From positions 1 through 64,000 of the forward strand of contig JAQWRV010000002.1 of the NCBI GenBank assembly GCA_029243545.1: a stretch of 64,000 bases of DNA, read 5' to 3'. Source of the DNA: Rhodospirillaceae bacterium (GTDB lineage Bacteria; Pseudomonadota; Alphaproteobacteria; Rhodospirillales; Rhodospirillaceae). The notes under the pieces are model-generated. The model had not been told where the DNA came from, did no database searches, and saw only the letters and a list, made by a program, of their open reading frames with translations. How positions within the stretch are numbered: the first letter of the stretch is position 1; each line of letters starts with the position of its first letter. Position numbers and translations under genes: made by a program. Below, piece after piece: positions 1-64,000 of this stretch.

Positions 1-1
1 T

Positions 2-2431
2 GGTGGGTTCTGCTCGGTCAATATGGCAGCCGGTGGTTTGTACTCCATCGGTGGATCATTCTGGGAATTTGGCGAACCTGACTGGGAACACGCGCGCTTA
101 TTTCTGATGTTTGGCGTCGCGGAAGATCATGATTCCAACCCGATCAAGATCGGCCTAGGCAAGCTCAAAGAACGTGGCGCTAAATTTATTGCCATCAACC
201 CCGCCCGTACTGGATATGGTGCCATCGCCGACGAATGGGTCGGAATTCGCCCGGGTACCGATGGTCTTTTTGTATTGTCCCTGGTGCACACGCTGCTCAG
301 GGCGGGCAAAATCGATATCGAATACCTTACCAGCTTCACCAACGCGTCCTGGCTAGTCCGGCAGGCACCGGGCACGGAGCAGGATGGTCTATTCGTGCGC
401 AATGCGGCCGGAACCCCGTTGGTCTGGGATCGCGTCCGTAATGCCGCTGTACCGCACAATGATCCGTCTGCAAATCCGTCACTGAGCGGCGCATTCACAG
501 TTGACGGCGAATCAACAGTTCCTGTCTTTCAACTCATTGCAGAACGCTATTCTGAAGACACATATGCTCCTGAAGCGGTTGCAGAGCGCTGCGGAATTCC
601 AGCTGCAAAGATCGAACGCATCGCCGCTGAAATTGCGGATGCCGCCTTCAATCACTCTATAGCCCTCCCAATCCCTTGGACGGATAGCCGGGGTTATAAG
701 CATGACACCATGGTTGGACGCCCCGTCGCCATGCATGCCATGCGTGGAATCTCTGCGCATTCCAATGGCTTCCAGACCTGCCGTGCGTTGCATCTTTTGC
801 AAATGCTCATTGGCGCGGTCGATACGCCCGGCAGTTTTCGTTACAAGCCGCCATTCCCTACACCTGTGCCGCCGGGGCCGTCGCCGGCAGGCAAAAACTA
901 TGCCGCTGAAACCCCCCTAGAAGGCATGCCACTCGGTTTTCCAACCAGCCCTGAAGATCTTCTCATCGAGGATGACGGCTCAGCCGTACGCATCGATAAA
1001 GCGTTTACGTGGGAAAGCCCCATGTCAGCCCACGGCGCCATGCACCGGGTTATCGCCAACGCCGCCGCCGGCGACCCTTACACCATTGATACGCTATTCC
1101 TCTACATGGCCAACGTGGCGTGGAACTCATCCATGGATACGAAGGGCACTCTAGAAGCCCTAACCGCGACAGACCCGGAAACCGGCGCGTATCGCATTCC
1201 GCACATCATTTATTCCGATGCCTACGCGTCTGAAACTATCGCTTATGCCGATCTCATTCTACCTGACACGACATATTTAGAGCGCTGGGACTGCATTTCC
1301 CTGCTTGACCGCCCCATCAGCAACGCCGACGGCGCTGGCGACGCTATCCGCCAGCCCGTTGTTGAACCGGACCGCGACGTACGCCCGTTTCAAACCGTGT
1401 TGTTGGATCTTGGTGCGCGGCTGGGCCTGCCTGGGTTTGTTACTGAAAGCGGGTCGCCCCAATACCCCGGAGGCTACAAGGACTACATCGTTAACCATCA
1501 ACGCGCACCAGGCCTTGGGCCGTTGGCCGGCTGGCGCGGCGCAGATGGACAAACGGATGGTAGAGGAGAGACCAACCCTGATCAGCTTGAGCGTTACATC
1601 GAAAACGGATGTTTCTGGTATGGAGAAATGCCGCTGGAAGCGCGCTATTTCAAAATGGGTAACCAAGCCTATTTAGATTGGGCGGTCGCCATGGGCTTCC
1701 TCGGTAAAGCTGAGCCTATTGTTATGCAGCTTTATTCCGAACCCGTGCAGAAATTCAGAAATGCAGCCCGCGGACACGGTGCCGTGCAACCACCGGACCA
1801 TCTGCGTGCGCGTGTGGAAGCGGCTTTTGACCCGCTTCCCTCCTGGACTGCCACCTTTGAAGACACCTCAACGGACGATGATGCTTTTCCGCTTCATGCG
1901 CTAACGCAACGGCCTATGCATCATTACCATTCATGGGGGTCGCAAAATGCCTGGCTGCGCCAGATCACCGCGCAAAACCGCCTGTTCGTACATCGCGATA
2001 CGGCTGCAAAATCAGACATCGCCGACGATGATTGGGTCTGGGTTGAATCCCGTCACGGCCGCGTCAAAGGACAAGTCAAACTCGTCGATGGCGTCAATCC
2101 CGAGACTGTTTGGACCTGGAACGCGATTGGTAAACGGGCGGGCGCTTGGGGACTAGATAAAAATACACCGGAAGTGAAGCGCGGCTTCCTGCTCAATCAC
2201 ATCATTCCCGACAAACTGGATGGTGCAAATGAGGCTCTATCCCTGTCGGACCCTGTCACCGGGCAGGCGGCATGGTTTGATCTGCGCGTGCGGATCACCC
2301 GTGCTGATGATTCGGAACAAGGTGAAACCGAACCTCTTTACGAGCTGGTATCCGAAATACCAGGTGCGGAGCACGCACCGCGCGTCCTCGACTTCGGTCG
2401 GTCTTTTAAAACCAGGGAAAACGTTTCATGA
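2..2431 (+). CDS. soeA: Molybdopterin oxidoreductase catalytic subunit, SoeA-like (5' end outside window)
   Basis: This is the large subunit of a DMSO-reductase-superfamily enzyme, most likely the quinone-dependent sulfite dehydrogenase SoeABC, which oxidises sulfite to sulfate. The frame is open from base 2, so the N-terminus with the expected [4Fe-4S] cysteines lies off the left edge; the ATG at base 23 is internal. What remains covers the molybdopterin domains, and the last 170 or so residues, with an ALTQRPMHHYHSWGSQNAW stretch, look like the dinucleotide-binding C-terminal domain. The stop overlaps the next start as ATGA, so translation is coupled to the iron-sulfur subunit. Family assignment is firm. 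The choice of sulfite over DMSO, thiosulfate or polysulfide rests mainly on the resemblance of the B and C subunits to SoeB and SoeC as I remember them. Confidence 0.85.
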   Translation, partial: GGFCSVNMAAGGLYSIGGSFWEFGEPDWEHARLFLMFGVAEDHDSNPIKIGLGKLKERGAKFIAINPARTGYGAIADEWVGIRPGTDGLFVLSLVHTLLRAGKIDIEYLTSFTNASWLVRQAPGTEQDGLFVRNAAGTPLVWDRVRNAAVPHNDPSANPSLSGAFTVDGESTVPVFQLIAERYSEDTYAPEAVAERCGIPAAKIERIAAEIADAAFNHSIALPIPWTDSRGYKHDTMVGRPVAMHAMRGISAHSNGFQTCRALHLLQMLIGAVDTPGSFRYKPPFPTPVPPGPSPAGKNYAAETPLEGMPLGFPTSPEDLLIEDDGSAVRIDKAFTWESPMSAHGAMHRVIANAAAGDPYTIDTLFLYMANVAWNSSMDTKGTLEALTATDPETGAYRIPHIIYSDAYASETIAYADLILPDTTYLERWDCISLLDRPISNADGAGDAIRQPVVEPDRDVRPFQTVLLDLGARLGLPGFVTESGSPQYPGGYKDYIVNHQRAPGLGPLAGWRGADGQTDGRGETNPDQLERYIENGCFWYGEMPLEARYFKMGNQAYLDWAVAMGFLGKAEPIVMQLYSEPVQKFRNAARGHGAVQPPDHLRARVEAAFDPLPSWTATFEDTSTDDDAFPLHALTQRPMHHYHSWGSQNAWLRQITAQNRLFVHRDTAAKSDIADDDWVWVESRHGRVKGQVKLVDGVNPETVWTWNAIGKRAGAWGLDKNTPEVKRGFLLNHIIPDKLDGANEALSLSDPVTGQAAWFDLRVRITRADDSEQGETEPLYELVSEIPGAEHAPRVLDFGRSFKTRENVS

Positions 2432-3189
2432 CCAGCCTACCAAACCAAACCAAACGGAAACTCGGGCTGGTTATTGATCTGGATACCTGTGTCGGCTGTC
2501 AGGCCTGTGTCACCAATTGTAAAGAATGGAACACAGGCGGACACATGGCGCCGCTGACGGATACCAATCCATACCAGGCTGAAGTCGATGGCGTTTGGTT
2601 CAATCGCGTGCACACCTACGAAGTCTCAACTCTGGAAGGCGAGAGCCGCACGTTAAACTTCCCACGCTCTTGTCTGCATTGCGAAGATGCGGCCTGCGTC
2701 ACCGTCTGCCCAACGGGTGCGTCATACAAACGCACGTCTGACGGCATCGTGCTCGTGGATGAAGACAAGTGCATTGGCTGCAAATTGTGCTCCTGGGCCT
2801 GCCCTTACGGCGCACGTGAGTACGACGTATTTGAAGGCGTGATGAAGAAATGCACGTTGTGTGTTGATCGCATTTACAACAAAAACTTAGACAAGGAAGA
2901 CCGCGTACCAGCCTGTGTGCTGACCTGCCCGACCGGCGCCCGCCATTTTGGCGATTTGGGCGATCCACGCTCGAGCATTTCGAAGCTAGTGTCCGCCCGC
3001 AGCGGTCAAGACCTTATGCCGGAAATGGGCTATGTCCCTACCAACAAATACCTACCGCAACGGGAGAAAACCGCATCACTTTCACTTGCGACGCATCATG
3101 CTACAGCGCGCTTGCAACCACTCGAAGATACTGCGGGTGCGACGGGTTTGTTAAAGTGGGTCGATAACGCGCTTGAGAAATCGGGCTGA
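2428..3189 (+). CDS. soeB: Ferredoxin-type iron-sulfur subunit, SoeB-like
   Basis: This is the electron-transfer subunit of the molybdoenzyme, expected to carry four [4Fe-4S] clusters and pass electrons from the catalytic subunit to the membrane anchor. The first cluster motif is CVGCQACVTNCKEWN at residues 21-35. Further cysteine groups follow: CLHCEDAACVTVCP, CIGCKLCSWACP, CTLCVDRI and ACVLTCPTGARHFGD. The arrangement is that of the DmsB/NrfC/SoeB family and the 253-residue length is usual. The start overlaps the soeA stop by four bases. No signal peptide is visible, as expected for a subunit that stays in the cytoplasm or is co-exported with its partner. Confidence 0.9.
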   Translation: MTSLPNQTKRKLGLVIDLDTCVGCQACVTNCKEWNTGGHMAPLTDTNPYQAEVDGVWFNRVHTYEVSTLEGESRTLNFPRSCLHCEDAACVTVCPTGASYKRTSDGIVLVDEDKCIGCKLCSWACPYGAREYDVFEGVMKKCTLCVDRIYNKNLDKEDRVPACVLTCPTGARHFGDLGDPRSSISKLVSARSGQDLMPEMGYVPTNKYLPQREKTASLSLATHHATARLQPLEDTAGATGLLKWVDNALEKSG

Positions 3190-3194
3190 GCAGC

Positions 3195-4136
3195 ATGCAC
3201 CCGGCCATCTCCGTTATCCTCTTCACCACTGCATCGGGTGTGGGCTATGGCATATTGGTATTGGTGCCAGTCTTCGCCATCTATGGCGTGCTGCCCGTGG
3301 AGCGTTGGCTCGGCGTGACATTGCTGATACCGGCTCTCGGTCTGATCACGCTCGGTTTGCTGTCGTCCACTTTTCACTTGGGTCATCCGGAACGCGCATG
3401 GCGCGCCTTGAGTCAATGGAAGTCTTCCTGGCTGTCACGCGAGGGTGTAGCAGCAATCGTTGCCTACGTCCCCGCACTTGTATTCGCCTATGCCTGGATC
3501 GTGCTTGAAACCATCGACGGGCCTTGGGTCTGGGCCGGATTTCTCACCATCACCGCAGCACTGACGACGATGCTCACCACCGCTATGGTCTACCGCTCTC
3601 TCAAGCCCATCCCCGCCTGGGCGACAGACTGGACGGTGGCAGGGTACCTTACACTCGGACTGTTGACCGGCCTGGCTATCGTCACTGCAGTCGCTGCAGC
3701 GTTCGGTTTCCACCCGGCACGCTTCCAAACCCCTGCCCTTGTTCTCACTTTGGCAGCGGCAGTGATTAAGAACGCCTATTGGAAACGCCAGACCGAGGCC
3801 TGGTCCTCAATAGATGGGGGTTCAGCGGTCGGCGCGCCCGGCGCCAATGTGCGCTCGGTCGAGTGGCCGCATACGGAAGCAAACTACGTGCTGAAAGAAA
3901 TGGGCTACCGCATAGCCCGCAAGCATGCCGAAAAACTCCGCTCGTTGACCCGCATCCTGCTCCTCGGCGCACCCTTGGTCTGTCTGGTAATCCTGCCGAG
4001 CATAATACCCATGCCCTACCTAGCCGTGCTCATTGGCGTCGGCACTCTACTGACCCTCGCCGGTGTCGTGATCGAGCGCTGGCTGTTCTTCGCTGAAGCC
4101 AGACATGTAGTGACGCTCTATTACGGACTAGAATAA
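3195..4136 (+). CDS. soeC: DmsC/SoeC-type membrane anchor subunit
   Basis: This is the quinone-interacting membrane anchor of the SoeABC-type enzyme. The 313-residue protein begins MHPAISVILFTTASGVGYG and has seven or eight hydrophobic segments, the last pair at about residues 255-305. It starts five bases after soeB ends, so the three genes form one operon. The anchor is of the DmsC type rather than the NrfD type, which in my recollection fits both DMSO reductase and SoeABC. Subunit type is confident; the physiological direction, sulfite oxidation, is inferred. Confidence 0.85.
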   Translation: MHPAISVILFTTASGVGYGILVLVPVFAIYGVLPVERWLGVTLLIPALGLITLGLLSSTFHLGHPERAWRALSQWKSSWLSREGVAAIVAYVPALVFAYAWIVLETIDGPWVWAGFLTITAALTTMLTTAMVYRSLKPIPAWATDWTVAGYLTLGLLTGLAIVTAVAAAFGFHPARFQTPALVLTLAAAVIKNAYWKRQTEAWSSIDGGSAVGAPGANVRSVEWPHTEANYVLKEMGYRIARKHAEKLRSLTRILLLGAPLVCLVILPSIIPMPYLAVLIGVGTLLTLAGVVIERWLFFAEARHVVTLYYGLE

Positions 4137-4598
4137 GGCACTGAATTAAGACCCCGAATTAAGCGTCGGGATAAGTCCGAGAACACCTCAAAACCCATAC
4201 TATTTCGGCCTGATACCATTTTGTTAACGCTTTCATAGCTAGGGCCAGGCGATTTAACAGCTTTACGGAGACCTAGCCGCACCAATTTTCAAAGGGCGCC
4301 GGCTGTAAGTGTGCCTAAACAACGCAACAGCGACCACGGCATCCCGCCGTCGTTCAGTGATCTGGAAACCTCCACGCGTTCTCGCCTTGACCTGGGCCCC
4401 GACCCAGTCTCCGTCGAAACCAAGCCCCAGCCCCTCGGCAGCTGCACCATCGAAACTTTCGGTCAACGTCCCAGCAATATGAGCCGCGCGGTATACGACG
4501 CGGCAGCGGTTTTAGCATTAACGGGCTTAACCCAATAACCGGGACCCTCTCACTCAATCCAAATAAATACAGCCTTGATTCGCCACCGCGGACTACCG
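4137..4598. other. Intergenic region between soeC and the TPR protein
   Basis: These 462 bases lie between two convergent genes. A 75-codon frame with a GTG start (4311-4538) and shorter frames on the other strand have no recognisable motif and no clear ribosome site. I see no obvious terminator hairpin. It may hold a decayed gene, but I cannot identify one. Confidence 0.3.
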
Positions 4599-6362
4599 CT
4601 ATGTTTTCCATGCTTCCCAGGCCGCTAAATATGTTTGCTCAAGCTCTCGCGTGAACTGAATTACATCCAGCAATGGAGAAGATTCCATTCTTGTCCTCAT
4701 GGAACGGCGGAGCATTGCGCGCGCGTCGGCATCGCGAGAAAGGGCAACGGCCTTATCGATATAATCCTGTTCCGATCCCGCGATTAAGTCTGGCAGGCCA
4801 ACAGTTGTGAGAACGGATTTACCCACCCTGGACGCCCAAGTATCTCCAAACAACGAGACGACTGGAACGCCCATCCAGAGAGACTCCAAAGTTGTCATAG
4901 TTCCAGCGTAAGGATACGTATCGAGCGTAATATCAATTTCATCATAAGTTGCTAAGTGTTCTTGGTAACTACTTGCGCCGCGCAGGGTTATCCGTTCGGC
5001 ATCAATGCCGCCATCTATCAGTAAATCAGTAACCCAACTCGCAATGTCTTTATCAGAAAGGTGAGCGTGCTTAATCATCAATCGTGATCCGGATACGGAC
5101 GCAAGTACCTGTGACCACATCAGAATCAATTTTTTGTTCAGTTTCTCGACCCGGTTGAAACAGCCAAAGGTTACGCCTGAATACGTAGGGATACGGAGCG
5201 GGTTGCTTTGATTTTCGTTGGCAGACGGCTGATAGCACAAAAGACTGTTTTCAAGCCTCAGAGGTGTCTCAGAGAAATAAGGTTCGTTTTCGACCGGCAA
5301 GACATGTTGGTCGGTAATAATATAGTCGATCTCTTTAAGGCCTGTTGTCGCCACGAAACCCAACCACGTCATCTGAACGGGCGCGGGTTTGTACTGAAAT
5401 ACACCAAGACGATTTCCGGCCGTATGTCCGGATAGGTCGACGAGAATATCGACCTTGTCGTCGTAGATTGTCTGGGCCGCCTCAGCATCCGATTGGAAAA
5501 CGATCTCACACCAGACATCGCAGACTGACCGAATGGTTCTGGTAAACTCATCTTCGAGAGCTAAATTCGAGTACAAAGTCGTGTGAATTTTCTTCTTGTC
5601 GTGCGCTTTTAATACGGGCTCCAAAAGCCGTCCAACGGGATGATTCTTGAAATCTGCTGATACGAAGCCAATCCGAAGCGGCTTGCTCTCTCCTTGGCTC
5701 TCCAAACGTACATGCCTATATGGCTCTATCGAGGCGGCACTTCTATTTTTAATGCGCCAAAACGCCATTGCTTGCTCATAAAAATAGGCACTGGAGTACT
5801 TCTCCACGTAATTGATGAGACCGATACGATTCTGCACACACTCGAAGGATTCAGGCTCCTGCTTTAGAGCAGTAGCGAGGTAGATCTCCGCCTCTTCACT
5901 TTGCCCAAGTTTTGAAAGAACGACACCGCAGTTCTGCAGAGCAAGATAATCGTTGGGATTGTTAGAAAGAATCGCACGTAGAGACTTTAGAGCTTTGCCG
6001 AGGCTATTCTGTTTGGACTGAATAACGGCGATATTAACGGCGGGTGCCGTAAGGTCGGGATGCAAAGCAAGAGTGCGTTCGAAAGCCTTCTCGGCTTCGT
6101 CAAACTGTTCCATCGCGAAAAGCGATAGGCCAAGCTGATTTTGATATGCAGCCTCTATTGGAAAAAGTTCTGCGGCTCTGGTAGCAAGCTTAAATGCCGA
6201 GGCCGGGTCCCCTGTTTGCAAATACAAGTCAAAGAGGTTCTGAGCCGCAGGGTGATGCCAGTTTTTCCCCTTCAGCAAAGATTCATACTTTGAGATTGCA
6301 GTAGGGAGATCACTGTTTTTCTGAGCTATTTCAGCCGCGCTATAAGTTTCGTTGTTGTTCAT
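4599..6362 (-). CDS. TPR protein with O-GlcNAc transferase-like glycosyltransferase domain
   Basis: The 587-residue protein has tetratricopeptide repeats in roughly its first 170 residues. A GT41-type domain follows (the SPINDLY/OGT family), which transfers a sugar from a nucleotide sugar to protein side chains. Visible landmarks of the catalytic part are RIGFVSADFKNHPVGRLLEP near residue 230, ILVDLSGHTAGNRLGVF, the APVQMTWLGFVATTG stretch, FGCFNRVEKLNKK and LDTYPYAGTMTTLESLWMGV. Bacterial relatives are usually TPR-OGT fusions of this size, often of unknown target. It stands alone, convergent with soeC and divergent from nothing obvious. Its base composition looks lower in GC than its neighbours by eye, which could mean transfer. 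Confidence 0.88.
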   Translation of the reverse strand: MNNNETYSAAEIAQKNSDLPTAISKYESLLKGKNWHHPAAQNLFDLYLQTGDPASAFKLATRAAELFPIEAAYQNQLGLSLFAMEQFDEAEKAFERTLALHPDLTAPAVNIAVIQSKQNSLGKALKSLRAILSNNPNDYLALQNCGVVLSKLGQSEEAEIYLATALKQEPESFECVQNRIGLINYVEKYSSAYFYEQAMAFWRIKNRSAASIEPYRHVRLESQGESKPLRIGFVSADFKNHPVGRLLEPVLKAHDKKKIHTTLYSNLALEDEFTRTIRSVCDVWCEIVFQSDAEAAQTIYDDKVDILVDLSGHTAGNRLGVFQYKPAPVQMTWLGFVATTGLKEIDYIITDQHVLPVENEPYFSETPLRLENSLLCYQPSANENQSNPLRIPTYSGVTFGCFNRVEKLNKKLILMWSQVLASVSGSRLMIKHAHLSDKDIASWVTDLLIDGGIDAERITLRGASSYQEHLATYDEIDITLDTYPYAGTMTTLESLWMGVPVVSLFGDTWASRVGKSVLTTVGLPDLIAGSEQDYIDKAVALSRDADARAMLRRSMRTRMESSPLLDVIQFTRELEQTYLAAWEAWKT

Positions 6363-6407
6363 TTGATAAAATGAGTTTGCGATTAGCGAACGGTCACCAA
6401 CCCAAGG

Positions 6408-7034
6408 TCACGCGTTCCCGGCCACGACGTCCTGGTTCGCCGGGCGGCCGGAACAGGCCCCAAGCCAGGCCGACACCTTCGGAAACGCCAAAAAATCAAA
6501 CTGCACCATGTGCAATGATGCGGCGACGCATGCCACGTTCAGGTCTGCAATCGTAAAGGCCTTGCCGCACAAGTAAGACTGTTTACCCAAAACCCCTTCC
6601 AACACTGTAAAGGCACGGGGTAATTGCTCCAAATGTTTCAGGGCAGCTGCCTCGTCGCGCATAGATTCGGGCTTGAAGATGCGTTCCATCAGCGCACCAA
6701 CTGTATGCGGCTCCACTTCCGTTGCCGAGAACATTGACCACTGCAGGCAATCTGCCTGGCTGACGGCACCGTCGGGCCACAGAGTCCCCTTCCCATAGGT
6801 CATCGCCAGATACAGATTAATGGCCAGGCACTCGAACATCTCGACATCGCCACCACCTGTATGATCCGTCATGGACGGCACCTTGCCGCTCGGGTTGATC
6901 GCCAGGTATGCGTCGGTCTTAATCTCGCCGGAGACGTGATCGCGGTCATCGCGCTCGTAGTCCACACCCAGTTCTTTCAAGCACCACAGATTTCTCAACG
7001 CCCGCGAGCGATTACTGCCATAGAGTTTAATCAT
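6408..7034 (-). CDS. Glutathione S-transferase family protein (copy 1 of 3)
   Basis: A cytosolic GST of about 209 residues: an N-terminal thioredoxin-like domain with GSNRSRALRNLWCLKELG, then a helical C-terminal domain. The INPSGKVPS and ECLAINLYLA segments match the glutathione-binding cis-proline and the Glu-Ser/Cys region of the family. I chose the ATG at 7034, which has AAGGA upstream; a GTG at 7049 would add five residues and overlap the preceding gene by 11 bases. It is the last of three tandem GST genes on this strand, sharing recognisable sequence with the other two. Typical roles are conjugation or ether/dehalogenation chemistry; the substrate cannot be told. Confidence 0.9.
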   Translation of the reverse strand: MIKLYGSNRSRALRNLWCLKELGVDYERDDRDHVSGEIKTDAYLAINPSGKVPSMTDHTGGGDVEMFECLAINLYLAMTYGKGTLWPDGAVSQADCLQWSMFSATEVEPHTVGALMERIFKPESMRDEAAALKHLEQLPRAFTVLEGVLGKQSYLCGKAFTIADLNVACVAASLHMVQFDFLAFPKVSAWLGACSGRPANQDVVAGNA

Positions 7035-7038
7035 CTTC

Positions 7039-7710
7039 TTATCCTTCACTTCGCGAATGTTCGACTATGCGTTTCAGCATGGCCTCAGCCACCGGCGCGC
7101 GTTCGCCCTGCACTTTCTGATTGGCAGCGCGGCCATAAGTGGTTTCATACCAGGCCACCGTCTTCGGCCACTGCGCTATATCAAAATCAGAACGATCGAG
7201 ATACTCCATCACGCCCGCTACGTTGAGGTCAGCAACCGAAAACGCATCGCCGACCAAGTACGCTGACGCCGAAAGTGCACCTTCCATCAGATCAAGCAAC
7301 GGCAAAGTGCGTTCAGCCAATTTAACGATGAGTGCGTCATCCCGGTCTTTTGCTTTCTTGAATACGAACTCATACACCCGGGGATAGACCGCCGGCTCCA
7401 ACTCGCCTGCAGCCCACACCGACCACTGAATGCAGCGGGCCTGCCCCGCATCATCATCGGGCCAGAGAACCCCGCCACCAAACTTCTGCGCGAGATAGAG
7501 ATTGATGCCGAGGGATTCCGACAGCGTTACATCACCATCAATCAACGTCGGGACCTGGCCGGCTGGGTTGATCTTCAAGTAGTCCGGCGAACGGTTCTCC
7601 TGCTTAATCCAGTCCAGGTCTATCCGCTCGTAGTCGACGCCCAACTCCTCCAGCATCCACAGATTGCGCGTCGCCCGGGAGACCAGACTGCCGTATATTT
7701 TAATCGTCAT
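7039..7710 (-). CDS. Glutathione S-transferase family protein (copy 2 of 3)
   Basis: A 223-residue GST paralogue. The N-terminus has GSLVSRATRNLWMLEELG, with the likely glutathione-activating Ser in the first loop. INPAGQVPTLIDG and SESLGINLYLAQKFGGG follow, then a helical C-terminal domain. It lies 19 bases downstream of copy 3 and four bases upstream of copy 1, so the trio is almost certainly co-transcribed. The sequences have diverged enough that different substrates are likely. No signal peptide. Confidence 0.9.
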   Translation of the reverse strand: MTIKIYGSLVSRATRNLWMLEELGVDYERIDLDWIKQENRSPDYLKINPAGQVPTLIDGDVTLSESLGINLYLAQKFGGGVLWPDDDAGQARCIQWSVWAAGELEPAVYPRVYEFVFKKAKDRDDALIVKLAERTLPLLDLMEGALSASAYLVGDAFSVADLNVAGVMEYLDRSDFDIAQWPKTVAWYETTYGRAANQKVQGERAPVAEAMLKRIVEHSRSEG

Positions 7711-7729
7711 GTGTCGTCCCTCAGAAAAT

Positions 7730-8362
7730 CTAAGCGGCCATTTCTGTTGCTTTGATGTCGAGCATCACCGCAAAAGCCGGGCGCGCTAGGCAGCGTGTAA
7801 TCCAGTCGTTGACCTTGGGCCAGGACGATAGAGCAAACTTAGTGCGTACCAAATACTCGGCCACGCAGGCGACGTTCAAATCCGCCACATTGAAATAGTC
7901 TCCAGTAAGGTAGTCGCGGTCTCGCAAGGTCGCTTCGAGCGCATCAAGCGGCGCCTTGGTTTTCTCCGCTGCCGCATCCAACGCCTCCTGGCTGCGGTTC
8001 TCCTCCGTCTTGAAAATGAACTCAACCAGACGGGCAGCAGAAGGAGGCTCTAGTTCCGTTGCGGCGAATAACGTCCATTGCTGGCAGGCGGAGTTCCCCG
8101 CAGCATCATCGGGCCAGAGCGAACCTTTTCCATAGTTTTGCGCGATGTACAAATTGATGGCCAGGCTTTCGAACATTGCCACATTGCCATCCGTCAAAGC
8201 TGGAATTTTAGCGTTGGGGTTGATCGCCCTGAAAGAGTCCGTCTTGGCTTCCCCTTTGGCGTAGTCCACGGGTTTGTGTTCGTACTCAATGCCGGCTTCT
8301 TCCAGCGCCCACAGGCACCGGCCCGCGCGTGAGGCGGCTTTTCCCAATAACGTAATCATCAA
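7730..8362 (-). CDS. Glutathione S-transferase family protein (copy 3 of 3, promoter-proximal)
   Basis: A 210-residue GST and the first gene of the tandem trio. It has GKAASRAGRCLWALEEAG in the glutathione site and INPNAKIPALTDG and FESLAINLYIAQNYGKG further on. The trio is divergent from the family 5 binding protein gene at 8447, so the 84 bases between them should hold both promoters. A second ATG lies one codon downstream of the chosen start. GST family identity is secure; function within the family is not. Confidence 0.9.
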   Translation of the reverse strand: MMITLLGKAASRAGRCLWALEEAGIEYEHKPVDYAKGEAKTDSFRAINPNAKIPALTDGNVAMFESLAINLYIAQNYGKGSLWPDDAAGNSACQQWTLFAATELEPPSAARLVEFIFKTEENRSQEALDAAAEKTKAPLDALEATLRDRDYLTGDYFNVADLNVACVAEYLVRTKFALSSWPKVNDWITRCLARPAFAVMLDIKATEMAA

Positions 8363-8446
8363 TGCTTCCCCTATCTCATATTTTTCTGCTTGGTTTTATT
8401 TGAGGCGAGTTTAGGGCCTGGCCGATGGCCGCGCTATACTTCAGAC

Positions 8447-9967
8447 ATGGGTTCCTTATCTAAAACATCGGCGCTCGTTCACGCGGTGGCCTTGTGTGCC
8501 TACCTCTTTGTCCCCGCTCAAGCTGCGGCAGAAAAAGTGCTCGCCATCGGCGTTCCTATGCTGCCGCCGACCCGGGGTAACCCGCATCAGAATGTCAGCC
8601 TGCCAGGCACCCTACCCCTGCAGGCGATCTTCGACTCCCTCACCCGCATCGGCACCGATGGCGCGGCCGGTCCAGCTTTAGCAACAGACTGGGAGGCGAT
8701 CGATCGGAACACCTGGGTGTTATCTTTGCGACGGGATGTGATGTTCTCTAACGGCGAATCGTTCGATGCAGCAGCCGTCATCACGGCAGTCGATTATCTG
8801 CTATCTGATGCGGGCAAGAGCGAAACCCTGGGGACGCACCTGTCCCGCATTCACGTGTCTGGGGCGCGGGCGCTGGACAGTCACAGGGTAGAGATCACCA
8901 CGGCGCAACCCAACGCCATCCTGCCGATCCATCTAGATTTCCTGCGCATTCCTGCGCCAGCGCATTTTGCTGCGCTGGGACAGGAGGGTTTTGCCCTTGA
9001 TCCCATCGGCACCGGACCGTTTGTGGTTGATGCCTGGACGGACGGGCAGATCAAACTCATAGAAAACGAAACCGCCTGGCGCATACCAAAGCTCGACCGG
9101 GTGATTCTTATCAGCGTGCCCGACCAGGCCGCGCGCTTGCAGGGCCTCCTCTCCGGCTCCCTCGACGTCGCCATGAACCTGGCACCGGAAGAGCGGACCG
9201 TGATCGAAGCAGCGGGCGGAAGGCTCATAAGCTACGCCAACCCTAATGTCTCTTACCTACAGTTTGTGACCGCCAAGGAGTCCCCACTGACCGATGTGCG
9301 TGTGCGCCGGGCTCTCAATTACGCGGTCAACAAACAGCTTATTCTCGATGTGCTGTTCGATGGCGCCATCGCCCCGAACGGACAGATCGCCCACCCACAG
9401 GCCTTCGGCTACAACCCGGATATCGCGCCCTACCCTTATGATCCGGACCGTGCCAAAGCCTTGCTAACCGAAGCGGGATATCCCAACGGTTTTGCAATGG
9501 CGTCACTCATTGCCGGCAACGGTGCCAACGACGAAGAGGTGCAGCAGCTCATCGCCGCTAACCTCGCCCGCATCGGCGTGCACATGGAAATTCAACGCAC
9601 CACCTTCTCTAAGTATCTCGAATTTATGTACCAGACCGGCTATCCCGACTCTTTTGTCGCTTTTGCCATGGTCACCAGTGGCTTCGACCCTATGCACGGT
9701 TTCCGCACCCGCTCATGCAACTGGATAACACCCTACTATTGCGATGAAGCCGCGATGCCCATGATCGCGGCGGCGGAAAGCGCCTTTGACCCTGAGGAGC
9801 GCAGGCGGCTGGTGGGTGCTCTCTTGGCCTATGAGCGAAACTACCCGCCGGGCATCTTCATGTGGCAATTGCCTGCGTTTGATGCGGTGGCGGCACGGGT
9901 AAAAACCTACGCGGTCAGTGCCGATGTGTTGGATTTCAGGGAGTTGGATTTAAACCATGAGAATTGA
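8447..9967 (+). CDS. Family 5 extracellular solute-binding protein (ABC type)
   Basis: This is the periplasmic binding component of a peptide/nickel/opine-type ABC importer (SBP_bac_5). The ATG at 8447 gives a standard Sec signal peptide ending around the alanine-rich PAQAAAEK segment; the frame stays open upstream to 8390, but that start would bury the signal peptide. Family landmarks include DPIGTGPFVVDAW, the LTDVRVRRALNYAVNKQ region and the YNPDIAPYPYDPDRAKALL region typical of dipeptide and oligopeptide binding proteins. No permease or ATPase gene is adjacent. It resembles the protein at 22564-24063 in several segments. The ligand is unknown. Confidence 0.9.
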   Translation: MGSLSKTSALVHAVALCAYLFVPAQAAAEKVLAIGVPMLPPTRGNPHQNVSLPGTLPLQAIFDSLTRIGTDGAAGPALATDWEAIDRNTWVLSLRRDVMFSNGESFDAAAVITAVDYLLSDAGKSETLGTHLSRIHVSGARALDSHRVEITTAQPNAILPIHLDFLRIPAPAHFAALGQEGFALDPIGTGPFVVDAWTDGQIKLIENETAWRIPKLDRVILISVPDQAARLQGLLSGSLDVAMNLAPEERTVIEAAGGRLISYANPNVSYLQFVTAKESPLTDVRVRRALNYAVNKQLILDVLFDGAIAPNGQIAHPQAFGYNPDIAPYPYDPDRAKALLTEAGYPNGFAMASLIAGNGANDEEVQQLIAANLARIGVHMEIQRTTFSKYLEFMYQTGYPDSFVAFAMVTSGFDPMHGFRTRSCNWITPYYCDEAAMPMIAAAESAFDPEERRRLVGALLAYERNYPPGIFMWQLPAFDAVAARVKTYAVSADVLDFRELDLNHEN

Positions 9968-10017
9968 TTTAAAGAAAACAATTGCACCCTATCACGACTA
10001 GCACACAGAAAAGCCAC

Positions 10018-10797
10018 TTAACCCGCCCCAATCCCCCAGTCCTTCGCCCAACCTAGACCCTCGCGTGTATCACCGCGCGGCACATACTCGCAGCCGACCC
10101 AGCCGTCGTAGCCGTGCGCGTCGAGGAGATCAAAAATATACGGCCAGTTGAGTTCGCCCTGGCGGTCCGGCTCGTTGCGGCCCGGCACCCCAGCTATTTG
10201 AATGTGATCAACCATGTCTAAATGGGTATCAAGAAAGTCAGTGATGGCGCCCTGCCCCAACTGCGCTTGATAAATATCGTATAGAATTCTTAAGTTCTTG
10301 GCGCCGACTTCCGTCACTGTCTGCACCGCGTCATCAGGGCGGGTAAGAAGGTAGCCGTCCATAACAATCGGTTCGATCAGCACGGTAATTCCTTCTTCCG
10401 CTGCAAGGTCAGACGCCACAGCCAGATTGGCGAAGTAAACTTCTAGCGCATCATCCCAGGCGTCTTCACTGACGACCCCGGCCAGCACATGAATGTTCTG
10501 GCAGTCAAGCAACTCGGCGTAATTCATCGCTACTTCAAATGAATCGCGAAACTCCTGTTGCCGCCCCGGCAGCGCGGCGATGCCACGCTCACCCGCTGCA
10601 AAATCTCCGGGTGGGGCATTGAACAGCGCCATCTTCACACCCGCCATGGCCACCGCATCACCAACAACCTCCGCCGGTTCCGCGTAGGGAAACAAACATT
10701 CCACACCACGGAACCCGCAATAGGCTGCGGCTTGAAACCGTTGCAGAAACGGTACGTCGGTAAATAGGTGAGAAACATTGGCGGCAAAATTCGGCAT
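10018..10797 (-). CDS. hyi: Hydroxypyruvate isomerase
   Basis: The 259-residue protein is of the xylose-isomerase-like TIM barrel type and matches hydroxypyruvate isomerase, which interconverts hydroxypyruvate and tartronate semialdehyde in glyoxylate metabolism. It has the characteristic MPNFAANVSHLFTDVPFL opening, NIHVLAGV, the metal-ligand glutamate in VLIEPIVMDGYLLTRPDDAV, and the closing CEYVPRGDTREGLGWAKD. It is followed on the same strand by nothing close; the ELM1-like gene lies 40 bases upstream in the same direction. No glyoxylate carboligase or tartronate semialdehyde reductase is recognised nearby, although a thiamine-diphosphate enzyme lies 2 kb away. Confidence 0.9.
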   Translation of the reverse strand: MPNFAANVSHLFTDVPFLQRFQAAAYCGFRGVECLFPYAEPAEVVGDAVAMAGVKMALFNAPPGDFAAGERGIAALPGRQQEFRDSFEVAMNYAELLDCQNIHVLAGVVSEDAWDDALEVYFANLAVASDLAAEEGITVLIEPIVMDGYLLTRPDDAVQTVTEVGAKNLRILYDIYQAQLGQGAITDFLDTHLDMVDHIQIAGVPGRNEPDRQGELNWPYIFDLLDAHGYDGWVGCEYVPRGDTREGLGWAKDWGIGAG

Positions 10798-10837
10798 GCT
10801 TGATGTTATCCTTGGCCCTTAACGTCGGACCTTACCC

Positions 10838-11887
10838 TTAGCCCTGTTCATCCGTGAACAGCGCGCGGACGGCAGCCGCGATGTCCGAGGCGGGATTGAG
10901 TGATGAATGAGTCCAATTGTCTAGCGTCGCGTCTTCTGAGTCACCCAGCGGCCTCGCGTATTCGAGTTCAAAGAGCTGCTGGTGTAGGCGTGCATGTTTA
11001 TCGCTGACTGTCCCTGGAGGTGCATAGATATACACCGGCTTGTTCGTCGCGCAGGCTTCGGCGCACATGGAGACGGAGTCTCCGGTAACAATAATTGTGT
11101 CAGCCAGGCCTAGAAATCCGAAATATGGGTTTTCCATACCCGGCTCCCACCCATGAATCGCGCTTGGCGCCGGTACAACTTGCATCAGCGCTTCAGCGGC
11201 ATCGTGCCCGGTGCGCGGTGACGTTGTCAGGAGAATGCTGCCGCCCACCGATTTTGCCAGTTCACCCACACGTTCACCGAGGTCGAAGGCGCGCTGTGTG
11301 GAAAACCGCCGGGCGCGGGTGGCCCCACCGACAATAACGACGATATAAGGCCGCGGCAGGGAGTCATAACGGCGGCGCCAGTGCTCTGCTTCCTTAGACA
11401 AAAGCTCCGGTGTAATCCGCGACGGCGCACCGGTAATGGAAAGAACATTGGGCCAGGCCTTAACGCTGGTACTGCCGTCGTGGTCAGGCACGGCGATGAG
11501 GTCAAAGTCTTTAGCCCCGGCTTTCCCCGGGAACATAATTTGTACCAGGCGCGTTCTTTTGTCTGACTGCTTCTTGATCCAGCGGGCGACCGGGGCGGCC
11601 CGCCGACCTGCAGAAACAACAACATCAGGCCAGAGCGCTAATAACGCCTCACGGCTCTCTTCAGTGATCCCCGTCAAGGATGCGCCCCTTATACTATTTG
11701 GCAGGCGCACCCATCCGGTATAGCGAATCGCCTTCTCCTCGACCTTCCAGCCCTCCAAACCTAGGGCGTCACAAACACCGAGAATCTGGGCATTATTGCC
11801 CGGACGGTCGTCAGTCAGCGCCCAGACGGTACGACGGGTAGGTTCCCTGGGTGGATCGGTGGAGAGATCAGCCGAGAAATCAGTCAT
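10838..11887 (-). CDS. ELM1-like family protein
   Basis: The protein of about 349 residues belongs to the mitochondrial fission ELM1 family, whose bacterial members are widespread in alphaproteobacteria and resemble glycosyltransferases in fold. Landmarks are VWALTDDRPGNNAQILGV near the N-terminus, VVSAGRRAAPVARWIKKQ, LLTTSPRTGHDAAEAL and IIVTGDSVSMCAEACATNKP, the last resembling the donor-binding region of GT-B enzymes. I prefer the ATG at 11887 to the upstream ATG at 11923, because the first 12 residues do not look like part of the domain. The function in bacteria is not established; an envelope role is plausible. Confidence 0.8.
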   Translation of the reverse strand: MTDFSADLSTDPPREPTRRTVWALTDDRPGNNAQILGVCDALGLEGWKVEEKAIRYTGWVRLPNSIRGASLTGITEESREALLALWPDVVVSAGRRAAPVARWIKKQSDKRTRLVQIMFPGKAGAKDFDLIAVPDHDGSTSVKAWPNVLSITGAPSRITPELLSKEAEHWRRRYDSLPRPYIVVIVGGATRARRFSTQRAFDLGERVGELAKSVGGSILLTTSPRTGHDAAEALMQVVPAPSAIHGWEPGMENPYFGFLGLADTIIVTGDSVSMCAEACATNKPVYIYAPPGTVSDKHARLHQQLFELEYARPLGDSEDATLDNWTHSSLNPASDIAAAVRALFTDEQG

Positions 11888-11995
11888 TATGCGGCCAGCC
11901 TTGGCGGGCAGGACTGTAAGCATTGAGCAGGGGCGGACAAGCCAGTAAACAAGAGGAACTCAATCTATAAAGTTAGCTGAAAGATCTTAACTGAA

Positions 11996-12709
11996 ATGAC
12001 ATCCTACGTTTCCCCAGAACGCACACCGCGCCAACAAACCGCTGCCCGGGCTATCGCCAATATTTTGCTCGAGACCAAGGCTGTCAACTTCCGCCCGGAA
12101 GAGCATTACACCCTGACCGCCGGTTGGGCCAGCCCGGTTTACATCGATTGCCGTTGGCTAATCTCATTTCCCGCCGCACGACGCACCATTACCCTCCTCG
12201 CCAGGGAAGAGATTGAGCAGACCATGGGCCTCGAAAATCTCGACACAGTGGCCGGCGGTGAGACAGCGGGTATTCCTTACGCAGCGTGGATCTCTGACAC
12301 TCTGTCCGTACCCATGCAATACGTGCGCAAGAAGCCAAAAGGCTTCGGCCGCATGGCGCAGATTGAAGGCCAGTTGGAGGAAGGGTCAAAGGTTTTACTG
12401 GTTGAAGACCTGGCCACCGACGGCGGCAGCAAGTTGGCCTTCGTCAAAGCCATTCGTGACGCCGGTGCAGTGTGTAACCACACCTTCGTCGTATTCTTCT
12501 ACGGCGCCTTCCCCGGCGCGCTGGACAGCCTCGCCAAAGAAGATGTGTCGTTGCTCTATCTGTGCACCTGGGCCGACGTGCTTGTGGCGGCGGAAGCCGG
12601 AGACTACTTCGACGCCGACAAAATCGCCGGTGTGCGTGACTTTCTCAAAGACCCCATCGGCTGGTCGACAGCGCATGGAGGTCGTGGGAGCGGACACGGT
12701 GCCGATTAA
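11996..12709 (+). CDS. pyrE: Orotate phosphoribosyltransferase
   Basis: This enzyme makes orotidine monophosphate from orotate and PRPP in pyrimidine synthesis. The 237-residue protein has the PRPP-binding motif VLLVEDLATDGGSK around residues 134-147, RKKPKGFGR in the mobile loop region and GGETAGIPYAAW earlier. Length and motifs match the longer alphaproteobacterial PyrE form. It is divergent from the ELM1-like gene, with about 110 bases between starts, and is followed 115 bases later by a thiamine-diphosphate enzyme on the same strand. I see no attenuator upstream. Confidence 0.9.
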   Translation: MTSYVSPERTPRQQTAARAIANILLETKAVNFRPEEHYTLTAGWASPVYIDCRWLISFPAARRTITLLAREEIEQTMGLENLDTVAGGETAGIPYAAWISDTLSVPMQYVRKKPKGFGRMAQIEGQLEEGSKVLLVEDLATDGGSKLAFVKAIRDAGAVCNHTFVVFFYGAFPGALDSLAKEDVSLLYLCTWADVLVAAEAGDYFDADKIAGVRDFLKDPIGWSTAHGGRGSGHGAD

Positions 12710-12824
12710 CCAACATGACCAAAGAACCTTTCAAAGTGCAGCGCGCGAGAAAGCGCTGGCCAAAAAGGCAGGGCAAGCTGCCAAAAGATAAATCGCTTTT
12801 AACGCAACAAGGTGGAGTATCCGC

Positions 12825-14546
12825 ATGTCCGAGTTCGTACCGCCGCAAGACCCAGAACTTGATTGGGCCAGCGATGTGGCAGCGGAGATGCTGCGCCGGA
12901 CCGGCCTCAAATACATCAGCCTGGTACCTGGCGCGAGCTTTCGCGGGCTGCATGACTCCATGGTCAATTATCTCGGCAATGAAAACCCCGAGATGGTGCT
13001 GTGCCTGACCGAGCAGGCCGCCGTCGGCATCGCCCATGGCTATGCGAAAGTCACCGACAAGCCTATGGGCGTCGCACTGCATGCCAACATCGGGGTGATG
13101 CATGCGGCCATCAACATCTTCGATGCGTATGCGGACCGCATGCCCATGGTCATCATGGGAGCGACTGGGCCGATAGATGCGGCCAAGCGCCGCCCGTGGA
13201 TCGATTGGATTCACACCGCCGCTGACCAAGCTGGCATGGTGCGCGACTACCTCAAGTGGGATGACCAACCGGCCTCAGCAGAAGCCATCGCAGAATCCGT
13301 TTTACGCGCGCACGTCATGGCCTCAACAGCGCCAATGGGTCCAACCTATGTGTGTTTGGATGCCGCGTTGCAGGAAACGCCGCTTGACGGTGAGATTGCG
13401 CTGCCGGATCCGGCGAAGCATCCGGTGGGGGCACCGCCGGGGCCGGATGGTGACGGCCTCGCTTGCGCGGCTGACGCACTCAAGATCGCCAAGAAAGTTG
13501 TGATTCTGGCCGGGAAAGTATCGCGCGATGAAGACGCCTGGAATCGACGTATTGCTTTGGCCGAACGTCTCAACGCCAAAGTCTACACAGCGCAGAAACT
13601 AGCGGCCTCCTTCCCTATCTCTCATCCTTTGTGCGAAGGCATGCTGCCATTGTTTCAAACCAAGGATCACTTAAAGGCTCTTACTGAAGCCGATGTGGTG
13701 CTGAGCCTGGACTGGCTGGACTTGAAGACCATTCTTGCATCTGCCGGGCGCACCGATGACGACAACCTCACCGTCATTCATGCCTCGCTGGAACGCTACG
13801 TCCATACCGGCGCGGTGATGGATTACCTCGGCCTCCCCCGTACCGATGTGATGCTGTTAGCCGACCCGGATACAACGACAGCGGCGCTGCTCTCGGCGCT
13901 GGGTGAAGACAACACTCCGCAGAATTTTGAGCCCAGACCCGGCACCCATGCCCTGCCCGATTCAAAAACAATCTCCATGGCCCACCTGGCCGAAGCCACG
14001 ACCAAAGCTTTACAAGGCCGCAAGTCCTGCTACGCCTGCCTGCCCTTCGGCTGGCCCGCAGCGGCAGCACCCTTTGATCATCCGTTGGATTACCTCGGCG
14101 CTGATGCGGGCGGGGTGATCGGTGCAGGACCGCCCTTTGCCATCGGCGCAGCTCTGGCAATGCAAGACCTCGACCCGGAACGGATTGTGGTTGTGGCGAC
14201 GGGCGACGGTGACTTGCTCTCCGGTATGGCGAGCTTGTGGACAGCAGGGCAACGCCAACTGCCCATGCTCGCTGTCATCAACAACAACCGTTCCTTCATG
14301 AACGATGAACGGCACCAGGACCGGGTGGCGCAAAACCGGGGCCGGCCACGCGAAAACAAATGGGTTGGACAGCGGCTGGATGATCCGCCGCCTGATCTCT
14401 GCGCTATTGCCAAAGCGCAAGGCTGGGCCAGCGTCGGACCAGTCGTACTGCCAGAGGAACTGCCGGAAGCCTTCGACCGGGCGCTTGCCTCTATCGCGCG
14501 CGGCCGGCCGACGCTGATTGACGTGTTGGTCGACCCTGAGGCTTAG
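12825..14546 (+). CDS. Thiamine diphosphate-dependent enzyme, acetolactate synthase-like
   Basis: The 573-residue protein has the three-domain layout of the pyruvate oxidase/acetolactate synthase/decarboxylase family. The N-terminal pyrimidine-binding domain contains LTEQAAVGIAHGYAKVT with the conserved catalytic Glu. A central domain contains VVILAGKVSRDEDAW. The C-terminal domain carries the metal and diphosphate motif GDGDLLSGMASLWTAG, starting at residue 460 and closed by INNNRSF. GGAGGTGGA-like sequence (GGTGG) precedes the ATG by eight bases. Substrate is not readable. Proximity of hydroxypyruvate isomerase makes a glyoxylate-carboligase-like role conceivable, but the genes are in opposite orientation with pyrE between, so I give that little weight. 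Confidence 0.85.
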   Translation: MSEFVPPQDPELDWASDVAAEMLRRTGLKYISLVPGASFRGLHDSMVNYLGNENPEMVLCLTEQAAVGIAHGYAKVTDKPMGVALHANIGVMHAAINIFDAYADRMPMVIMGATGPIDAAKRRPWIDWIHTAADQAGMVRDYLKWDDQPASAEAIAESVLRAHVMASTAPMGPTYVCLDAALQETPLDGEIALPDPAKHPVGAPPGPDGDGLACAADALKIAKKVVILAGKVSRDEDAWNRRIALAERLNAKVYTAQKLAASFPISHPLCEGMLPLFQTKDHLKALTEADVVLSLDWLDLKTILASAGRTDDDNLTVIHASLERYVHTGAVMDYLGLPRTDVMLLADPDTTTAALLSALGEDNTPQNFEPRPGTHALPDSKTISMAHLAEATTKALQGRKSCYACLPFGWPAAAAPFDHPLDYLGADAGGVIGAGPPFAIGAALAMQDLDPERIVVVATGDGDLLSGMASLWTAGQRQLPMLAVINNNRSFMNDERHQDRVAQNRGRPRENKWVGQRLDDPPPDLCAIAKAQGWASVGPVVLPEELPEAFDRALASIARGRPTLIDVLVDPEA

Positions 14547-14931
14547 CCGCCGCACCCGTCAGAAATGAACACGGGCGATTAATTACCCAAATAACGATCC
14601 GTTTACCCCCTATAAATATCTGAGCTCTAGCCGTCTGAATTGATTGGGCAGATACCGGTGCACCCGCAAACGCCAACAATCCAGAAAGGCCTAGTGCAGC
14701 CGCAATGCGTATATCCCCAGCCGTTCCTTCCCCCAAGGATTAAGTTGTCCAGACTATAAAACGGTTAACAGGCAGACAGTACCCTGGGGTAAAGCATGAA
14801 AAAACTCCACAGACCGGCTGGCCTGGGGAGTTTTATTCATATGCCCCTAGCAGGGACACCTTCCTTAGTTGATTTCGGAGGAGAACCCCGCACCCACATC
14901 AGAGGGGTGCAGTGCACTCATCCAGAGTCGT
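14547..14931. other. Gene-free region between the ThDP enzyme and the cold-shock gene
   Basis: These 385 bases hold a transcription terminator (14799-14836) and, on the minus strand around 14640-14715, a translation with a signal-peptide look (RIAAALGLSGLLAFAG) that begins at an ATA codon where an ATG would be expected. That may be a decayed exported gene, but it is too short to identify. Nothing else is recognised. Confidence 0.35.
14799..14836 (-). terminator. Rho-independent terminator of the cold-shock gene
   Basis: An inverted repeat pairs AAAACTCC with GGAGTTTT around a GC-rich centre. Read on the minus strand it ends in a run of T, about 95 bases after the cold-shock stop codon. It is near-symmetric and could also serve the thiamine-diphosphate gene on the other strand. 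Confidence 0.65.
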
Positions 14932-15138
14932 CTATTCGACGACCAAATTCTCGGCAGACGCTTTGCCATTCTGGCCGTTAACAAGTTCAAACTGAACTTT
15001 TTGGCCTTCATTTAAAGTAGATAGTCCCGCACGTTCGACAGCAGAGATGTGAACGAAGGCATCCTTTGAGCCATCAGAGGGTTCGATGAACCCATAGCCC
15101 TTGGTTGGATTGAACCACTTGACGGTTCCGGTCGGCAT
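14932..15138 (-). CDS. Cold-shock domain protein
   Basis: A 68-residue single-OB-fold nucleic-acid chaperone of the CspA family. It starts [18 protein letters not shown], which contains the RNP1 motif KGYGFIEP, and continues with [14 protein letters not shown], which contains RNP2. The ATG at 15138 has GGAGA seven bases upstream; the frame is open for another 23 codons upstream, but those do not fit the family. The 5' leader contains a strong hairpin described separately. Such proteins bind single-stranded RNA and act as antiterminators or translation helpers, not necessarily only in the cold. Confidence 0.95.
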
Positions 15139-15167
15139 ATTAATTTCTCCAGTATTACACACGTATT

Positions 15168-15194
15168 GGCCTTGTCCCCCAAAGACACAAGGCC
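15168..15194 (-). promoter_or_regulatory. Hairpin in the 5' leader of the cold-shock gene
   Basis: A perfect 8-base inverted repeat, GGCCTTGT and ACAAGGCC, surrounds an 11-base loop. It lies 30-56 bases upstream of the start codon and just upstream of the GGAGA ribosome site. In the transcript it would form a stem-loop that could tune translation or stability with temperature. It could instead be a repressor-binding palindrome. Confidence 0.45.
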
Positions 15195-15779
15195 GCTCTA
15201 CGATCACACTGTCCGGGATGATTTAAGCGAGCGATAACGGAACAGCCGCGTAAAACCTTAAGACTCAATGCGAAACGCAACAAGCTTCGTAAAGCGAGTT
15301 GGTTCACAAGTCAACATGAGGGCGGAGCGACTCGTTGATTGGACGGTAGTCTGATAAGAGCTGAAGAGGCGGCAACGGCCCCAATTTTTAGCCCTTCTAC
15401 TGCCCCCAGAGCAGCCAACACGAGTTGTCTCACACCGCCATAAGCCCCCGTTTTGGCGGGAACGAGCCCATGAGGGACGGGACAGATATTTTTTTAGCCC
15501 TATTTTCAAGGGCTTAGAAAACCAGAGATGTACCCATCTTGAATACGGTGTGGATGAAGCGTCTTTTATGAATTTTTATAAAAATACAAATAATCTTGTT
15601 TTACTGCGTCCTCCCTATGAGACGAGAAGCAGAATTTAATGCCGCACAGCCAGACTAGTCACATGCCCCAATCCGGGTCCCAATCCGGGTCCCAATCCGG
15701 GTCCCATCCCAAGCCCAACCCTTGGGCCCCCATTCACCATTTCTATGGAGTGGTGAGGGCTTTCAGCCGATGATGAACC
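15195..15779. other. Gene-free region upstream of the cold-shock and MmgE/PrpD genes
   Basis: About 585 bases between divergent genes. It includes an AT-rich stretch near 15560-15600 (AATTTTTATAAAAATACAAAT) suited to a promoter, and the 12-base repeats at 15667-15706. An 83-codon minus-strand frame at 15258-15509 has no recognisable feature. I cannot support a gene here. Confidence 0.35.
15667..15706. repeat. Three tandem 12-base repeats
   Basis: The unit CCCAATCCGGGT occurs three times without change and is followed by a partial fourth copy (CCCA). It lies 75-115 bases upstream of the MmgE/PrpD start. Each unit is palindrome-like around CCGG. It could be a regulator array or simple slippage; nothing decides between them. 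Confidence 0.8.
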
Positions 15780-17117
15780 ATGCCTTCAAATGACACAGAC
15801 CGTGCCGCCCTGCAGTATCTGATAGGCGACATCGTCGGCCGTGATCTGTCTGCGGCGCCGGCGCTGCAAGCCAAAATCCGCCTAGTGTTGCTGGATACCG
15901 CCGCCTGCGCCATCGGAAGTATGAACGACCCGGTGGTGCAGCAGGTGGCGGAGCGCTTTGGCACGCTGTCACCGGGGCCAGTACGCATTCCCGGCACAGA
16001 TATCGATACGGGCATCGCCGACGCCGCATTCGTCATGACCATGGCGGCCTGCTGGTTTGAAGCCTGCGAAGGTGTGGCTTCGGCCCACGGCAGGCCCGGG
16101 CTTTCGGTGATTCCCGCTGCGGTGATGATTGGGAGCGCCAAGGGATTACCGGTCAAGACCGTGCTGACCGCCATTGCATTAGGGTATGAGATTGGCGGGC
16201 GTTTGGGAGCGGCGTACCGGGTCAAGGGCGGCATTCATGTGGACGGTACCTGGGGCCTCGCCGCCTCGACAGCAACGGCGGCTTATCTCCTGGGCGGTGA
16301 TACACCCGCTATTCGCAACGCCGTCAATCTGGCGCTGTGCCAAATGCCGGGGAGCCTTTATCTACCGGTTATAACCGGCGACACCGCGCGCAATACCTAT
16401 GCGGCGAACGCCTCGGCGGAGAGCATCCGCTTGGCGCAGGCCACCTTAGCCGGGGTGACCGCCCCTGACACCGTTGATGCGGAGGTGCGGCGGATCATTA
16501 TGGATGACAGCCGGTCGACGGCAGTGGACTGGTCCATGTGCCAGCCCCTAAAGATCGAAGACGCTTACATCAAGATGTTCGCGGCGGTCCGGCACGTGCA
16601 TTACGGCGTGTCTTGCGCATTGGACTGGGTCGAGCAACACGGCAACGCAGCGGCACAAACTATCGATGGCTTGTCACTTTCCATCTACGAGGAAGCCATT
16701 ACCTATTGCGGGGTACGCCAGCCGCGCACACCGATCCAGGCGCAATTCAGTTTATCCTACGGGATCGCCCATGCGCTGACCTTCGGCAGTCTCGGGCCTG
16801 AGGCATACGCACCGGAGAGACTCACCTACCCGGAGGTGCAACGTCTGGAAGCGCTCTTGGAGATTGCCGCCGACCCTCATATGCCAACACGCGGTGCGGT
16901 TCTGTTGATTGCCGTGGCGAGACAAACTGAAACTATTTCGGTGAATGCTTTGGTGGGAGATCCGGGCAACCCCGTCAGCGAAGAAGATGTTACCGGTAAG
17001 GCAAAAACCTACATGTCGCCGGTGATTGGAGAGGCGGCTGCAGAGACTATGATTAGGACCGTGATGACGGCCGATATAGAAGAAGTGTTTAATTTACCGC
17101 ACTACCGGCTAATTTGA
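15780..17117 (+). CDS. MmgE/PrpD family protein
   Basis: The 445-residue protein belongs to the family of 2-methylcitrate dehydratase (PrpD), MmgE, iminodisuccinate hydrolase and cis-aconitate decarboxylase. It shows the all-helical first domain with ARNTYAANASAESIRLAQ-type sequence around residues 200-220 and a second alpha/beta domain near the C-terminus with the SLSYGIAHALTFG segment. No other methylcitrate cycle gene is nearby, so a true PrpD role is unlikely. A decarboxylase, hydrolase or dehydratase acting on a small polycarboxylate is more likely. It converges with the TRAP binding protein gene, overlapping its end by 16 bases. No signal peptide. Confidence 0.85.
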   Translation: MPSNDTDRAALQYLIGDIVGRDLSAAPALQAKIRLVLLDTAACAIGSMNDPVVQQVAERFGTLSPGPVRIPGTDIDTGIADAAFVMTMAACWFEACEGVASAHGRPGLSVIPAAVMIGSAKGLPVKTVLTAIALGYEIGGRLGAAYRVKGGIHVDGTWGLAASTATAAYLLGGDTPAIRNAVNLALCQMPGSLYLPVITGDTARNTYAANASAESIRLAQATLAGVTAPDTVDAEVRRIIMDDSRSTAVDWSMCQPLKIEDAYIKMFAAVRHVHYGVSCALDWVEQHGNAAAQTIDGLSLSIYEEAITYCGVRQPRTPIQAQFSLSYGIAHALTFGSLGPEAYAPERLTYPEVQRLEALLEIAADPHMPTRGAVLLIAVARQTETISVNALVGDPGNPVSEEDVTGKAKTYMSPVIGEAAAETMIRTVMTADIEEVFNLPHYRLI

Positions 17118-18115
17118 TTTGCAAACACGCTCTTTGCTTCCAGCACCGCATCGTAAAGTGCTTGCGCTTCCCCACCAATACTCTCGATCAACGTTGCGTG
17201 GCTACCTTCTGTCGCGGCCATCCATACGGCGCGCTGATCCGCTGGTTGGCTGTGGACAGTGACACCGCGCGCTTCGACCCGGGCGAGGTCGTCCAGCACC
17301 CAGGCGCGCAGGATAGAACGGATGACGTCCACGGGCGGCACGGAGTCCGACAGTATTTTGCGATGGTCTTCGGACAAGGCGTCAAACCACGGCTTGCTGG
17401 CGGCGGTGACCCCAACCGAATAAGCATGGCGGGTCAGAGTCAGCGCCGGCGCTTCGGAATCCAGTCCGGCAACAGCGTAGATCATGGTCCCTGTTTCGCC
17501 GCCAGAAATGAGCCCGGTTTGTAAACCGGTGAACACGTCGGAGAACGGCAGCTGGATCATGTCGGCGCCGATGGACCGGAGAAACGACTGGGAGGCCGGC
17601 GATTGTAAGGCCCGCATGCGCACATCGTGCGTATCCTCAGGCGTGTTAAATACGGTATCGCCGTAGAGGTTGAACCAACCTTCATCACTGAAGGCGATGA
17701 GGTGCAGACCCTTCTCTGCCAGCAGGTCTTCAAAAAGCGGCGCCATATGAACATCGAGCACGTAGTCCACTTCCGCCTGGGAGCTAAACAAATAAGGCGT
17801 ACGCAGGATGTCAAACTCGGGCACGGCGGCAGTGATCCCGCTGGCGGTAAAGGCCGCCATCTGCACCCGCCCCCGGCGCACGGCCCGCATCAGCGCTTCT
17901 TCTGGGCCGGTCTCGCCACGAATAAGCATTTTGATGCCGAGGCCAGGAACGTTTCTGGCGGCAAAGTTTTCAGAAAATTTTTGCCAGTATTGATCAAACG
18001 GATCACCGGCAAAGGTCAACGCACCAATGGTGACGATTTCAGTTTCTTGCGCTGCCGGTTGCGTCAAAGGAACCATCGACAGTGCAAAGACGGCAGACAA
18101 GAACAAGTACTTCAC
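17102..18115 (-). CDS. TRAP transporter solute-binding protein, DctP family (copy 1)
   Basis: A 337-residue periplasmic binding protein with a Sec signal peptide of about 22 residues (MKYLFLSAVFALSMVPL opening). The ligand-binding part contains VRMRALQSPASQSFLRSIGA, where the second Arg corresponds to the carboxylate-binding Arg of DctP proteins, and VFTGLQTGLISGGE, matching the family's ALQTG-DGxE signature. No DctQ or DctM membrane genes are in the window. The start overlaps the stop of the upstream alpha/beta hydrolase gene by four bases (ATGA). The protein at 45571-46575 is a paralogue sitting in the same gene order. The ligand is probably a small organic acid. Confidence 0.88.
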   Translation of the reverse strand: MKYLFLSAVFALSMVPLTQPAAQETEIVTIGALTFAGDPFDQYWQKFSENFAARNVPGLGIKMLIRGETGPEEALMRAVRRGRVQMAAFTASGITAAVPEFDILRTPYLFSSQAEVDYVLDVHMAPLFEDLLAEKGLHLIAFSDEGWFNLYGDTVFNTPEDTHDVRMRALQSPASQSFLRSIGADMIQLPFSDVFTGLQTGLISGGETGTMIYAVAGLDSEAPALTLTRHAYSVGVTAASKPWFDALSEDHRKILSDSVPPVDVIRSILRAWVLDDLARVEARGVTVHSQPADQRAVWMAATEGSHATLIESIGGEAQALYDAVLEAKSVFANQISR

Positions 18116-18945
18116 GCTGTTCCGTCTTCAACCGATGAAATAAAGCGGTGCACCACATCGACGAACTGATCCGGTTCTTCGTCGGTGACATCAACGCCGA
18201 CCCAATCCATGTGTTCCCATTTCGCATTGGGGAAATAGGGTACAGCATCGCGGCTTTCGTTGTAGATGTGATCACGCGGGCCAGCGAACATAAGCACCGG
18301 GCATGAAATGCGCGCCGCCAACTCTTTGTGATCGGCGCTGCCAATGATGTGATAGGCGTAGTACCAAGTCGGGCCAGCCTGGAGCAATGCAATCATCGTG
18401 CGCAGGCCCATAGCTTCCGTGAAACGATTCTCAGAAGGGTCTTCGAGTTCGCGGCCACTCATCTCCCAGCGGCGGGTCCAGTGGTGTTTGACGATGTCAC
18501 CCTCTGGGTCGAACACCCGGGGTTTGGCGTTTACCATGTCATTAGCCCAGTCCGTACCTTTGATGTCGGTCCAGCCATAAACCATGAAGGATTTCACGTC
18601 TTGCGGATATTCAGCCGCCATAAAACCGGCAACTGTCCCGCCGAAGTGGTGTCCAAGAAGGTGATAAGAGGTGAAACCGAATGCCGTGGCCGCTTCGTGA
18701 GTCCAAGCGGCGAACTCTTCTCCTGATGGCTGATGCTGCGGCTTGGCGGAATTGCCCTGCCCCGGCACATCAATGGCGACAACGCGGTAGCCTTTGGCCG
18801 CGAAAACCGGCAACACCGGTTCGTACATGGTCGCCGCATCGGAGGTTTGATGCAGTAGAACCAAGGGAACGCCGCCCTCCGGCCCGGCCGTAAGACCGTG
18901 AACCTGGCCGATGGCCGTATCGACGTAATGTTTGCGTATGGTCAT
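18112..18945 (-). CDS. Alpha/beta hydrolase-fold protein with His at the nucleophile elbow (copy 1)
   Basis: The 277-residue protein has a clear alpha/beta hydrolase fold: LVLLHQTSDAATMY for the oxyanion strand and loop, VVAIDVPGQGNS, and LLGHHFGGTVAGF for the nucleophile elbow. In the elbow the expected Gly-x-Ser-x-Gly reads Gly98-His-His100-Phe-Gly102; the codon at 18646-18648 is CAC. The acid position is probably the Asp in FAGPRDHIY. The region that normally supplies the catalytic His (near DWVGVDVTDEEPDQFV) has none. It is therefore not a standard serine hydrolase. No signal peptide is visible, unlike the paralogue at 44669. It is the first gene of a hydrolase-binding protein pair. Confidence 0.85.
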   Translation of the reverse strand: MTIRKHYVDTAIGQVHGLTAGPEGGVPLVLLHQTSDAATMYEPVLPVFAAKGYRVVAIDVPGQGNSAKPQHQPSGEEFAAWTHEAATAFGFTSYHLLGHHFGGTVAGFMAAEYPQDVKSFMVYGWTDIKGTDWANDMVNAKPRVFDPEGDIVKHHWTRRWEMSGRELEDPSENRFTEAMGLRTMIALLQAGPTWYYAYHIIGSADHKELAARISCPVLMFAGPRDHIYNESRDAVPYFPNAKWEHMDWVGVDVTDEEPDQFVDVVHRFISSVEDGTA

Positions 18946-19001
18946 GGATACCTCAGCACTTGGCTATGAAATTAAACTACAGCGCACCTGGTCCCTTCAG
19001 G

Positions 19002-19378
19002 TCAAATCGGCGGGTTTTCCAGAAAACCTGGATGATTTGCATCTACCCAGGCTTTCATATCCACGGCGGCGTCAGCTGGGCCGCGCTCCAGCTTCTGACC
19101 ATAGGTCTGCCATGCCAAAATGCCTTTGTAATTATCGCACCCCATCCACAGCCGAAAATTTCCAGGGTTCTGATAGTTCATGTTGCACGGGCGAAACGCT
19201 GCATTGTCATCGGCCATGCTCGCCCGGTCCGCTGTAAACACAGTCAGCGACGACCCCGTCCTGATTTCACCTGGGTTCTTGCCATGTGATTTCACCACGA
19301 AGTTTTCCTGGAGATAGACATTCTCGCCCACGACCTGGGGATCGCTGATGCCAAGGCTGTACGACGAGAGATGGCCAT
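19002..19378 (-). pseudogene. Frameshifted remnant of a small Tat-signal protein
   Basis: An ATG at 19378 with GGAAAG upstream begins MAISRRTALASA, a twin-arginine start, but this frame soon runs into unrelated sequence. Another frame opens right after a TAA and carries the rest, about 120 residues ending GFLENPPI, with no good start of its own (only a GTG at 19331). The two parts together look like a small exported protein that lost its signal-peptide link by a frameshift or deletion. The C-terminal part, with FRPCNMNYQNPGNFRLWMGC, is not recognised. Alternatively the GTG is a real start and the protein is a 109-residue hypothetical. Confidence 0.4.
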
Positions 19379-19388
19379 GGCGCTTTCC

Positions 19389-19901
19389 TTACTGCTCAGG
19401 TGTGGTTTCAGTGCCCAACACCTCGAGTTCCTCAGTGTTACCCCACATGGGGCCATCTTGAGCAAAGCCAATGACATTGCCGTCTGGATCGCCGATGTAA
19501 ACTAACGGTATGTTGGCAGGGCTATCGTAAGGTTCAATGAAAGAGGCGCCCTTGGCTTCAGCCCGTGCAACGACTTCTGCCACATTGTCAGTGCCAAAAA
19601 TAACCATGGCTGGAGCTTGATCCCGCGATGTGCGCGGCGGATTCTTTGGCGCATCAGGGTCAAGATGCCCCAATTCAATGGCAGCGCCACCGCCAGCACG
19701 CAAACCGATAATACGTTCAGAGCTGGCCCATTCCTGAAAACCGAGGGCGCGATAGAAGGCTTCCAGCCGGTCGCGGTCATGAGAGCGGATCACCACCCAG
19801 CCAATGCCTTTCATTCGCGGTGTATCGGCGGCGAAGGCTGGTGTTTCTGGAAGCGTTGATAGTGTTAATGCAACCGCGACTACTGAAGAAATTCTAATCA
19901 T
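19389..19901 (-). CDS. Exported VOC/glyoxalase-fold protein
   Basis: A protein of 170 residues with a Sec signal peptide (MIRISSVVAVALTLSTLP) and one vicinal oxygen chelate domain. The VOC parts are GWVVIRSHDRDRLEAFYRAL, AIELGHLDPDAP and VYIGDPDGNVIGFAQ. Metal ligands of the family may be the His in IELGHLD and a residue in the DPDGN strand. The ATG at 19901 overlaps the stop of the upstream DUF3500 gene by eight bases, which favours it over a start 47 codons further upstream that would precede the signal peptide. VOC proteins are normally cytoplasmic; export is unusual. Function unknown. Confidence 0.85.
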   Translation of the reverse strand: MIRISSVVAVALTLSTLPETPAFAADTPRMKGIGWVVIRSHDRDRLEAFYRALGFQEWASSERIIGLRAGGGAAIELGHLDPDAPKNPPRTSRDQAPAMVIFGTDNVAEVVARAEAKGASFIEPYDSPANIPLVYIGDPDGNVIGFAQDGPMWGNTEELEVLGTETTPEQ

Positions 19902-20967
19902 CGCTATGACTTTCCTCGTAATGACGGCGTAAGAGATCAGCTCCGTAATCCTGGCCGGGCTGCCGCATAACCGTGTGAATGTGAGAGGCGTCGGGCTCAC
20001 GGATGCCTTCACGGACGCGGACAAGGTTAAGCGTGTGATCAAACTCGATTAGTATCGATGGACTGTGGATACGGTAGTAGAATGCGTCGCCCTGTGACGT
20101 GCCACCCATCCAGGAAAAATGCAAAGCTGCCGGACCGTCGACAGCGATACGCTTGAGCAACGGAACGGCCGCTTCCGGTTCCATGTTGTTCACGTACTCT
20201 TCGATGAGTAACTGAAGATGGGCACGTTGATTTGCGGTCATCTCAGAAGCCGGCAGGCCAATAAATTCCGTCAGTGCGTCACCCCGCTCCGGCCTGGTGA
20301 AGATTTCATCGGGCACTTTATCATCGATCACTGCGCAGGCGCGTTGTGATGCATTAAAACTGCTGACCAAAGCGATGGCTTTGTCTTCCTCTTCGCCAAG
20401 CAGACGCCACCCGGCATAAGGACCGTCGGGTATCTCATTGGGCTGGACGCCAACAAACGCAGGCGTGACCTCTATGGTGCCATTGGCGGCGGTGAAATTG
20501 AGTCCGAGATGATGGCCGTCCAACTGCCAGCCCCAGGGTGCACCGCCAGCAGGGTCACCAAAAATACCAAGCCAGTAATAGCCCGAACCAAAATCAAATC
20601 CAGGAGGGAGTGTCGAGGGATCTTCGATCTTTGACCACAAGTAGTCGTCAACACGCATGATACCAGTCACCTTTTGATACCCCTGGCTGGATAGGCCGCA
20701 TTGCACCAGACGATGGCCGAGCTTGCGCTGGTCCTCGGTCATATCACCGAACGTCAGACCTTCGTCACGGAAGCGGGAGCCCGGCAGGTTAGTCCACTTT
20801 TTACGGCCCTCATGATCAAACGGACGCACGGCTTCGGTGCGCTGTTCTGCGTTGAGAGATGCTAGAAAGGCGTTCGCTGCCGCGGTGCATGTTTCAGCAA
20901 CAGGCGCCGCATTGGCAGGCCCATTCATAACCATAGCCACCAACCCAATCAGCAGTGAAGTGCGCAT
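19894..20967 (-). CDS. DUF3500 domain secreted protein
   Basis: The 357-residue protein has a Sec signal peptide (MRTSLLIGLVAMVMNGPANA) and matches DUF3500, a family of uncharacterised exported proteins. Recognisable stretches are AFLASLNAEQRTEAVRPF, YYWLGIFGDPAGGAPWGWQ, DGHHLGLNFT and the closing HTVMRQPGQDYGADLLRRHY. The HH and the GWQ-DGHH segment suggest a metal or ligand site, which is only inference. It is translationally coupled to the VOC gene downstream and lies 24 bases downstream of the amidohydrolase gene, so three genes probably form one unit. Confidence 0.85.
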   Translation of the reverse strand: MRTSLLIGLVAMVMNGPANAAPVAETCTAAANAFLASLNAEQRTEAVRPFDHEGRKKWTNLPGSRFRDEGLTFGDMTEDQRKLGHRLVQCGLSSQGYQKVTGIMRVDDYLWSKIEDPSTLPPGFDFGSGYYWLGIFGDPAGGAPWGWQLDGHHLGLNFTAANGTIEVTPAFVGVQPNEIPDGPYAGWRLLGEEEDKAIALVSSFNASQRACAVIDDKVPDEIFTRPERGDALTEFIGLPASEMTANQRAHLQLLIEEYVNNMEPEAAVPLLKRIAVDGPAALHFSWMGGTSQGDAFYYRIHSPSILIEFDHTLNLVRVREGIREPDASHIHTVMRQPGQDYGADLLRRHYEESHSDD

Positions 20968-20991
20968 TGCAACCTCCCAGTGATATGTTTC

Positions 20992-22494
20992 TTATCTTTC
21001 TTCTTGCGCCCGGAACCGGAGAAACTCGCGGCGGTTTTTCGGTCCATACGTGAGATAACTCGGGTCTTTATTCTCGGCGTATTCCTCTTTGGCTTTTTCC
21101 ACCGGATCCACCTTGGTGGTTTTGCGCACCTCATCTGGAGACAGCCCATAGGCCGCCGCGCTATTGAGGCCAAAGACCTTGGCGCGAATTTCCGGGGTAA
21201 TTTCCGGATAACCGTATTTTTCCTGGAACTCGTCAGAAATCTGGAACGCCCGGAAGGCCATGATCTGGTCCTGCGGGGAACCGTACCAAATGGAGTCTGT
21301 GCCCCACTGCACCCGGTCGACACCAACGTACTTAAGCAGCTTACCCATGACATGCGCGGCTTGATCGGAATCACGCATGAGATAACGCCAGGTGCTGCCT
21401 ATTTCGGCGTAGATGTTGGACGGCTTATCGGGGCTGTACCCGTTGTCCATCATCGAATTGATGAGATCATCAACACCGGAGCCAGAGTCTCTTGAATAGG
21501 GTCCTTCAGGTACGCGCATATCATAACCAGCATGGTAAATCATGAACGTAATGTCGGGATTCTGACGCCCCGCCGGACCCACATCGCGCGAGCTGGAATA
21601 CTTCAAGTTCTCTTTGTATTGCAGAAACGGCAAACCTTTATGAACCGCTATGCGCTTGTTACCCGTCTTGCGCACTTTATCAATAAAGAGCTGGCCGAGA
21701 TCATCATCGAGGAAAAATCCCGTGTCGTTGGGGCCGTGTTGGGTATACGTCTTCCATGCCGCGACCGGCCAACTGGCCGCGGTTTCATCCATGATCTCCA
21801 GGTCTCCCGGATACGTGGGCATACAGCGGCCATGGACCATTAGACGTTGGGTGGTCCCAAGGGCTTCGACAATGCGGATCGTCTCCGCCCCTTCTGAATA
21901 TTTTGGCAACATTTGATTTTTGGGCGCAGGACCGAAAGACAACACAGCGATATCCGTGTCGCTGTCCATGAACACTTCTTTGACGTAGGCCTCACCCGTC
22001 AAACAATGGATATGCCCGTTCTCTGGGTCATCGCCGCCGTACTCACAGCCCACTTGCGGGGCAAAGAACTTATAATTGTGACGCGCTGGATAAAGCGGCG
22101 CACCTTCGACCCAGGATTCGATGTTGCCAACGTGATGGCCCTGGATGTCAAAAATAAATTCGTCGCCGTCGAGGGCATCTTTTGCGGCAGCCTCGTCGAA
22201 GCGCGCTTCCCATGGCAGTACATATGAACTGCCACGCTTGCCAGTCGCCGCATTGGCTTCATTGATCGCGTGCAACGTGGTTGCGGCACCGGCAGTTGAG
22301 ACAAGAAAATTCCGCCGGCTGTGACCGGTCTTGCGGGCATTGGCATCGCAATTTTCCAACGCCATGCGGTTGGCTTTGATGTTGGCTTCCGACAACGGCC
22401 GCGGCATGAATTCGCCGTTAGAGGTGGTATCGATCTTGATCGGCAAGCGCGTGCCATCGGGATCATTGGTGTAGGTTTTGCTTCTCTTGGACAT
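20992..22494 (-). CDS. Tat-exported amidohydrolase (amidohydrolase 2 family)
   Basis: A 500-residue metal-dependent hydrolase or decarboxylase of the Amidohydrolase_2 group. The Tat motif SRRNFL sits at residues 59-64, after an unusually long n-region of about 57 residues that this subfamily often shows. Likely metal-site residues are in FDIQGHHVGN, MVHGRCMPTYP, IAVHKGLPF, MIYHAGYDMRVPEG and the Asp in QWGTDSIWYGSP. The start MSKRSKTYTNDPDG is the family's typical opening. It is the first gene of a run with DUF3500 and VOC genes, and the family 5 binding protein gene lies 70 bases upstream on the same strand. Substrate unknown. Confidence 0.85.
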   Translation of the reverse strand: MSKRSKTYTNDPDGTRLPIKIDTTSNGEFMPRPLSEANIKANRMALENCDANARKTGHSRRNFLVSTAGAATTLHAINEANAATGKRGSSYVLPWEARFDEAAAKDALDGDEFIFDIQGHHVGNIESWVEGAPLYPARHNYKFFAPQVGCEYGGDDPENGHIHCLTGEAYVKEVFMDSDTDIAVLSFGPAPKNQMLPKYSEGAETIRIVEALGTTQRLMVHGRCMPTYPGDLEIMDETAASWPVAAWKTYTQHGPNDTGFFLDDDLGQLFIDKVRKTGNKRIAVHKGLPFLQYKENLKYSSSRDVGPAGRQNPDITFMIYHAGYDMRVPEGPYSRDSGSGVDDLINSMMDNGYSPDKPSNIYAEIGSTWRYLMRDSDQAAHVMGKLLKYVGVDRVQWGTDSIWYGSPQDQIMAFRAFQISDEFQEKYGYPEITPEIRAKVFGLNSAAAYGLSPDEVRKTTKVDPVEKAKEEYAENKDPSYLTYGPKNRREFLRFRAQEER

Positions 22495-22563
22495 GATCAG
22501 ACCCTCCGTTACTGATTCTGGCTATGCTAGCGCCGGACGCCGAACCAGCGCCAGTATAAGGCC

Positions 22564-24063
22564 TTACTCCACAGTCATCTTATCGTAGTTCAACCCCCTG
22601 TCGGTTATGATGATGTTCTTAATCTCCTGCTTGGCCACAACCGTATTCGCGTGACTAATGAGGAATATGGACGGCGCCAAATCATGCATGTCCGCCATGA
22701 TGTTTTGCAGAGCACGATCGCGAGCGACGGGGTCGAACATGCTTCCGGTGGCTTCAATGGCTGGGACCATAGACGGTTCACAAAAATAAGGATTGGGTTT
22801 GAGGCATGAATACTGCTCCAAGGCGCGGATAGTATCGCGATACGCCCCAGCGTTCCACACCACTGACAGCACTTCCGTATCGCCCCAATCACTGGAAAAG
22901 TACTTCTGCAGCCATAGTGAGGCGACCACCGCCCTGACATCGAGGGTGACGCCAACGCGGGCAAGGTCCTGTGCTGCCTTTTCGTAAATGACCTGGGCCT
23001 GGCCAATTTCGACTTCCGCATCCAACTGGAATCCGTCGGCATAGCCTGCTTCCTTGAGCAGAGCGCGAGCACGAATGGGGTCATAGGGATAGGGTTTTAT
23101 GTCGGGATTGTAGCCCGCGGTGCCGGCGACAGCGCCCTGTCCGACAGGAGCCACCTCACCGTAATAGAACGCTGAAGCAATGGCTTCTTTATCGACGGCA
23201 TAATTGAGGGCTTGGCGCACACGGATATCGCGCAACGGCGATTCTTCATCGCCAAGATTGGGCAAAGCGAGCGCTCTAATCTGCGGTACTTCCTGAATGA
23301 TCACCTGAAAACCGGCGGCGCGCAGAAACTGAATATCATCGAACGCAACTTGGACCGTGATATCGATCTCGTCTGATTCCAAAGCCTGACGGCGGACGAT
23401 GGAGTCTCGGAGTGGATAGATCATATCGAGATGATCAAAATGAACAGGCGCTCGCCAGCTCGTGGTGTTGGCATAAAGCTGACTGCGGCCATTGTCCTCG
23501 CCCCAGTTTTCAATGGTGTAGGACCCGGTGCCGATGGGGGACAAAGCAAACTGCTGGGGACCGAGATCGTTCCACGCCTTGGGCGGCACCATCATGATCA
23601 AGCTCACGCGCTTAGGCAGAATGGCATCGGGCGCGCGGGTCACGACCTCCAACGTCAGGTCGTCAATTACGTGAACACCGGATACGGCCTTAAGTTCGCT
23701 GGCCATCATGGTCGTTTTTCCATCTGGGCCGATTAACCATTGTATAACCTGCGCGGCGGCATCCGCATTAAAGGGTTCGCCGTTGGAAAATGTTACATCC
23801 GGCCGAAGACGAAAAACCCATGTTGTGTCGGATGTGGCTTCCCATGATAACGCCAATTCGGGAATCACTTGGCCGTTGGAATTAATCCGGGTCAGAGCAT
23901 CAAAGATGGTGGACGGGATTTGAGTCACCGACGAAACCAGCGACATATAGGGATTGCCCATCGGGCTGGTTTTGGCCGGCACACCTACACGCAGAGTCTC
24001 GGCGGAAACTGGCCAAAATACCAACAACGTCCACAGTACGGTAACGATAAATGTGCGACTCAT
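22564..24063 (-). CDS. Family 5 extracellular solute-binding protein (ABC type)
   Basis: An ABC-type periplasmic binding protein of about 499 residues related to the one at 8447-9967. The ATG at 24063 gives a good signal peptide (MSRTFIVTVLWTLLVFW...SAE); the frame is open upstream to 24177, but that part would precede the signal. Family marks are LSPIGTGSYTIENWG, PLRDIRVRQALNYAVDKE and YNPDIKPYPYDPIRARALL. No permease gene follows: the amidohydrolase gene lies 70 bases downstream on the same strand. The start is 81 bases from the divergent nitrilase gene, whose product may act on the same compound. Ligand unknown. Confidence 0.9.
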   Translation of the reverse strand: MSRTFIVTVLWTLLVFWPVSAETLRVGVPAKTSPMGNPYMSLVSSVTQIPSTIFDALTRINSNGQVIPELALSWEATSDTTWVFRLRPDVTFSNGEPFNADAAAQVIQWLIGPDGKTTMMASELKAVSGVHVIDDLTLEVVTRAPDAILPKRVSLIMMVPPKAWNDLGPQQFALSPIGTGSYTIENWGEDNGRSQLYANTTSWRAPVHFDHLDMIYPLRDSIVRRQALESDEIDITVQVAFDDIQFLRAAGFQVIIQEVPQIRALALPNLGDEESPLRDIRVRQALNYAVDKEAIASAFYYGEVAPVGQGAVAGTAGYNPDIKPYPYDPIRARALLKEAGYADGFQLDAEVEIGQAQVIYEKAAQDLARVGVTLDVRAVVASLWLQKYFSSDWGDTEVLSVVWNAGAYRDTIRALEQYSCLKPNPYFCEPSMVPAIEATGSMFDPVARDRALQNIMADMHDLAPSIFLISHANTVVAKQEIKNIIITDRGLNYDKMTVE

Positions 24064-24144
24064 CTTGTCTTGTGCCCTCTCGGCTTGCCCGTCACCATGG
24101 TCAAACACATAAGTGTAGGACTTACACGAAGGAAACACCAAGTC

Positions 24145-25218
24145 ATGGTTCCCATATTTACAGCGGCCGCAGTCCAAACAAACGTCTGGCCTGTTTACCC
24201 CTCTCGCTCTGGCGAAGCGGTGATGGAAAACAAAGAAAAAAATATCACCCGGGCTATAGATTTGATTCTTAGGCTTGCGGAATGGAATCCGGCCAAGATC
24301 TACGTCCTACCCGAATTCTTCATGACCGGGGCTGGTGGCGTCGGCCGGGCTGAGAAAGACCGCGAGAAAATATGCGTCCGCTTTCCAGGGCCGGAAATGG
24401 AACGCTTCGGAGAAGCCGCCAAACAGGCCAACGCCTATATCGCCGGTATGGTTTGGGAAGTCATGGACGACTGGCCGGGCCGATACTGGAATACGGCGTT
24501 CATTATGGCGCCCTCAGGCGAATGCGTACTGAAGTATCACAAACACTATGACCCAACCGGCAAAACGAAGCCGGGTGACGTGCTGGACGAATATGTGGAT
24601 CGCTACGGCGAAGACCAACTGTTCCCAGTGGTCGACACACCATACGGCAAGCTCGCCTGCCTCACCTGCTACGATATCAACTTTCCGGAAATGTCGCGCA
24701 GTCTGGCCCTGAACGGTGCAGAAATATTGCTGCACCCCACGTCCGAAGGACGCGCGCCATTCATGCTGGAAGATGTGGGTGGCTGGGAAATCGGCAAACG
24801 CAGCCGGGCTTATGAAAACCTTTGTTATCTCATCTCCGCCAACCAAGGACAGTTCTTGGGCTCTGACTTCCCGACCGACCGCATGCGCGGACGCTCGCAG
24901 ATCATCGACTTTACAGGGCGTGTCATGAACATCGCGGAGACTACAGGCGAAGTCATTGTTCAAGTCGACATTGAACTGGAGCGGCAGCGCCAGAAACGCA
25001 GTCAGATGCAGATGAACTTTCTAGCTCAAGTCCAAACCGAACTGCACGCCCGCCAATACGCGCGCAAAACCATGTGGCCGGCGCGGATGTGGGCCGACGA
25101 ACCACCGCAAGGCGACCTCGGCAACATCAAGAAAGGCCGTGAGATTATCCAGCGGCTGATTAAGGATGGCACGATTACACCGCCCGGCGAACATATGGAT
25201 AAGGATAGTTACGTTTAA
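24145..25218 (+). CDS. Carbon-nitrogen hydrolase (nitrilase superfamily), intact triad
   Basis: A 357-residue enzyme of the nitrilase/amidase superfamily, which hydrolyses nitriles or amides. The Glu-Lys-Cys triad is complete: Glu57 in YVLPEFFMTG, Lys133 in LKYHKHYDP and Cys175 in CLTCYDINFPE. I use the ATG at 24145, preceded by an AGGAAA ribosome site; the longer open frame upstream overlaps the divergent binding protein gene and is not plausible. There is no signal peptide. A second nitrilase homologue follows about 100 bases downstream. The nearest functional type is unclear: the size and the GGWEIGKRSRAYENLCYLISANQG region fit aliphatic amidases or N-carbamoyl-type enzymes. Confidence 0.9.
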   Translation: MVPIFTAAAVQTNVWPVYPSRSGEAVMENKEKNITRAIDLILRLAEWNPAKIYVLPEFFMTGAGGVGRAEKDREKICVRFPGPEMERFGEAAKQANAYIAGMVWEVMDDWPGRYWNTAFIMAPSGECVLKYHKHYDPTGKTKPGDVLDEYVDRYGEDQLFPVVDTPYGKLACLTCYDINFPEMSRSLALNGAEILLHPTSEGRAPFMLEDVGGWEIGKRSRAYENLCYLISANQGQFLGSDFPTDRMRGRSQIIDFTGRVMNIAETTGEVIVQVDIELERQRQKRSQMQMNFLAQVQTELHARQYARKTMWPARMWADEPPQGDLGNIKKGREIIQRLIKDGTITPPGEHMDKDSYV

Positions 25219-25320
25219 CCCTCACCGATTATTGCGGTAGGACTTATGGGGGACTCAGCCCAAGAAATAAGAAAGACTGTCCCCTCTTATTCAATCACCA
25301 CCCGTTGCAGAGGCTAGCCC

Positions 25321-26397
25321 ATGATTCCCCGTTATTACGCCCTCGCCGTTCAGACCATTGTTAACCCTATTCGTGCGGATGTGTCTGGGCCCGAAGAAGG
25401 CCGTGCCATCATCAAGGACAACTTAGATGCGGCGTTGGACCTCATGCAAAAGGGGCTGGGCAACAGCCTCGGTGCCGTAAAGCTTGTGACTTTGCCGGAG
25501 ATGTTTCTGACATTAGCGCCTGCCGCATGGCGCGGACGCAAGTCCATCGACTGGCTCGATGTGGGCTGTATTGAAATACCAGGTCCCGAACTAGAACCAC
25601 TGTTTCAAGCGGCGCGGGACTTCAACGTTTTCATTGGCGCCAACGCATATGAGTACGACCCCAAGTGGCCCAATCGCTATTTTAATTGCTCCTTCCTGGT
25701 AAACCCAAAAGGGGAAGTGGTTCTCAAATACCGGCGCCTCCACTCGCTCAGCACGCCCTCACCCCATGACTTTTTGGATGAATATGTTGACGTTGAAGGC
25801 TGGGACGCTTTGTGGCCCGTGGCCGACACGGAGATCGGCCGTATCGGCATGTTCCCCTGCATGGAAATCACCAAGCCGGAAGTGGCGCGCATGCTGGCCA
25901 TGAAAGGCGCCGAGGTGTTGCTCAATCCCACCTCAGACTCTCCCGACTTTCCGGGCTGGAGCGCGTGCAAACAGGCCCGCGCGCTAGAGAATAACTGTTA
26001 TTTGATTTCCACCAACACAGGCGGCTGGGTCAGCAAGCGCGGATTCCTGGAATCCACCAACGCCGGCGGTACCAAGATCATCGATTACTACGGCAACATT
26101 ATCAACGAGTGCGTGCCGTCCGGTGAAAGCATGAAGACCCGGGCGCTCATCGACATCGAGCAACTACGCGCCCACCGCCACTCCAACAACAGCTTCAACG
26201 TCATCGCCCAACTGCGCACCGAGCTCTATACCGAATACAAAAAGACCATCACACCGCCCAACCGTTTCCAGAACGGCATGGAAGATCAATCTCAGCTGCG
26301 TGGACTCTATAAGGAAGTGATGGACCGCATGACGGCAGAGGGCCTGTTCCCGCCGCCGCTGCATGAAGGTGTGAGTGAACCATCAGTAGATAGCTAA
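25321..26397 (+). CDS. Carbon-nitrogen hydrolase homologue with Arg at the Lys position
   Basis: A 358-residue paralogue of the upstream nitrilase. Glu60 (VTLPEMFLT) and Cys180 (GMFPCMEITKPE) are in place. The segment aligning with Lys133 of the neighbour reads LKYRRLHSL, so by eye the catalytic Lys is Arg139. That change would be expected to reduce or alter activity, unless the adjacent Lys136 takes over. It contains the same ARALENNCYLISTNTGG region as active family members. It is probably co-transcribed with the upstream nitrilase, which suggests the two could form a mixed oligomer. No signal peptide. Confidence 0.88.
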   Translation: MIPRYYALAVQTIVNPIRADVSGPEEGRAIIKDNLDAALDLMQKGLGNSLGAVKLVTLPEMFLTLAPAAWRGRKSIDWLDVGCIEIPGPELEPLFQAARDFNVFIGANAYEYDPKWPNRYFNCSFLVNPKGEVVLKYRRLHSLSTPSPHDFLDEYVDVEGWDALWPVADTEIGRIGMFPCMEITKPEVARMLAMKGAEVLLNPTSDSPDFPGWSACKQARALENNCYLISTNTGGWVSKRGFLESTNAGGTKIIDYYGNIINECVPSGESMKTRALIDIEQLRAHRHSNNSFNVIAQLRTELYTEYKKTITPPNRFQNGMEDQSQLRGLYKEVMDRMTAEGLFPPPLHEGVSEPSVDS

Positions 26398-26502
26398 CCA
26401 ATCTCCAATTTGGCGGAGACGCGCGCCTTAAGCGTGTTCAGTCCTCTGGAATAACGATCAGACTAGGTTTACGCTACCGGAAAAGAAAATCGGGGGAAAA
26501 TC

Positions 26503-27210
26503 ATGATGCGTGTCATCACCTTTTTCTTAAAGGTCCTGGCGGCCGCCTGTATTCCGTTTGCAGTGGTAGCTCAGACAGCTGGGCCGCCTGGCTATATCTA
26601 CGTAACCGGCTGGTACAAAGATGCAGGCCTTCAACAGCAATATGGACGCGCGGTCGGCCCTATTCTGCGCGAACATGGATTCGAAAAAGCGGTTCTCGGC
26701 CTTGAAGGTGTGAACCTACGGGTGCTAGAGGGCGACTGGATTCCAGGCCGGATCATGCTCATTAAGTTTCCGTCCGAAGGACACGCGGAACAGTTTTGGT
26801 GGAGCGACGCCTACCAAGAAGCCAGAAAAATTCGCGCGCCTATTTCAGCTGTCGATATCGCCCAGGTAGACGGCGTACGCGGTGTTACGCCTTTGATGAC
26901 CGATGAAGCGGCCTATTTGGTTTTTTTATCGAAAATTGAAGATCGCGAAACCTTGAGAGAGCAGTATTCGTCACAGGCAACCGCGCTCATTCAACAATAC
27001 GACGGCCAGTTCATCGTTGCCGCCACACGGCCGAATACCGAGTTGCTGGAAGGCACTCTGCCGAATGCCACTGTAGTATTTGTCGAATTTCCTAACGTCG
27101 AATCGATGAGGGGTTTTTGGCACGATCCAGAATATCGTCGCTTGAGTGAAATACGGAAACCCACTGGTAAATGGTCAGTAGCGGAAGTGGTTCCGCGTCC
27201 ACCCCAATAA
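26503..27210 (+). CDS. Exported protein with two DUF1330 domains
   Basis: The 235-residue protein has a Sec signal peptide (MMRVITFFLKVLAAACIPFAVVA) followed by two repeats of a ferredoxin-like DUF1330/EthD-type domain. The first covers about residues 27-130 (YIYVTGWYKDAGLQQQYGR ... KFPSEGHAEQFWWSDAYQE). The second covers about residues 132-235 (AYLVFLSKIEDRETLREQYS ... EFPNVESMRGFWHDPEYRR). DUF1330 proteins usually have one such domain, are cytoplasmic and dimerise; here a fused, exported pair would mimic a dimer. It sits between the nitrilases and the DUF4437 gene on the same strand. Function unknown. Confidence 0.8.
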   Translation: MMRVITFFLKVLAAACIPFAVVAQTAGPPGYIYVTGWYKDAGLQQQYGRAVGPILREHGFEKAVLGLEGVNLRVLEGDWIPGRIMLIKFPSEGHAEQFWWSDAYQEARKIRAPISAVDIAQVDGVRGVTPLMTDEAAYLVFLSKIEDRETLREQYSSQATALIQQYDGQFIVAATRPNTELLEGTLPNATVVFVEFPNVESMRGFWHDPEYRRLSEIRKPTGKWSVAEVVPRPPQ

Positions 27211-27233
27211 AACGAAAAAATTAGGAGAGAAGC

Positions 27234-28082
27234 ATGGCACGCGACCATATCGAGTATCACATCGTTCAGGATATGCCTCAGACACCGCTGATGGACAAAG
27301 ATGCGGCAACGGGCTTTCGTATTGCAGAGCTCAGCCGGGATCATGAAACTGGTGCAGTATCTTACTTTGGCTCCCTTGCTCCGCAGTGGATACGCCGTGA
27401 AAGCGGCTACTACGAAAGCGACGCCGAATTTCTCGTGATGAGGGGTGACCTTAAAATCGGCGATACGGTTTTGTCTGCGGGTCACTATTGTTTCCTGCCA
27501 GGCGGTTGCCTGCTGGGTGAATCCTTTTCGGATACCGGCTGCGAACTGTTCATGATGTTTGATGGCCCCGCCCTGTTTACTGAGGCCAATAAAGACCGTG
27601 CCGACGCTCGCACTGATCTGCGTATAGATCACGTCGATGCCAAAGGCATGCCCTGGGGTGAGCCTCCAGCTCATCCAGGCCGTCCGGCAGAGGAAGCGCC
27701 TGCTGGTCTTGGCGTCAAATACCTGCGAGTGGACCCAGAAACGCAGGCATACACATTAATGGTCAGACAACCGGATGGCTGGTTCGACCCCAAGCTGGAA
27801 CGTCATTCCATATGGGAAGAATTGATCCTGCTCGACGGTGATTACCTCATGGGCAAGATGGGGAAAGTTAATGCCGGTTGTTATATTTTCCGCGACGGCA
27901 TCATTCCTCACGGCCCCCAAGTTAGTCGGCACGGCAGCGTCTGGTTCGGACGCGGCCCCGGACCGATTGATTTCGACTATATGGATGAACCCTGGGCCAG
28001 GGGCTTGGTTGAGCAGTACCTCAACGCCAAGCACATATTCAACGGCGAGCACGAAACTGGCCCATGGGGAAGCTGGCTCTAA
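27234..28082 (+). CDS. DUF4437 bicupin-like protein
   Basis: A 282-residue protein with two cupin-like halves, matching DUF4437. The first half includes ESGYYESDAEFLVMRGDL and VLSAGHYCFLPGG; the second includes HSIWEELILLDGDYLMGKMG and GCYIFRDGIIPHGPQVS. The Glu and His residues in these strands are the usual cupin metal ligands, although neither half has a complete classical set. It starts 24 bases after the DUF1330 gene, with an AGGAGA ribosome site. No signal peptide. The nitrilase, nitrilase, DUF1330, DUF4437 run suggests a small pathway whose substrate is unknown. Confidence 0.82.
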   Translation: MARDHIEYHIVQDMPQTPLMDKDAATGFRIAELSRDHETGAVSYFGSLAPQWIRRESGYYESDAEFLVMRGDLKIGDTVLSAGHYCFLPGGCLLGESFSDTGCELFMMFDGPALFTEANKDRADARTDLRIDHVDAKGMPWGEPPAHPGRPAEEAPAGLGVKYLRVDPETQAYTLMVRQPDGWFDPKLERHSIWEELILLDGDYLMGKMGKVNAGCYIFRDGIIPHGPQVSRHGSVWFGRGPGPIDFDYMDEPWARGLVEQYLNAKHIFNGEHETGPWGSWL

Positions 28083-28100
28083 AAGTGTGGCTCTAAGGCG

Positions 28101-29627
28101 TCATTCTGCTTGCGGCAGTGTCACTTTCGCGCGCAGTCCGCCTTCTTGACGATTGAGCAACTCAATATCGCCGCCCATGGAGCGCACGGCATTGCGGGCG
28201 ATGGTCATGCCGAGACCAGTTCCGCCGGTGTCACGGGAGCGAGACGTTTCGACCCGGAAAAACGGCGTAAATACCTGTCCTTTAACGTCGTCAGCAATGC
28301 CCGGCCCGTCGTCGTCGATGAGAATGACCGTCTGGTAGCCCTCACTATTCAAGGCAACACGGGCGGTGTCGCCGTATTTGATCGCGTTTTTAATGAGATT
28401 GTTGAGCGCGCGCTTCAAGCCCAATGGCCGAACGATCTGCATGAAGGACTCCGGACCTTCGTAAGCGGCAAGTGAACCGGTGGCCGTTTGATCCTCAACG
28501 ATGCCTTTGACGAGCCCCGCCACGTCTGTGGATTCAGGGGTTTCGTTGGCCGCATCATCACGAGCAAACGCCAGCGTGGATTTGATCATGGTTTCCATTT
28601 CGTCGAGATCGGTCAGCATTTTGTCACGCTGCTCATCATCATCGACGAATTCTGCCCGCAACCGCATACGCGTGATTGGCGTGCGCAGATCATGAGAGAT
28701 AGCAGCTAGCATTTGGGTGCGGTCTTGGATAAAGCGCTTGAGACGGCTTTGCATGGTATTGAACGCACGCGCGGCGCGGCGGACTTCACCTGTGCCCGAC
28801 TCAGGTAATGGTTCGGCATTGAGGCCTATGCCCAAGCGTTCAGCTGCCGTCGCAAATAGAGAGACCGGCATGGTGGCCCGGCGCACAGCCCATATTGCTA
28901 GAATAGAAATGAGCAAGGTTGTGACTGTGGTAAAGAGAAAGGGGCGGGTGCGTTGGCTTGATTCTGACAAATCGAGATCGACCCTCGCATTCAACCAATA
29001 ACTGTCGCCGACCTGAACCGATGCCCGGACGAAGGGTTGAGAATCCCGAATCTCGCGCAACGTTTGGTCGATGCTAAGGGTCCGGCGCTGTTCCGCAAGT
29101 CTGGCCTGTGACCCGCGGCTGAGCAGGGACTCAGCTTCTTCTTCGGTGTCATCACGTGAATCCGCATCTCCCCGCAGCCGTCGCTCGCCATCGCGACGTT
29201 GGCTCAAGAGCTGGCGGCGGACCTCATCCGGAGTTGGGAAACGCTCGTCGCCCGTGGACTTAACGATGCGGCTGTTGGTGCGAATGTCTGTACCCTCCGG
29301 AAATTCACGTTCCAACCGACGGAAAAAAATGCGCGACGTAAAAACGTCATCCGATTCTTTCACCAACGGCCTACTCGTCATGACCATGCGCAAACCTGGT
29401 GAGTTGAGACCACGCAAAAGCGCCCTCCGTTCACGCGGCTCAGCTTGCTCAATGATGCGCTTGTATACAATGAGTTGATCTGCGGCCTGGCTGGCGGCAG
29501 CGGCGGCGGCAGATTCATCACGGAAGATAACATACGTGATCAGGGATGAGCCGTAGAGCAGGACCACCGCCGTCACCATCACGGTAAAAACCCAACCGCC
29601 GAGACTATCCGGATAGACGCGCTTCAT
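28101..29627 (-). CDS. Sensor histidine kinase, EnvZ-like
   Basis: A 508-residue membrane kinase. It has a transmembrane helix at about residues 12-36, a long periplasmic part (residues 37-228) rich in charged residues, and a second helix at about 229-247. A HAMP domain follows, then the dimerisation helix with the phosphoacceptor His312 in AAISHDLRTPITR. The ATP-binding domain has the N box LNNLIKNAIKYG, the G1 box VILIDDDGPGIAD and the G2 box GGTGLGMTIARNAV. It starts 16 bases downstream of the response regulator gene and is surely co-transcribed with it. The EnvZ/QseC-like layout suggests sensing of an envelope or membrane signal. Confidence 0.93.
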   Translation of the reverse strand: MKRVYPDSLGGWVFTVMVTAVVLLYGSSLITYVIFRDESAAAAAASQAADQLIVYKRIIEQAEPRERRALLRGLNSPGLRMVMTSRPLVKESDDVFTSRIFFRRLEREFPEGTDIRTNSRIVKSTGDERFPTPDEVRRQLLSQRRDGERRLRGDADSRDDTEEEAESLLSRGSQARLAEQRRTLSIDQTLREIRDSQPFVRASVQVGDSYWLNARVDLDLSESSQRTRPFLFTTVTTLLISILAIWAVRRATMPVSLFATAAERLGIGLNAEPLPESGTGEVRRAARAFNTMQSRLKRFIQDRTQMLAAISHDLRTPITRMRLRAEFVDDDEQRDKMLTDLDEMETMIKSTLAFARDDAANETPESTDVAGLVKGIVEDQTATGSLAAYEGPESFMQIVRPLGLKRALNNLIKNAIKYGDTARVALNSEGYQTVILIDDDGPGIADDVKGQVFTPFFRVETSRSRDTGGTGLGMTIARNAVRSMGGDIELLNRQEGGLRAKVTLPQAE

Positions 29628-29643
29628 GGTCTACTGCGCCCCC

Positions 29644-30381
29644 TTAGACCTGGTTCACTTCTGCAGTCAGCATATAGCCGCCACCGCGCACAGTCTTGAT
29701 TAGGGTTGGCTCTTTGAAATCGGGCTCGATTTTCTTGCGCAGGCGCCCAACCTGAACATCGATGGATCGATCGAAGGGAATAGCCGCGCGCCCTTTTGCC
29801 ATATCGAGCAATTGGTCCCGATTGAGAATGCGCTGAGGGTGCTCGATAAACGCTATCAGCAGATCGTATTCGCCAGCGGTTAAGTCAATTTCGTCGCCGT
29901 CTTTATAAAAGGAGCGCGTGGCGGGATCGAGTTCAAAGCTAGCGAAAGCAAACCGGGCGGCTTTTTTCCGGTCCGGATTGGTGACAATGGCGCCCTGCTC
30001 GAAACGCCGCATCACAGCCTTGATCCGCGCTAACAATTCTCTCGGAATGAACGGCTTGGCCATATAATCGTCGGCGCCGACCTCAAGTCCGATAATCCGG
30101 TCCACATCCTCTCCCATGGCCGTCAGCATGATGACCGGCATGTTAGAAGTGGCCTGGACCTTGCGGCACAGCGTCAGGCCGTCTTCGCCAGGCATCATCA
30201 AGTCGAGAACGATGAGATCGATCTCCCAGTCACCTAAAGCCTTCTTCATCTCCCGACCGTCCCGGGCGGTTGTCACCCGATACTCATGTTTGGTCAGAAA
30301 CCGGGACAGTAGATCCCGGATCTCGGAGTCGTCATCGACAATCAAGATATGTGGCTTGGTATTTCTGGTCTGGCTGGTCAT
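29644..30381 (-). CDS. OmpR-family response regulator
   Basis: A DNA-binding response regulator of about 245 residues. The receiver domain has the acidic pair in LIVDDDSEIRD, phosphoacceptor Asp60 in LIVLDLMMPGEDG, Thr86 in MLTAMGED and Lys108 in DYMAKPF. The winged-helix domain has RSFYKDGDEIDLTAGEYDLL and the DRSIDVQVGRLRKKIE recognition region. I use the second in-frame ATG (30381); the first, at 30393, adds four residues. It is divergent from a PepSY-like protein gene, with direct GTTACA repeats between, which is a common arrangement for regulator and target. Confidence 0.93.
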   Translation of the reverse strand: MTSQTRNTKPHILIVDDDSEIRDLLSRFLTKHEYRVTTARDGREMKKALGDWEIDLIVLDLMMPGEDGLTLCRKVQATSNMPVIMLTAMGEDVDRIIGLEVGADDYMAKPFIPRELLARIKAVMRRFEQGAIVTNPDRKKAARFAFASFELDPATRSFYKDGDEIDLTAGEYDLLIAFIEHPQRILNRDQLLDMAKGRAAIPFDRSIDVQVGRLRKKIEPDFKEPTLIKTVRGGGYMLTAEVNQV

Positions 30382-30436
30382 GTCCCGGATCATAACGATA
30401 GGACCGGCAGAAAACCAAGAAATCAGGCAACAAAAC

Positions 30437-30504
30437 GTAACATAGTCTTCCCCTGTTACAGCTGGTTACACAGTTAGTGGGTTAGCGACATAGGGCCGTT
30501 ACAC
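30437..30504. promoter_or_regulatory. Clustered GTTACA repeats, candidate response-regulator site
   Basis: GTTACA occurs at 30455-30460, 30465-30470 and 30498-30503, with an inverted copy (GTAACA) at 30437-30442. The central two copies are spaced exactly ten bases, one helical turn, which is the spacing OmpR-family regulators bind. The cluster is about 55-120 bases upstream of the response regulator gene and 250-315 bases upstream of the divergent PepSY-like gene. Autoregulation and control of the divergent gene are therefore plausible. Confidence 0.5.
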
Positions 30505-30594
30505 AAGGGGAGCATATTGGCCTCATCAAACGTACCGGAAACAACCGCCCTCCCCCGGGGCGTCCAGACCGGGCAAACACAGAAGACTAGAAAA

Positions 30595-30678
30595 ATGGAA
30601 ACCACAATCAAAACAGAAATCACTAGCCTGGTTCTTTACACCACATGGGCAACCGTGGCCTCAGCCTGCCCCTTCTAA
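30595..30678 (+). CDS. Possible 27-residue peptide
   Basis: An ATG at 30595 opens a 27-codon frame, METTIKTEITSLVLYTTW followed by ATVASACPF, hydrophobic in the middle. It lies between the GTTACA cluster and the PepSY-like gene, in the same direction as the latter. There is no strong ribosome site. Its opening loosely resembles the signal peptide of the PepSY-like protein. It could be a leader peptide or chance. Confidence 0.2.
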   Translation: METTIKTEITSLVLYTTWATVASACPF

Positions 30679-30751
30679 GTGTGAGTGAAAAGCTTAAGGA
30701 GCAAAAAGAAACCACCCCCCAAAGCCAACCCAAGACCGAAAGGATAGAACA

Positions 30752-31450
30752 ATGAATAAGGGCTTTATCATCGAAAACGCCATAAAGACTTCCATCGCGA
30801 CGTTAGTGCTTCTGGTGTGCTGGGCTGTTGTAAGCCCGACCTACGCCATGGCCAGAGACCAAGACAGAGACGATCGCCGCACCCGTATGGTCGAGCGCAT
30901 GACCGAAATGCGGGGCAACGTCGATAAAAACCTTTCGGTCGAACAGGTTCGCGATATCGTGGAGGGCCGATTAGCCATGATGGGCAACGCTAATCTCAAA
31001 GTGGGTGGCGCCACCGAAGGCAACAAAGACACGGTTGCGGTTGATATCGTCACGCAGGACGACTCAATGGTGAAGACCATGGAAATCTCTGCCCGAACAG
31101 GCCGCCCCTCTGATGCAGAGCGCCATTTTAACCGCATGAACCGCGGCAAATTCGGCAAGCGTGGCAACCATATGGGCCGCCGTGGCGGTGGAAACTTCAA
31201 CACGCTGGCAATGGCACTCGGTCTTCGAAACCGTGATTTGGAGCTCACCGTTGACCAAGCCCGCACGTTGGCCGAATCCCGCCTCATCCTTTCGGGCAAC
31301 GACCGCCTAAAAATAGGCTCGGTCGAAGCCATCGATGAAGAGACTATTGCCGTGGAAATCGTCACTGTCGACGACTCCCTGGTGGTCCGCCGCGAAATCG
31401 ACCGTGACACCGGCCGCAGGAAGCGCGGCAACACAAACAGCGAGGAATAA
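30752..31450 (+). CDS. Secreted protein with two PepSY-like repeats
   Basis: A 232-residue protein with an N-terminal signal segment (hydrophobic core SIATLVLLVCWAVVS, likely cleavage after PTYAMA). Two similar units follow. The first is LSVEQVRDIVEGRLAMMGNA ... DTVAVDIVTQDDSMVKTMEI. The second is LTVDQARTLAESRLILSGND ... ETIAVEIVTVDDSLVVRREI. The helix-plus-strands pattern is that of PepSY/PepSY-like domains. The linker is rich in Arg, Gly and Asn (NRGKFGKRGNHMGRRGGGN). It is divergent from a two-component system, a pairing often seen for PepSY proteins thought to modulate kinases or proteases. A strong terminator follows. Confidence 0.75.
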   Translation: MNKGFIIENAIKTSIATLVLLVCWAVVSPTYAMARDQDRDDRRTRMVERMTEMRGNVDKNLSVEQVRDIVEGRLAMMGNANLKVGGATEGNKDTVAVDIVTQDDSMVKTMEISARTGRPSDAERHFNRMNRGKFGKRGNHMGRRGGGNFNTLAMALGLRNRDLELTVDQARTLAESRLILSGNDRLKIGSVEAIDEETIAVEIVTVDDSLVVRREIDRDTGRRKRGNTNSEE

Positions 31451-31512
31451 AGTTTCCCCAAGCAAACGCAAGAAACAAACCTACCCTAGCCCCCTAATAG
31501 CGAGCCCCTCAT

Positions 31513-31541
31513 GGGCGGCCAACTGGCCGCCCTCTTTTTTT
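31513..31541 (+). terminator. Strong rho-independent terminator after the PepSY-like gene
   Basis: A perfect 8-base stem GGGCGGCC / GGCCGCCC with an AACT loop is followed by TCTTTTTTTCT. It ends transcription of the PepSY-like gene 60 bases after its stop and isolates the next gene. Confidence 0.88.
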
Positions 31542-31624
31542 CTCTACGTGAATGCGCGCCATATCGCCGTGGCCAACCGCCGCGGAACAGGGCAGGATAG
31601 ATGCAGAAAATGGAGAGGGGCAAC

Positions 31625-32572
31625 ATGCTGACACGACGCACCATGATGGGGGGAACAGCCGCGACTGCCGTGCCGATCTCTCTGGGTGCGTCCAGCACAG
31701 CCGCCCCTGCTGCACCAGACAAAGCCAAAGGAGACGCACCCATGGAAGTTGATCGCACGTTTGTCCGCATTGAAGAAGGACTGGTTCATTACCGTCATGC
31801 CGGTGAATCAAAGGGTGGCAGACCGTTACCGCTCTATATGATGCATGCAGGACCTGGGTCCTCACGGGGACTCGAAAGTTTGGTCGCTGTCCTTGGCAAC
31901 AGCCGCCGCGCAATCGCCGCCGACACGCTCGGCTTTGGTGATTCCGCACCGCCCGTACCCGACGTTCCAGACTTGGAGTACTACGCCGACAGTGTCGTGC
32001 GCATTTGGGATGTGCTCGGCCTCGACAAAGTAGATGTCTATGGTAGCCATACCGGCGCCAACATAGGTCTGGAGATTGCTATCACTCATCCAGACCGGGT
32101 GCGCAAGCTGGTGTTCGATGGTGTGGCTTTGTTTGACCCGGTCCTCGCCGCCGACATGCTTGAGAATTATGCGCCAGAAATGGCTCCGCAGGAAAACGGC
32201 ACGCATTTCATCTGGGCGTGGAATTTCTTGAAAGACATGGGTGTTTACTTCCCCCACTACAAACGGGATTCCGAGCACTACCTGGGCAAAGAACCTTGGC
32301 CGGACGAGTCGCTGCACAACAGCGTGCTCGATGTGATGAAGGCGTTAAAGCACTATCACAAGGGCTATAACGCTGTGTTCCGCCACAAGACCCATGAACG
32401 GCTACCGCTGCTGACCGTGCCAACATTCTGCATGGCTCATAAAGCCGACCCCCTGCATGTTTCCGTGCAAGAAGCCGCCGCTTTAGTGCCAAATTCAGAG
32501 CATCTGGTGTTGCCTGTTACAGCAGGCACTGATGCCAAGGCCGAGGCCGTGGTTAAGTTCTTAGACGCGTAG
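31625..32572 (+). CDS. Tat-exported alpha/beta hydrolase-fold protein with His elbow
   Basis: A 315-residue alpha/beta hydrolase with a twin-arginine signal (MLTRRTMMGGTAATAVP). The ATG at 31625 follows a GGAGAGGGG ribosome site and is preferred to the upstream ATG at 31601. The fold shows LYMMHAGPGSSRGL, AIAADTLGFGDSAPP and VDVYGSHTGANIGLEIA. The elbow reads Gly140-Ser-His142-Thr-Gly144, so His replaces the nucleophilic Ser. The acid may be Asp in AHKADPLHV. The C-terminal stretch LPVTAGTDAKAEAVVKFL has no catalytic His. Lid residues are rich in aromatic groups (HFIWAWNFLKDMGVYFPHY). It shares these unusual traits with the proteins at 18112 and 44669. Confidence 0.85.
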   Translation: MLTRRTMMGGTAATAVPISLGASSTAAPAAPDKAKGDAPMEVDRTFVRIEEGLVHYRHAGESKGGRPLPLYMMHAGPGSSRGLESLVAVLGNSRRAIAADTLGFGDSAPPVPDVPDLEYYADSVVRIWDVLGLDKVDVYGSHTGANIGLEIAITHPDRVRKLVFDGVALFDPVLAADMLENYAPEMAPQENGTHFIWAWNFLKDMGVYFPHYKRDSEHYLGKEPWPDESLHNSVLDVMKALKHYHKGYNAVFRHKTHERLPLLTVPTFCMAHKADPLHVSVQEAAALVPNSEHLVLPVTAGTDAKAEAVVKFLDA

Positions 32573-32578
32573 ATACTT

Positions 32579-33292
32579 ATGACCCGTTTTGTCGCCCATA
32601 TAGCTTTAACCATTTTCCTTTTTGCGGGCGGAGGGTCTGTACTGGCTCAAAATGGCCGCTCGCTCGCCGACTTTCCGTTCTGGAAAAAAATGGAAGGGTA
32701 TTGGGAAAGTGAGAACACCTATTTCGATGCAAACATGGACTATCAAGTGCGCTCTTACAGCAGTCTGGTTCACGTCGAACTGAACGGGCACAATTACCAT
32801 GAGACGGAACACAGGTTTTACCCTGCTGGGCTATCGACCAGCCGATATGGCAAGGGACTAATGCAGCCCGGCGAAGGAATTGAACTGGTGGTGACGACCA
32901 CTGGCAAGCTGATCGATGATGCAGGCACACTGGGGAACATCTATATAGATCATGCAGGATCTTCTGGCGGCCCAAATGTCGCGTATCACATGCTGGGTGA
33001 AAACGACGCAGTGCGCACCAACACCATCCCGGAGACGGGGGTCGATAATTATCGCATGTACTTCAACTTCACCACGCCGGACCGGCGTTTTCGTTCTAAC
33101 TTCGGTCTACTTGGTAACGACAAAGAGAATCTAGGCGGCTTGCGGGCGTTTATTTTGTATCGGGACCACCGTATCGACAGCGCTAACTTTGAGAATAGGC
33201 GCGCTGCGATCCGTGAGCAGCACAAAGTCAAAGTCATCAGCAGGGCCCACACCGACGGCACACGTCAGTCAATGGTTACCCGACTGGACTAA
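32579..33292 (+). CDS. Secreted hypothetical protein
   Basis: A 237-residue protein with a Sec signal peptide (MTRFVAHIALTIFLFAGGGSVLA). The mature part opens FPFWKKMEGYWESENTYFDA and continues with alternating hydrophobic and polar residues suggesting a beta barrel, perhaps lipocalin-like (HNYHETEHRFYPAG, NYRMYFNFTTPDRRF). I do not recognise the family. It starts six bases after the Tat alpha/beta hydrolase stop, so the two are likely one operon and could work on the same ligand. Its stop overlaps that of a decayed gene on the other strand. Confidence 0.7.
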   Translation: MTRFVAHIALTIFLFAGGGSVLAQNGRSLADFPFWKKMEGYWESENTYFDANMDYQVRSYSSLVHVELNGHNYHETEHRFYPAGLSTSRYGKGLMQPGEGIELVVTTTGKLIDDAGTLGNIYIDHAGSSGGPNVAYHMLGENDAVRTNTIPETGVDNYRMYFNFTTPDRRFRSNFGLLGNDKENLGGLRAFILYRDHRIDSANFENRRAAIREQHKVKVISRAHTDGTRQSMVTRLD

Positions 33293-33430
33293 AGCCTGGC
33301 CCTCAATACGCGCCCTTCGGGGCTATCCGTCAGTAGATAGAATCCGTCTGGTCCTACGCGCACTTCCCGGAAGCGCCCCAAATCCCCGAACAGAAACTCC
33401 TGCCCAACAACCTGACCGTCTTCCATGTCT
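33289..33430 (-). pseudogene. C-terminal fragment of a PQQ-dependent sugar dehydrogenase
   Basis: The minus strand encodes about 45 residues ending VRVGPDGFYLLTDSPEGRVL plus RARL and a stop. They match the last beta-propeller blade of soluble aldose (glucose/sorbosone) dehydrogenases. Upstream of about 33430 the resemblance stops and a different truncated gene begins on the opposite strand. The rest of the gene is absent from the window, so this is a non-functional stub. Confidence 0.65.
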
Positions 33431-33884
33431 AAACGGCGAACGGGATTTATTTTACCTCGGCACCGCCAGCGCTGACGGCCAGCCTTACATTCAGCATCGC
33501 GGCGGCAAGCCAGGTTTCTTGAAAGTATTAGACGAGAAAACATTGGCCTTCTCTGATTTCAAGGGCAACCGGCAGTAAATCAGCACCGGCAACCTAACCG
33601 ACAACGACAAGGCCTATATTTTCCTGATGGACTACCCCAACCGTCGCCGCATAAAAATTTGGGGCACGGCGAAAGTTATTGATGATGATCCGGCGCCCAT
33701 CGAACAACTCGCGGATACGGATTACAGAGGCAAACCTGAGCAGGTGATCGTGTTTACCATTTCTGCGTGGGATGTGAACTGGCTGCAGCACATCACCCGG
33801 CGCTATACGGAAACTGAACTGGAAGCCGTCGTTACACCGTTGAAGGAACGTATCACGGAGTTAGAAGCGCAGTTAGCGGCTTAA
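33429..33884 (+). pseudogene. 5'-truncated PPOX-family flavoprotein with an internal stop
   Basis: In one frame the plus strand reads GERDLFYLGTASADGQPYIQ, then HRGGKPGFLKVLDEKTLAF, GNRQ, a TAA at 33576-33578, then ISTGNLTDNDKAYIFLMDYP and RRRIKIWGTAKVIDD to a natural end. This is the FMN-binding core of a pyridoxamine-phosphate-oxidase-like family in which GNRQ-Tyr-ISTGN is normal, so TAA appears to replace a Tyr codon. The N-terminus is missing and the sequence abuts a sugar dehydrogenase stub. It converges with the DUF885 gene, overlapping its stop by four bases. Confidence 0.8.
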
Positions 33885-35695
33885 GATTGCAGGCCCGCGA
33901 CCCACGCTTGCACTTGTTCTTCCAGCACCGTTAGCGGCAGAGCACCGTTGATGAGTACAACATCGTGGTAAGCGCGGATGTCGAACTTGTCGCCCAGTTC
34001 CACCTTTGCCCACTCGCGCAGCTCCAAGATTTTCATCATACCTATTTTGTAGGCTGTGGCCTGTCCCGGCATGACGATGTACCGCTCGATAGACTTGGTG
34101 ATCTCAGCATCGGGCGCCGGCGTGTTCTGCTTGAGATAGTCGATGGCCTGTTCGCGGGTCCACTTCTTATCATGCATGCCCGTATCAACGACCAAACGGC
34201 AGGCGCGCCACAACTCCATGGATAAACGGCCGAAGTCGGCATAGGGGTCTGCGTAAAGGCCCATCTCCTTCGGCAAAAATTCAGAATAGAGGCCCCAACC
34301 TTCTACATAAGCGGTGAAACCGCCGTACTTGCGGAACCTGGGCATGTTCTCAAGTTCCTGGGTGATGGCAATTTGCATGTGATGGCCTGGAATGGCTTCG
34401 TGATAAGCCAGTGCATCCAACTCATAGGTGGGCATGGCCGTCATGTCGTAAAGGTTGACGTAATATCGCCCAGGGCGGTCTCCAGTCGGTGACGGCGATT
34501 GATAGAACGCTTTTCCAGCAGAGCGTTCGCGAAACTCTTCGACCCGCTTCACATCCAGGTCAGCTTTTGGCTTGGTGGCGAAGACGCTGTCCAGACGCAT
34601 TTTCATATCGGCGATGAGGACGTTGGTGCGGGCGAGGTACTGCTCCCGGCCCTCATCAGTATTGGGCAGAAAAAACTGCTCGCCTTCCCGCATGAAGGTG
34701 AAAAATTCTTGCAGGTCTCCGTCAAACGTGACCTGCGCCATGATGCCACGCATTTCACCATGGATGCGGGCGACTTCGGATAAACCGAGATCGTGAATCT
34801 CTGTCGCGGTGAGGTCCGTCGTGGTGATGTATTTGAGCTGATGACGGTAATAATTTTCACCGTCAGGATGCTTCCAGGCGCCGTCATCGGTGTTGGCAGC
34901 GGCCTTCTGTTGTTCCGTAAGCGCGATGAGATCGTGATACGCAGGCGCTACGGAATCAAGGAGTGCCTCAGACGCACGGGCGATGAGATCAGTTTGGGTT
35001 TCCGCATCTAAGTTGAGTGCAGTGGTTTTCTTACGGAAATCTGAAAGCAGAGTTGAGTCTTCGCCACTGCCGTCAAACGGGGTGCCGGTAATCACATTAG
35101 CGGAATCCCGGAGTACGTGATCAAACACGAACTGTGGCGGCAAAATCCCGGCCTCTTGCGCTGCCTTCATACGTGCCATCACCTGGTCGAATAGGGTGCG
35201 CACACCAAACAGTCGGGAAATGTAGGCTTCTGCGTCGGACCGGTCGGCAACCTGATGAATATTGATCAGGAACGCCGGCATATCGGACTGCCAGCCGAAC
35301 ATCTGATTGACCGGGTAACCGTGAAACCGAAATTGGTGGCGATCGAGCTTTTCCTGCACTTCACGCTCGAACAAGCGGTAGCTGATGCGCGCTTGTTCGT
35401 CGAAAGCGTCAAAATCGAACTCCTTAAGAAGACGCATATCATCCTCAGAGACAGCTAGGTCGGCCGCGTCATCTTCCGGTGAATGATCGTCCCACTTGCC
35501 GTAGTCGTCTTTGATGCCGAGGTAAGATTGCCATTCGGGACTGCGTGCAATCCAATTGTCGAAGCGTTCATTGGCAAAAACACCGAAGCGTTCGCTTTCG
35601 GAGCGGCTATCGACAGGCATTTGCGGCTGTTCAGAATCGCAAGCGGATAGAGCCAGCAAAACGCTAGCTATGAAAAGGGGTGCAATTTTCATCAT
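33881..35695 (-). CDS. DUF885 family lipoprotein, putative metallopeptidase
   Basis: A 604-residue protein with a lipoprotein signal (LLALSACDS, lipid-modified Cys19). DUF885 proteins are predicted zinc peptidases. The motif YHEAIPGHHMQIAI is at about residues 431-444, with the HExxx-GHH pattern of the family. Further family stretches are SPSPTGDRPGRYYVNLYDM, GFTAYVEGWGLYSEFLPKEM and PGQATAYKIGMMKILELREW. Its start overlaps the stop of the upstream oligopeptide-binding protein gene by four bases (ATGA). The pair may degrade and bind peptides at the inner membrane or in the periplasm. Confidence 0.88.
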   Translation of the reverse strand: MMKIAPLFIASVLLALSACDSEQPQMPVDSRSESERFGVFANERFDNWIARSPEWQSYLGIKDDYGKWDDHSPEDDAADLAVSEDDMRLLKEFDFDAFDEQARISYRLFEREVQEKLDRHQFRFHGYPVNQMFGWQSDMPAFLINIHQVADRSDAEAYISRLFGVRTLFDQVMARMKAAQEAGILPPQFVFDHVLRDSANVITGTPFDGSGEDSTLLSDFRKKTTALNLDAETQTDLIARASEALLDSVAPAYHDLIALTEQQKAAANTDDGAWKHPDGENYYRHQLKYITTTDLTATEIHDLGLSEVARIHGEMRGIMAQVTFDGDLQEFFTFMREGEQFFLPNTDEGREQYLARTNVLIADMKMRLDSVFATKPKADLDVKRVEEFRERSAGKAFYQSPSPTGDRPGRYYVNLYDMTAMPTYELDALAYHEAIPGHHMQIAITQELENMPRFRKYGGFTAYVEGWGLYSEFLPKEMGLYADPYADFGRLSMELWRACRLVVDTGMHDKKWTREQAIDYLKQNTPAPDAEITKSIERYIVMPGQATAYKIGMMKILELREWAKVELGDKFDIRAYHDVVLINGALPLTVLEEQVQAWVAGLQS

Positions 35696-37290
35696 TGGGC
35701 AGCCTTAGTTTCATCTAAAGACATAAATCGGGTGCGGTGAATGTTGTTGATTGCGTCTTCAAAGCCATTTACGCGCTTCGACACAAGATTCCGATGGGTA
35801 CTGAAATCGATGGTGACAACGGGATGGTCGTTGAGCATGACCTGTTCAGCCTCTGACATAAGCCGCGCGCGTTCGCCTAAGTCTAAAGTAAGTGCGGCTT
35901 TTTGAATAAGCGCATCATAGTCAGGATTGCAGTAATCGGGATAGTTCATGGGCCCCGCATCGCAAAGCAGGAGATAGAGAAAGTTATAGGGGTCATTGTA
36001 ATCGGCCACCCAGCCAGCATCGCCCATGACGTAGTCGCCGGTTTGCAAACGGTTATAGGCAATGCGGGTTTCGAATCCGGCAATATCTGCGATCACACCG
36101 GCCCGTCTCAGCATGGCTGCCGTGCCGGCCATCACCCGTTGATTATCATAAGAGCTACGGAATATGAGTTCGAACCTAAGTGGGTTGTCATCATTATAGC
36201 CCGCATTCTTGAGAAGACGCTTCGCTTCGATGGTACGCTTGGACATGGACCAGTCCGCAAAATCCACCTGTGCTCCCGCTTGGTGGTTCGCGGTTTCCGG
36301 CGGTACGAACGCGTAGGCTGTTTTATTGCCGACAGGCAGAATGCGCTCATTGATGATGTCCCGGTCAATGAGCATGGATACCGCCTTTCGCACGCGCACA
36401 TCGTCAAACGGAGGCCTAGATGTGTTCATGGGAAAATAACTACTTCCCAGATACGGGTAGACCCGTGCCTCTCCAGGCATCTCAGCCAACAGCTCTTTTA
36501 TTTGCGGCGCAGGAAATCCACCGGTCGATATGTTCATATGAATTTCGCCTGACTTGAACATTTTTACGGCGGTGCGGCTGTCTTCAATGGGATAATAATA
36601 GACCGTATCGATAGCGACGTTGTCAGCGTCATAGAACAATGGATTTTTCGTCACCTTGACCTGAGAATTGGAAACCCATTCCTGCAGCACATAGGCACCG
36701 TTAGAGACCATCTTGCCTGGCTTGACCCAATCGTCTCCGAATTTCTCAACCACATGCTGCGGGATGGGATAGGTCGTGTAGTGGGATAGCAGTTCAGGCA
36801 AAAACGGTGCCGGAGCTTCTAAAGTAATTTCCACCGTTTGAGGATCGATGGCGCGAATACCCATTTGATCGGGATTCAGTTGCCCGGTGTTGATGGCGTA
36901 TGCATTTTTGATTGGATAAAGAAGCGAACCGTATTGCGACGCAGTCATCGGATTGATGACCCGCCGGAAACCAAAGACGAAATCACTGGCAGTGACCGGC
37001 ACGCCGTCGGACCACACCAGTCCATCGCGCAGCTTAAAAGTGTAGACGAGACCGTCGTCACTGACCATCCAGCTCTCAGCGGCACCGGGGATAGCTTTCC
37101 CCTTGGGGTTCTCCGTCGTCAAACCCAGGAACATGTCGCCGATAATGTTGTTTTCCCAAGTGCCAGTGCCGCGGTGCGGGTCAAGGGTATCCGGCTCTGT
37201 GCCGTTGCCACGGTGGAGCACTATCTCCGCTAACGCGGTTCCCATGCTTAGGAGAGAAAACGCAACAAGCGCACGCAGGAGAAAGGTCAT
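35692..37290 (-). CDS. Oligopeptide-binding protein, OppA-like
   Basis: A family 5 binding protein of about 532 residues, closest by eye to OppA/MppA. The ATG at 37290 gives a Sec signal (MTFLLRALVAFSLLSMGTALA); an ATG at 37311 would add seven residues. OppA marks include GTEPDTLDPHRGTG, VTASDFVFGFRRVINP, PVTASDF-type loops, FDDVRVRKAVSMLIDRDII and DAGWVADYNDPYNFL. There is no opp permease or ATPase gene here. It is coupled by a 4-base overlap to a DUF885 peptidase gene, which supports a peptide ligand. About 200 bases upstream is a divergent methyltransferase gene. Confidence 0.9.
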   Translation of the reverse strand: MTFLLRALVAFSLLSMGTALAEIVLHRGNGTEPDTLDPHRGTGTWENNIIGDMFLGLTTENPKGKAIPGAAESWMVSDDGLVYTFKLRDGLVWSDGVPVTASDFVFGFRRVINPMTASQYGSLLYPIKNAYAINTGQLNPDQMGIRAIDPQTVEITLEAPAPFLPELLSHYTTYPIPQHVVEKFGDDWVKPGKMVSNGAYVLQEWVSNSQVKVTKNPLFYDADNVAIDTVYYYPIEDSRTAVKMFKSGEIHMNISTGGFPAPQIKELLAEMPGEARVYPYLGSSYFPMNTSRPPFDDVRVRKAVSMLIDRDIINERILPVGNKTAYAFVPPETANHQAGAQVDFADWSMSKRTIEAKRLLKNAGYNDDNPLRFELIFRSSYDNQRVMAGTAAMLRRAGVIADIAGFETRIAYNRLQTGDYVMGDAGWVADYNDPYNFLYLLLCDAGPMNYPDYCNPDYDALIQKAALTLDLGERARLMSEAEQVMLNDHPVVTIDFSTHRNLVSKRVNGFEDAINNIHRTRFMSLDETKAAQ

Positions 37291-37494
37291 GGGCGGCTCC
37301 AAAATGGACAATCTGACGAAGACCTTAGCGGTTTGAAGTGTACGTGAGTCAAGGCGAATCGGCGGCTTTTAAAGCACTGCGATCGGGCGAATTATTTGTG
37401 AACGTAGATGCCGCGTCTCCGTTGACAGGGGGCACACCCTCCCTCACCCTCCCATTCTGAACGCGCCTCAGTTCCACTGCGAAGGAAATGTGAC

Positions 37495-38610
37495 ATGCCG
37501 GATAGCCATAACACCAACAATAACCCAGAATTCGGACCGAAGCAGAGCCGGGACTACAAGGCTTATCAGGAATTTATCCGCTGCTCCTATGTCAACGTCT
37601 ATAACAAAGTGACGGAACAGGCCTACCTGGAATACTTCAAAGAACGCGACACACACCACGCCGGTGAGCCCGAAACACGGGAACTGGCTGCCAAGATCAT
37701 GGATACTACTCCGGCCTATCAGCTCAAGGCCTGGAGCATCCGCAATCTCCGGCGGTTAAAATACAGCCAGCCTGATCTGGGCATCGACCGGATGATGCAT
37801 GATCAGAGCGGCGAACTGGACCCGGAAATAAATGCGTTGATTTCTGATGCGGGCGAAGACCTCATTTTAAATCCCGATCTCGACATGCCCGATTATTTTA
37901 GCTGGGTAGATTTCCATCAACAACCGGGTGGCGTGTGGCGCGACGATGTGGATGGGTTGGTTTACGATTACGGCCGGCGCACCACCAACCCCAATGAAGC
38001 CGACCCCAACCGCGTTTACCAAGTCATGTGGGATAACCTGCCTAAGGACAGAGAATACAAACGGGTGCTGGACTGGGGCACAGGACACGGCGGCGGAATC
38101 GTTTATTGGATGGAGAACCATCCAGAGAGCGAAGGCTATGGCGTCGATGTGGCCGCGCCCTGTTTAAAACTTGCTCATGTGCGCGCCCAAGAAGCCCGGG
38201 TGCCGGTGAAATTCTCGCAGCAAGACATTGCAGCTATGGATTACGAAAACGAATTTTTCGACATGGTGTTCCATATGTTCATGTTCCACGAACTGCCCCA
38301 GCAAGTAACGCCGGACCTCTTTAAGGAGGTGCTGAGAGTCCTTAAACCAGGTGGTGTTTTTATTGGCATGGAAATTTCACTAATTCCCGATCAACCGGCG
38401 CAACATATTATGCAGTTCACGGATGGTTGGTTGAACAACGAGCCCTATATGCCAGCAAGCATAGACGCAGATTATCCCGCTATTGCAAAAGCTGCGGGCT
38501 TTTCTAAAGCGAAAGCGATAGGGGCGAATCGGAGCCGCGAAGCCTTTGGCAATACGGCCAAGAATACTCCACCAAAGGCAACGTGGAATTACTACGTGTT
38601 TGAGAAATAG
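37495..38610 (+). CDS. Class I SAM-dependent methyltransferase (cytoplasmic paralogue)
   Basis: A 371-residue methyltransferase. The C-terminal 190 residues form the Rossmann-like domain: motif I VLDWGTGHGGGIVYW, an acidic end of beta 2 in GYGVDVAAPCLKLAHVRAQE, motif II around YENEFFDMVFHMFMFHELP and motif III EVLRVLKPGGVFIGMEIS. The N-terminal 170 residues are helical and shared with the protein at 52291. It has GGAAAT-like sequence before the ATG and no signal peptide. It is followed without a gap by a 116-residue protein that also has a paralogue beside the second methyltransferase, so the two proteins probably act together. The methyl acceptor is unknown. Confidence 0.88.
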   Translation: MPDSHNTNNNPEFGPKQSRDYKAYQEFIRCSYVNVYNKVTEQAYLEYFKERDTHHAGEPETRELAAKIMDTTPAYQLKAWSIRNLRRLKYSQPDLGIDRMMHDQSGELDPEINALISDAGEDLILNPDLDMPDYFSWVDFHQQPGGVWRDDVDGLVYDYGRRTTNPNEADPNRVYQVMWDNLPKDREYKRVLDWGTGHGGGIVYWMENHPESEGYGVDVAAPCLKLAHVRAQEARVPVKFSQQDIAAMDYENEFFDMVFHMFMFHELPQQVTPDLFKEVLRVLKPGGVFIGMEISLIPDQPAQHIMQFTDGWLNNEPYMPASIDADYPAIAKAAGFSKAKAIGANRSREAFGNTAKNTPPKATWNYYVFEK

Positions 38611-38960
38611 TGGTGAGCACGAAACCTACCTATAAGACTATTCAAGACGGGCCGGTAACAGACAAAGAACCGGTGCTGTTGCACGACCTGCCGCAGGACC
38701 GGATTCTCTCTGCCGTCGTTGCACTTGCCGGTGAACTCTACATGGTACGTGACCGCCTACAGGTGCTGGAAGCGGAATTGGAGAAACACGACATCTTACC
38801 GCCCGAGACTGTGGAAAACCACGAAGACACTACAGAAGAAGCCGCAGCCCGCACTGCTGACGCGCAAGCCTATGCCGACCGTTTCTGGCTGCAACTTTAT
38901 ATGTCTGATGAGCCGGTTTCACATATCGATCCGGCGATTAAAAAGTATCTCGACGAATAA
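38610..38960 (+). CDS. Small helical partner of the methyltransferase (copy 1)
   Basis: A 116-residue protein starting at GTG on the last base of the methyltransferase stop. It has LLHDLPQDRILSAVVALAGE, then VRDRLQVLEAELEKHDILPP, then a charged C-terminal part. Predicted structure is mostly helical, with a short coiled-coil-like segment. It shares the pattern VLLxDLxxDxI and E-R-RL-E-L with the 113-residue protein at 53531-53872. I do not recognise a family. The repeated pairing with a methyltransferase suggests a regulatory or assembly subunit. Confidence 0.75.
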   Translation: MVSTKPTYKTIQDGPVTDKEPVLLHDLPQDRILSAVVALAGELYMVRDRLQVLEAELEKHDILPPETVENHEDTTEEAAARTADAQAYADRFWLQLYMSDEPVSHIDPAIKKYLDE

Positions 38961-38990
38961 ACGATAAAACAAACTGAGGAGAGACATCCC

Positions 38991-39446
38991 ATGGGCCATC
39001 GCCAATTCTTGTTGAGCGTGATCGCAACGATTACTTCTATTTTTGTAGTTGCTAACGCAGCCGCCCAATCAACCAATATCTCGCGCAATCCGACCGGTGG
39101 CTATACCCAGCGGAGCGTTGAAATTCCTCCTGGCTCGCGCATTCTGTATATCAGCGGACAGACCGCGACCGATGCAGACGGCAATACTCCAGCAGACGCG
39201 GACACTCAGGCAGATATCGTCTACGGCAAAGTCGGTCAGACGCTAAAAGATGCCGGGATGGATTGGAGCGATCTGGTGAAGACCAACCTCTATATGGTCA
39301 ATCCGTCCGATATCATGTCCATCGTCAAAGCTGGTGCTAAGCATAATCCAAATGGCATACAGGCGGGCACATTGGTCTATGTCAAAGCCCTGGCAGTTCC
39401 TGAAGTACTGCTTGAGTTGGAAGCGGTCGCCGCAAAGAAAGACTGA
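38991..39446 (+). CDS. Exported RidA/YjgF-family protein lacking the catalytic Arg
   Basis: A 151-residue protein with a Sec signal peptide (MGHRQFLLSVIATITSIFVV, cleavage near NAAA) and one RidA domain (ILYISGQTATDADG, DAGMDWSDLVKTNLYMVNP, LELEAVAA). RidA enzymes deaminate reactive enamines with an Arg just before the VxVxxLP strand. Here that position reads IQAGTLVYVKAL, with Gly126 where Arg is expected, so deaminase activity is doubtful. It follows the methyltransferase pair by 30 bases with a GAGGAGAG ribosome site. A periplasmic RidA is uncommon. Confidence 0.85.
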   Translation: MGHRQFLLSVIATITSIFVVANAAAQSTNISRNPTGGYTQRSVEIPPGSRILYISGQTATDADGNTPADADTQADIVYGKVGQTLKDAGMDWSDLVKTNLYMVNPSDIMSIVKAGAKHNPNGIQAGTLVYVKALAVPEVLLELEAVAAKKD

Positions 39447-39450
39447 GGCC

Positions 39451-39650
39451 TCAGTCTTCTTTCGTTGTGATGACAATTTTACCGCAGGCACGGAGCGTTT
39501 CACTACGCGCGTGAGTGCCACGGATACGCTCGAGCGGAAATGTGCCATCGATAATGGTACGCAGCTTTCCAGCCCCTATGGCTGGATTATCTACCGGGAA
39601 ATCATCTATCCCTTTCACGGGCCTTCTTAATAGTCGCCAGAATTCAGGCA
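39451..39650 (-). pseudogene. C-terminal remnant of a zinc-type (MDR) dehydrogenase
   Basis: On the minus strand an open stretch without a start reads ELPEFWRLLRRPVKGIDDFP, then GKLRTIIDGTFPLERIRG and ends CGKIVITTKED before a TGA. The IDGTFPLE and GKIVITT segments are the closing part of medium-chain quinone reductase/alcohol dehydrogenases. A TGA just upstream of ELPEF interrupts the frame, and nothing recognisable lies before it. Only about 65 codons remain. Confidence 0.65.
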
Positions 39651-39816
39651 GTTCAGGTATTCACCTGCCGGAGGCAAGTGGAATTTGGTCTTTGCGGCCC
39701 GGGGAACCTGCCCGAAAGTAGGCCCAACAAAACCCCGGCTTATAGATAAGCGCCGGGACCCCGGCGGGGTAAATACCGGGATCAATTGATATGTTTATCA
39801 GAGGGGACCACACACT

Positions 39817-40185
39817 ATGCTTTTCACCACGATTTATGTAGACGATCACGGCCATTCATATTTTGGCGAGGTCGATATGCCACAAACCGGGAATGAGCGC
39901 CGGGCATCTGCTAAAGCCCAGGATGTAGAGTATTGGCGCGTCTCAAAAACGTTGCCGGGCCATTACGTCGATTTCAAGACAGTGGAAAGCGCGCAAATGG
40001 TTTCGGTCATGTCGGGTCATATGGAATTGACCGTCAGCAATGGTGAAAAGCGCTACCTCGCAACCGGTGACATGATTGTTTTGAAAGACACAAAGGGCCA
40101 GGGCCACTGCACGCGAGTCATTGGTTTTGACCCCTGTGAATCCTTAATTATCGGCATGCCGAACAGCGGGGAGTTCAAATCATGA
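39817..40185 (+). CDS. Small cupin protein (copy 1 in cluster)
   Basis: A 122-residue protein with a single cupin domain. The parts are YWRVSKTLPGHYVDFKTVES, VSVMSGHMELTVSNGEKRYL and DMIVLKDTKGQGHCTRVI. Metal-ligand His residues are sparse compared with active cupins. It has GAGGGGA as its ribosome site and overlaps the next cupin gene by four bases. It is similar in size and N-terminal style to the cupin at 41165, so the two are probably paralogues. Confidence 0.8.
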   Translation: MLFTTIYVDDHGHSYFGEVDMPQTGNERRASAKAQDVEYWRVSKTLPGHYVDFKTVESAQMVSVMSGHMELTVSNGEKRYLATGDMIVLKDTKGQGHCTRVIGFDPCESLIIGMPNSGEFKS

Positions 40186-41144
40186 GAATGATGAACGCAA
40201 CCAAGGCCGCCGCTTTGTCCGCCGCCCTATTGTCAGCACTTGCTTGGACGCCAACATGGGCACAAGAAACCAGCCTGATTCATATTCCCGGCAGTTCGGT
40301 CCCTGATATTCCAATGGCCGAGTGGGAAACCCCTGTTCAGGACAACGGCAAACCGCAACGGGCGCGCATTGGGTCCATTGAAGGTACCGCAGCGATGGCC
40401 AGGGCCCCTGAAAACGCAACCCGCTACACCGCCAAGGAATACAATTTCCCAATGGGGACATTGAGGGTGTTGAACTACAAGAAAGACGCTGGCCCGGTGG
40501 TTCACCAAATCACCTTTGAAACTCAGCTGATGATGCTGGAAGGCTCAGCGACCGTTGGCTCAGGAGGAAAAACCGTCAGCCTTCAGAAAGGCGACGCGGT
40601 TTTCTTGCCAAGTGGCGTGTTGCGCAATCCAAACCCCGACGGTGACACCGTCGTCGCTACATGGATTGTGTCCAACAAAGCTGAGAGACCGAAAAGCGTG
40701 GTGGTCCGTGGCGATGATCTACCGGTGACGTCTATCGCCCAATGGATGGACGGCGACGAGCCCAAAGGCGCGTTCACACCGGAAGATATCGCCAAGGCCC
40801 CAGCCCATGCCGGCAAGTTTGATCTCAAGCGCTACGCCTTTGACGGCAACTCCATCCGCCACGCCATGCTCCACAAGGGCGGCAGCACGACGCCGGCAAC
40901 CAACGGCCGTCACGACATTCTCATATACATAACCAAGGGCAAAATGCTGCGCACGGAAGATGGCGTTGAATATGAAGTTGTCGCCGGAGACGCTATCCGT
41001 GAGGAATACCAAAAGACCGGCCTGTGGGATTTTATAGAAGAGTCCGAATTTCTGGCAACTGATATGCCCTTTGATCCGTCACAGCCCCGCTTCAACGTGC
41101 AGCGCACGTCGAACGGTAAAGCTGGCGGCGGCTATCCCCAATAG
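40182..41144 (+). CDS. Exported bicupin protein
   Basis: A 320-residue protein with a Sec signal (ATKAAALSAALLSALAWTP, cleavage near TWAQE) and two cupin domains. The first is around residues 85-160 (VVHQITFETQLMMLEGSATV, GDAVFLPSGVLRNPNPDGD). The second is around residues 215-305 (RHAMLHKGGSTTPATNGRHD, IYITKGKMLRTEDGVEYEV, GDAIREEYQKTGLWDF). Two possible starts, ATGAGAATG and the ATGAAC just after, differ by three residues. It lies in a run of three cupin genes. Periplasmic bicupins can bind metal or sugars, or act as dioxygenases or decarboxylases. Confidence 0.82.
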   Translation: MRMMNATKAAALSAALLSALAWTPTWAQETSLIHIPGSSVPDIPMAEWETPVQDNGKPQRARIGSIEGTAAMARAPENATRYTAKEYNFPMGTLRVLNYKKDAGPVVHQITFETQLMMLEGSATVGSGGKTVSLQKGDAVFLPSGVLRNPNPDGDTVVATWIVSNKAERPKSVVVRGDDLPVTSIAQWMDGDEPKGAFTPEDIAKAPAHAGKFDLKRYAFDGNSIRHAMLHKGGSTTPATNGRHDILIYITKGKMLRTEDGVEYEVVAGDAIREEYQKTGLWDFIEESEFLATDMPFDPSQPRFNVQRTSNGKAGGGYPQ

Positions 41145-41164
41145 ACTCTGAAGAGGAAAAAATT

Positions 41165-41551
41165 ATGAAACTTTGTGCAATGGGGATGGACGAGAACGAC
41201 CGGTCGATTACGACCGAGCTTGAAATCCCAATGAAACAAGTAAGCGAAACGGAATGGATCTCTGAAAAACAAGATGCCCTCTATTGGGGAATCGCTGAGA
41301 GCCAGCCGCAGGAGCCTTTTCCAGGCGGGCCACATGAACAGCACCTCACCAACGGCGCCCGCATTGTGTGGTCCATGCAAGGCCATGCGGAAATCACCCA
41401 ACAGAGCGGGGAGACGTGCCGTCTTGCACCGGGCGAAGGCATCTATGTGGATGGACGGGCGTTGCACCATTCCACGTTTCACGCCAGCAGGGTGCCGGTG
41501 ATCACGCTCAACGTGACCTTCGAAGAAACCGAAAACCATGAATTCAAATAG
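41165..41551 (+). CDS. Small cupin protein (copy 2 in cluster)
   Basis: A 128-residue single-domain cupin, third in the row, starting 20 bases after the bicupin with a GAGGAAAAA ribosome site. Segments: YWGIAESQPQEPFPGGPHEQ, RIVWSMQGHAEITQQSGETC and GEGIYVDGRALHHSTFHAS. The PHEQ and LHHSTFH parts could supply metal ligands. Its end overlaps one possible start of the nitrilase-like gene. No signal peptide. Confidence 0.8.
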   Translation: MKLCAMGMDENDRSITTELEIPMKQVSETEWISEKQDALYWGIAESQPQEPFPGGPHEQHLTNGARIVWSMQGHAEITQQSGETCRLAPGEGIYVDGRALHHSTFHASRVPVITLNVTFEETENHEFK

Positions 41552-41564
41552 TAGGTTCGCAATA

Positions 41565-42719
41565 ATGAAAAACGATAAGACATCAAACCAAACCGTATCG
41601 CGCCGCTCAGCGTTGGCCGCGACCACCATGCTTGGCTCAGTTACCGCGCTTGGAACAACTGTTCCCGCAAAACCTGCACAAGCTGCCGTCGATAACGACA
41701 TCAGCGTCGCTGCAGACGGTAAATATGAGCGGGCGGGCCTGAAGAAAGACGTCATCAAGGTCATTGCCATTCAGTCTCAGCTTATTGGCGTTGATTCAGA
41801 ACGGCCCAAGCCACAGATGCGCAAGAACCTTGAAAAGATGATCGAACTAATCGATTCCGCCAACGGCTTCATCCCCGGCAAGCAAGACCTGCTGTGTTTC
41901 CACGAACAACCTATCATGGGCTGGCAACCGTGGAACCGCGATGAAGCGCTCAAGGTCGCCATTGAAGTGCCGGGGCCTGAAACAGAAGCGCTGGGCAAAA
42001 AAGCCAGGGAGCATGGCTGCTACATCGCCTTCGGCTCCTACGTGCGTGACGAAGAGAACTGGCCGGGCCATCTGCTGCTCACCGGTGTCCTGATCGGGCC
42101 CAGCGGCGAGGTCGTTGCTAATCACTGGAAGCAGCACAATGTGCGTTTGAACCCGGCCTGGACCATGTTCACCACATCGGCTTATGACGTGCTGCCCCGC
42201 TACATTGAAATGTATGGCGAAGACGCCGTGCTGCCGGTGGCCCGCACCGACATCGGTAATCTTGCGCTGGTGACCTCACCTTATGATCCCGACATTCATC
42301 GCGCCCTCGCCTTGAAGGGCACAGAGATTGAGGTGCGGTTTTCGTCGGGCGGTTTTAGCCAGACAGACTCCAAGTCGTCGTCGTTCTTCAACGGCAACTA
42401 CACCATCACCTGCAACCAATCCATGTCGCCGGATCAACCCGGGTTTCCCGATGCCGGCGGCTCGGGCGGCACCAGTATTTACGGTCCGCGCGGGGTGGAA
42501 CTGGGTATGGCCAAGACGATCCACGAGGAATTTGTCGGGACGCGTATCAACATGAGCGACTTCCGCCGCCGCCATAAGCTGCCCGACATGCCGAAGGCCT
42601 TGGTGATGCCCGTGTATGAGAAGTATCAGCCACCGTGGGACCCCGGTCTCTCGCTGGACTACATCCCCGACGACCTGGAAGACTCAGCCCGGTATCTGAA
42701 CGGCAAGCGGAACTGGTAG
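41565..42719 (+). CDS. Tat-exported nitrilase-superfamily protein without the catalytic Cys
   Basis: A protein of 384 residues from the ATG at 41565 (393 if the ATG at 41538 is used; numbering here follows the longer form). The twin-arginine signal is VSRRSALAATTMLGS. The carbon-nitrogen hydrolase fold is clear: Glu123 in LLCFHEQPIMGW and Lys198 in VVANHWKQHN are in the triad positions. The Cys position reads LALVTSPYDPDIH, where CYDxxFPE-like sequence is normal, so Ser247 stands for Cys. It is most likely catalytically altered or inactive. It closes the cupin cluster and is the only exported one of the three nitrilase homologues here. Confidence 0.87.
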   Translation: MKNDKTSNQTVSRRSALAATTMLGSVTALGTTVPAKPAQAAVDNDISVAADGKYERAGLKKDVIKVIAIQSQLIGVDSERPKPQMRKNLEKMIELIDSANGFIPGKQDLLCFHEQPIMGWQPWNRDEALKVAIEVPGPETEALGKKAREHGCYIAFGSYVRDEENWPGHLLLTGVLIGPSGEVVANHWKQHNVRLNPAWTMFTTSAYDVLPRYIEMYGEDAVLPVARTDIGNLALVTSPYDPDIHRALALKGTEIEVRFSSGGFSQTDSKSSSFFNGNYTITCNQSMSPDQPGFPDAGGSGGTSIYGPRGVELGMAKTIHEEFVGTRINMSDFRRRHKLPDMPKALVMPVYEKYQPPWDPGLSLDYIPDDLEDSARYLNGKRNW

Positions 42720-42751
42720 GACGAACCAAAACCTCACAAGAATTCACCAAA

Positions 42752-42766
42752 GTTCTTGTTTTGTTC
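42752..42766 (+). promoter_or_regulatory. Alphaproteobacterial SOS (LexA) box
   Basis: The sequence GTTCTTGTTTTGTTC is a perfect GTTC-N7-GTTC direct repeat, the LexA-binding consensus of alphaproteobacteria. It ends 24 bases before the start codon of the radical SAM gene, in the position of a core promoter. It overlaps a weak hairpin (ACAAGAA/TTCTTGT, 42736-42759) with a T-rich tail that may also end the upstream nitrilase transcript. Confidence 0.75.
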
Positions 42767-42790
42767 TTTTTCATGGCATAAAGTAAAAAC

Positions 42791-43912
42791 ATGGAAAATT
42801 CGTCAGAAACCCTAAGAGAACACGCCAAAGAGGCCGCTTTTGTGCACCCGGAGTCGCGGCGCGGCCGGGGCGCTGTCACCAACCGGGCTGGGCGGTATGA
42901 AAAAGAGCGGCTGAACAGCGCGGATGACGGATGGGATGGACTGGATGCGGAGCCGGAGGTTTTACGCACCCAGGTCATGCGCGATTCCACCCGCAGTATC
43001 CTGGCGCGTAATAAATCTCCGGATATCCCATTCGACCGCTCCATCAACCCCTATCGCGGCTGTGAGCACGGCTGTGTGTACTGCTTCGCGCGGCCAACCC
43101 ATGCTTTTTTAGGGTTATCGGCGGGGTTGGATTTCGAAACCAAGATTTTTGTAAAGCCTGACGCAGCGGATCTTCTTGAAAACGAGTTGAGGAAACCCGG
43201 CTATCGACCCTGCGTGATTGCCATGGGCACCAACACCGACCCCTATCAGCCGCTGGAGAAAGAACGGAAGATCACCCGCTCTGTCCTGAAAGTGCTGGCC
43301 CGGTTCCAGCACCCCGTTGCAATTGTCACCAAATCCAACCTCGTTACGCGCGATCTCGACATTCTCGCCCCCATGGCGGAGAAAGGTTTGGCCAAGGTGG
43401 CGCTGTCGGTCACCACGTTAGATCACCGGCTGGCGCGGTCCATGGAACCGCGGGCCTCTGCACCGGGCCGGCGGTTGGAGGCCATGCGCCAGTTGAAAGC
43501 CGCCGGTGTTCCCGCCGGTGTGATGTTCGCTCCTGCTATCCCTGGTTTGAATGACCATGAAATGGAGGCGGTGCTCGAAGCAGCTTCGGACGCCGGGGCT
43601 GATGAAGCGGGTTATATTGTGTTGCGTTTGCCATTGGAAGTGAAGGATCTCTTCCAAGAGTGGCTGACGGAAAATGCCCCTAATCGTGCCGGGCGCATTA
43701 TGGGGTTAATCCGTTCCATGAATGACGGGCGGGATTATCACCCAGCCTGGGGCAGTCGTCAGATGGGTCGCGGCCCGTATGCTGACGTGCTTTCTAAACG
43801 CTTTACCCTAGCCGTGCGGCGCCTGCGCCTTAATGCTCGGTCTCATGCTCTTTCAACGGCGAAGTTCCGAGTGCCCAGCGATAAACGCAGCGCGCAACTG
43901 GACTTTTTTTAA
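42791..43912 (+). CDS. PA0069-family radical SAM protein (SplB-related)
   Basis: A 373-residue radical SAM protein. The cluster-binding motif CEHGCVYCFARP is near residue 90, preceded by SINPYRGC. It has the PA0069 family's N-terminal ESRRGRGAVTNRAGRYE and the C-terminal GRDYHPAWGSRQMGRGPYAD. It is distantly related to spore photoproduct lyase, and members are suspected to act on nucleic acid, although this is not proven. The perfect SOS box in its promoter supports a DNA-damage role. The gene is transcribed alone and is followed by a pseudogene. Confidence 0.92.
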   Translation: MENSSETLREHAKEAAFVHPESRRGRGAVTNRAGRYEKERLNSADDGWDGLDAEPEVLRTQVMRDSTRSILARNKSPDIPFDRSINPYRGCEHGCVYCFARPTHAFLGLSAGLDFETKIFVKPDAADLLENELRKPGYRPCVIAMGTNTDPYQPLEKERKITRSVLKVLARFQHPVAIVTKSNLVTRDLDILAPMAEKGLAKVALSVTTLDHRLARSMEPRASAPGRRLEAMRQLKAAGVPAGVMFAPAIPGLNDHEMEAVLEAASDAGADEAGYIVLRLPLEVKDLFQEWLTENAPNRAGRIMGLIRSMNDGRDYHPAWGSRQMGRGPYADVLSKRFTLAVRRLRLNARSHALSTAKFRVPSDKRSAQLDFF

Positions 43913-43972
43913 AGAGTTCACTCTCCGTTTTAACTCTCACTCAGCGGGTTCAAGAGCTGCCTTCCAGGTAAG

Positions 43973-44529
43973 TCAGCCGGGCAGTATGCGGCGCAGAATG
44001 TCATCCCCTTTGTAGAAATGGTGATACAGCGCTGCTCAGTATGAAACGCGATAGCTCCAGCCAAAGCCCATCCTGTAATGAAGTGGAACTAATAGGTAAC
44101 GGTCGCCACGGTTTTGTTTTCATCAATGACATTCGTCACGATAAAAAGTCCGAAGAATTCAAACTCTGACGCCGTCGCTGCGGACGCAGCGAGCCCCATC
44201 AACAGCATGATGAGTATCATCATATAAAGAAGCGCGTGCACGCTATGGGTCAGATTGACTTGCCAAAGTGGTGTATCGGCCGGAAGACCGGGCCGTTTAA
44301 CGGTGAAAGCCCATCCCATGAGGATGATGATCAGTAACAGCGCGGCCAGGCCGATAGATTTGTAGAGAGTAACGAGAAACCGCCTTAGCCCTGGCTCGCC
44401 TGGCACTTCCGGGCTGAGGGCCGGTATCTACTACGCAATAACGATATTTCCGATGACCGTGATAGCTATGGACCAGTGCAGGGCCTTGGTTACGCTGCCC
44501 CAGAACTGGCCAGTGATCCGGGCCGTCAT
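43973..44529 (-). pseudogene. Decayed cytochrome b561 gene
   Basis: From an ATG at 44529 with a GGGAGG ribosome site the minus strand reads MTARITGQFWGSVTKALHWS and on to two adjacent TAG codons at 44428-44433. The same frame then continues PALSPEVPGEPGLRRFLV, AALLLIIILMGWAF and LTHSVHALLYMMILIM to a stop at 44089. In another frame AALYHHFYKGDDILRRILPG closes the gene. These are the segments of a four-helix cytochrome b561. The expected HKS of helix 2 reads YKS, losing a haem ligand. Two stops and at least one frameshift make it non-functional. Confidence 0.85.
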
Positions 44530-44668
44530 GTGCCTGCCTCCCTTGTACATCCCATGTGCATACCTCGTGCACCCCCAGCGGTTGATAAGTGAACTCTACC
44601 ATATGGGCTCTTTAGGCCGACAGGTTGGACCGCTAGACTTAAATAAATAATATTTAGGAGTCACTGCG

Positions 44669-45574
44669 ATGAGCAAACAATCATACTTGGCTGCAGTACT
44701 CGGCCTGTGTTCGGCCTTGCTCGCAACCGGAGCCACAGCGGAGGATGGAGTGATCTACAAAAAAGGATACGTCGACGGGCCGTATGGGCAAATTCACTAT
44801 CACTCAGCACGCCCGGAGTTCGGCGATGGTGACAAAACACCGGTGGTGCTCTTCCATCAGAATCCAAAGTCAGCAGAAGAGTATCGTCCCCTTACGGAAC
44901 TGATCGGCCGGGATCGCGTCGCGTTCGCCTTTGACACCCCAGGCTACGGTGAATCCGATCGCCCCGACTCGCCACCGGATATGGTCGGCATCTCCGGCGC
45001 CATGGCCGACGCTTTAGAGGCTTTGGAGTATGGTGAAGGCGGTAAGGGAAAAGTAGATGTGTTTGGTTTCCACACCGGCGTGTTCATTGCTTCGGAACTG
45101 GCACTTCGGAGGCCGGATTTGGTGCGCCGGGTAGTGCTTTCAGGCATTGCCTATCGTCCTCAAGAATACCGTGACGAACGGCTAGCCAGTCTGCCAAAGG
45201 ATAAACCGTTGCCCGAAGACGGCACCTTTGTCCTGAGCCGGTGGTACCTCATGGTGACCAACCGGCCTGAAGGCGTATCCCTTGAGCGGGCATCCAAAAT
45301 TTTCCTAGAAGACATCCATTCCCTTGATAAGTCTTGGTACGCCTATGACGCCGTATGGACTTACAAACCGGAAGATCGTTTCCCGAAAATTACTCAGCCT
45401 GTTCTTGTGCTTCAGCCCCATGAAATGCTCACTCAGCAGACGTTGAATGCACAGCGGGAATTGCTGCCGAAGTCCGATCTAATTGAAATACCGGAAATTA
45501 CCGAAAGTGTATTTGAAACCGGGCCAGAAGAAATTTCTTCCGCCTTGACCACTTGGCTGGACACACCCAAGTGA
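44669..45574 (+). CDS. Exported alpha/beta hydrolase-fold protein with His elbow (copy 2)
   Basis: A 301-residue protein with a Sec signal (LAAVLGLCSALLATGATA). The fold is alpha/beta hydrolase: VVLFHQNPKSAEEY, FAFDTPGYGESDRPD and VDVFGFHTGVFIASELAL. The elbow is Gly133-Phe-His135-Thr-Gly137, with His (codon CAC, 45071-45073) in place of Ser. The C-terminal IPEITESVFETGPEEISS has no catalytic His and the acid strand reads LQPHEMLTQQ. It is followed by a TRAP binding protein gene with a 4-base overlap, exactly as copy 1 at 18112. A GGAG ribosome site precedes the ATG. Confidence 0.87.
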   Translation: MSKQSYLAAVLGLCSALLATGATAEDGVIYKKGYVDGPYGQIHYHSARPEFGDGDKTPVVLFHQNPKSAEEYRPLTELIGRDRVAFAFDTPGYGESDRPDSPPDMVGISGAMADALEALEYGEGGKGKVDVFGFHTGVFIASELALRRPDLVRRVVLSGIAYRPQEYRDERLASLPKDKPLPEDGTFVLSRWYLMVTNRPEGVSLERASKIFLEDIHSLDKSWYAYDAVWTYKPEDRFPKITQPVLVLQPHEMLTQQTLNAQRELLPKSDLIEIPEITESVFETGPEEISSALTTWLDTPK

Positions 45575-46575
45575 GATATTTCTTCGCGGCTCTCATTGGA
45601 CTGACCGCTTTGGCAGCACCAACTCAGGAGAGCCGCGCAGAGGATGTAAACATTGGCGGTTTTGTTATCCCGGGATCGATTGCCTCCACACTTTTTTATG
45701 ATTACGAAAAGCTCTTGATAAAAGAGTCTGACGGTGCTTTGGACCCCAACCTCCTTATCCACGGCGAAGGTGGGCCAGAAGAACAAATTCTCACGGGTAT
45801 TCGTCGTGGACGGATACACGTCGCCTCACTGTCGACATTGGTTCTCTCTAATATCGTTCCTGAATTAGGATATCTGGGCGCTCCTTTTCTGTATGAAAGC
45901 AAGGAACAATTCGATCATGTCGTTGATACACAGTACTTCAAGATTTTCAGCCCATTACTTGCGGAGCGTGACCTTACCATTTTGCGATGGCTCGACCTGG
46001 GGGGACAAAACATCTATGCGAAAAAACCAATCCTTTGGCCAAAAGATGCGGTAGGCGTTCGCTTGCGCGCCACACAAGATTTAGCCGCGAGATTGTTTCT
46101 AGAATCTGTCGACGCCGACGTAATTTACATTACGAGCCCAGAGACCATACCTGGTCTGCAAACCGGCTTGATTGATGGCGGCGTAACACCAACCGTCGCC
46201 TATGCAGGAACAGGTCTAGTTCCAGACGCACCCCACTATACGCTGACGCGGCACTTTTATCTGGGTGGGTTTCTCCTAGCCAATAAAAGTTGGCTGGAGG
46301 GACTTCCAAGTGACCAGAGACGTATCGTTATTGATTCGTTTGCCAGCAATTCAGAAGTTCGTGCCGTGATCAAAAAAATGATCACCACTGCACTGTCTTC
46401 TGCCGACGAACAAAACTTCACGGCCCATGAATTGACTCCTGAGCAGCGCCAAGCATGGCGCGCAGCCACCATCGGTACACATCCAAAAATCATCAACGAG
46501 ATTGGTGGTCGAACACAAGAGATTGCTGATGCTCTTGCCCAAGGGCGCGCTTCGTATTTAACTACTCATCCTTAG
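45571..46575 (+). CDS. TRAP transporter solute-binding protein, DctP family (copy 2)
   Basis: A protein of about 334 residues starting at the GTG at 45571, which overlaps the hydrolase stop as GTGA and gives an ideal signal peptide (RYFFAALIGLTALAAPT). The frame is open to 45553 but that start adds a poor N-terminus. DctP marks: GVRLRATQDLAARLFLES with the binding Arg, and IPGLQTGLIDGGVTP. It shares GGPEEQILTGIRRGRIHVAS-type sequence with copy 1 (GPEEALMRAVRRGRVQMAA). No membrane subunits are present. It converges with the M14 gene with only six bases between stops. Confidence 0.88.
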   Translation: MRYFFAALIGLTALAAPTQESRAEDVNIGGFVIPGSIASTLFYDYEKLLIKESDGALDPNLLIHGEGGPEEQILTGIRRGRIHVASLSTLVLSNIVPELGYLGAPFLYESKEQFDHVVDTQYFKIFSPLLAERDLTILRWLDLGGQNIYAKKPILWPKDAVGVRLRATQDLAARLFLESVDADVIYITSPETIPGLQTGLIDGGVTPTVAYAGTGLVPDAPHYTLTRHFYLGGFLLANKSWLEGLPSDQRRIVIDSFASNSEVRAVIKKMITTALSSADEQNFTAHELTPEQRQAWRAATIGTHPKIINEIGGRTQEIADALAQGRASYLTTHP

Positions 46576-46581
46576 GCGATT

Positions 46582-49212
46582 CTAGTGCTCGTGCTCGTCA
46601 AAGCGTGCGAACTCTCCCGTAATCGCCTTCGAGAAAAACAGGCCGTTAAGAAAGAGTTTGTTAGTGCCGTACCACCAAGCGCGGAAGTTGGGATTGTCGG
46701 ATATAAGAATGACGCTGCCCTGCCCCCGTCGTTCCGCCAGAACCGCGGCCGCACCAGCAACCTTTTCTATACTCTCATCACTGGCGTAGCCGCTGATCAG
46801 GGGATCAGCCGTGTATGCCGCAACGGTGCCAAATGCCTGTTTGGAATGTCCTAGAATAATGCGGTTTTCCCGGTAGGTCGCGAGATCACGAGACCGGTAC
46901 CCAAACCCAATAGGATGCGTGTTATCAAGGTCCACCCTAAATATAGTGCCACGTATGCGCTGAGCCTGCTCAATGATTTCTTTGTCCGCGTAATCCTCAC
47001 GTTCGGGAACGGGCGCATCGTCGTCTTTTTTGGGTAGTCGCGCTCTAAACCCCACGACTGAAAAGTCGTCAATAACTTCAACGTCCATGAAATTCTTTTC
47101 AACCGCCCAAAGGGCCGCGCGTTTTACGGCAATCAGCGTCCCTCCGCGCCTGACCCACATATCTATTCGTTTGACCAGGTCATCACCCCAACTTTTGTAA
47201 TCACCATCGGGCAACACCAAATGCGTAATACGGGCCCAATCAACAGTACGCAGAGCACCCGCATCCCGCATGATCACGGGGATTTCCATGCGGTTATCCA
47301 TGAGATGCCAGAGTTCACCCGCATCATAGAAGCGCACAGATTCACCTATGGGCATGAGGACCTGAGGCAACTCAAGTGGCCGCGCATAGTTACCGCCAAA
47401 GTCCATGCCTTCTTCGGTACGCCCTGTAGTGGCAGCGTGTACTTCTATGCCATCGACCAAAGAGATCGTGGACACCAGCGCAAATACCTCGTTCGTATCG
47501 AGCGGTTGACCGTCACCTGTGGGTACGATGATGGAACCCCGACGCATGTCGACAGGCCCTTTGGTAGTCATGGCCTTGAACGGCTGTACACCGACCTTTG
47601 CGTGCCCTCCTGCCTTTAAAATCCGGGTTAAAGCGCGCGGCGCATAATAGCCTTCCCAAGAGAACACGTAGGCGTAAGCCGCACGATCTGGCGCTTCTTG
47701 TGCGGGAAATTCTAGCTCAACTTTAGCACCAAGAAAATCGGCACCCACAGAAGATAGATCGCTATAGTTCAATCCATATCCGAGCGGTTTGTTCCACGTG
47801 GTTGCATCGTAGAAAACAACATCGCCGAAGCGGGTGCGCGTTTCAAACAAGTTACGAATAACACGGTACGATGGTTGGTTCGTAAACAGAAAAAAACTGT
47901 CATCAGGCGAGTAAGTCACGCCCCCTTCCCGCACAGACCGGCCGAGCCGATAGACATCAATATCGAGGCGGTCCAGCATTTCAAGAAAGTGAAACATGCG
48001 CGCCGGATCACCAGGCGCCTGAAACACATAACCTTTTACGCGGTCAGCCGCTGCGGCTTGCCGTGTAAGAGCGGCAAAACTTTTTTGATAGTCCAATAGC
48101 GTCTGCCGCAGGTCAGATGCCGCGCGCACCATGGAAATAGCGATGCGAAAATGACGGCGGACCCGCGAGCCAAAGGTGATGTCACCATTTGGGCTTTCAG
48201 CGATGAGACCCTCAAATCCCCTATTCTCAAACAAGAAAGCCACGCTGCCATTAAGCAGAGGATAATTAGAGCCCATGGCCGGATTGTAGTCGTCAAAGAA
48301 TTCTTCGGAGTAATAGAGCTCTTGTTGGCTGTCGAGGTACTCCTGGACATAACTGCCAACAATACGCGTCAGGTCTGTTGCCCGCTCAGGAATATACGGA
48401 TTCCGCTGCGCCGAAATACCTGGACTAAAAAAATACGTAGAATCAATATTCATTTCATGGAAGTCGATGTGCAGATTGGGCTTCCATTTCTGATACTGCG
48501 CGCCCCAGGCCTGTGATTCCGGTTGCGTGCGGACAACCCATTGACGGTTGAGGTCAAACCAATAGTGATTAGTACGTCCGCGCGGCCAGGTTCCGTTGTG
48601 TTCGGCATGTTGCGGGTTGGCCACTGGCGCCTCGCCGCGGAACGTGTTCAAAGCCGTGGAAGCGCGGTTGTAACCATCGGGATTAATAACCGGCACCAAA
48701 AGCGTCACGGTATTTTCAAGTTGCGCGATGGTCGCGGGGTCTTTAGACGCAACCAGGTGATAAACCGTCAGGATAGCCGCATCCATGGAGCTCACTTCAT
48801 CGCCGTGCACGCCAAAGCCCAGCCATGTAATAGCCGGCATAGCATCACTCACAACCTGCAAAGAATCAGGATCGCTGAGTTCTAGATGCTGCTCATGAAT
48901 TTTATCAAGACGAACAAGGTTTTCCGGCGATGAAATGGTAAGTAGTAAAATCGGACGGCGTTCGTGGGTGTAACCAATGGTTTCCAATTGAACCCGGTCA
49001 GAAGCGGCTGCGACAGCGCGCATGTAGTCGTTCACAGTTCCTGGTCGGGACACATATGACCCGACGTCATACCCAAGGACATCAGCCGGTGTTGGGATGT
49101 CTGAGTCATAAGAAGCGCCATCAGGCACGAAATAGCTCAAATCTTCGGCATAAGCAGACGCCGCAAAGAGCGCTAAAATAGCTGCCCTTAATACAACCCA
49201 GAATCGTTTCAT
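46582..49212 (-). CDS. M14-family metallocarboxypeptidase, secreted
   Basis: A protein of about 876 residues with a Sec signal (MKRFWVVLRAAILALFAASA). The peptidase M14 domain occupies about residues 45-380: the zinc ligands His136 and Glu139 are in GFGVHGDEVSSMD, a third ligand is probably the His in LHIDFHEMN, and GFEGLIAESPNG holds a candidate for the catalytic Glu. The remaining 480 residues include a long accessory region, with a TRILKAGGHAKVGVQPFKAM part and a glutamine-amidotransferase-like GSVILISDNPNFRAWWYG end. The ATG at 49212 is used; one at 49230 would add six residues. It probably trims peptides in the periplasm or outside. Confidence 0.9.
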   Translation of the reverse strand: MKRFWVVLRAAILALFAASAYAEDLSYFVPDGASYDSDIPTPADVLGYDVGSYVSRPGTVNDYMRAVAAASDRVQLETIGYTHERRPILLLTISSPENLVRLDKIHEQHLELSDPDSLQVVSDAMPAITWLGFGVHGDEVSSMDAAILTVYHLVASKDPATIAQLENTVTLLVPVINPDGYNRASTALNTFRGEAPVANPQHAEHNGTWPRGRTNHYWFDLNRQWVVRTQPESQAWGAQYQKWKPNLHIDFHEMNIDSTYFFSPGISAQRNPYIPERATDLTRIVGSYVQEYLDSQQELYYSEEFFDDYNPAMGSNYPLLNGSVAFLFENRGFEGLIAESPNGDITFGSRVRRHFRIAISMVRAASDLRQTLLDYQKSFAALTRQAAAADRVKGYVFQAPGDPARMFHFLEMLDRLDIDVYRLGRSVREGGVTYSPDDSFFLFTNQPSYRVIRNLFETRTRFGDVVFYDATTWNKPLGYGLNYSDLSSVGADFLGAKVELEFPAQEAPDRAAYAYVFSWEGYYAPRALTRILKAGGHAKVGVQPFKAMTTKGPVDMRRGSIIVPTGDGQPLDTNEVFALVSTISLVDGIEVHAATTGRTEEGMDFGGNYARPLELPQVLMPIGESVRFYDAGELWHLMDNRMEIPVIMRDAGALRTVDWARITHLVLPDGDYKSWGDDLVKRIDMWVRRGGTLIAVKRAALWAVEKNFMDVEVIDDFSVVGFRARLPKKDDDAPVPEREDYADKEIIEQAQRIRGTIFRVDLDNTHPIGFGYRSRDLATYRENRIILGHSKQAFGTVAAYTADPLISGYASDESIEKVAGAAAVLAERRGQGSVILISDNPNFRAWWYGTNKLFLNGLFFSKAITGEFARFDEHEH

Positions 49213-49691
49213 AACCGTCCCAACAATCAAATCCTTCGGACAAATTAGTCCACCATACAGCTGTCCGTATGCAATTGACGGTGAGATTAGCGGCTAAACA
49301 TATTTAAACGGAATGGTTTTCGCGGCAAAACCACGCCCATCGCCATATGAAGGACCGATATTTGTCTGTGATGGAACTGTCACACTGGCCGGAAAATGGC
49401 CAGAAGGCTAGTAATCCTGATGCTCCTACGTTGCAAGAAGGTCTTTTTATTGTAGTTTACAAAGTGAGGGGAAGGGACTCTGACATCAACATTCAGGCTG
49501 ACTTCATCAAACAAGCCTACAGAGGTAAGCCGTTTCTCAAGATAAACCGGGCCGGCACCAACCCGGCCAGCAGACCTGATATAAACCTCGGGAAGTGACG
49601 TAGACAGTTTATACCGCCAAACAGGAACGTTCTCTGCGGTTAAGAAATGAAAGGACTCTCATACGAGAGGCCGGTATGGAGGAGAGACACT
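49213..49691. other. Intergenic region between the M14 and TonB receptor genes
   Basis: About 480 bases between divergent genes, so both promoters should lie here. An 83-codon plus-strand frame (49347-49598) lacks a good ribosome site and any motif. Near 49550-49575 an inverted repeat around GGGCCGGCACCAACCCGGCC could form a hairpin. I see no recognisable regulator site. Confidence 0.35.
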
Positions 49692-52157
49692 GTGCATCGC
49701 TCAACACTAAAAAAGACCCTATTATTATCGACCAGCGCGCTTTTAATGGGCTCCACTTGGAGCGCGGCATCACTCGCCCAACAGGTCGCTATTGAAGAAA
49801 TTATCGTTACCGCACGGCAACGCGCAGAATCACTGCAAGACGTGCCGGCCAGCATCACCGCCTTCACCAGCGAGCAACTTGAGCGCGCCGGTGTGCAACG
49901 GGCCGAAGATTTTATCTCACTGACGCCAGGCGTGACCATCGTCGACGCCGCTGAAGTGGGTGACACCCAGGTCAACATCCGTGGAATTAACGGCGCCCGC
50001 GACGCTGAGAACAGCTTTGCCCTGATCATCGACGGCATTCTTCATACTAATCCTGCAGCACTGAACCGCGAATACGCGAACCTGCAGCAAATCGAAATTC
50101 TGAAAGGTCCTCAAGGTGCCATCTACGGCCGTAATGCTGCGGCTGGCGCCATCATCATCACAAACAAAACACCCGGCGACACCTTTGAAGGTGAATTCAA
50201 GGTTTCAGGGGCCAATGATGACAGCTACTACGCTTCAGCCTATATGGCAGGCCCGGTCAGCGATAACGTCGGGGCCAGTTTCCAAGTGGACTGGCGCGAT
50301 ACGGATGGTTTCTATTTTAATGAAACCCGAAATGAGAAAGTTGTCGACGACTTTGAAAACTTCAACGTCTCAGGCCGTGTTGTAATTGACACATCAGAAA
50401 CGTCGTCGCTAGATGTCAAAGCCCGATACGGGGAAGTGGATGCGGCTTCGATTTCGTTTAACCCTGCTTTTGCCGCCAGCTTCCTTGCTGATCTATTCGG
50501 TAATCCGTTGCTGTTTGAAGATGTAAATGACCACAACTTCCAATTCGTCAACAATCTGGATCCGTCAAACGAACAAAACACACTTGAGGTTTCCGCCAAA
50601 TACGATGCGGAATACGAATGGGGTTCATTGACGGCCTGGGCGCTTTACTCAGATATCGAGAACAGTTTCACGGCTGACGGAACCTCGGGCGCGTTTGGCT
50701 TCTTCTTCCAGGAGCCAACTTGTATTGCCAGTGTCGATGCACTGAACGCGGCAGGTGTCACTCTCCCAAACCCGCAGTTCTTAGGCCCAACCCCTGGCGC
50801 TTCGATCCTTGGGCCATACACCCCGACCAACTGCGACGGTACCCAGTATCAAGAACGTTTCCAGGACGACATCAGCTTTGAGGTTCGCCTCGCATCCCCT
50901 GCTGACCAGGACCTTCGTTGGCTCGTGGGTGCTTACTTCCTCGATCTTAACCGCCGCGTCGGGGTTAACACCGGGATTGAAGATGTAACGACAATTGTTC
51001 CAAAGTTGTTCATTCCTGCCGGGCAACCTAACGCCACAGACCAGCTGGTCCACGATGCGTTTGATTCAAAGGTCTATGCCCTCTTCGGCAACATCGCCTA
51101 TGACGTCAATGAAGACGTCGAGCTTTCCGTCGCCCTGCGCTACGACCGGGAAGAGCGAAAGACTAATAGCTTGGTACCCACTGACGCCCGTTCAACCTTC
51201 ATTGACTTCAATCCGGCTGACGGCTTCCAGGGTGGCGACCCGATCAACCCGGGCCTCAACCCCACCATTAACCCAAGCGGCACAATTGCAGACCAGGAAC
51301 AATCGTTTGAAGAACTCCAACCAAAAATCAGTTTGTCCTGGGATGTGGGTACTGAAACCACGTTGTTCGCCAACTGGGGCATCGGCTTTAAGTCCGGTGG
51401 CTTCAACAATGCTGGGTCCAAAGCCACCATTGACCTGTTCATCAATGATGCGCTTGGCACAAGTGTTGGCATTGAAGATGCATTCCGCGAAGAAACTTCC
51501 AGTGCTTTTGAAATCGGCTTCAAAGGAAGCTACCTGGATGACCGCCTAACTGTCGAAGGTGCTGCTTATAAAGTCAGCGTTGATGACATGCAGTTCTTCG
51601 AATTCTTCGTTGGGGCCTTTGGGCTATTGCGTATCGTCAATAACATTGACGACGTGGACATCAAAGGGTTTGAGTTTGCTGCAAATGCTTTGGTGTCTGA
51701 AAACTTCAGCATCTACGGCGGCTTCAATGTTATCGACAGCGAAATCAAAGCCAATCAGGTCCGCCCGGATACGGTGGGTAACAAAGCACCCTACACAGCG
51801 GACTACACCATTAATGCTGGCATACAGGGTGACTTCCCCGTAACGGACGACATCGAAATCGTCGGCCGCTTAGATTACAGCAGGGTTGGCCCTACATGGT
51901 TCCATACGGTGCAGGATAACGATCAGAACTCACTGTTTGGTCCGGCTAACTACGGCAAAACCCAACGCAATGCCTATGACACCGTCGACTTGAGGATTGG
52001 TGTTGAGGCAGCCAATTGGGCGATTACAGGCTTTGCTAAGAATCTGTTGGATGAGGAGTACCTTGAGGAAGTTATTCCGTCACCGCAGTTCGGTGGATCG
52101 TTCATCCACCCCGGCAATAAATCCCGCTACGGTGTCGAAGTGCTATACCGCTTCTAG
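49692..52157 (+). CDS. TonB-dependent outer-membrane receptor
   Basis: A receptor of about 821 residues from the GTG at 49692, which follows the strong ribosome site GGAGGAGAG; the ATG at 49647 lacks one and would displace the signal peptide (LLLSTSALLMGSTWSAASLA). The TonB box region is VAIEEIIVTARQRAESLQ. The plug domain contains VNIRGINGARDAENSFAL, IEILKGPQGAIYGRNAAAGA and a beta barrel follows, ending GVEVLYRF with the C-terminal Phe needed for insertion. Receptors of this type import siderophores, vitamins, sugars or aromatic compounds. It is followed by a strong terminator, so it is transcribed alone. Confidence 0.93.
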   Translation: MHRSTLKKTLLLSTSALLMGSTWSAASLAQQVAIEEIIVTARQRAESLQDVPASITAFTSEQLERAGVQRAEDFISLTPGVTIVDAAEVGDTQVNIRGINGARDAENSFALIIDGILHTNPAALNREYANLQQIEILKGPQGAIYGRNAAAGAIIITNKTPGDTFEGEFKVSGANDDSYYASAYMAGPVSDNVGASFQVDWRDTDGFYFNETRNEKVVDDFENFNVSGRVVIDTSETSSLDVKARYGEVDAASISFNPAFAASFLADLFGNPLLFEDVNDHNFQFVNNLDPSNEQNTLEVSAKYDAEYEWGSLTAWALYSDIENSFTADGTSGAFGFFFQEPTCIASVDALNAAGVTLPNPQFLGPTPGASILGPYTPTNCDGTQYQERFQDDISFEVRLASPADQDLRWLVGAYFLDLNRRVGVNTGIEDVTTIVPKLFIPAGQPNATDQLVHDAFDSKVYALFGNIAYDVNEDVELSVALRYDREERKTNSLVPTDARSTFIDFNPADGFQGGDPINPGLNPTINPSGTIADQEQSFEELQPKISLSWDVGTETTLFANWGIGFKSGGFNNAGSKATIDLFINDALGTSVGIEDAFREETSSAFEIGFKGSYLDDRLTVEGAAYKVSVDDMQFFEFFVGAFGLLRIVNNIDDVDIKGFEFAANALVSENFSIYGGFNVIDSEIKANQVRPDTVGNKAPYTADYTINAGIQGDFPVTDDIEIVGRLDYSRVGPTWFHTVQDNDQNSLFGPANYGKTQRNAYDTVDLRIGVEAANWAITGFAKNLLDEEYLEEVIPSPQFGGSFIHPGNKSRYGVEVLYRF

Positions 52158-52182
52158 ACACTTCAGACCATAGACACGCGAA

Positions 52183-52217
52183 AGCGGCGGTCCTTTGCGG
52201 GGCCGCCGCTTTTTTTT
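52183..52217 (+). terminator. Rho-independent terminator of the TonB receptor gene
   Basis: The stem AGCGGCGGTCC pairs with GGGCCGCCGCT around a short loop, with one G-T pair, and is followed by eight T. It starts 25 bases after the receptor stop. Confidence 0.9.
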
Positions 52218-52252
52218 GCCCCATACGCGATGAAGTGCTGGGCGCGCGGCGC

Positions 52253-52308
52253 GTTAGGTCCCTATGCCCGTTTATAACCCCGTTAGGGCGCTACGCCCGC
52301 TTATAACC
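52253..52308. repeat. Imperfect tandem copy of the methyltransferase 3' end
   Basis: Two 27-base units (52253-52279 and 52282-52308) match at 23 positions. On the minus strand both read Gly-Tyr-Lys-Arg-Ala-stop; the unit at 52282 is the real end of the methyltransferase gene. Within these codons the copies differ only at synonymous sites. Confidence 0.75.
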
Positions 52309-53481
52309 AATCACGTTACGGGTGGTATCGGTACGGCCGGCTGGACCATTCTCGTCGACCTCAAAGCCTGCATCACGCATAGCCTGGGCAATATCGAGGT
52401 CATAGTACTCCATCCACCAGACTTCATGATTCCAACGGTAGTTGCGCCATGCATCGTATTTGGATAGAGCCGTGTTGCGTGGCTGATCGCCCGTATAACT
52501 ATCGAGCGGATAGAAAACACCGCCCGGCCGGAGTACGCGGAAAGCTTCCTTAGCCAGGTCACGAACCTTATCTGCAGGCATTTCATGAACAAGCAAATTA
52601 TTGGTGACGAGGTCGAAGTATCCGTCTGGGAATTGGCTCTCCTCAGATAGACCCTGAACATAATTGATGTTCATGTTGTGCTCTACGGTACGCATATGTG
52701 CAAAACGGAGCATGGGTGCAGCGATGTCATCGCCCCAGACTTCTGCGTCCGGGAACATGCGTTTCAACACCATGGAGAACTGGCCGTCGCTGCACCCCTG
52801 ATCGAGAACCCGTTGGACCTTGCCATCGGCTGGACGGGGCATGGCGCGTGACCAGGAGACCTGCAGATTGTCTTGGTAATTGCCATTCGGGAAGACCACA
52901 TTCTGACCGTGGTAATATATGTAGCCAGAAAAGCGATCACCCACATATCCGCCGGGCTGTATATGGATTTCATATTTTGCGTAGTCGGGGATGAAGATGT
53001 CAGGCTTGAGCTCGAGTGAACCCGGGCCCTGCTTTTCTGCCGACGCCAGCTCTTCCAAATATAGATCCGCATTTTTGTCGTATACGGCTTTGATTTCTCT
53101 CCACATGATTTCCTGAGTACGTTCCCAATTGTGGAGATCTAAGGCGATCGTGGGGTCTGACGTGAACAAAGCCACCGCGTCATCAATCGGAAGGTCGTCC
53201 GTCGGCTTTAAGCCATTCTCTCTGAGGAGTTTAAAGGCCTGCTTTAGCGCCGAACGATGCAGGGACTTGTACATCCACACTCGGTAGCCAGTATGAAAAT
53301 CCAACCCGCTTTCCGCGTTGAGGCTTGGTAAGCGTTCGAACAGCCCTCTAGACCCGCGCGGTTCTACATCCAGCTCAAGGCCATCTGCTTTTGCCACATC
53401 CCGCGCCAGTGCTTTCGCAATAGGTGTTGCAGATACTGCTGTCGCGACTGTTGAGGTGAAAAGGGTTCTGCGGTTCATCAT
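52291..53481 (-). CDS. Methyltransferase-domain protein with a Tat-type signal
   Basis: A 396-residue paralogue of the methyltransferase at 37495. Motif I is VLDQGCSDGQFSMVLKRMFP, followed by VWGDDIAAPMLRFAHMRTVE, FPDGYFDLVTNNLLVHEMP and EAFRVLRPGGVFYPLDSYTG. Unlike the paralogue it begins MMNRRTLFTSTVATAVSATP, a twin-arginine signal with a suitable hydrophobic core. Export of a SAM-dependent enzyme would be odd because the cofactor is cytoplasmic; the segment might instead act as an anchor. It follows its small partner gene by 49 bases. The motif I glycines are partly replaced (GCSDG), which leaves cofactor binding uncertain. Confidence 0.86.
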   Translation of the reverse strand: MMNRRTLFTSTVATAVSATPIAKALARDVAKADGLELDVEPRGSRGLFERLPSLNAESGLDFHTGYRVWMYKSLHRSALKQAFKLLRENGLKPTDDLPIDDAVALFTSDPTIALDLHNWERTQEIMWREIKAVYDKNADLYLEELASAEKQGPGSLELKPDIFIPDYAKYEIHIQPGGYVGDRFSGYIYYHGQNVVFPNGNYQDNLQVSWSRAMPRPADGKVQRVLDQGCSDGQFSMVLKRMFPDAEVWGDDIAAPMLRFAHMRTVEHNMNINYVQGLSEESQFPDGYFDLVTNNLLVHEMPADKVRDLAKEAFRVLRPGGVFYPLDSYTGDQPRNTALSKYDAWRNYRWNHEVWWMEYYDLDIAQAMRDAGFEVDENGPAGRTDTTRNVIGYKRA

Positions 53482-53530
53482 GGCTTGATCCTCATCTTCT
53501 ACATCGAAGTGGATTTAAACGGGGCCGACC

Positions 53531-53872
53531 TCAGTAATTGAGCTTCGCATCAATCGGCACATCGCCACGACGCGCCAAAACATCATAAATTCGGGCGATA
53601 AACTCGTCTCGCTCCTGCTCCCAAGAAGCAGTGATCTCTGGCGGAGGATTGTACTTCTCAATCATCTCTGTGGTGACTGCCCCGTTCTCCGTGAGCAATT
53701 GCTCAATGGTCATAAGCCTGCGGCGCGTGGTCCACATCTCCGCGCCCATGTTGATGATCGCCGTAACGATGTTGTCAGTCATCAAGTCCTTGAGTAGGAC
53801 CGATTGATCCGTATCGGACTTGAAAAAGTTCGTGGTGTAGGAGTTGTCTCTTTTCAAATCAGACATAGCCAT
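53531..53872 (-). CDS. Small helical partner of the methyltransferase (copy 2)
   Basis: A 113-residue protein, first gene of the pair with the Tat-type methyltransferase. It has QSVLLKDLMTDNIVTAIINM, TTRRRLMTIEQLLTENGAVT and ends RRGDVPIDAKLNY. Spacing of VLLxDLxxDxI, the Glu-Met/Leu pair and the RxRL-E-L pattern match the 116-residue protein at 38610. No signal peptide is present, so it should stay in the cytoplasm, in contrast to the signal on its partner. Here the order is partner first, methyltransferase second; at 37495 the order is reversed. Family not recognised. Confidence 0.75.
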   Translation of the reverse strand: MAMSDLKRDNSYTTNFFKSDTDQSVLLKDLMTDNIVTAIINMGAEMWTTRRRLMTIEQLLTENGAVTTEMIEKYNPPPEITASWEQERDEFIARIYDVLARRGDVPIDAKLNY

Positions 53873-53958
53873 TCCCTGTAGTTACCACAGGAAACTCTAC
53901 ACCTCTCACAGAAATTGGCAAAGATTAGCTGACACAATTTAGTCAGGTGCACAAATGA

Positions 53959-53989
53959 AAACCGGGTGATCCAATGGACCACCCGGTTA
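53959..53989 (-). terminator. Terminator of the second TonB receptor gene
   Basis: On the minus strand AACCGGGTGGTCC pairs with GGATCACCCGGTT around ATT, followed by TTCATTT. It starts 23 bases beyond the receptor stop codon. The T-run is broken, but the stem is long and stable. Confidence 0.7.
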
Positions 53990-54011
53990 ATGTCCAACCC
54001 AAACGGATTGT

Positions 54012-56234
54012 CTAGTTGAAGCGGAACTTAAGACTAAGACTCCAGCGCATGGGGTCATTGATGAAACGAGCATCGAGGAAATCAGTTGTTATATAAGTTT
54101 CATCCAAGCAGTTCTTACAGCTGAGCATAACTCCCCAGTCTCCCTCCTCATGATCCCAGCTTAGCGTGCCATTAACGGTCTCAAAACCGGGGTTGAACGA
54201 GTCTAATGGGTTTTGTCCAGACATCCAGTAATCATCTGTAATCTGAATATCAGCAGCAAGAGTAACATCGCCTCTTAGATCATCGACATACTGGGTGTAA
54301 TCAAACCCAGCTTGTATAGTGCTTTCCGGAGCTCTTTGCGGAACCGTCACGCCCAAGATAAATCCGCTGGCAGCTGCGGCAGCGTTAATTTTGGTATACT
54401 TGGCATCCTGCAAGCCAATATTGGCGTAGATATTAAAACCCTCAGCTACTTGTGCTGATAGCTCAATCTCCGCACCTTGGACATTAAGGGCTCCGGCATT
54501 ATTAGTGACAAATGTCGGAGCTTCTCCAGGCCCAGGCTGGAAAGCCAACGCAGGCAACTGGAGCTCGCTATATGTAACATCGAACAGCGTAACATTCGTC
54601 CGTAAACGATTGTCGAACCATTCAGCTCGGGTGCCAGCTTCATATGACCAGACCGTTTCTTCATCAAACCGGGTCATTAGACGGGCCTCCCCGGCACGAC
54701 CATTCCACCCACCTGATTTGAATCCACGCGTAGCTGATGCAAAAAACATAAAGTCGTCGGTGGCCTGATAACTTGCCACAAAGCGCGGCGTCCATTGAAT
54801 TGCCGTGACTTGATCTGGGATTGACGCAGCCCGTATATCGTCTAGATCGAATGCAGCGCCAAAAGCGTTGTTATGGGAATAGGCAGGAATAGTCTTCCTC
54901 TCGTCAGTCCATCTCACACCAGCGGTCAGGGTAAGATTGTCAACAATTTCATAGTCACTCTGAACATACCAAGCAAAGCTTTCAGTATCATTTTCCATGT
55001 AATTGTCGTTAAGAACGAGAGGGTCACCAAATGGTACGAATAAGAAAGAGGTTTCAAAACGGCTAGTATTAGCTTCTTTCATATAGAAGATACCGCTCAC
55101 GTAGCTGAGACGCCCGTCCAATGCATCACCAGTAATTTTGAACTCCTGGCTGAACATGTTGTGATCGCCTGCATTTGACAGCGGAAGCTCGGGGGCACGC
55201 GCAAACAAAGGGCTCACAAAATTGTGGTTGAGGTTACGGTAGCCTGAGATGATACCAATACTGAAAGCATCCAGGTCGATAACAAGGTTTGAATATAGGT
55301 CATAACCCTCAGTTTCATTAGCAGTACAATTATTACGCAACCACTCAAGTGGTCCATCACCAGTCTTACAATTGTCTAGGAAAACGGCGTTAAACCTGCC
55401 GCTACCATATAGCCATGGGCCATCTGAACCTGCCGAGTTATTCGTATTTGATGCCACTGGATCTACGGCAGACTGAAGATTTTGGTGATCCTGTGTGCTC
55501 CAATTAGCTGAAAAATCCCATGTCACATTATCAGATGGTAGCGCCCTGATCGCGGCACGGAGTCCAAGAGTTTCTGAAAAATTATACTTCTCACCATCAA
55601 CAATACTTTCTTGCCACCCATCGTCCTTTTTGTAAAAAGCAGAAAACTTAGTCAGAAGCTTTTCAGTCACCGGTACGTTGAGACTCCCCTTCATACGAAT
55701 TTCGTTGAAACGGCCATATCCCAATTCACCGCGAGCCTCAAACTCATCCCCTGGCTTCTTCGTTACTATATTAACCGCACCACCTGTGGTGTTGCGGCCG
55801 AACAAAGTACCTTGTGGACCGCGCAATACTTCCATGCGCTCGATTTCAACCAATTCTAGGTTGTTAGCGTTCTGGCGCGGATTTGCTATTTCATCTACAT
55901 AAGTCAAAACGGGTGGGTCGAATGTGGATAGTGATTCTGTAGATCCTATCCCGCGAAGCCAGTATGCAAGAGATGCGCCTAAAGTGACGTTGTTATAAGC
56001 GATCAACAAGGGTACTTGCCGACCAAGGTCCATAGTTTCCGTGATATTGCGGCGTTCCATCTGAAGCGCAGAAAGGGCAGTTACAGCTATAGGGGTCGTC
56101 TGCAGATTCTGTTCACGCCGTTCAGCAGTAACAATTATTTCTTCGAGAACTATATTTTGCGCCTGAGCGCTGGTGAGTGGTGCTATTGCAGCCAGTATGG
56201 CCACGGAAGCAGTCAGCTTCGTCCTGGACGTCAT
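54012..56234 (-). CDS. TonB-dependent outer-membrane receptor, low-GC
   Basis: A 740-residue receptor with a signal peptide (KLTASVAILAAIAPLTSAQA). TonB box NIVLEEIIVTAERREQNLQ is at about residues 28-46. The plug contains AYWLRGIGSTESLSTFDPPV, VEIERMEVLRGPQGTLFGRN and TTGGAVNIVTKKPG. The barrel ends in SLSLKFRFN. Base composition is visibly lower in GC (about 45% by eye in sampled lines, against about 60% near 13 kb), a sign of possible transfer. It stands alone, with a terminator behind it. The substrate is unknown; it is not closely similar to the receptor at 49692. Confidence 0.92.
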   Translation of the reverse strand: MTSRTKLTASVAILAAIAPLTSAQAQNIVLEEIIVTAERREQNLQTTPIAVTALSALQMERRNITETMDLGRQVPLLIAYNNVTLGASLAYWLRGIGSTESLSTFDPPVLTYVDEIANPRQNANNLELVEIERMEVLRGPQGTLFGRNTTGGAVNIVTKKPGDEFEARGELGYGRFNEIRMKGSLNVPVTEKLLTKFSAFYKKDDGWQESIVDGEKYNFSETLGLRAAIRALPSDNVTWDFSANWSTQDHQNLQSAVDPVASNTNNSAGSDGPWLYGSGRFNAVFLDNCKTGDGPLEWLRNNCTANETEGYDLYSNLVIDLDAFSIGIISGYRNLNHNFVSPLFARAPELPLSNAGDHNMFSQEFKITGDALDGRLSYVSGIFYMKEANTSRFETSFLFVPFGDPLVLNDNYMENDTESFAWYVQSDYEIVDNLTLTAGVRWTDERKTIPAYSHNNAFGAAFDLDDIRAASIPDQVTAIQWTPRFVASYQATDDFMFFASATRGFKSGGWNGRAGEARLMTRFDEETVWSYEAGTRAEWFDNRLRTNVTLFDVTYSELQLPALAFQPGPGEAPTFVTNNAGALNVQGAEIELSAQVAEGFNIYANIGLQDAKYTKINAAAAASGFILGVTVPQRAPESTIQAGFDYTQYVDDLRGDVTLAADIQITDDYWMSGQNPLDSFNPGFETVNGTLSWDHEEGDWGVMLSCKNCLDETYITTDFLDARFINDPMRWSLSLKFRFN

Positions 56235-56401
56235 TGGATCTCCCCCGTATTTAGTTTTGTTACTGTTATCGGTCGTCCGACTATAAATCTAACAAATTAT
56301 ATATCATATGTTGAAATAAACTTGTCCAGACTACTTGCCCGCTCCGGGGCGATTTAGCCAATATGTTGCAAGAACGCAACGCAGCCGGGGCCGCTAAGCC
56401 G

Positions 56402-56800
56402 TTAAAATATATATTTTCTTTCCAGAACAGTCCAAACGGCGGTTGCCCAACTGCCAGGCAGGCTGGACAGGGACAAATTGCCACCGAGAGACGTCATCAA
56501 ACGCTTCAAGATTAGCAGCCCCAGCCCTGCTCCACCGCCGGTCCGGGCTGACACACCTTCCGTCAATGGCTCGTAAATGGCCGTCATTTCGTCTAGTAAA
56601 ATTCCGCGCAGCCATAGTGGATTTCCATATAGACATAGGGGGCCAGACTAGCGGCCTTGGATCGTGATCGCGCAGGCCTGATATGGCGCACGGCATTGGA
56701 CAACAAACTGACAATGACCTGACTGGCAGGCCGTGAATCAGCTTGGATTTCAATGGGTACACATTCACCCAGCCAGAAGCTGAACGGCTCGGCATCAACC
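56402..56800 (-). pseudogene. Degenerate histidine kinase ATPase domain
   Basis: Two minus-strand frames carry the HATPase domain in order. The first, entered straight after a TAG, reads DAEPFSFWLGECVPIEIQ then ASQVIVSLLSNAVRHIRP, the N box, and is broken by TAG and TGA near 56590. The second reads MTAIYEPLTEGVSARTGGGA then GLGLLILKRLMTSLGGNLSL, the G1/G2 region, to a TAA at 56402. Sensor, dimerisation His and some ATPase elements are missing. The open frame upstream, to about 57140, may be part of the same gene but is not recognised. Confidence 0.7.
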
Positions 56801-57086
56801 TAGGTTTTATTCTCGTGAATTGTTTCATGATTTCGAACCGGAACGCTACGCCCGAGCTCTAAAACGGCACTCACCGCTGGATCATTGATCAAGGCCTCGA
56901 AATGGGCGGCCCAAGCCGGCTGGAATTGTAGGCCGACCTTGAGGGAGGTTAGATTCAAGCCCTGCGGGTCAGTGGCTGCGCCGTCCCTGTATACCGCGGC
57001 ATCATTCAGGTTCCAACAGACCTTTGAGACCAACGCAAAGGATGTGCTATAGTTTAGTAGACTTATTGCTGCCCTTGGAGGAAAAA

Positions 57087-57587
57087 ATGCGCTCTTTTCT
57101 GATTGGTGTAGCCGCTGCAGGACTTGTTGCGTCCTATACAATTGAACCTGTTAATGCCCAAATGTTTTCCCGGGGCAACGGCCTCGTCAACGAGGCTGCC
57201 CATGCTCTTGACCGCGGTAAATGGAACAAAGGCGTAAGCTTGGCCCGGCAAGCCCTGAAGTCCGGCGAACTCACACCGCTAAACGTTCCAGCTGCGCTTA
57301 ACAATTTGTGCATCGGTTTGACCGGCCAGGGCTATTACAATGAAGCGCTGGACACTTGCAACCGTGCGATTGACAAGAAACCGCGGGAATGGAGTTTTTA
57401 CAACAACCTGGCTAACGTTCATTTTCATCAGGCGCAATATGACCGGGCATTAGCAGGCTATTACAAGGCGCTAACGTTTAGCCCCGGTGACGACGTGCTA
57501 ATCACCAACATCAGCCTTACGTTGAGAAAACGCAAAAAAGCCGCCGAAGAAACCGGAAGGCAGAGCGGCCAAGAGCGCGAAAGCTGA
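57087..57587 (+). CDS. Secreted TPR-repeat protein
   Basis: A 166-residue protein with a Sec signal (MRSFLIGVAAAGLVASYTIE...NAQ) and about three tetratricopeptide repeats (EAAHALDRGKWNKGVSLARQ, LCIGLTGQGYYNEALDTCNR, FYNNLANVHFHQAQYDRALA). The ATG at 57087 has TTGGAGGAA as ribosome site; the longer upstream frame lacks one. The C-terminus is basic (LRKRKKAAEETGRQ). It is probably a periplasmic scaffold for protein contact. No operon partner: the SRAP gene starts 51 bases downstream and may be co-transcribed. Confidence 0.82.
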   Translation: MRSFLIGVAAAGLVASYTIEPVNAQMFSRGNGLVNEAAHALDRGKWNKGVSLARQALKSGELTPLNVPAALNNLCIGLTGQGYYNEALDTCNRAIDKKPREWSFYNNLANVHFHQAQYDRALAGYYKALTFSPGDDVLITNISLTLRKRKKAAEETGRQSGQERES

Positions 57588-57638
57588 TTAGACCGAGCGC
57601 TGAGCTTTTTGTAATACAATTGGGCTTCATCAGACCGA

Positions 57639-58241
57639 ATGTGCGCCAGATACGAACTGGATATCACAAAGGTAAATATTGTTGAGCGCTTCGGGCTGAC
57701 AATACCAGCCTCTAACATCTCAGACTTGCTGCCATCAATAAATATCCGGCCTACCAATATAGTCCCAGGTGTTCAGGTCGACAGGTCCATAACAATGCGG
57801 CGCTGGGGACTTGACGTATCCTGGCAGAAGCAGCCGGTGATCAACGCACGAGCAGAAACCGTGCAAAACAAACCAACCTTCCGCCCGCTATTGAACCAAC
57901 GCGTTCTCATTCCAGCATCGGCGTACTTCGAATGGCGTAAGGATAGACAATCCAAAATAAAGACACGTATTGCTTTGGCCGATGCCAGTATTTTTACGAT
58001 GGCGGGCCTATTTTCAGGCGATCGTTTCGTCATCCTGACCTGCAGTCCGACCCCAAGTATTGCCCATATCCACAACCGGATGCCTGTCGTATTAACAAAA
58101 GAAATGGAAATGCAATGGATTAACCCAGACATGCCTTTCGAAGAACTTGCGCCACGTCTTACACACCATAGCGGAGCTTTAACGTATAGGGAATCAGAGA
58201 AGCCAACACCCAATCAACACGACCGTTTCTCGCAAAGCTAA
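57639..58241 (+). CDS. SRAP domain protein (YedK/HMCES family)
   Basis: A 200-residue SOS-response-associated peptidase. After removal of Met1, Cys2 is the residue that forms a thiazolidine link with abasic sites in single-stranded DNA. The active-site parts are MCARYEL, VINARAETVQNKPTFR (Asn), YFEWRK (Glu) and HIHNRMPVVL (His), all present. It protects abasic sites from breakage during replication. I find no GTTC-N7-GTTC box in the short gap upstream. Length is slightly shorter than E. coli YedK (222). Confidence 0.92.
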   Translation: MCARYELDITKVNIVERFGLTIPASNISDLLPSINIRPTNIVPGVQVDRSITMRRWGLDVSWQKQPVINARAETVQNKPTFRPLLNQRVLIPASAYFEWRKDRQSKIKTRIALADASIFTMAGLFSGDRFVILTCSPTPSIAHIHNRMPVVLTKEMEMQWINPDMPFEELAPRLTHHSGALTYRESEKPTPNQHDRFSQS

Positions 58242-58254
58242 CGCACGCAATGTG

Positions 58255-59124
58255 TCAGTGGCACATAAGGACTGGCAATACGGCGTGTTCCATGACGTAT
58301 CCTGTCACACTACCGAGCATAAGCTGACGAAGTTTGGAACGCGTGTAGGCTCCCATCACCATCATATCGGCTCCAGCATCACGCGCTGCATAGAGCAGTG
58401 ACCGTCCCGTACGAACTTCTCGTGGCAAAACTTTAGATATGACGGTTTTTACGCCGTGCCGTGTGAGGTGAATATCGAGGTCTTCTGTACCCGCATACCA
58501 TTCCTCCTCTTCGACACGCAGCACAGTGACTTCTTTGGCGGATGCGAGCAACGGCACTGCTGCCTGGACGGATCGGGTTGCTTCTGTGCTGCCATTCCAG
58601 AAAACGGCGATTTTCTCAAGCGGGCCCGAAGTCTGCACGGCGTCTTCAGGAAATGGTGGAGCAGCTACGACGGCGCGACCGCTTTGCATTAACGCAGCGT
58701 TCAGAGTCATAAGGGCGGCGGTTTCGTTGTCTGTGGTGGGACGATTAACGACGATGAGGTCTGCGCGGCATCCGCGCAACGCAACAACCTGCTCCTCCAC
58801 ACCAGGCTCTTCCATCCATGACACGCCGAATCCCTTAGCTGACGATTCTTCTACGCCCATCGCTGACATAACCTTGTCGAACATCGCCCGAGTCAGGTTG
58901 GCCCGCTGACCGGCTTCGCGCTCAGCTACACCCATCATTTCGTCAACCATGGCACCGGACATCGCCTCACCGACTAAGGGCAGTGCGGCTGTGGGATCCG
59001 CGAGAACATGCATGGCATCAACATGACAATCGAGTTGATGCCCCAGTCGCATAGCTGTGTGCAGGCAGGCTTTGCCTGACGACGCATCGCTAATGACTGC
59101 AAGTATACTCTTAACGGCAGACAT
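58255..59124 (-). CDS. Universal stress protein with two Usp domains
   Basis: About 289 residues from the ATG at 59124 with a GGAGGGG ribosome site. Two UspA domains lie in tandem. The first (KSILAVISDASSGKACLHTA) has a degenerate nucleotide loop. The second ends GAYTRSKLRQLMLGSVTGYV, a near-complete GxxGx9GS ATP-binding loop followed by VLPVLMCH. Such proteins act in stress survival, usually as dimers; the tandem form is an internal dimer. The gene precedes nothing on its strand within 90 bases and lies downstream of the cation transporter gene. Confidence 0.9.
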   Translation of the reverse strand: MSAVKSILAVISDASSGKACLHTAMRLGHQLDCHVDAMHVLADPTAALPLVGEAMSGAMVDEMMGVAEREAGQRANLTRAMFDKVMSAMGVEESSAKGFGVSWMEEPGVEEQVVALRGCRADLIVVNRPTTDNETAALMTLNAALMQSGRAVVAAPPFPEDAVQTSGPLEKIAVFWNGSTEATRSVQAAVPLLASAKEVTVLRVEEEEWYAGTEDLDIHLTRHGVKTVISKVLPREVRTGRSLLYAARDAGADMMVMGAYTRSKLRQLMLGSVTGYVMEHAVLPVLMCH

Positions 59125-59211
59125 GACCGGCTCTTCCCCTCCTTCGGCTAACCGCGGAGACCAAATGGTAACAGGGAACTGCGGCAAAGCACCACAAGTG
59201 TCAGTCCTCCA

Positions 59212-60150
59212 TTAGACAAGAGCCGAACCAACCGGTTGGTGGTACTCTTCAACACCTTCCGGATCCTGATGGATAATAATATCTGCACCAGGATAGTCAG
59301 CTGTCAGTGTCATTTCTACTTGATCAGAAATACTGTGCGCTTCCATCAGTGTCAGCCCTGGATCCAATACCATATGGAATTGGATAAACTTTTGCACACC
59401 CGTTGAACGTGTTCGCAACTCGTGGACGTCCAACACTTTTGGATGCTTGAGCACGGTTTCTTTAATGGCCCTGCGTTCTGTTTCAGGTAGTTCGCGGTCC
59501 ATCAAGACTTCTATGGATTGCCGCCCGATGCGAGATGCGTTCCACAACAGAAAGACTGCAATTCCGATCGCGAAGATAGGGTCGGCCAACGACATGCCGC
59601 CGTAAGTCGATAAGACCAAGGCAACTATGACACTGAGATTGAGCAACAAGTCACCGGTGTAGTGCAGTGAGTCAGCACTAATAGCCACAGAACCAGTGCG
59701 TTTGACCACGTACTTCTGGAACGTAACTAGGCTCAACGTGGCAATAATGGAAAACACCATTACACCTATTCCGACTTCACCAGCCACCACCTGCTCTTGG
59801 TTCGAGAAACGAGAGACCCCCTCCACAATCAAGAGGACAGCAGACCCGGCCACGAACGCGGACTGCGCCAAACCCGACAATGGCTCAGCCTTGCCATGCC
59901 CAAACCGGTGTTCTTTATCTGCTGGTGTTAGCGCGTGCCGGACAGCCCAGAGGTTTACAGCTGATGTTATGAGATCTAAGGCCGAGTCTACCAAGCTCGT
60001 TAGAATTGATACGGAATTAGTCAATAAGAACGCGACCATCTTCACCAATATCAATGCTAAAGCCATGCACACTGCAGCATAGGTGGCCATACGCATTAAA
60101 CGCGATGGTGGCGCGTCGTGAGAGAACAAAGTTAACGGATCATGCGGCAT
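59212..60150 (-). CDS. Cation diffusion facilitator family transporter
   Basis: A protein of about 312 residues exporting divalent metal (Zn, Fe, Mn or Co) in exchange for protons. Six membrane segments lie in the first 210 residues. Metal-site residues are in LVDSALDLITSAVN (DxxxD, helix 2) and SADSLHYTGDLLLN (DxxHxxxD type, helix 5). The cytoplasmic domain follows, with LDVHELRTRSTGVQKFIQFH and DIIIHQDPEG. The ATG at 60150 directly follows the pdxH stop by two bases; an open frame to 60204 overlaps pdxH and is less likely. Metal specificity cannot be set. Confidence 0.9.
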   Translation of the reverse strand: MPHDPLTLFSHDAPPSRLMRMATYAAVCMALALILVKMVAFLLTNSVSILTSLVDSALDLITSAVNLWAVRHALTPADKEHRFGHGKAEPLSGLAQSAFVAGSAVLLIVEGVSRFSNQEQVVAGEVGIGVMVFSIIATLSLVTFQKYVVKRTGSVAISADSLHYTGDLLLNLSVIVALVLSTYGGMSLADPIFAIGIAVFLLWNASRIGRQSIEVLMDRELPETERRAIKETVLKHPKVLDVHELRTRSTGVQKFIQFHMVLDPGLTLMEAHSISDQVEMTLTADYPGADIIIHQDPEGVEEYHQPVGSALV

Positions 60151-60152
60151 GC

Positions 60153-60758
60153 CTAAGGATACAACCTTTCCCGGCTCCAGCCAGACCCGTCGCGCGTAAA
60201 ACACAATCGATCATGCATCCGATGGGGTAAATCCAGCCAAAACTCGATCATGGTTGGCTTTAGGCGGAAACCAGACCAATGGCCAGGGCGCGGCACTTCC
60301 TTGCCTTTAAATTCCGCCAATTGGGACTGATAACGCTGTTCGAATTCCTCACGGTTTGCCATGGGACGGGACTGATCAGCCGCCCATGCGGCAATACAAC
60401 TCTCACGTGACCGCGTCTCAAAATAGTCATCGGCCAAGTCACCACTGACCTCTGAAAGGTTTCCTTCAACGCGAATTTGTCGGCGAAGCGTTTTCCAATG
60501 AAAGCATATGGCTGCCGCTTTATTCACGACAATCTGCTGACCCTTTCTGCTCTCTTTATTGGTATAAAAAATAAAGCCGTCCGGCTCCAAGCCCTTCAGC
60601 AACACCATCCTCAACGAGGGGCGACCGTCGAGGGTCGCCGTTGCCAAGCTCATGGCTTCATAGTCACTAGGTTCGGTGACTTTGGCAGCGTATATCCATT
60701 CATTAATTAGAATCATGGGGTCATCAACGTCGGAAATGAGGGCAGGCTTGGGGGTCAT
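60153..60758 (-). CDS. pdxH: Pyridoxamine 5'-phosphate oxidase
   Basis: A 201-residue FMN enzyme that makes pyridoxal phosphate from pyridoxine or pyridoxamine phosphate. Family sequence is complete: MSLATATLDGRPSLRMVLLK, FIFYTNKESRKGQQIVVNKA, RPGHWSGFRLKPTMIEFW and the ending DGSGWSRERLYP. It is divergent from the glycine-zipper lipoprotein gene and upstream of the cation transporter. In many alphaproteobacteria pdxH lies close to fabI and aroC, as here. Confidence 0.95.
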   Translation of the reverse strand: MTPKPALISDVDDPMILINEWIYAAKVTEPSDYEAMSLATATLDGRPSLRMVLLKGLEPDGFIFYTNKESRKGQQIVVNKAAAICFHWKTLRRQIRVEGNLSEVSGDLADDYFETRSRESCIAAWAADQSRPMANREEFEQRYQSQLAEFKGKEVPRPGHWSGFRLKPTMIEFWLDLPHRMHDRLCFTRDGSGWSRERLYP

Positions 60759-60951
60759 AATACGTTCTTATCGGTTTTCTAGCGTTGGCTTTGGGTTTGA
60801 TCTGCTATCACGCGGTTGTCAACACAATCAGACCCTTCGTTGCCCTTATTTTGACACCTTTTCAGTGTGTTATCAGTTTGTGAGGTAATAACGCCTGAAG
60901 TACGACTAGAGCATACACGGAAGCCAGATCAGAGGGGTAAACCAGGAAGTT

Positions 60952-61464
60952 ATGGACGGACAAATGTACAGACAAATATTTGGGCATAATTTTAAGCGCG
61001 CTGCATCAGTAGGTCTTGTGGCTAGCGCACTGGCGCTGAGCGGCTGCACAACTACAGGGACTGAAAATGAAACTCTAGGAACATTACTCGGGGCAGCTGC
61101 CGGGGCCTGGGCCGGTTCATCGATTGGCAAAGGTGACGGGCGCATCGTCGCGACGGCAGCAGGAACTATGCTTGGCGCCACCGTCGGTAATCGCGTAGGC
61201 CGGAGTATGGATGAACTGGATCGTATGAAAGCACATCAGGCGCAGGAATACGCATATGAAGCGCCTATCGGAGAATCTATCGTCTGGAACAATCCGGATA
61301 GCGGCAACTACGGCAATGTGACGACTGTACGCGACGGCTATACCGACTCCGGCCGGTATTGCAGGGAATTTCAAACCGAAGTCACCGTTGATGGCGGTAA
61401 AGAGCAAGGCTACGGCACAGCTTGCCGGCAGGAAGGTGGCAGTTGGCGTATAGTCAGCGATTAA
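60952..61464 (+). CDS. Glycine-zipper surface lipoprotein (RT0821/Lpp0805-like)
   Basis: A 170-residue protein. The start at 60952 has AGGAAG five bases upstream; a second ATG is four codons on. A lipoprotein signal ends ALALSGCTTTG. A glycine-zipper segment follows (LGTLLGAAAGAWAGSSIGKG, AAGTMLGATVGNRVGRSMDE), as in the 17-kDa surface antigens of Rickettsia. The C-terminal domain, with GRYCREFQTEVTVDGGKEQG and YGTACRQEGGSWRIVSD, matches the RT0821/Lpp0805 surface protein family. Probably anchored in the outer membrane. Function not established. Confidence 0.87.
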   Translation: MDGQMYRQIFGHNFKRAASVGLVASALALSGCTTTGTENETLGTLLGAAAGAWAGSSIGKGDGRIVATAAGTMLGATVGNRVGRSMDELDRMKAHQAQEYAYEAPIGESIVWNNPDSGNYGNVTTVRDGYTDSGRYCREFQTEVTVDGGKEQGYGTACRQEGGSWRIVSD

Positions 61465-61492
61465 GCCGTCTGCGACTCTTTAGATATAGCTC

Positions 61493-61630
61493 TTAAGCGG
61501 CCACGCGATTGACCTGATCGTCTTTCATAAGTGTAGCAATGAACCCCACGAATCTCCCTGCTCTTTGTAGGGCTGGCCTTACAGTAGATAACATGTCGCC
61601 GTGGCCGGCCTGTTCTCTTAAGTCTGCCAT
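61493..61630 (-). CDS. Possible 45-residue protein
   Basis: The minus strand holds an ATG-started frame of 45 codons: MADLREQAGHGDMLSTVRPA then LQRAGRFVGFIATLMKDDQV and NRVAA. Composition is protein-like with an amphipathic middle. The nearest upstream purine run is AAGGGC, about 14 bases before the ATG, which is weak. I do not recognise the family. It lies in the otherwise empty 269-base gap before fabI. Confidence 0.3.
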   Translation of the reverse strand: MADLREQAGHGDMLSTVRPALQRAGRFVGFIATLMKDDQVNRVAA

Positions 61631-61733
61631 GGCACCAGTCTTGCCCTTGCTGATCAGTGGTGTAGGATACACTTAGTTTGCGCGAGCAGACTGAAATCTA
61701 ACACGTTTTTAGCATCGAGACACAGGACGTACG

Positions 61734-62573
61734 ATGAGCGGTCATCCCGGATTGCTTTCTGGCCGACGCGGTTTGGTCATGGGTGTGGCAAACGAGCGAT
61801 CCATCGCCTGGGCCATATCACGTCATGCTGCAGAACAAGGTGCAGAATTAGCATTCACCTTTCAAGGCGGTGCACTCGAAAAGCGGGTCAAACCGCTGGC
61901 TGAGAGCGTCGACGCAGCAATTGTGGCGCCATGTGACGTCACTGACCCCGCATCTATGGATGCCTTATTTGAACAGCTGGGCAACACCTGGGACCAGCTC
62001 GACTTTGTCATTCATGCGATTGCTTTCTCCGACAAATCCGAATTGCAGGGCCGCTACGCTGATACAACGCGGGAAAATTTCCTGCGCACAATGGATATTT
62101 CCTGTTTCTCTTTCACCGATGTATGCCACCGTGCAGCACCGTTGATGACAGATGGAGGATCTCTTCTAACACTAAGCTACTACGGCGCTGAGCGCGTCAT
62201 TCCGCACTATAACGTTATGGGTGTCGCCAAAGCGGCGTTGGAAGCAAGCGTGCGATATTTGGCAACGGATTTGGGAGGTAGCAACATACGCGTTAATGCG
62301 ATGTCTGCCGGGCCAATGAAAACACTAGCAGCGTCCGGCATTGGTGACTTTAGATACATCTTGAAATGGAATGAACTCAATGCGCCGATGCGTCGCAATA
62401 TCAATTTGGACGATGTTGGTCGATCGGGATTGTACCTGGTTAGCGATTTATCGAGTGGTGTGACTGGCGAAGTTCATCATGTTGACTGCGGTTACCATAT
62501 AGTCGGTATGATGGCGCCAGAATCGTCCCAAGAAATAGCCGATCTACTCGACGGCGCAAAACTGACCGATTAA
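61734..62573 (+). CDS. fabI: Enoyl-[acyl-carrier-protein] reductase (NADH), FabI
   Basis: A 279-residue short-chain dehydrogenase-type reductase that completes each round of fatty acid elongation. FabI marks: GRRGLVMGVANERSIAWAIS with the NADH-binding turn, LDFVIHAIAFSDKSELQGRY, LSYYGAERVIPHYNVMGVAK with the catalytic Tyr and Lys, and MSAGPMKTLAASGIGDF. It is followed eight bases later by aroC. The pair and its neighbours are a common alphaproteobacterial order. Confidence 0.95.
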   Translation: MSGHPGLLSGRRGLVMGVANERSIAWAISRHAAEQGAELAFTFQGGALEKRVKPLAESVDAAIVAPCDVTDPASMDALFEQLGNTWDQLDFVIHAIAFSDKSELQGRYADTTRENFLRTMDISCFSFTDVCHRAAPLMTDGGSLLTLSYYGAERVIPHYNVMGVAKAALEASVRYLATDLGGSNIRVNAMSAGPMKTLAASGIGDFRYILKWNELNAPMRRNINLDDVGRSGLYLVSDLSSGVTGEVHHVDCGYHIVGMMAPESSQEIADLLDGAKLTD

Positions 62574-62581
62574 CCTAAGCC

Positions 62582-63667
62582 ATGTCTGCTAACACCTTTG
62601 GGACACTTTTTCGCTTTACCACTTTCGGTGAAAGCCATGGCCCCGCTATCGGCTGTGTCGTCGATGGCGTGCCGCCGCGCATACCGTTAGACGAAGATGA
62701 GCTACAGATTTGGCTCGACAGGCGAAGACCAGGGCAGTCCAAATTCACCACGCAGCGTCAAGAACCGGATCAGGTTCGAATTTTATCAGGTGTTTTCGAT
62801 GGTGTGACCACGGGTGCACCCATTGGTTTGGTGATCGAGAACGTTGACGCCAAGTCAAAAGACTACAGCGACATTGCGGAGAAATTTCGCCCGGGCCATG
62901 CGGATTACACCTACTGGAAAAAATACGGTATCAGAGATTACCGTGGTGGTGGGCGGTCTTCAGCGCGAGAAACAGCTATGCGGGTGGCTGCCGGAGGTAT
63001 CGCCCGTAAGGTCCTTGATTTTGCCCTTGGCGACGGCGTTTCTATCCGCGGGGCGCTGACACAAATCGGTCCACACGAGATTAACCGCGATAATTGGGAT
63101 TGGGCGGAAGTTGACAATAATCAGTTGTTCTGCCCTGACGCCAAAGCAGCAAAAACCTGGGCGGATTACTTAGACGCCATTCGCAAACAGGGATCGTCGG
63201 CCGGGGCTGTCATCGAAGTCGTGGCAGACGGCATTCCTGCTGGTTTAGGGGCACCCATATACGGCAAGCTCGATGCTGATATCGCCTCTGCCCTGATAAG
63301 TATTAACGCCGCGAAAGGTGTAGAGATAGGGGCTGGTTTCGGTGCAGCTTCCCTATCAGGCGAAGAAAATGCCGACGAAATGCGCCGCAGCAATGAAGGT
63401 GATGTGGCCTTCTTGAGTAATAAAGCAGGCGGTATCCTGGGTGGAATCTCCTCCGGTCAGCCGATTGTGGCTCGGGTCGCTATCAAACCCACCAGTTCAA
63501 TCTTATCGCCGCGCAAGACTATTGATATTCATGGCACTGAGGTTGATATCCAGACCAAAGGTCGGCACGACCCTTGCGTTGGAATACGCGGCGTGCCGGT
63601 CGCAGAGGCCATGATGGCATGTGTTCTGGCTGATCATTGGTTACGTCACAAAGCCCAATGTGGCTAG
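62582..63667 (+). CDS. aroC: Chorismate synthase
   Basis: A 361-residue enzyme that makes chorismate from EPSP using reduced FMN. Signature segments are [60 protein letters not shown] and [20 protein letters not shown], all intact. The length is normal. It overlaps no gene and is probably co-transcribed with fabI. Confidence 0.96.
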
Positions 63668-63724
63668 CCCGGCGCTAGGACGAAGCTGCCACCTTTCAAG
63701 ATCAAAAATGGAAGTGAGCTTCAT

Positions 63725-64000
63725 ATGCGTGTCTTTGCGAAACTTCTGATCGGACTTTTGGCCAGTTTTGGCTTTCTGGTCATTATGCTGTTTTGTGTTT
63801 TAATATACATTGCCATCAGTTCAGACAGCGTGCCTTCACAAGCCTCAAAGCCACCCGAGAATATGGTCCTGAGCTTGAATCTAGATGCTGGTTTTTCTGA
63901 AGGAAAAACAGGCCGCGACATGAGTTATTTTGGCTTTCAGGGCCGAACGTCATTGCAGGATGCCGTGGTAGCATTACGCCGCGCCCGAGATGACGACCGC
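63725..64000 (+). CDS. sppA: Signal peptide peptidase SppA (N-terminal part; runs off the window)
   Basis: The frame opens at 63725 and is still open at the last base, 92 codons. It begins with a membrane anchor (LLIGLLASFGFLVIMLFCVL) and continues PENMVLSLNLDAGFSEG and SLQDAVVALRRARDDDR, the N-terminal domain pattern of the 67-kDa-type protease IV/SppA. The enzyme degrades cleaved signal peptides in the membrane. The catalytic Lys and Ser would lie beyond the window. Confidence 0.82.
   Translation, partial: MRVFAKLLIGLLASFGFLVIMLFCVLIYIAISSDSVPSQASKPPENMVLSLNLDAGFSEGKTGRDMSYFGFQGRTSLQDAVVALRRARDDDR

Follow-up and report, generated by a model that had tools for sequence, protein, structure and literature searches.

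Within the alpha/beta-hydrolase fold, RutD of E. coli carries Ala at the elbow place, and in HOD the base His sits after beta8, not at the elbow. As described in PMC10548524, the base of HOD is a His-Asp dyad (H251 and D126, with S101 at the nucleophile position) and no acyl-enzyme is formed, and MKS1 has no triad and carries out a decarboxylation with a His base and a neighbouring Thr. A classification from 2024 covers Ser, Asp, Cys and serine-less sites in its section on active sites, and that section describes no His elbow (PMC11878206). As for binding proteins, the account of the related TTT family in PMC5812351 tells of many orphan binding proteins and few permeases.

We analysed a window of 64,000 bases (the whole stretch of DNA, positions 1-64000 of contig C37 of a 3.475 Mb assembly), which holds three members of a hydrolase-like family, two of them coupled to a gene for a DctP-type binding protein (Table 1). 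Compared with Abhydrolase_1 proteins (PF00561; esterases, enol-lactonases, C-C hydrolases), the family has the same fold and shares most core motifs (GQxHY, HxxP, DTPGxGxSD), but it has a His-Thr elbow in place of Ser, Asp or Cys, and most members have lost the triad His. The general base that we propose for it, a His working without an acyl-enzyme, resembles that of MKS1 and HOD, by their descriptions, only in the mechanism proposed, and the family His stands at the elbow itself, where HOD has S101, its base pair being H251 and D126. P0001 has no His at the triad-His place, which we take to be the position used by HOD and MKS1. Like TRAP DctP proteins, P0002 and P0004 carry the DctP domain (PF03480, NF037995), scoring 145 and 176 bits with the NCBIfam model TRAP_S1 (NF037995, cut-off 50), and the narrower TIGR00787 was not reached by either (70.7 and 89.2 against a cut-off of 175.05). 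Unlike in usual TRAP systems, the partner gene is here a hydrolase. The permease-less setting noted in the original prediction was borne out for DctM, since none of the eight matches of the genome lies on contig C37; all are on six other contigs.

Table 1. Positions in the window of the genes and motifs discussed
Feature	Position	Strand	Remark
P0001, exported His-elbow protein of the alpha/beta-hydrolase fold	44669..45574	+	301 aa; coordinates include the stop
Nucleophile elbow G133-F134-H135-T136-G137 of P0001	45065..45079	+	codons GGT TTC CAC ACC GGC
P0002, DctP-type TRAP solute-binding protein	45571..46575	+	GTG start possible at 45571
P0003, second His-elbow hydrolase	18112..18945	-	277 aa, no leader
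Elbow G98-H99-H100-F101-G102 of P0003 (LGHHFGG)	18640..18654	-	
P0004, DctP-type binding protein	17102..18115	-	GTGA overlap with P0003
Third family member, elbow YGSHTGA	31601..32572	+	leader looks Tat-like by eye; not paired with DctP
SAM methyltransferase co-expanded with the His-elbow hydrolases	37495..38610	+	
Second SAM methyltransferase, same co-expanded family	52291..53481	-	
ABC-type family-5 solute-binding protein	8390..9967	+	by eye
ABC-type family-5 solute-binding protein	22564..24177	-	by eye
ABC-type family-5 solute-binding protein	35692..37311	-	Pfam-confirmed
C-N hydrolase	23869..25218	+	by eye
C-N hydrolase	25321..26397	+	Pfam-confirmed
C-N hydrolase	41538..42719	+	Pfam-confirmed; 2 to 6 matches each in 6 of 41 genomes, own included

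His135 at the nucleophile elbow of P0001

In Pfam, P0001 is an Abhydrolase_1 protein (41 bits, cut-off 25.8) and P0002 a DctP protein (123 bits, cut-off 23.4). The stop of the first gene and the start of the second share the bases GTGA at 45571-45574, which confirms the overlap described earlier. The hydrophobic leader of P0001 was detected by a simple hydrophobicity rule, and that of P0002 was recognized by eye. To look at the fold, we used an AF2 model of P0001 (pLDDT 92.4, pTM 0.88, from a 39-sequence alignment). It has eight strands of at least four residues, and residues 135-137 come right after strand 129-134. All 1000 PDB chains that were re-aligned to the model reached Z>=8, and the best 50 of the 1000 are titled alpha/beta hydrolases; the best one was 7jqz (Z 26.5, rmsd 3.0, 266 aligned residues), tied at Z of about 26, among the chains listed, with PhaZ, an esterase, CarC and an enol-lactonase. 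The model, the re-alignment and the Pfam score thus agree on an alpha/beta-hydrolase fold in which His135 directly follows a strand.

The elbow of P0001 reads VFGFHTGV in its context, with His135 in the place of Ser, Cys or Asp. That His replaces the elbow Ser had been the central claim of the original prediction, and it holds: when P0001 is aligned with nine relatives (40-75% identity), the elbow His is present in 10/10 sequences, so that a sequencing error or chance is excluded. In the same alignment, H43, H63 and H135 are all invariant. The loss of the catalytic His was also found as claimed, since P0001 has Glu in the triad-His column of the family alignment; in the acid column it has Met, with a Glu one column earlier. 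We considered that P0001 could be an ordinary serine hydrolase whose nucleophile had been misplaced by alignment. This is extremely improbable: Ser does occur elsewhere in the protein, but the family, profile and ortholog alignments all place His at the elbow, and the triad His is missing. A nucleophile elsewhere in the protein was rejected on the ortholog and family alignments. In two further sets of alignments, of which five and four were examined, no His stood at the elbow, and no NCBIfam model reached its cut-off with P0001 or P0003.

The His-elbow family: size, spread and active site

P0001 matches 58 places in its own genome at E<=1e-3, a number in which fusions are counted per domain and which includes fragments and a few ordinary hydrolases. 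Once four ORFs truncated at locus ends and copies nested in others had been taken out, the checked set consists of 48 ORFs (40 single-domain and 8 two-domain). The elbow is His in 33 of the 40 single-domain ORFs, and in the remaining seven it is Ser (two ORFs), Leu, Phe, Gly, Ala or Tyr. A wider alignment gave His in 35/44 single-domain places; the third member of the window lies outside both the 40- and the 44-place sets. Among the eight fusions, five first domains and none of the second domains carry the elbow His, seven of these second domains being degenerate and one reading GESIG. These fusions were found at loci L064, L066, L067, L068, L070, L073 and L074. Elsewhere, five fusions have HTG in both domains and several others lack His in the second. 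As a side observation, in the tandem genes L014/L011 (GYATG beside GYHTG), and also at L095, one copy has Ala and its neighbour His at the elbow, and these are perhaps unequal partners. A leader was detected in 6/49 ORFs (the 48 and the third window member) by the hydrophobicity rule, which misses Tat-like leaders such as that of 31601-32572, and most family members look cytoplasmic.

A match to P0001 at E<=1e-20 was found in 9/41 genomes (own, same family, same order), eight of which have at least 8 matches. The family profile was matched at E<=1e-40 in 29 of 385 sampled genomes of the class, with at most six candidates scored per genome. Scanning named genomes confirmed 234 stretches, and 80 of these were kept as loci. 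By their labels, they come mainly from Rhodospirillaceae and Alphaproteobacteria MAGs and from sphingomonads (Novosphingobium, Sphingomonas), with a minority from Steroidobacteraceae, Chloroflexi, Marinimicrobia and Acidimicrobiia; the five nearest are 70-78% identical and labelled Rhodospirillaceae or Alphaproteobacteria. The His-Thr elbow was seen in records named Alphaproteobacteria, Gammaproteobacteria, Chloroflexi and Acidimicrobiia.

For the comparison of active sites, 291 domains were aligned on a profile built from the own-genome members, and domains filling less than 75% of the columns were dropped. The elbow residue is His in 219 domains, Ser in 38 and another residue in 34. A GxHTG subfamily, which the original prediction had suspected to be hidden among uncharacterised hydrolases, thus exists and is large, both here and in the single-domain ORFs of the own genome. 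In the His group, Thr directly follows the His in 215/219 domains (98%). The Ser group looks like ordinary hydrolases of the triad type, with Asp in the acid column in 33/38 domains and the triad His in 28/29 ungapped ones. In the His group, Asp stands in the acid column in 113/219 domains, some acid lies within three columns of it in 193/219, and the triad His is kept in 42/182 ungapped domains. Other marks of the His group, defined as features common to less than 40% of the Ser group, are a Glu eight residues past the His (84%), a Gln two positions ahead of the first conserved His (87%) and, past the second conserved His, a Pro at three and a Ser at five residues (91% and 93%). The elbow counts on the 80-locus set lean to His because loci were chosen by patterns (one with HT, one DTPGYG-like); these pattern-chosen loci form part of the 291 domains, and loci found by similarity were therefore counted separately. 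The elbow is His in 30/31 of those found with P0001 as the query and in 30/40 of those found with a profile, itself built mostly from His members.

We also built a tree of 89 chosen rows from which the elbow, acid and triad-His columns were excluded. It splits into 76 rows (54 His, which are all of them, 20 other and 2 Ser) and a second part of 11 Ser and 2 other rows, with an SH-aLRT support of 88 that is under the 95 mark. The tree fits a single origin of the His class followed by losses, although it is no proof of it. The elbow His and the Asp were lost in the same way in a mean of 2.6, and in opposite ways in 0.1, of five independent pairs, which points in the favoured direction, with a number of pairs too small for significance.

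The constraint on His-Thr over several phyla argues for a working residue and, since nucleophile-free enzymes are known in this fold, a role of the elbow His in acid/base catalysis is favoured. Against it, the elbow His is not universal, being replaced in 7/40 own-genome ORFs and by Tyr in one type of DctP-coupled hydrolase (type 3, below), P0001 itself has no Asp in the acid column, and the base of HOD is placed after beta8 and not at the elbow. The main rival is that the family is non-catalytic and made of ligand-binding or regulatory pseudoenzymes that keep the fold and the pocket. The loss of both Ser and triad His in most members, the exchange of the elbow His for Ala, Gly, Phe, Leu or Tyr in some, and the second domains without it in 8/8 own-genome fusions, and in several elsewhere, are what such proteins would show. 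Nevertheless, the retention of Thr after His in nearly all His-type domains is unlike a drift after loss of function, some 50 copies in a 3.5 Mb genome fit enzymes better, and HTG stands in both domains of the five fusions from other genomes. We therefore regard pseudoenzymes as unlikely, though well within consideration. It is rather less probable that the elbow His is itself a covalent nucleophile, or that it binds a metal together with H43 and H63, in a new hydrolytic chemistry. The three His are indeed invariant in P0001 and its nine relatives, and the equivalents of H43 and H63 (columns 18 and 32) are His in 98% of the His group, but these columns are also rich in His in the Ser group (72% and 95%) and so are not specific.

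Pairing of family hydrolases with DctP genes

According to the original prediction, the second pair of the window (17102-18945) repeats the arrangement and the Ser-to-His change of the first. The layout and the GTGA overlap are indeed alike, but in P0003 a Phe follows the His and the leader is missing. The duplication of a two-gene unit was not borne out either, since the hydrolases of the two pairs are 20% and the DctP proteins 32% identical, with the hydrolases in different parts of the tree. On these identities, a recent duplication was rejected. At E<=1e-40, P0003 had no relative in the eight other genomes searched.

We then looked for pairs in up to 400 bases around the own genome's 25 DctP genes and 46 in five relatives, the latter being P0002 matches at E<=1e-40 (for one of the 46, at G016 C410 (L277), the contig stops on the upstream side, so that no partner could have shown there). 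The DctP gene is immediately preceded on its strand by a family hydrolase in 3/25 own and 6/46 relatives' cases, 9/71 in total, and the reverse order, with DctP first, was not seen among these 71 genes in six genomes. Within pairs the spacing is -22 to +12 bases when the first possible start codon is taken, except at G016 C22; the start of its DctP gene is uncertain, and 29 bases separate the matched regions. One further case, G016 C76 (L278), was not counted as a pair: the gene before DctP is a weak match of 52 bits with the elbow ATSTS.

Five types of pairs were found among the six genomes. Type 1 (P0001/P0002) is present, with a constant gene order, in seven genomes, namely the own genome, G001, G023 (apparently identical with L110), L107, L108, L109 and L111. 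Type 2 (P0003/P0004) was not found in the eight relatives searched. Type 3 (P0005/P0006, at G000:C35 in the own genome) has the elbow GTYTG or GNYTG and occurs in the own genome, G023 and G016; its elbow is Tyr in 3/3 genomes (orthologs L262 at G023:C20 and L243/L274 at G016:C22). Type 4, in G016, has the elbow GSHTG; its hydrolase (L283) is absent from the family alignment because of the 75% or duplicate filter and was read separately. Type 5, in G005, is a two-domain fusion with GFHTS in the first domain. The pair thus recurs in other genomes, as had been anticipated. In the tree, the type 1, type 2 and type 3 hydrolases each have a separate place, so that the coupling to DctP seems to have arisen repeatedly, and this apparent repeated origin is the best argument that the pairing is meaningful. 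Against it, distance alone is not significant in the own genome, where 3/25 DctP genes are within 1.6 kb of a family hydrolase for a rotation mean of 1.1 (p 0.09); the rotation took in 48 of the family's 58 places (each fusion once, without fragments), 39 of at least 48 methyltransferases (those listed and on contigs of known length), the 25 DctP and seven of the eight DctM genes. Over the 80 loci, some of which are cut by contig ends, a DctP gene lies at most 800 bases from a family hydrolase in only 5.

The original prediction had a binding protein handing a ligand to, or signalling with, the hydrolase. This fails as a general rule. In types 2 and 3, the hydrolase is without a leader while its DctP partner has a leader-like start (by eye); the two are thus expected in different compartments, where they would not meet, and a ligand hand-off is unlikely. 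Going by these leaders, only a P0001-type hydrolase could meet its DctP protein in the periplasm. That the two form a physical or signalling unit there agrees with the leaders on both type 1 proteins and with their constant order in seven genomes, but it is at odds with types 2 and 3 and with three P0001 relatives of G016 (53-57% identity), in whose 1.5 kb flanks no DctP was found; we consider such a unit very unlikely. Altogether, the sequence facts first described were confirmed as right, the generalisation reached here is broader, and the hand-off is not general.

DctP proteins bind carboxylates via a conserved Arg. The own genome has 25 DctP and 8 DctM matches, and 5 of the 25 DctP genes are within 3 kb of a DctM (seven DctM genes used). 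We read the pairs as an uptake protein and a catabolic enzyme, in which the DctP protein would use distant DctQM permeases, a use that we infer. As a separate observation, no adjoining permease gene was noticed at the three family-5 binding-protein genes of the window.

Co-expanded methyltransferases and the proposed function

The window also holds two genes of a SAM-methyltransferase family that has at least 48 copies in the own genome (48/48 scored candidates matched, of 77 candidates). At E<=1e-20, this family is found in exactly those 8/41 genomes that have at least 8 P0001 matches; since these eight belong to one family, their co-occurrence alone may reflect common descent. Among 59 P0001 matches (E<=1e-15, elbows not read singly) from 17 other genomes, which are mainly of sphingomonads, 26 have a methyltransferase of this family within 7 kb, and the clustering is seen in 13 of the 17 genomes. 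The expected number was 1.0, assuming a uniform spread, and the methyltransferase query itself came from beside a hydrolase. In the own genome, linkage was not significant, with 9/39 methyltransferases within 6 kb of a hydrolase for a mean of 5.7 (p 0.12). The structure model of the methyltransferase was poor (pLDDT 58.5). Over the 80 loci, frequent neighbours include MFS transporters at 25 loci, TonB receptors (assigned by eye) at 23, M24-type proteins at 13 and C-N hydrolases at 12, and these neighbourhoods look like catabolic gene clusters. The clustering in sphingomonads with methyltransferase, C-N hydrolase, monooxygenase and dehydrogenase genes also fits enzymes better than pseudoenzymes.

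The reading that we prefer, tentatively and at somewhat less than an even chance, is that of a nucleophile-free enzyme with the elbow His as general acid/base, in an expanded catabolic branch that is in part organized in operons with DctP. The elbow His, sometimes with an acid after strand beta7, would serve as general acid/base in a reaction of the lyase, decarboxylase or hydration type that involves neither nucleophile nor acyl-enzyme. The branch would have grown to about 50 genes for the catabolism of varied organic acids and related compounds. In a few cases, a gene of the GxHTG branch would head an operon with a DctP gene, whose product would pass the matching carboxylate to a DctQM permease, of which the cell has few and whose genes lie elsewhere, and the hydrolase-like enzyme would act on this carboxylate in the periplasm (P0001) or in the cytoplasm (types 2 and 3). 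A more far-reaching reading, possible but clearly less probable, is that GxHTG marks a new enzyme class with its base in the elbow which, together with the equally expanded methyltransferase family, makes up a modular catabolic system of about 100 genes. The orphan binding proteins would then be interchangeable substrate collectors for few permeases, in a genome that is presumably aquatic, as judged from its relatives.

In the titles and abstract openings of open-licence texts, we found no account of the His elbow, the expansion or the cluster, and no activity or structure of a family member turned up. Enzymology has few folds as well studied as the alpha/beta-hydrolase fold, and a conserved His class is absent from the active-site scheme as given in that section of PMC11878206. 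Such a class, extending over several phyla, with dozens of copies in some genomes and with members in cultured Novosphingobium as well, would be directly testable. Many proteins that the profile libraries used here place only by fold would thereby gain a function, with the co-expanded methyltransferases as a second handle on the unknown pathway.
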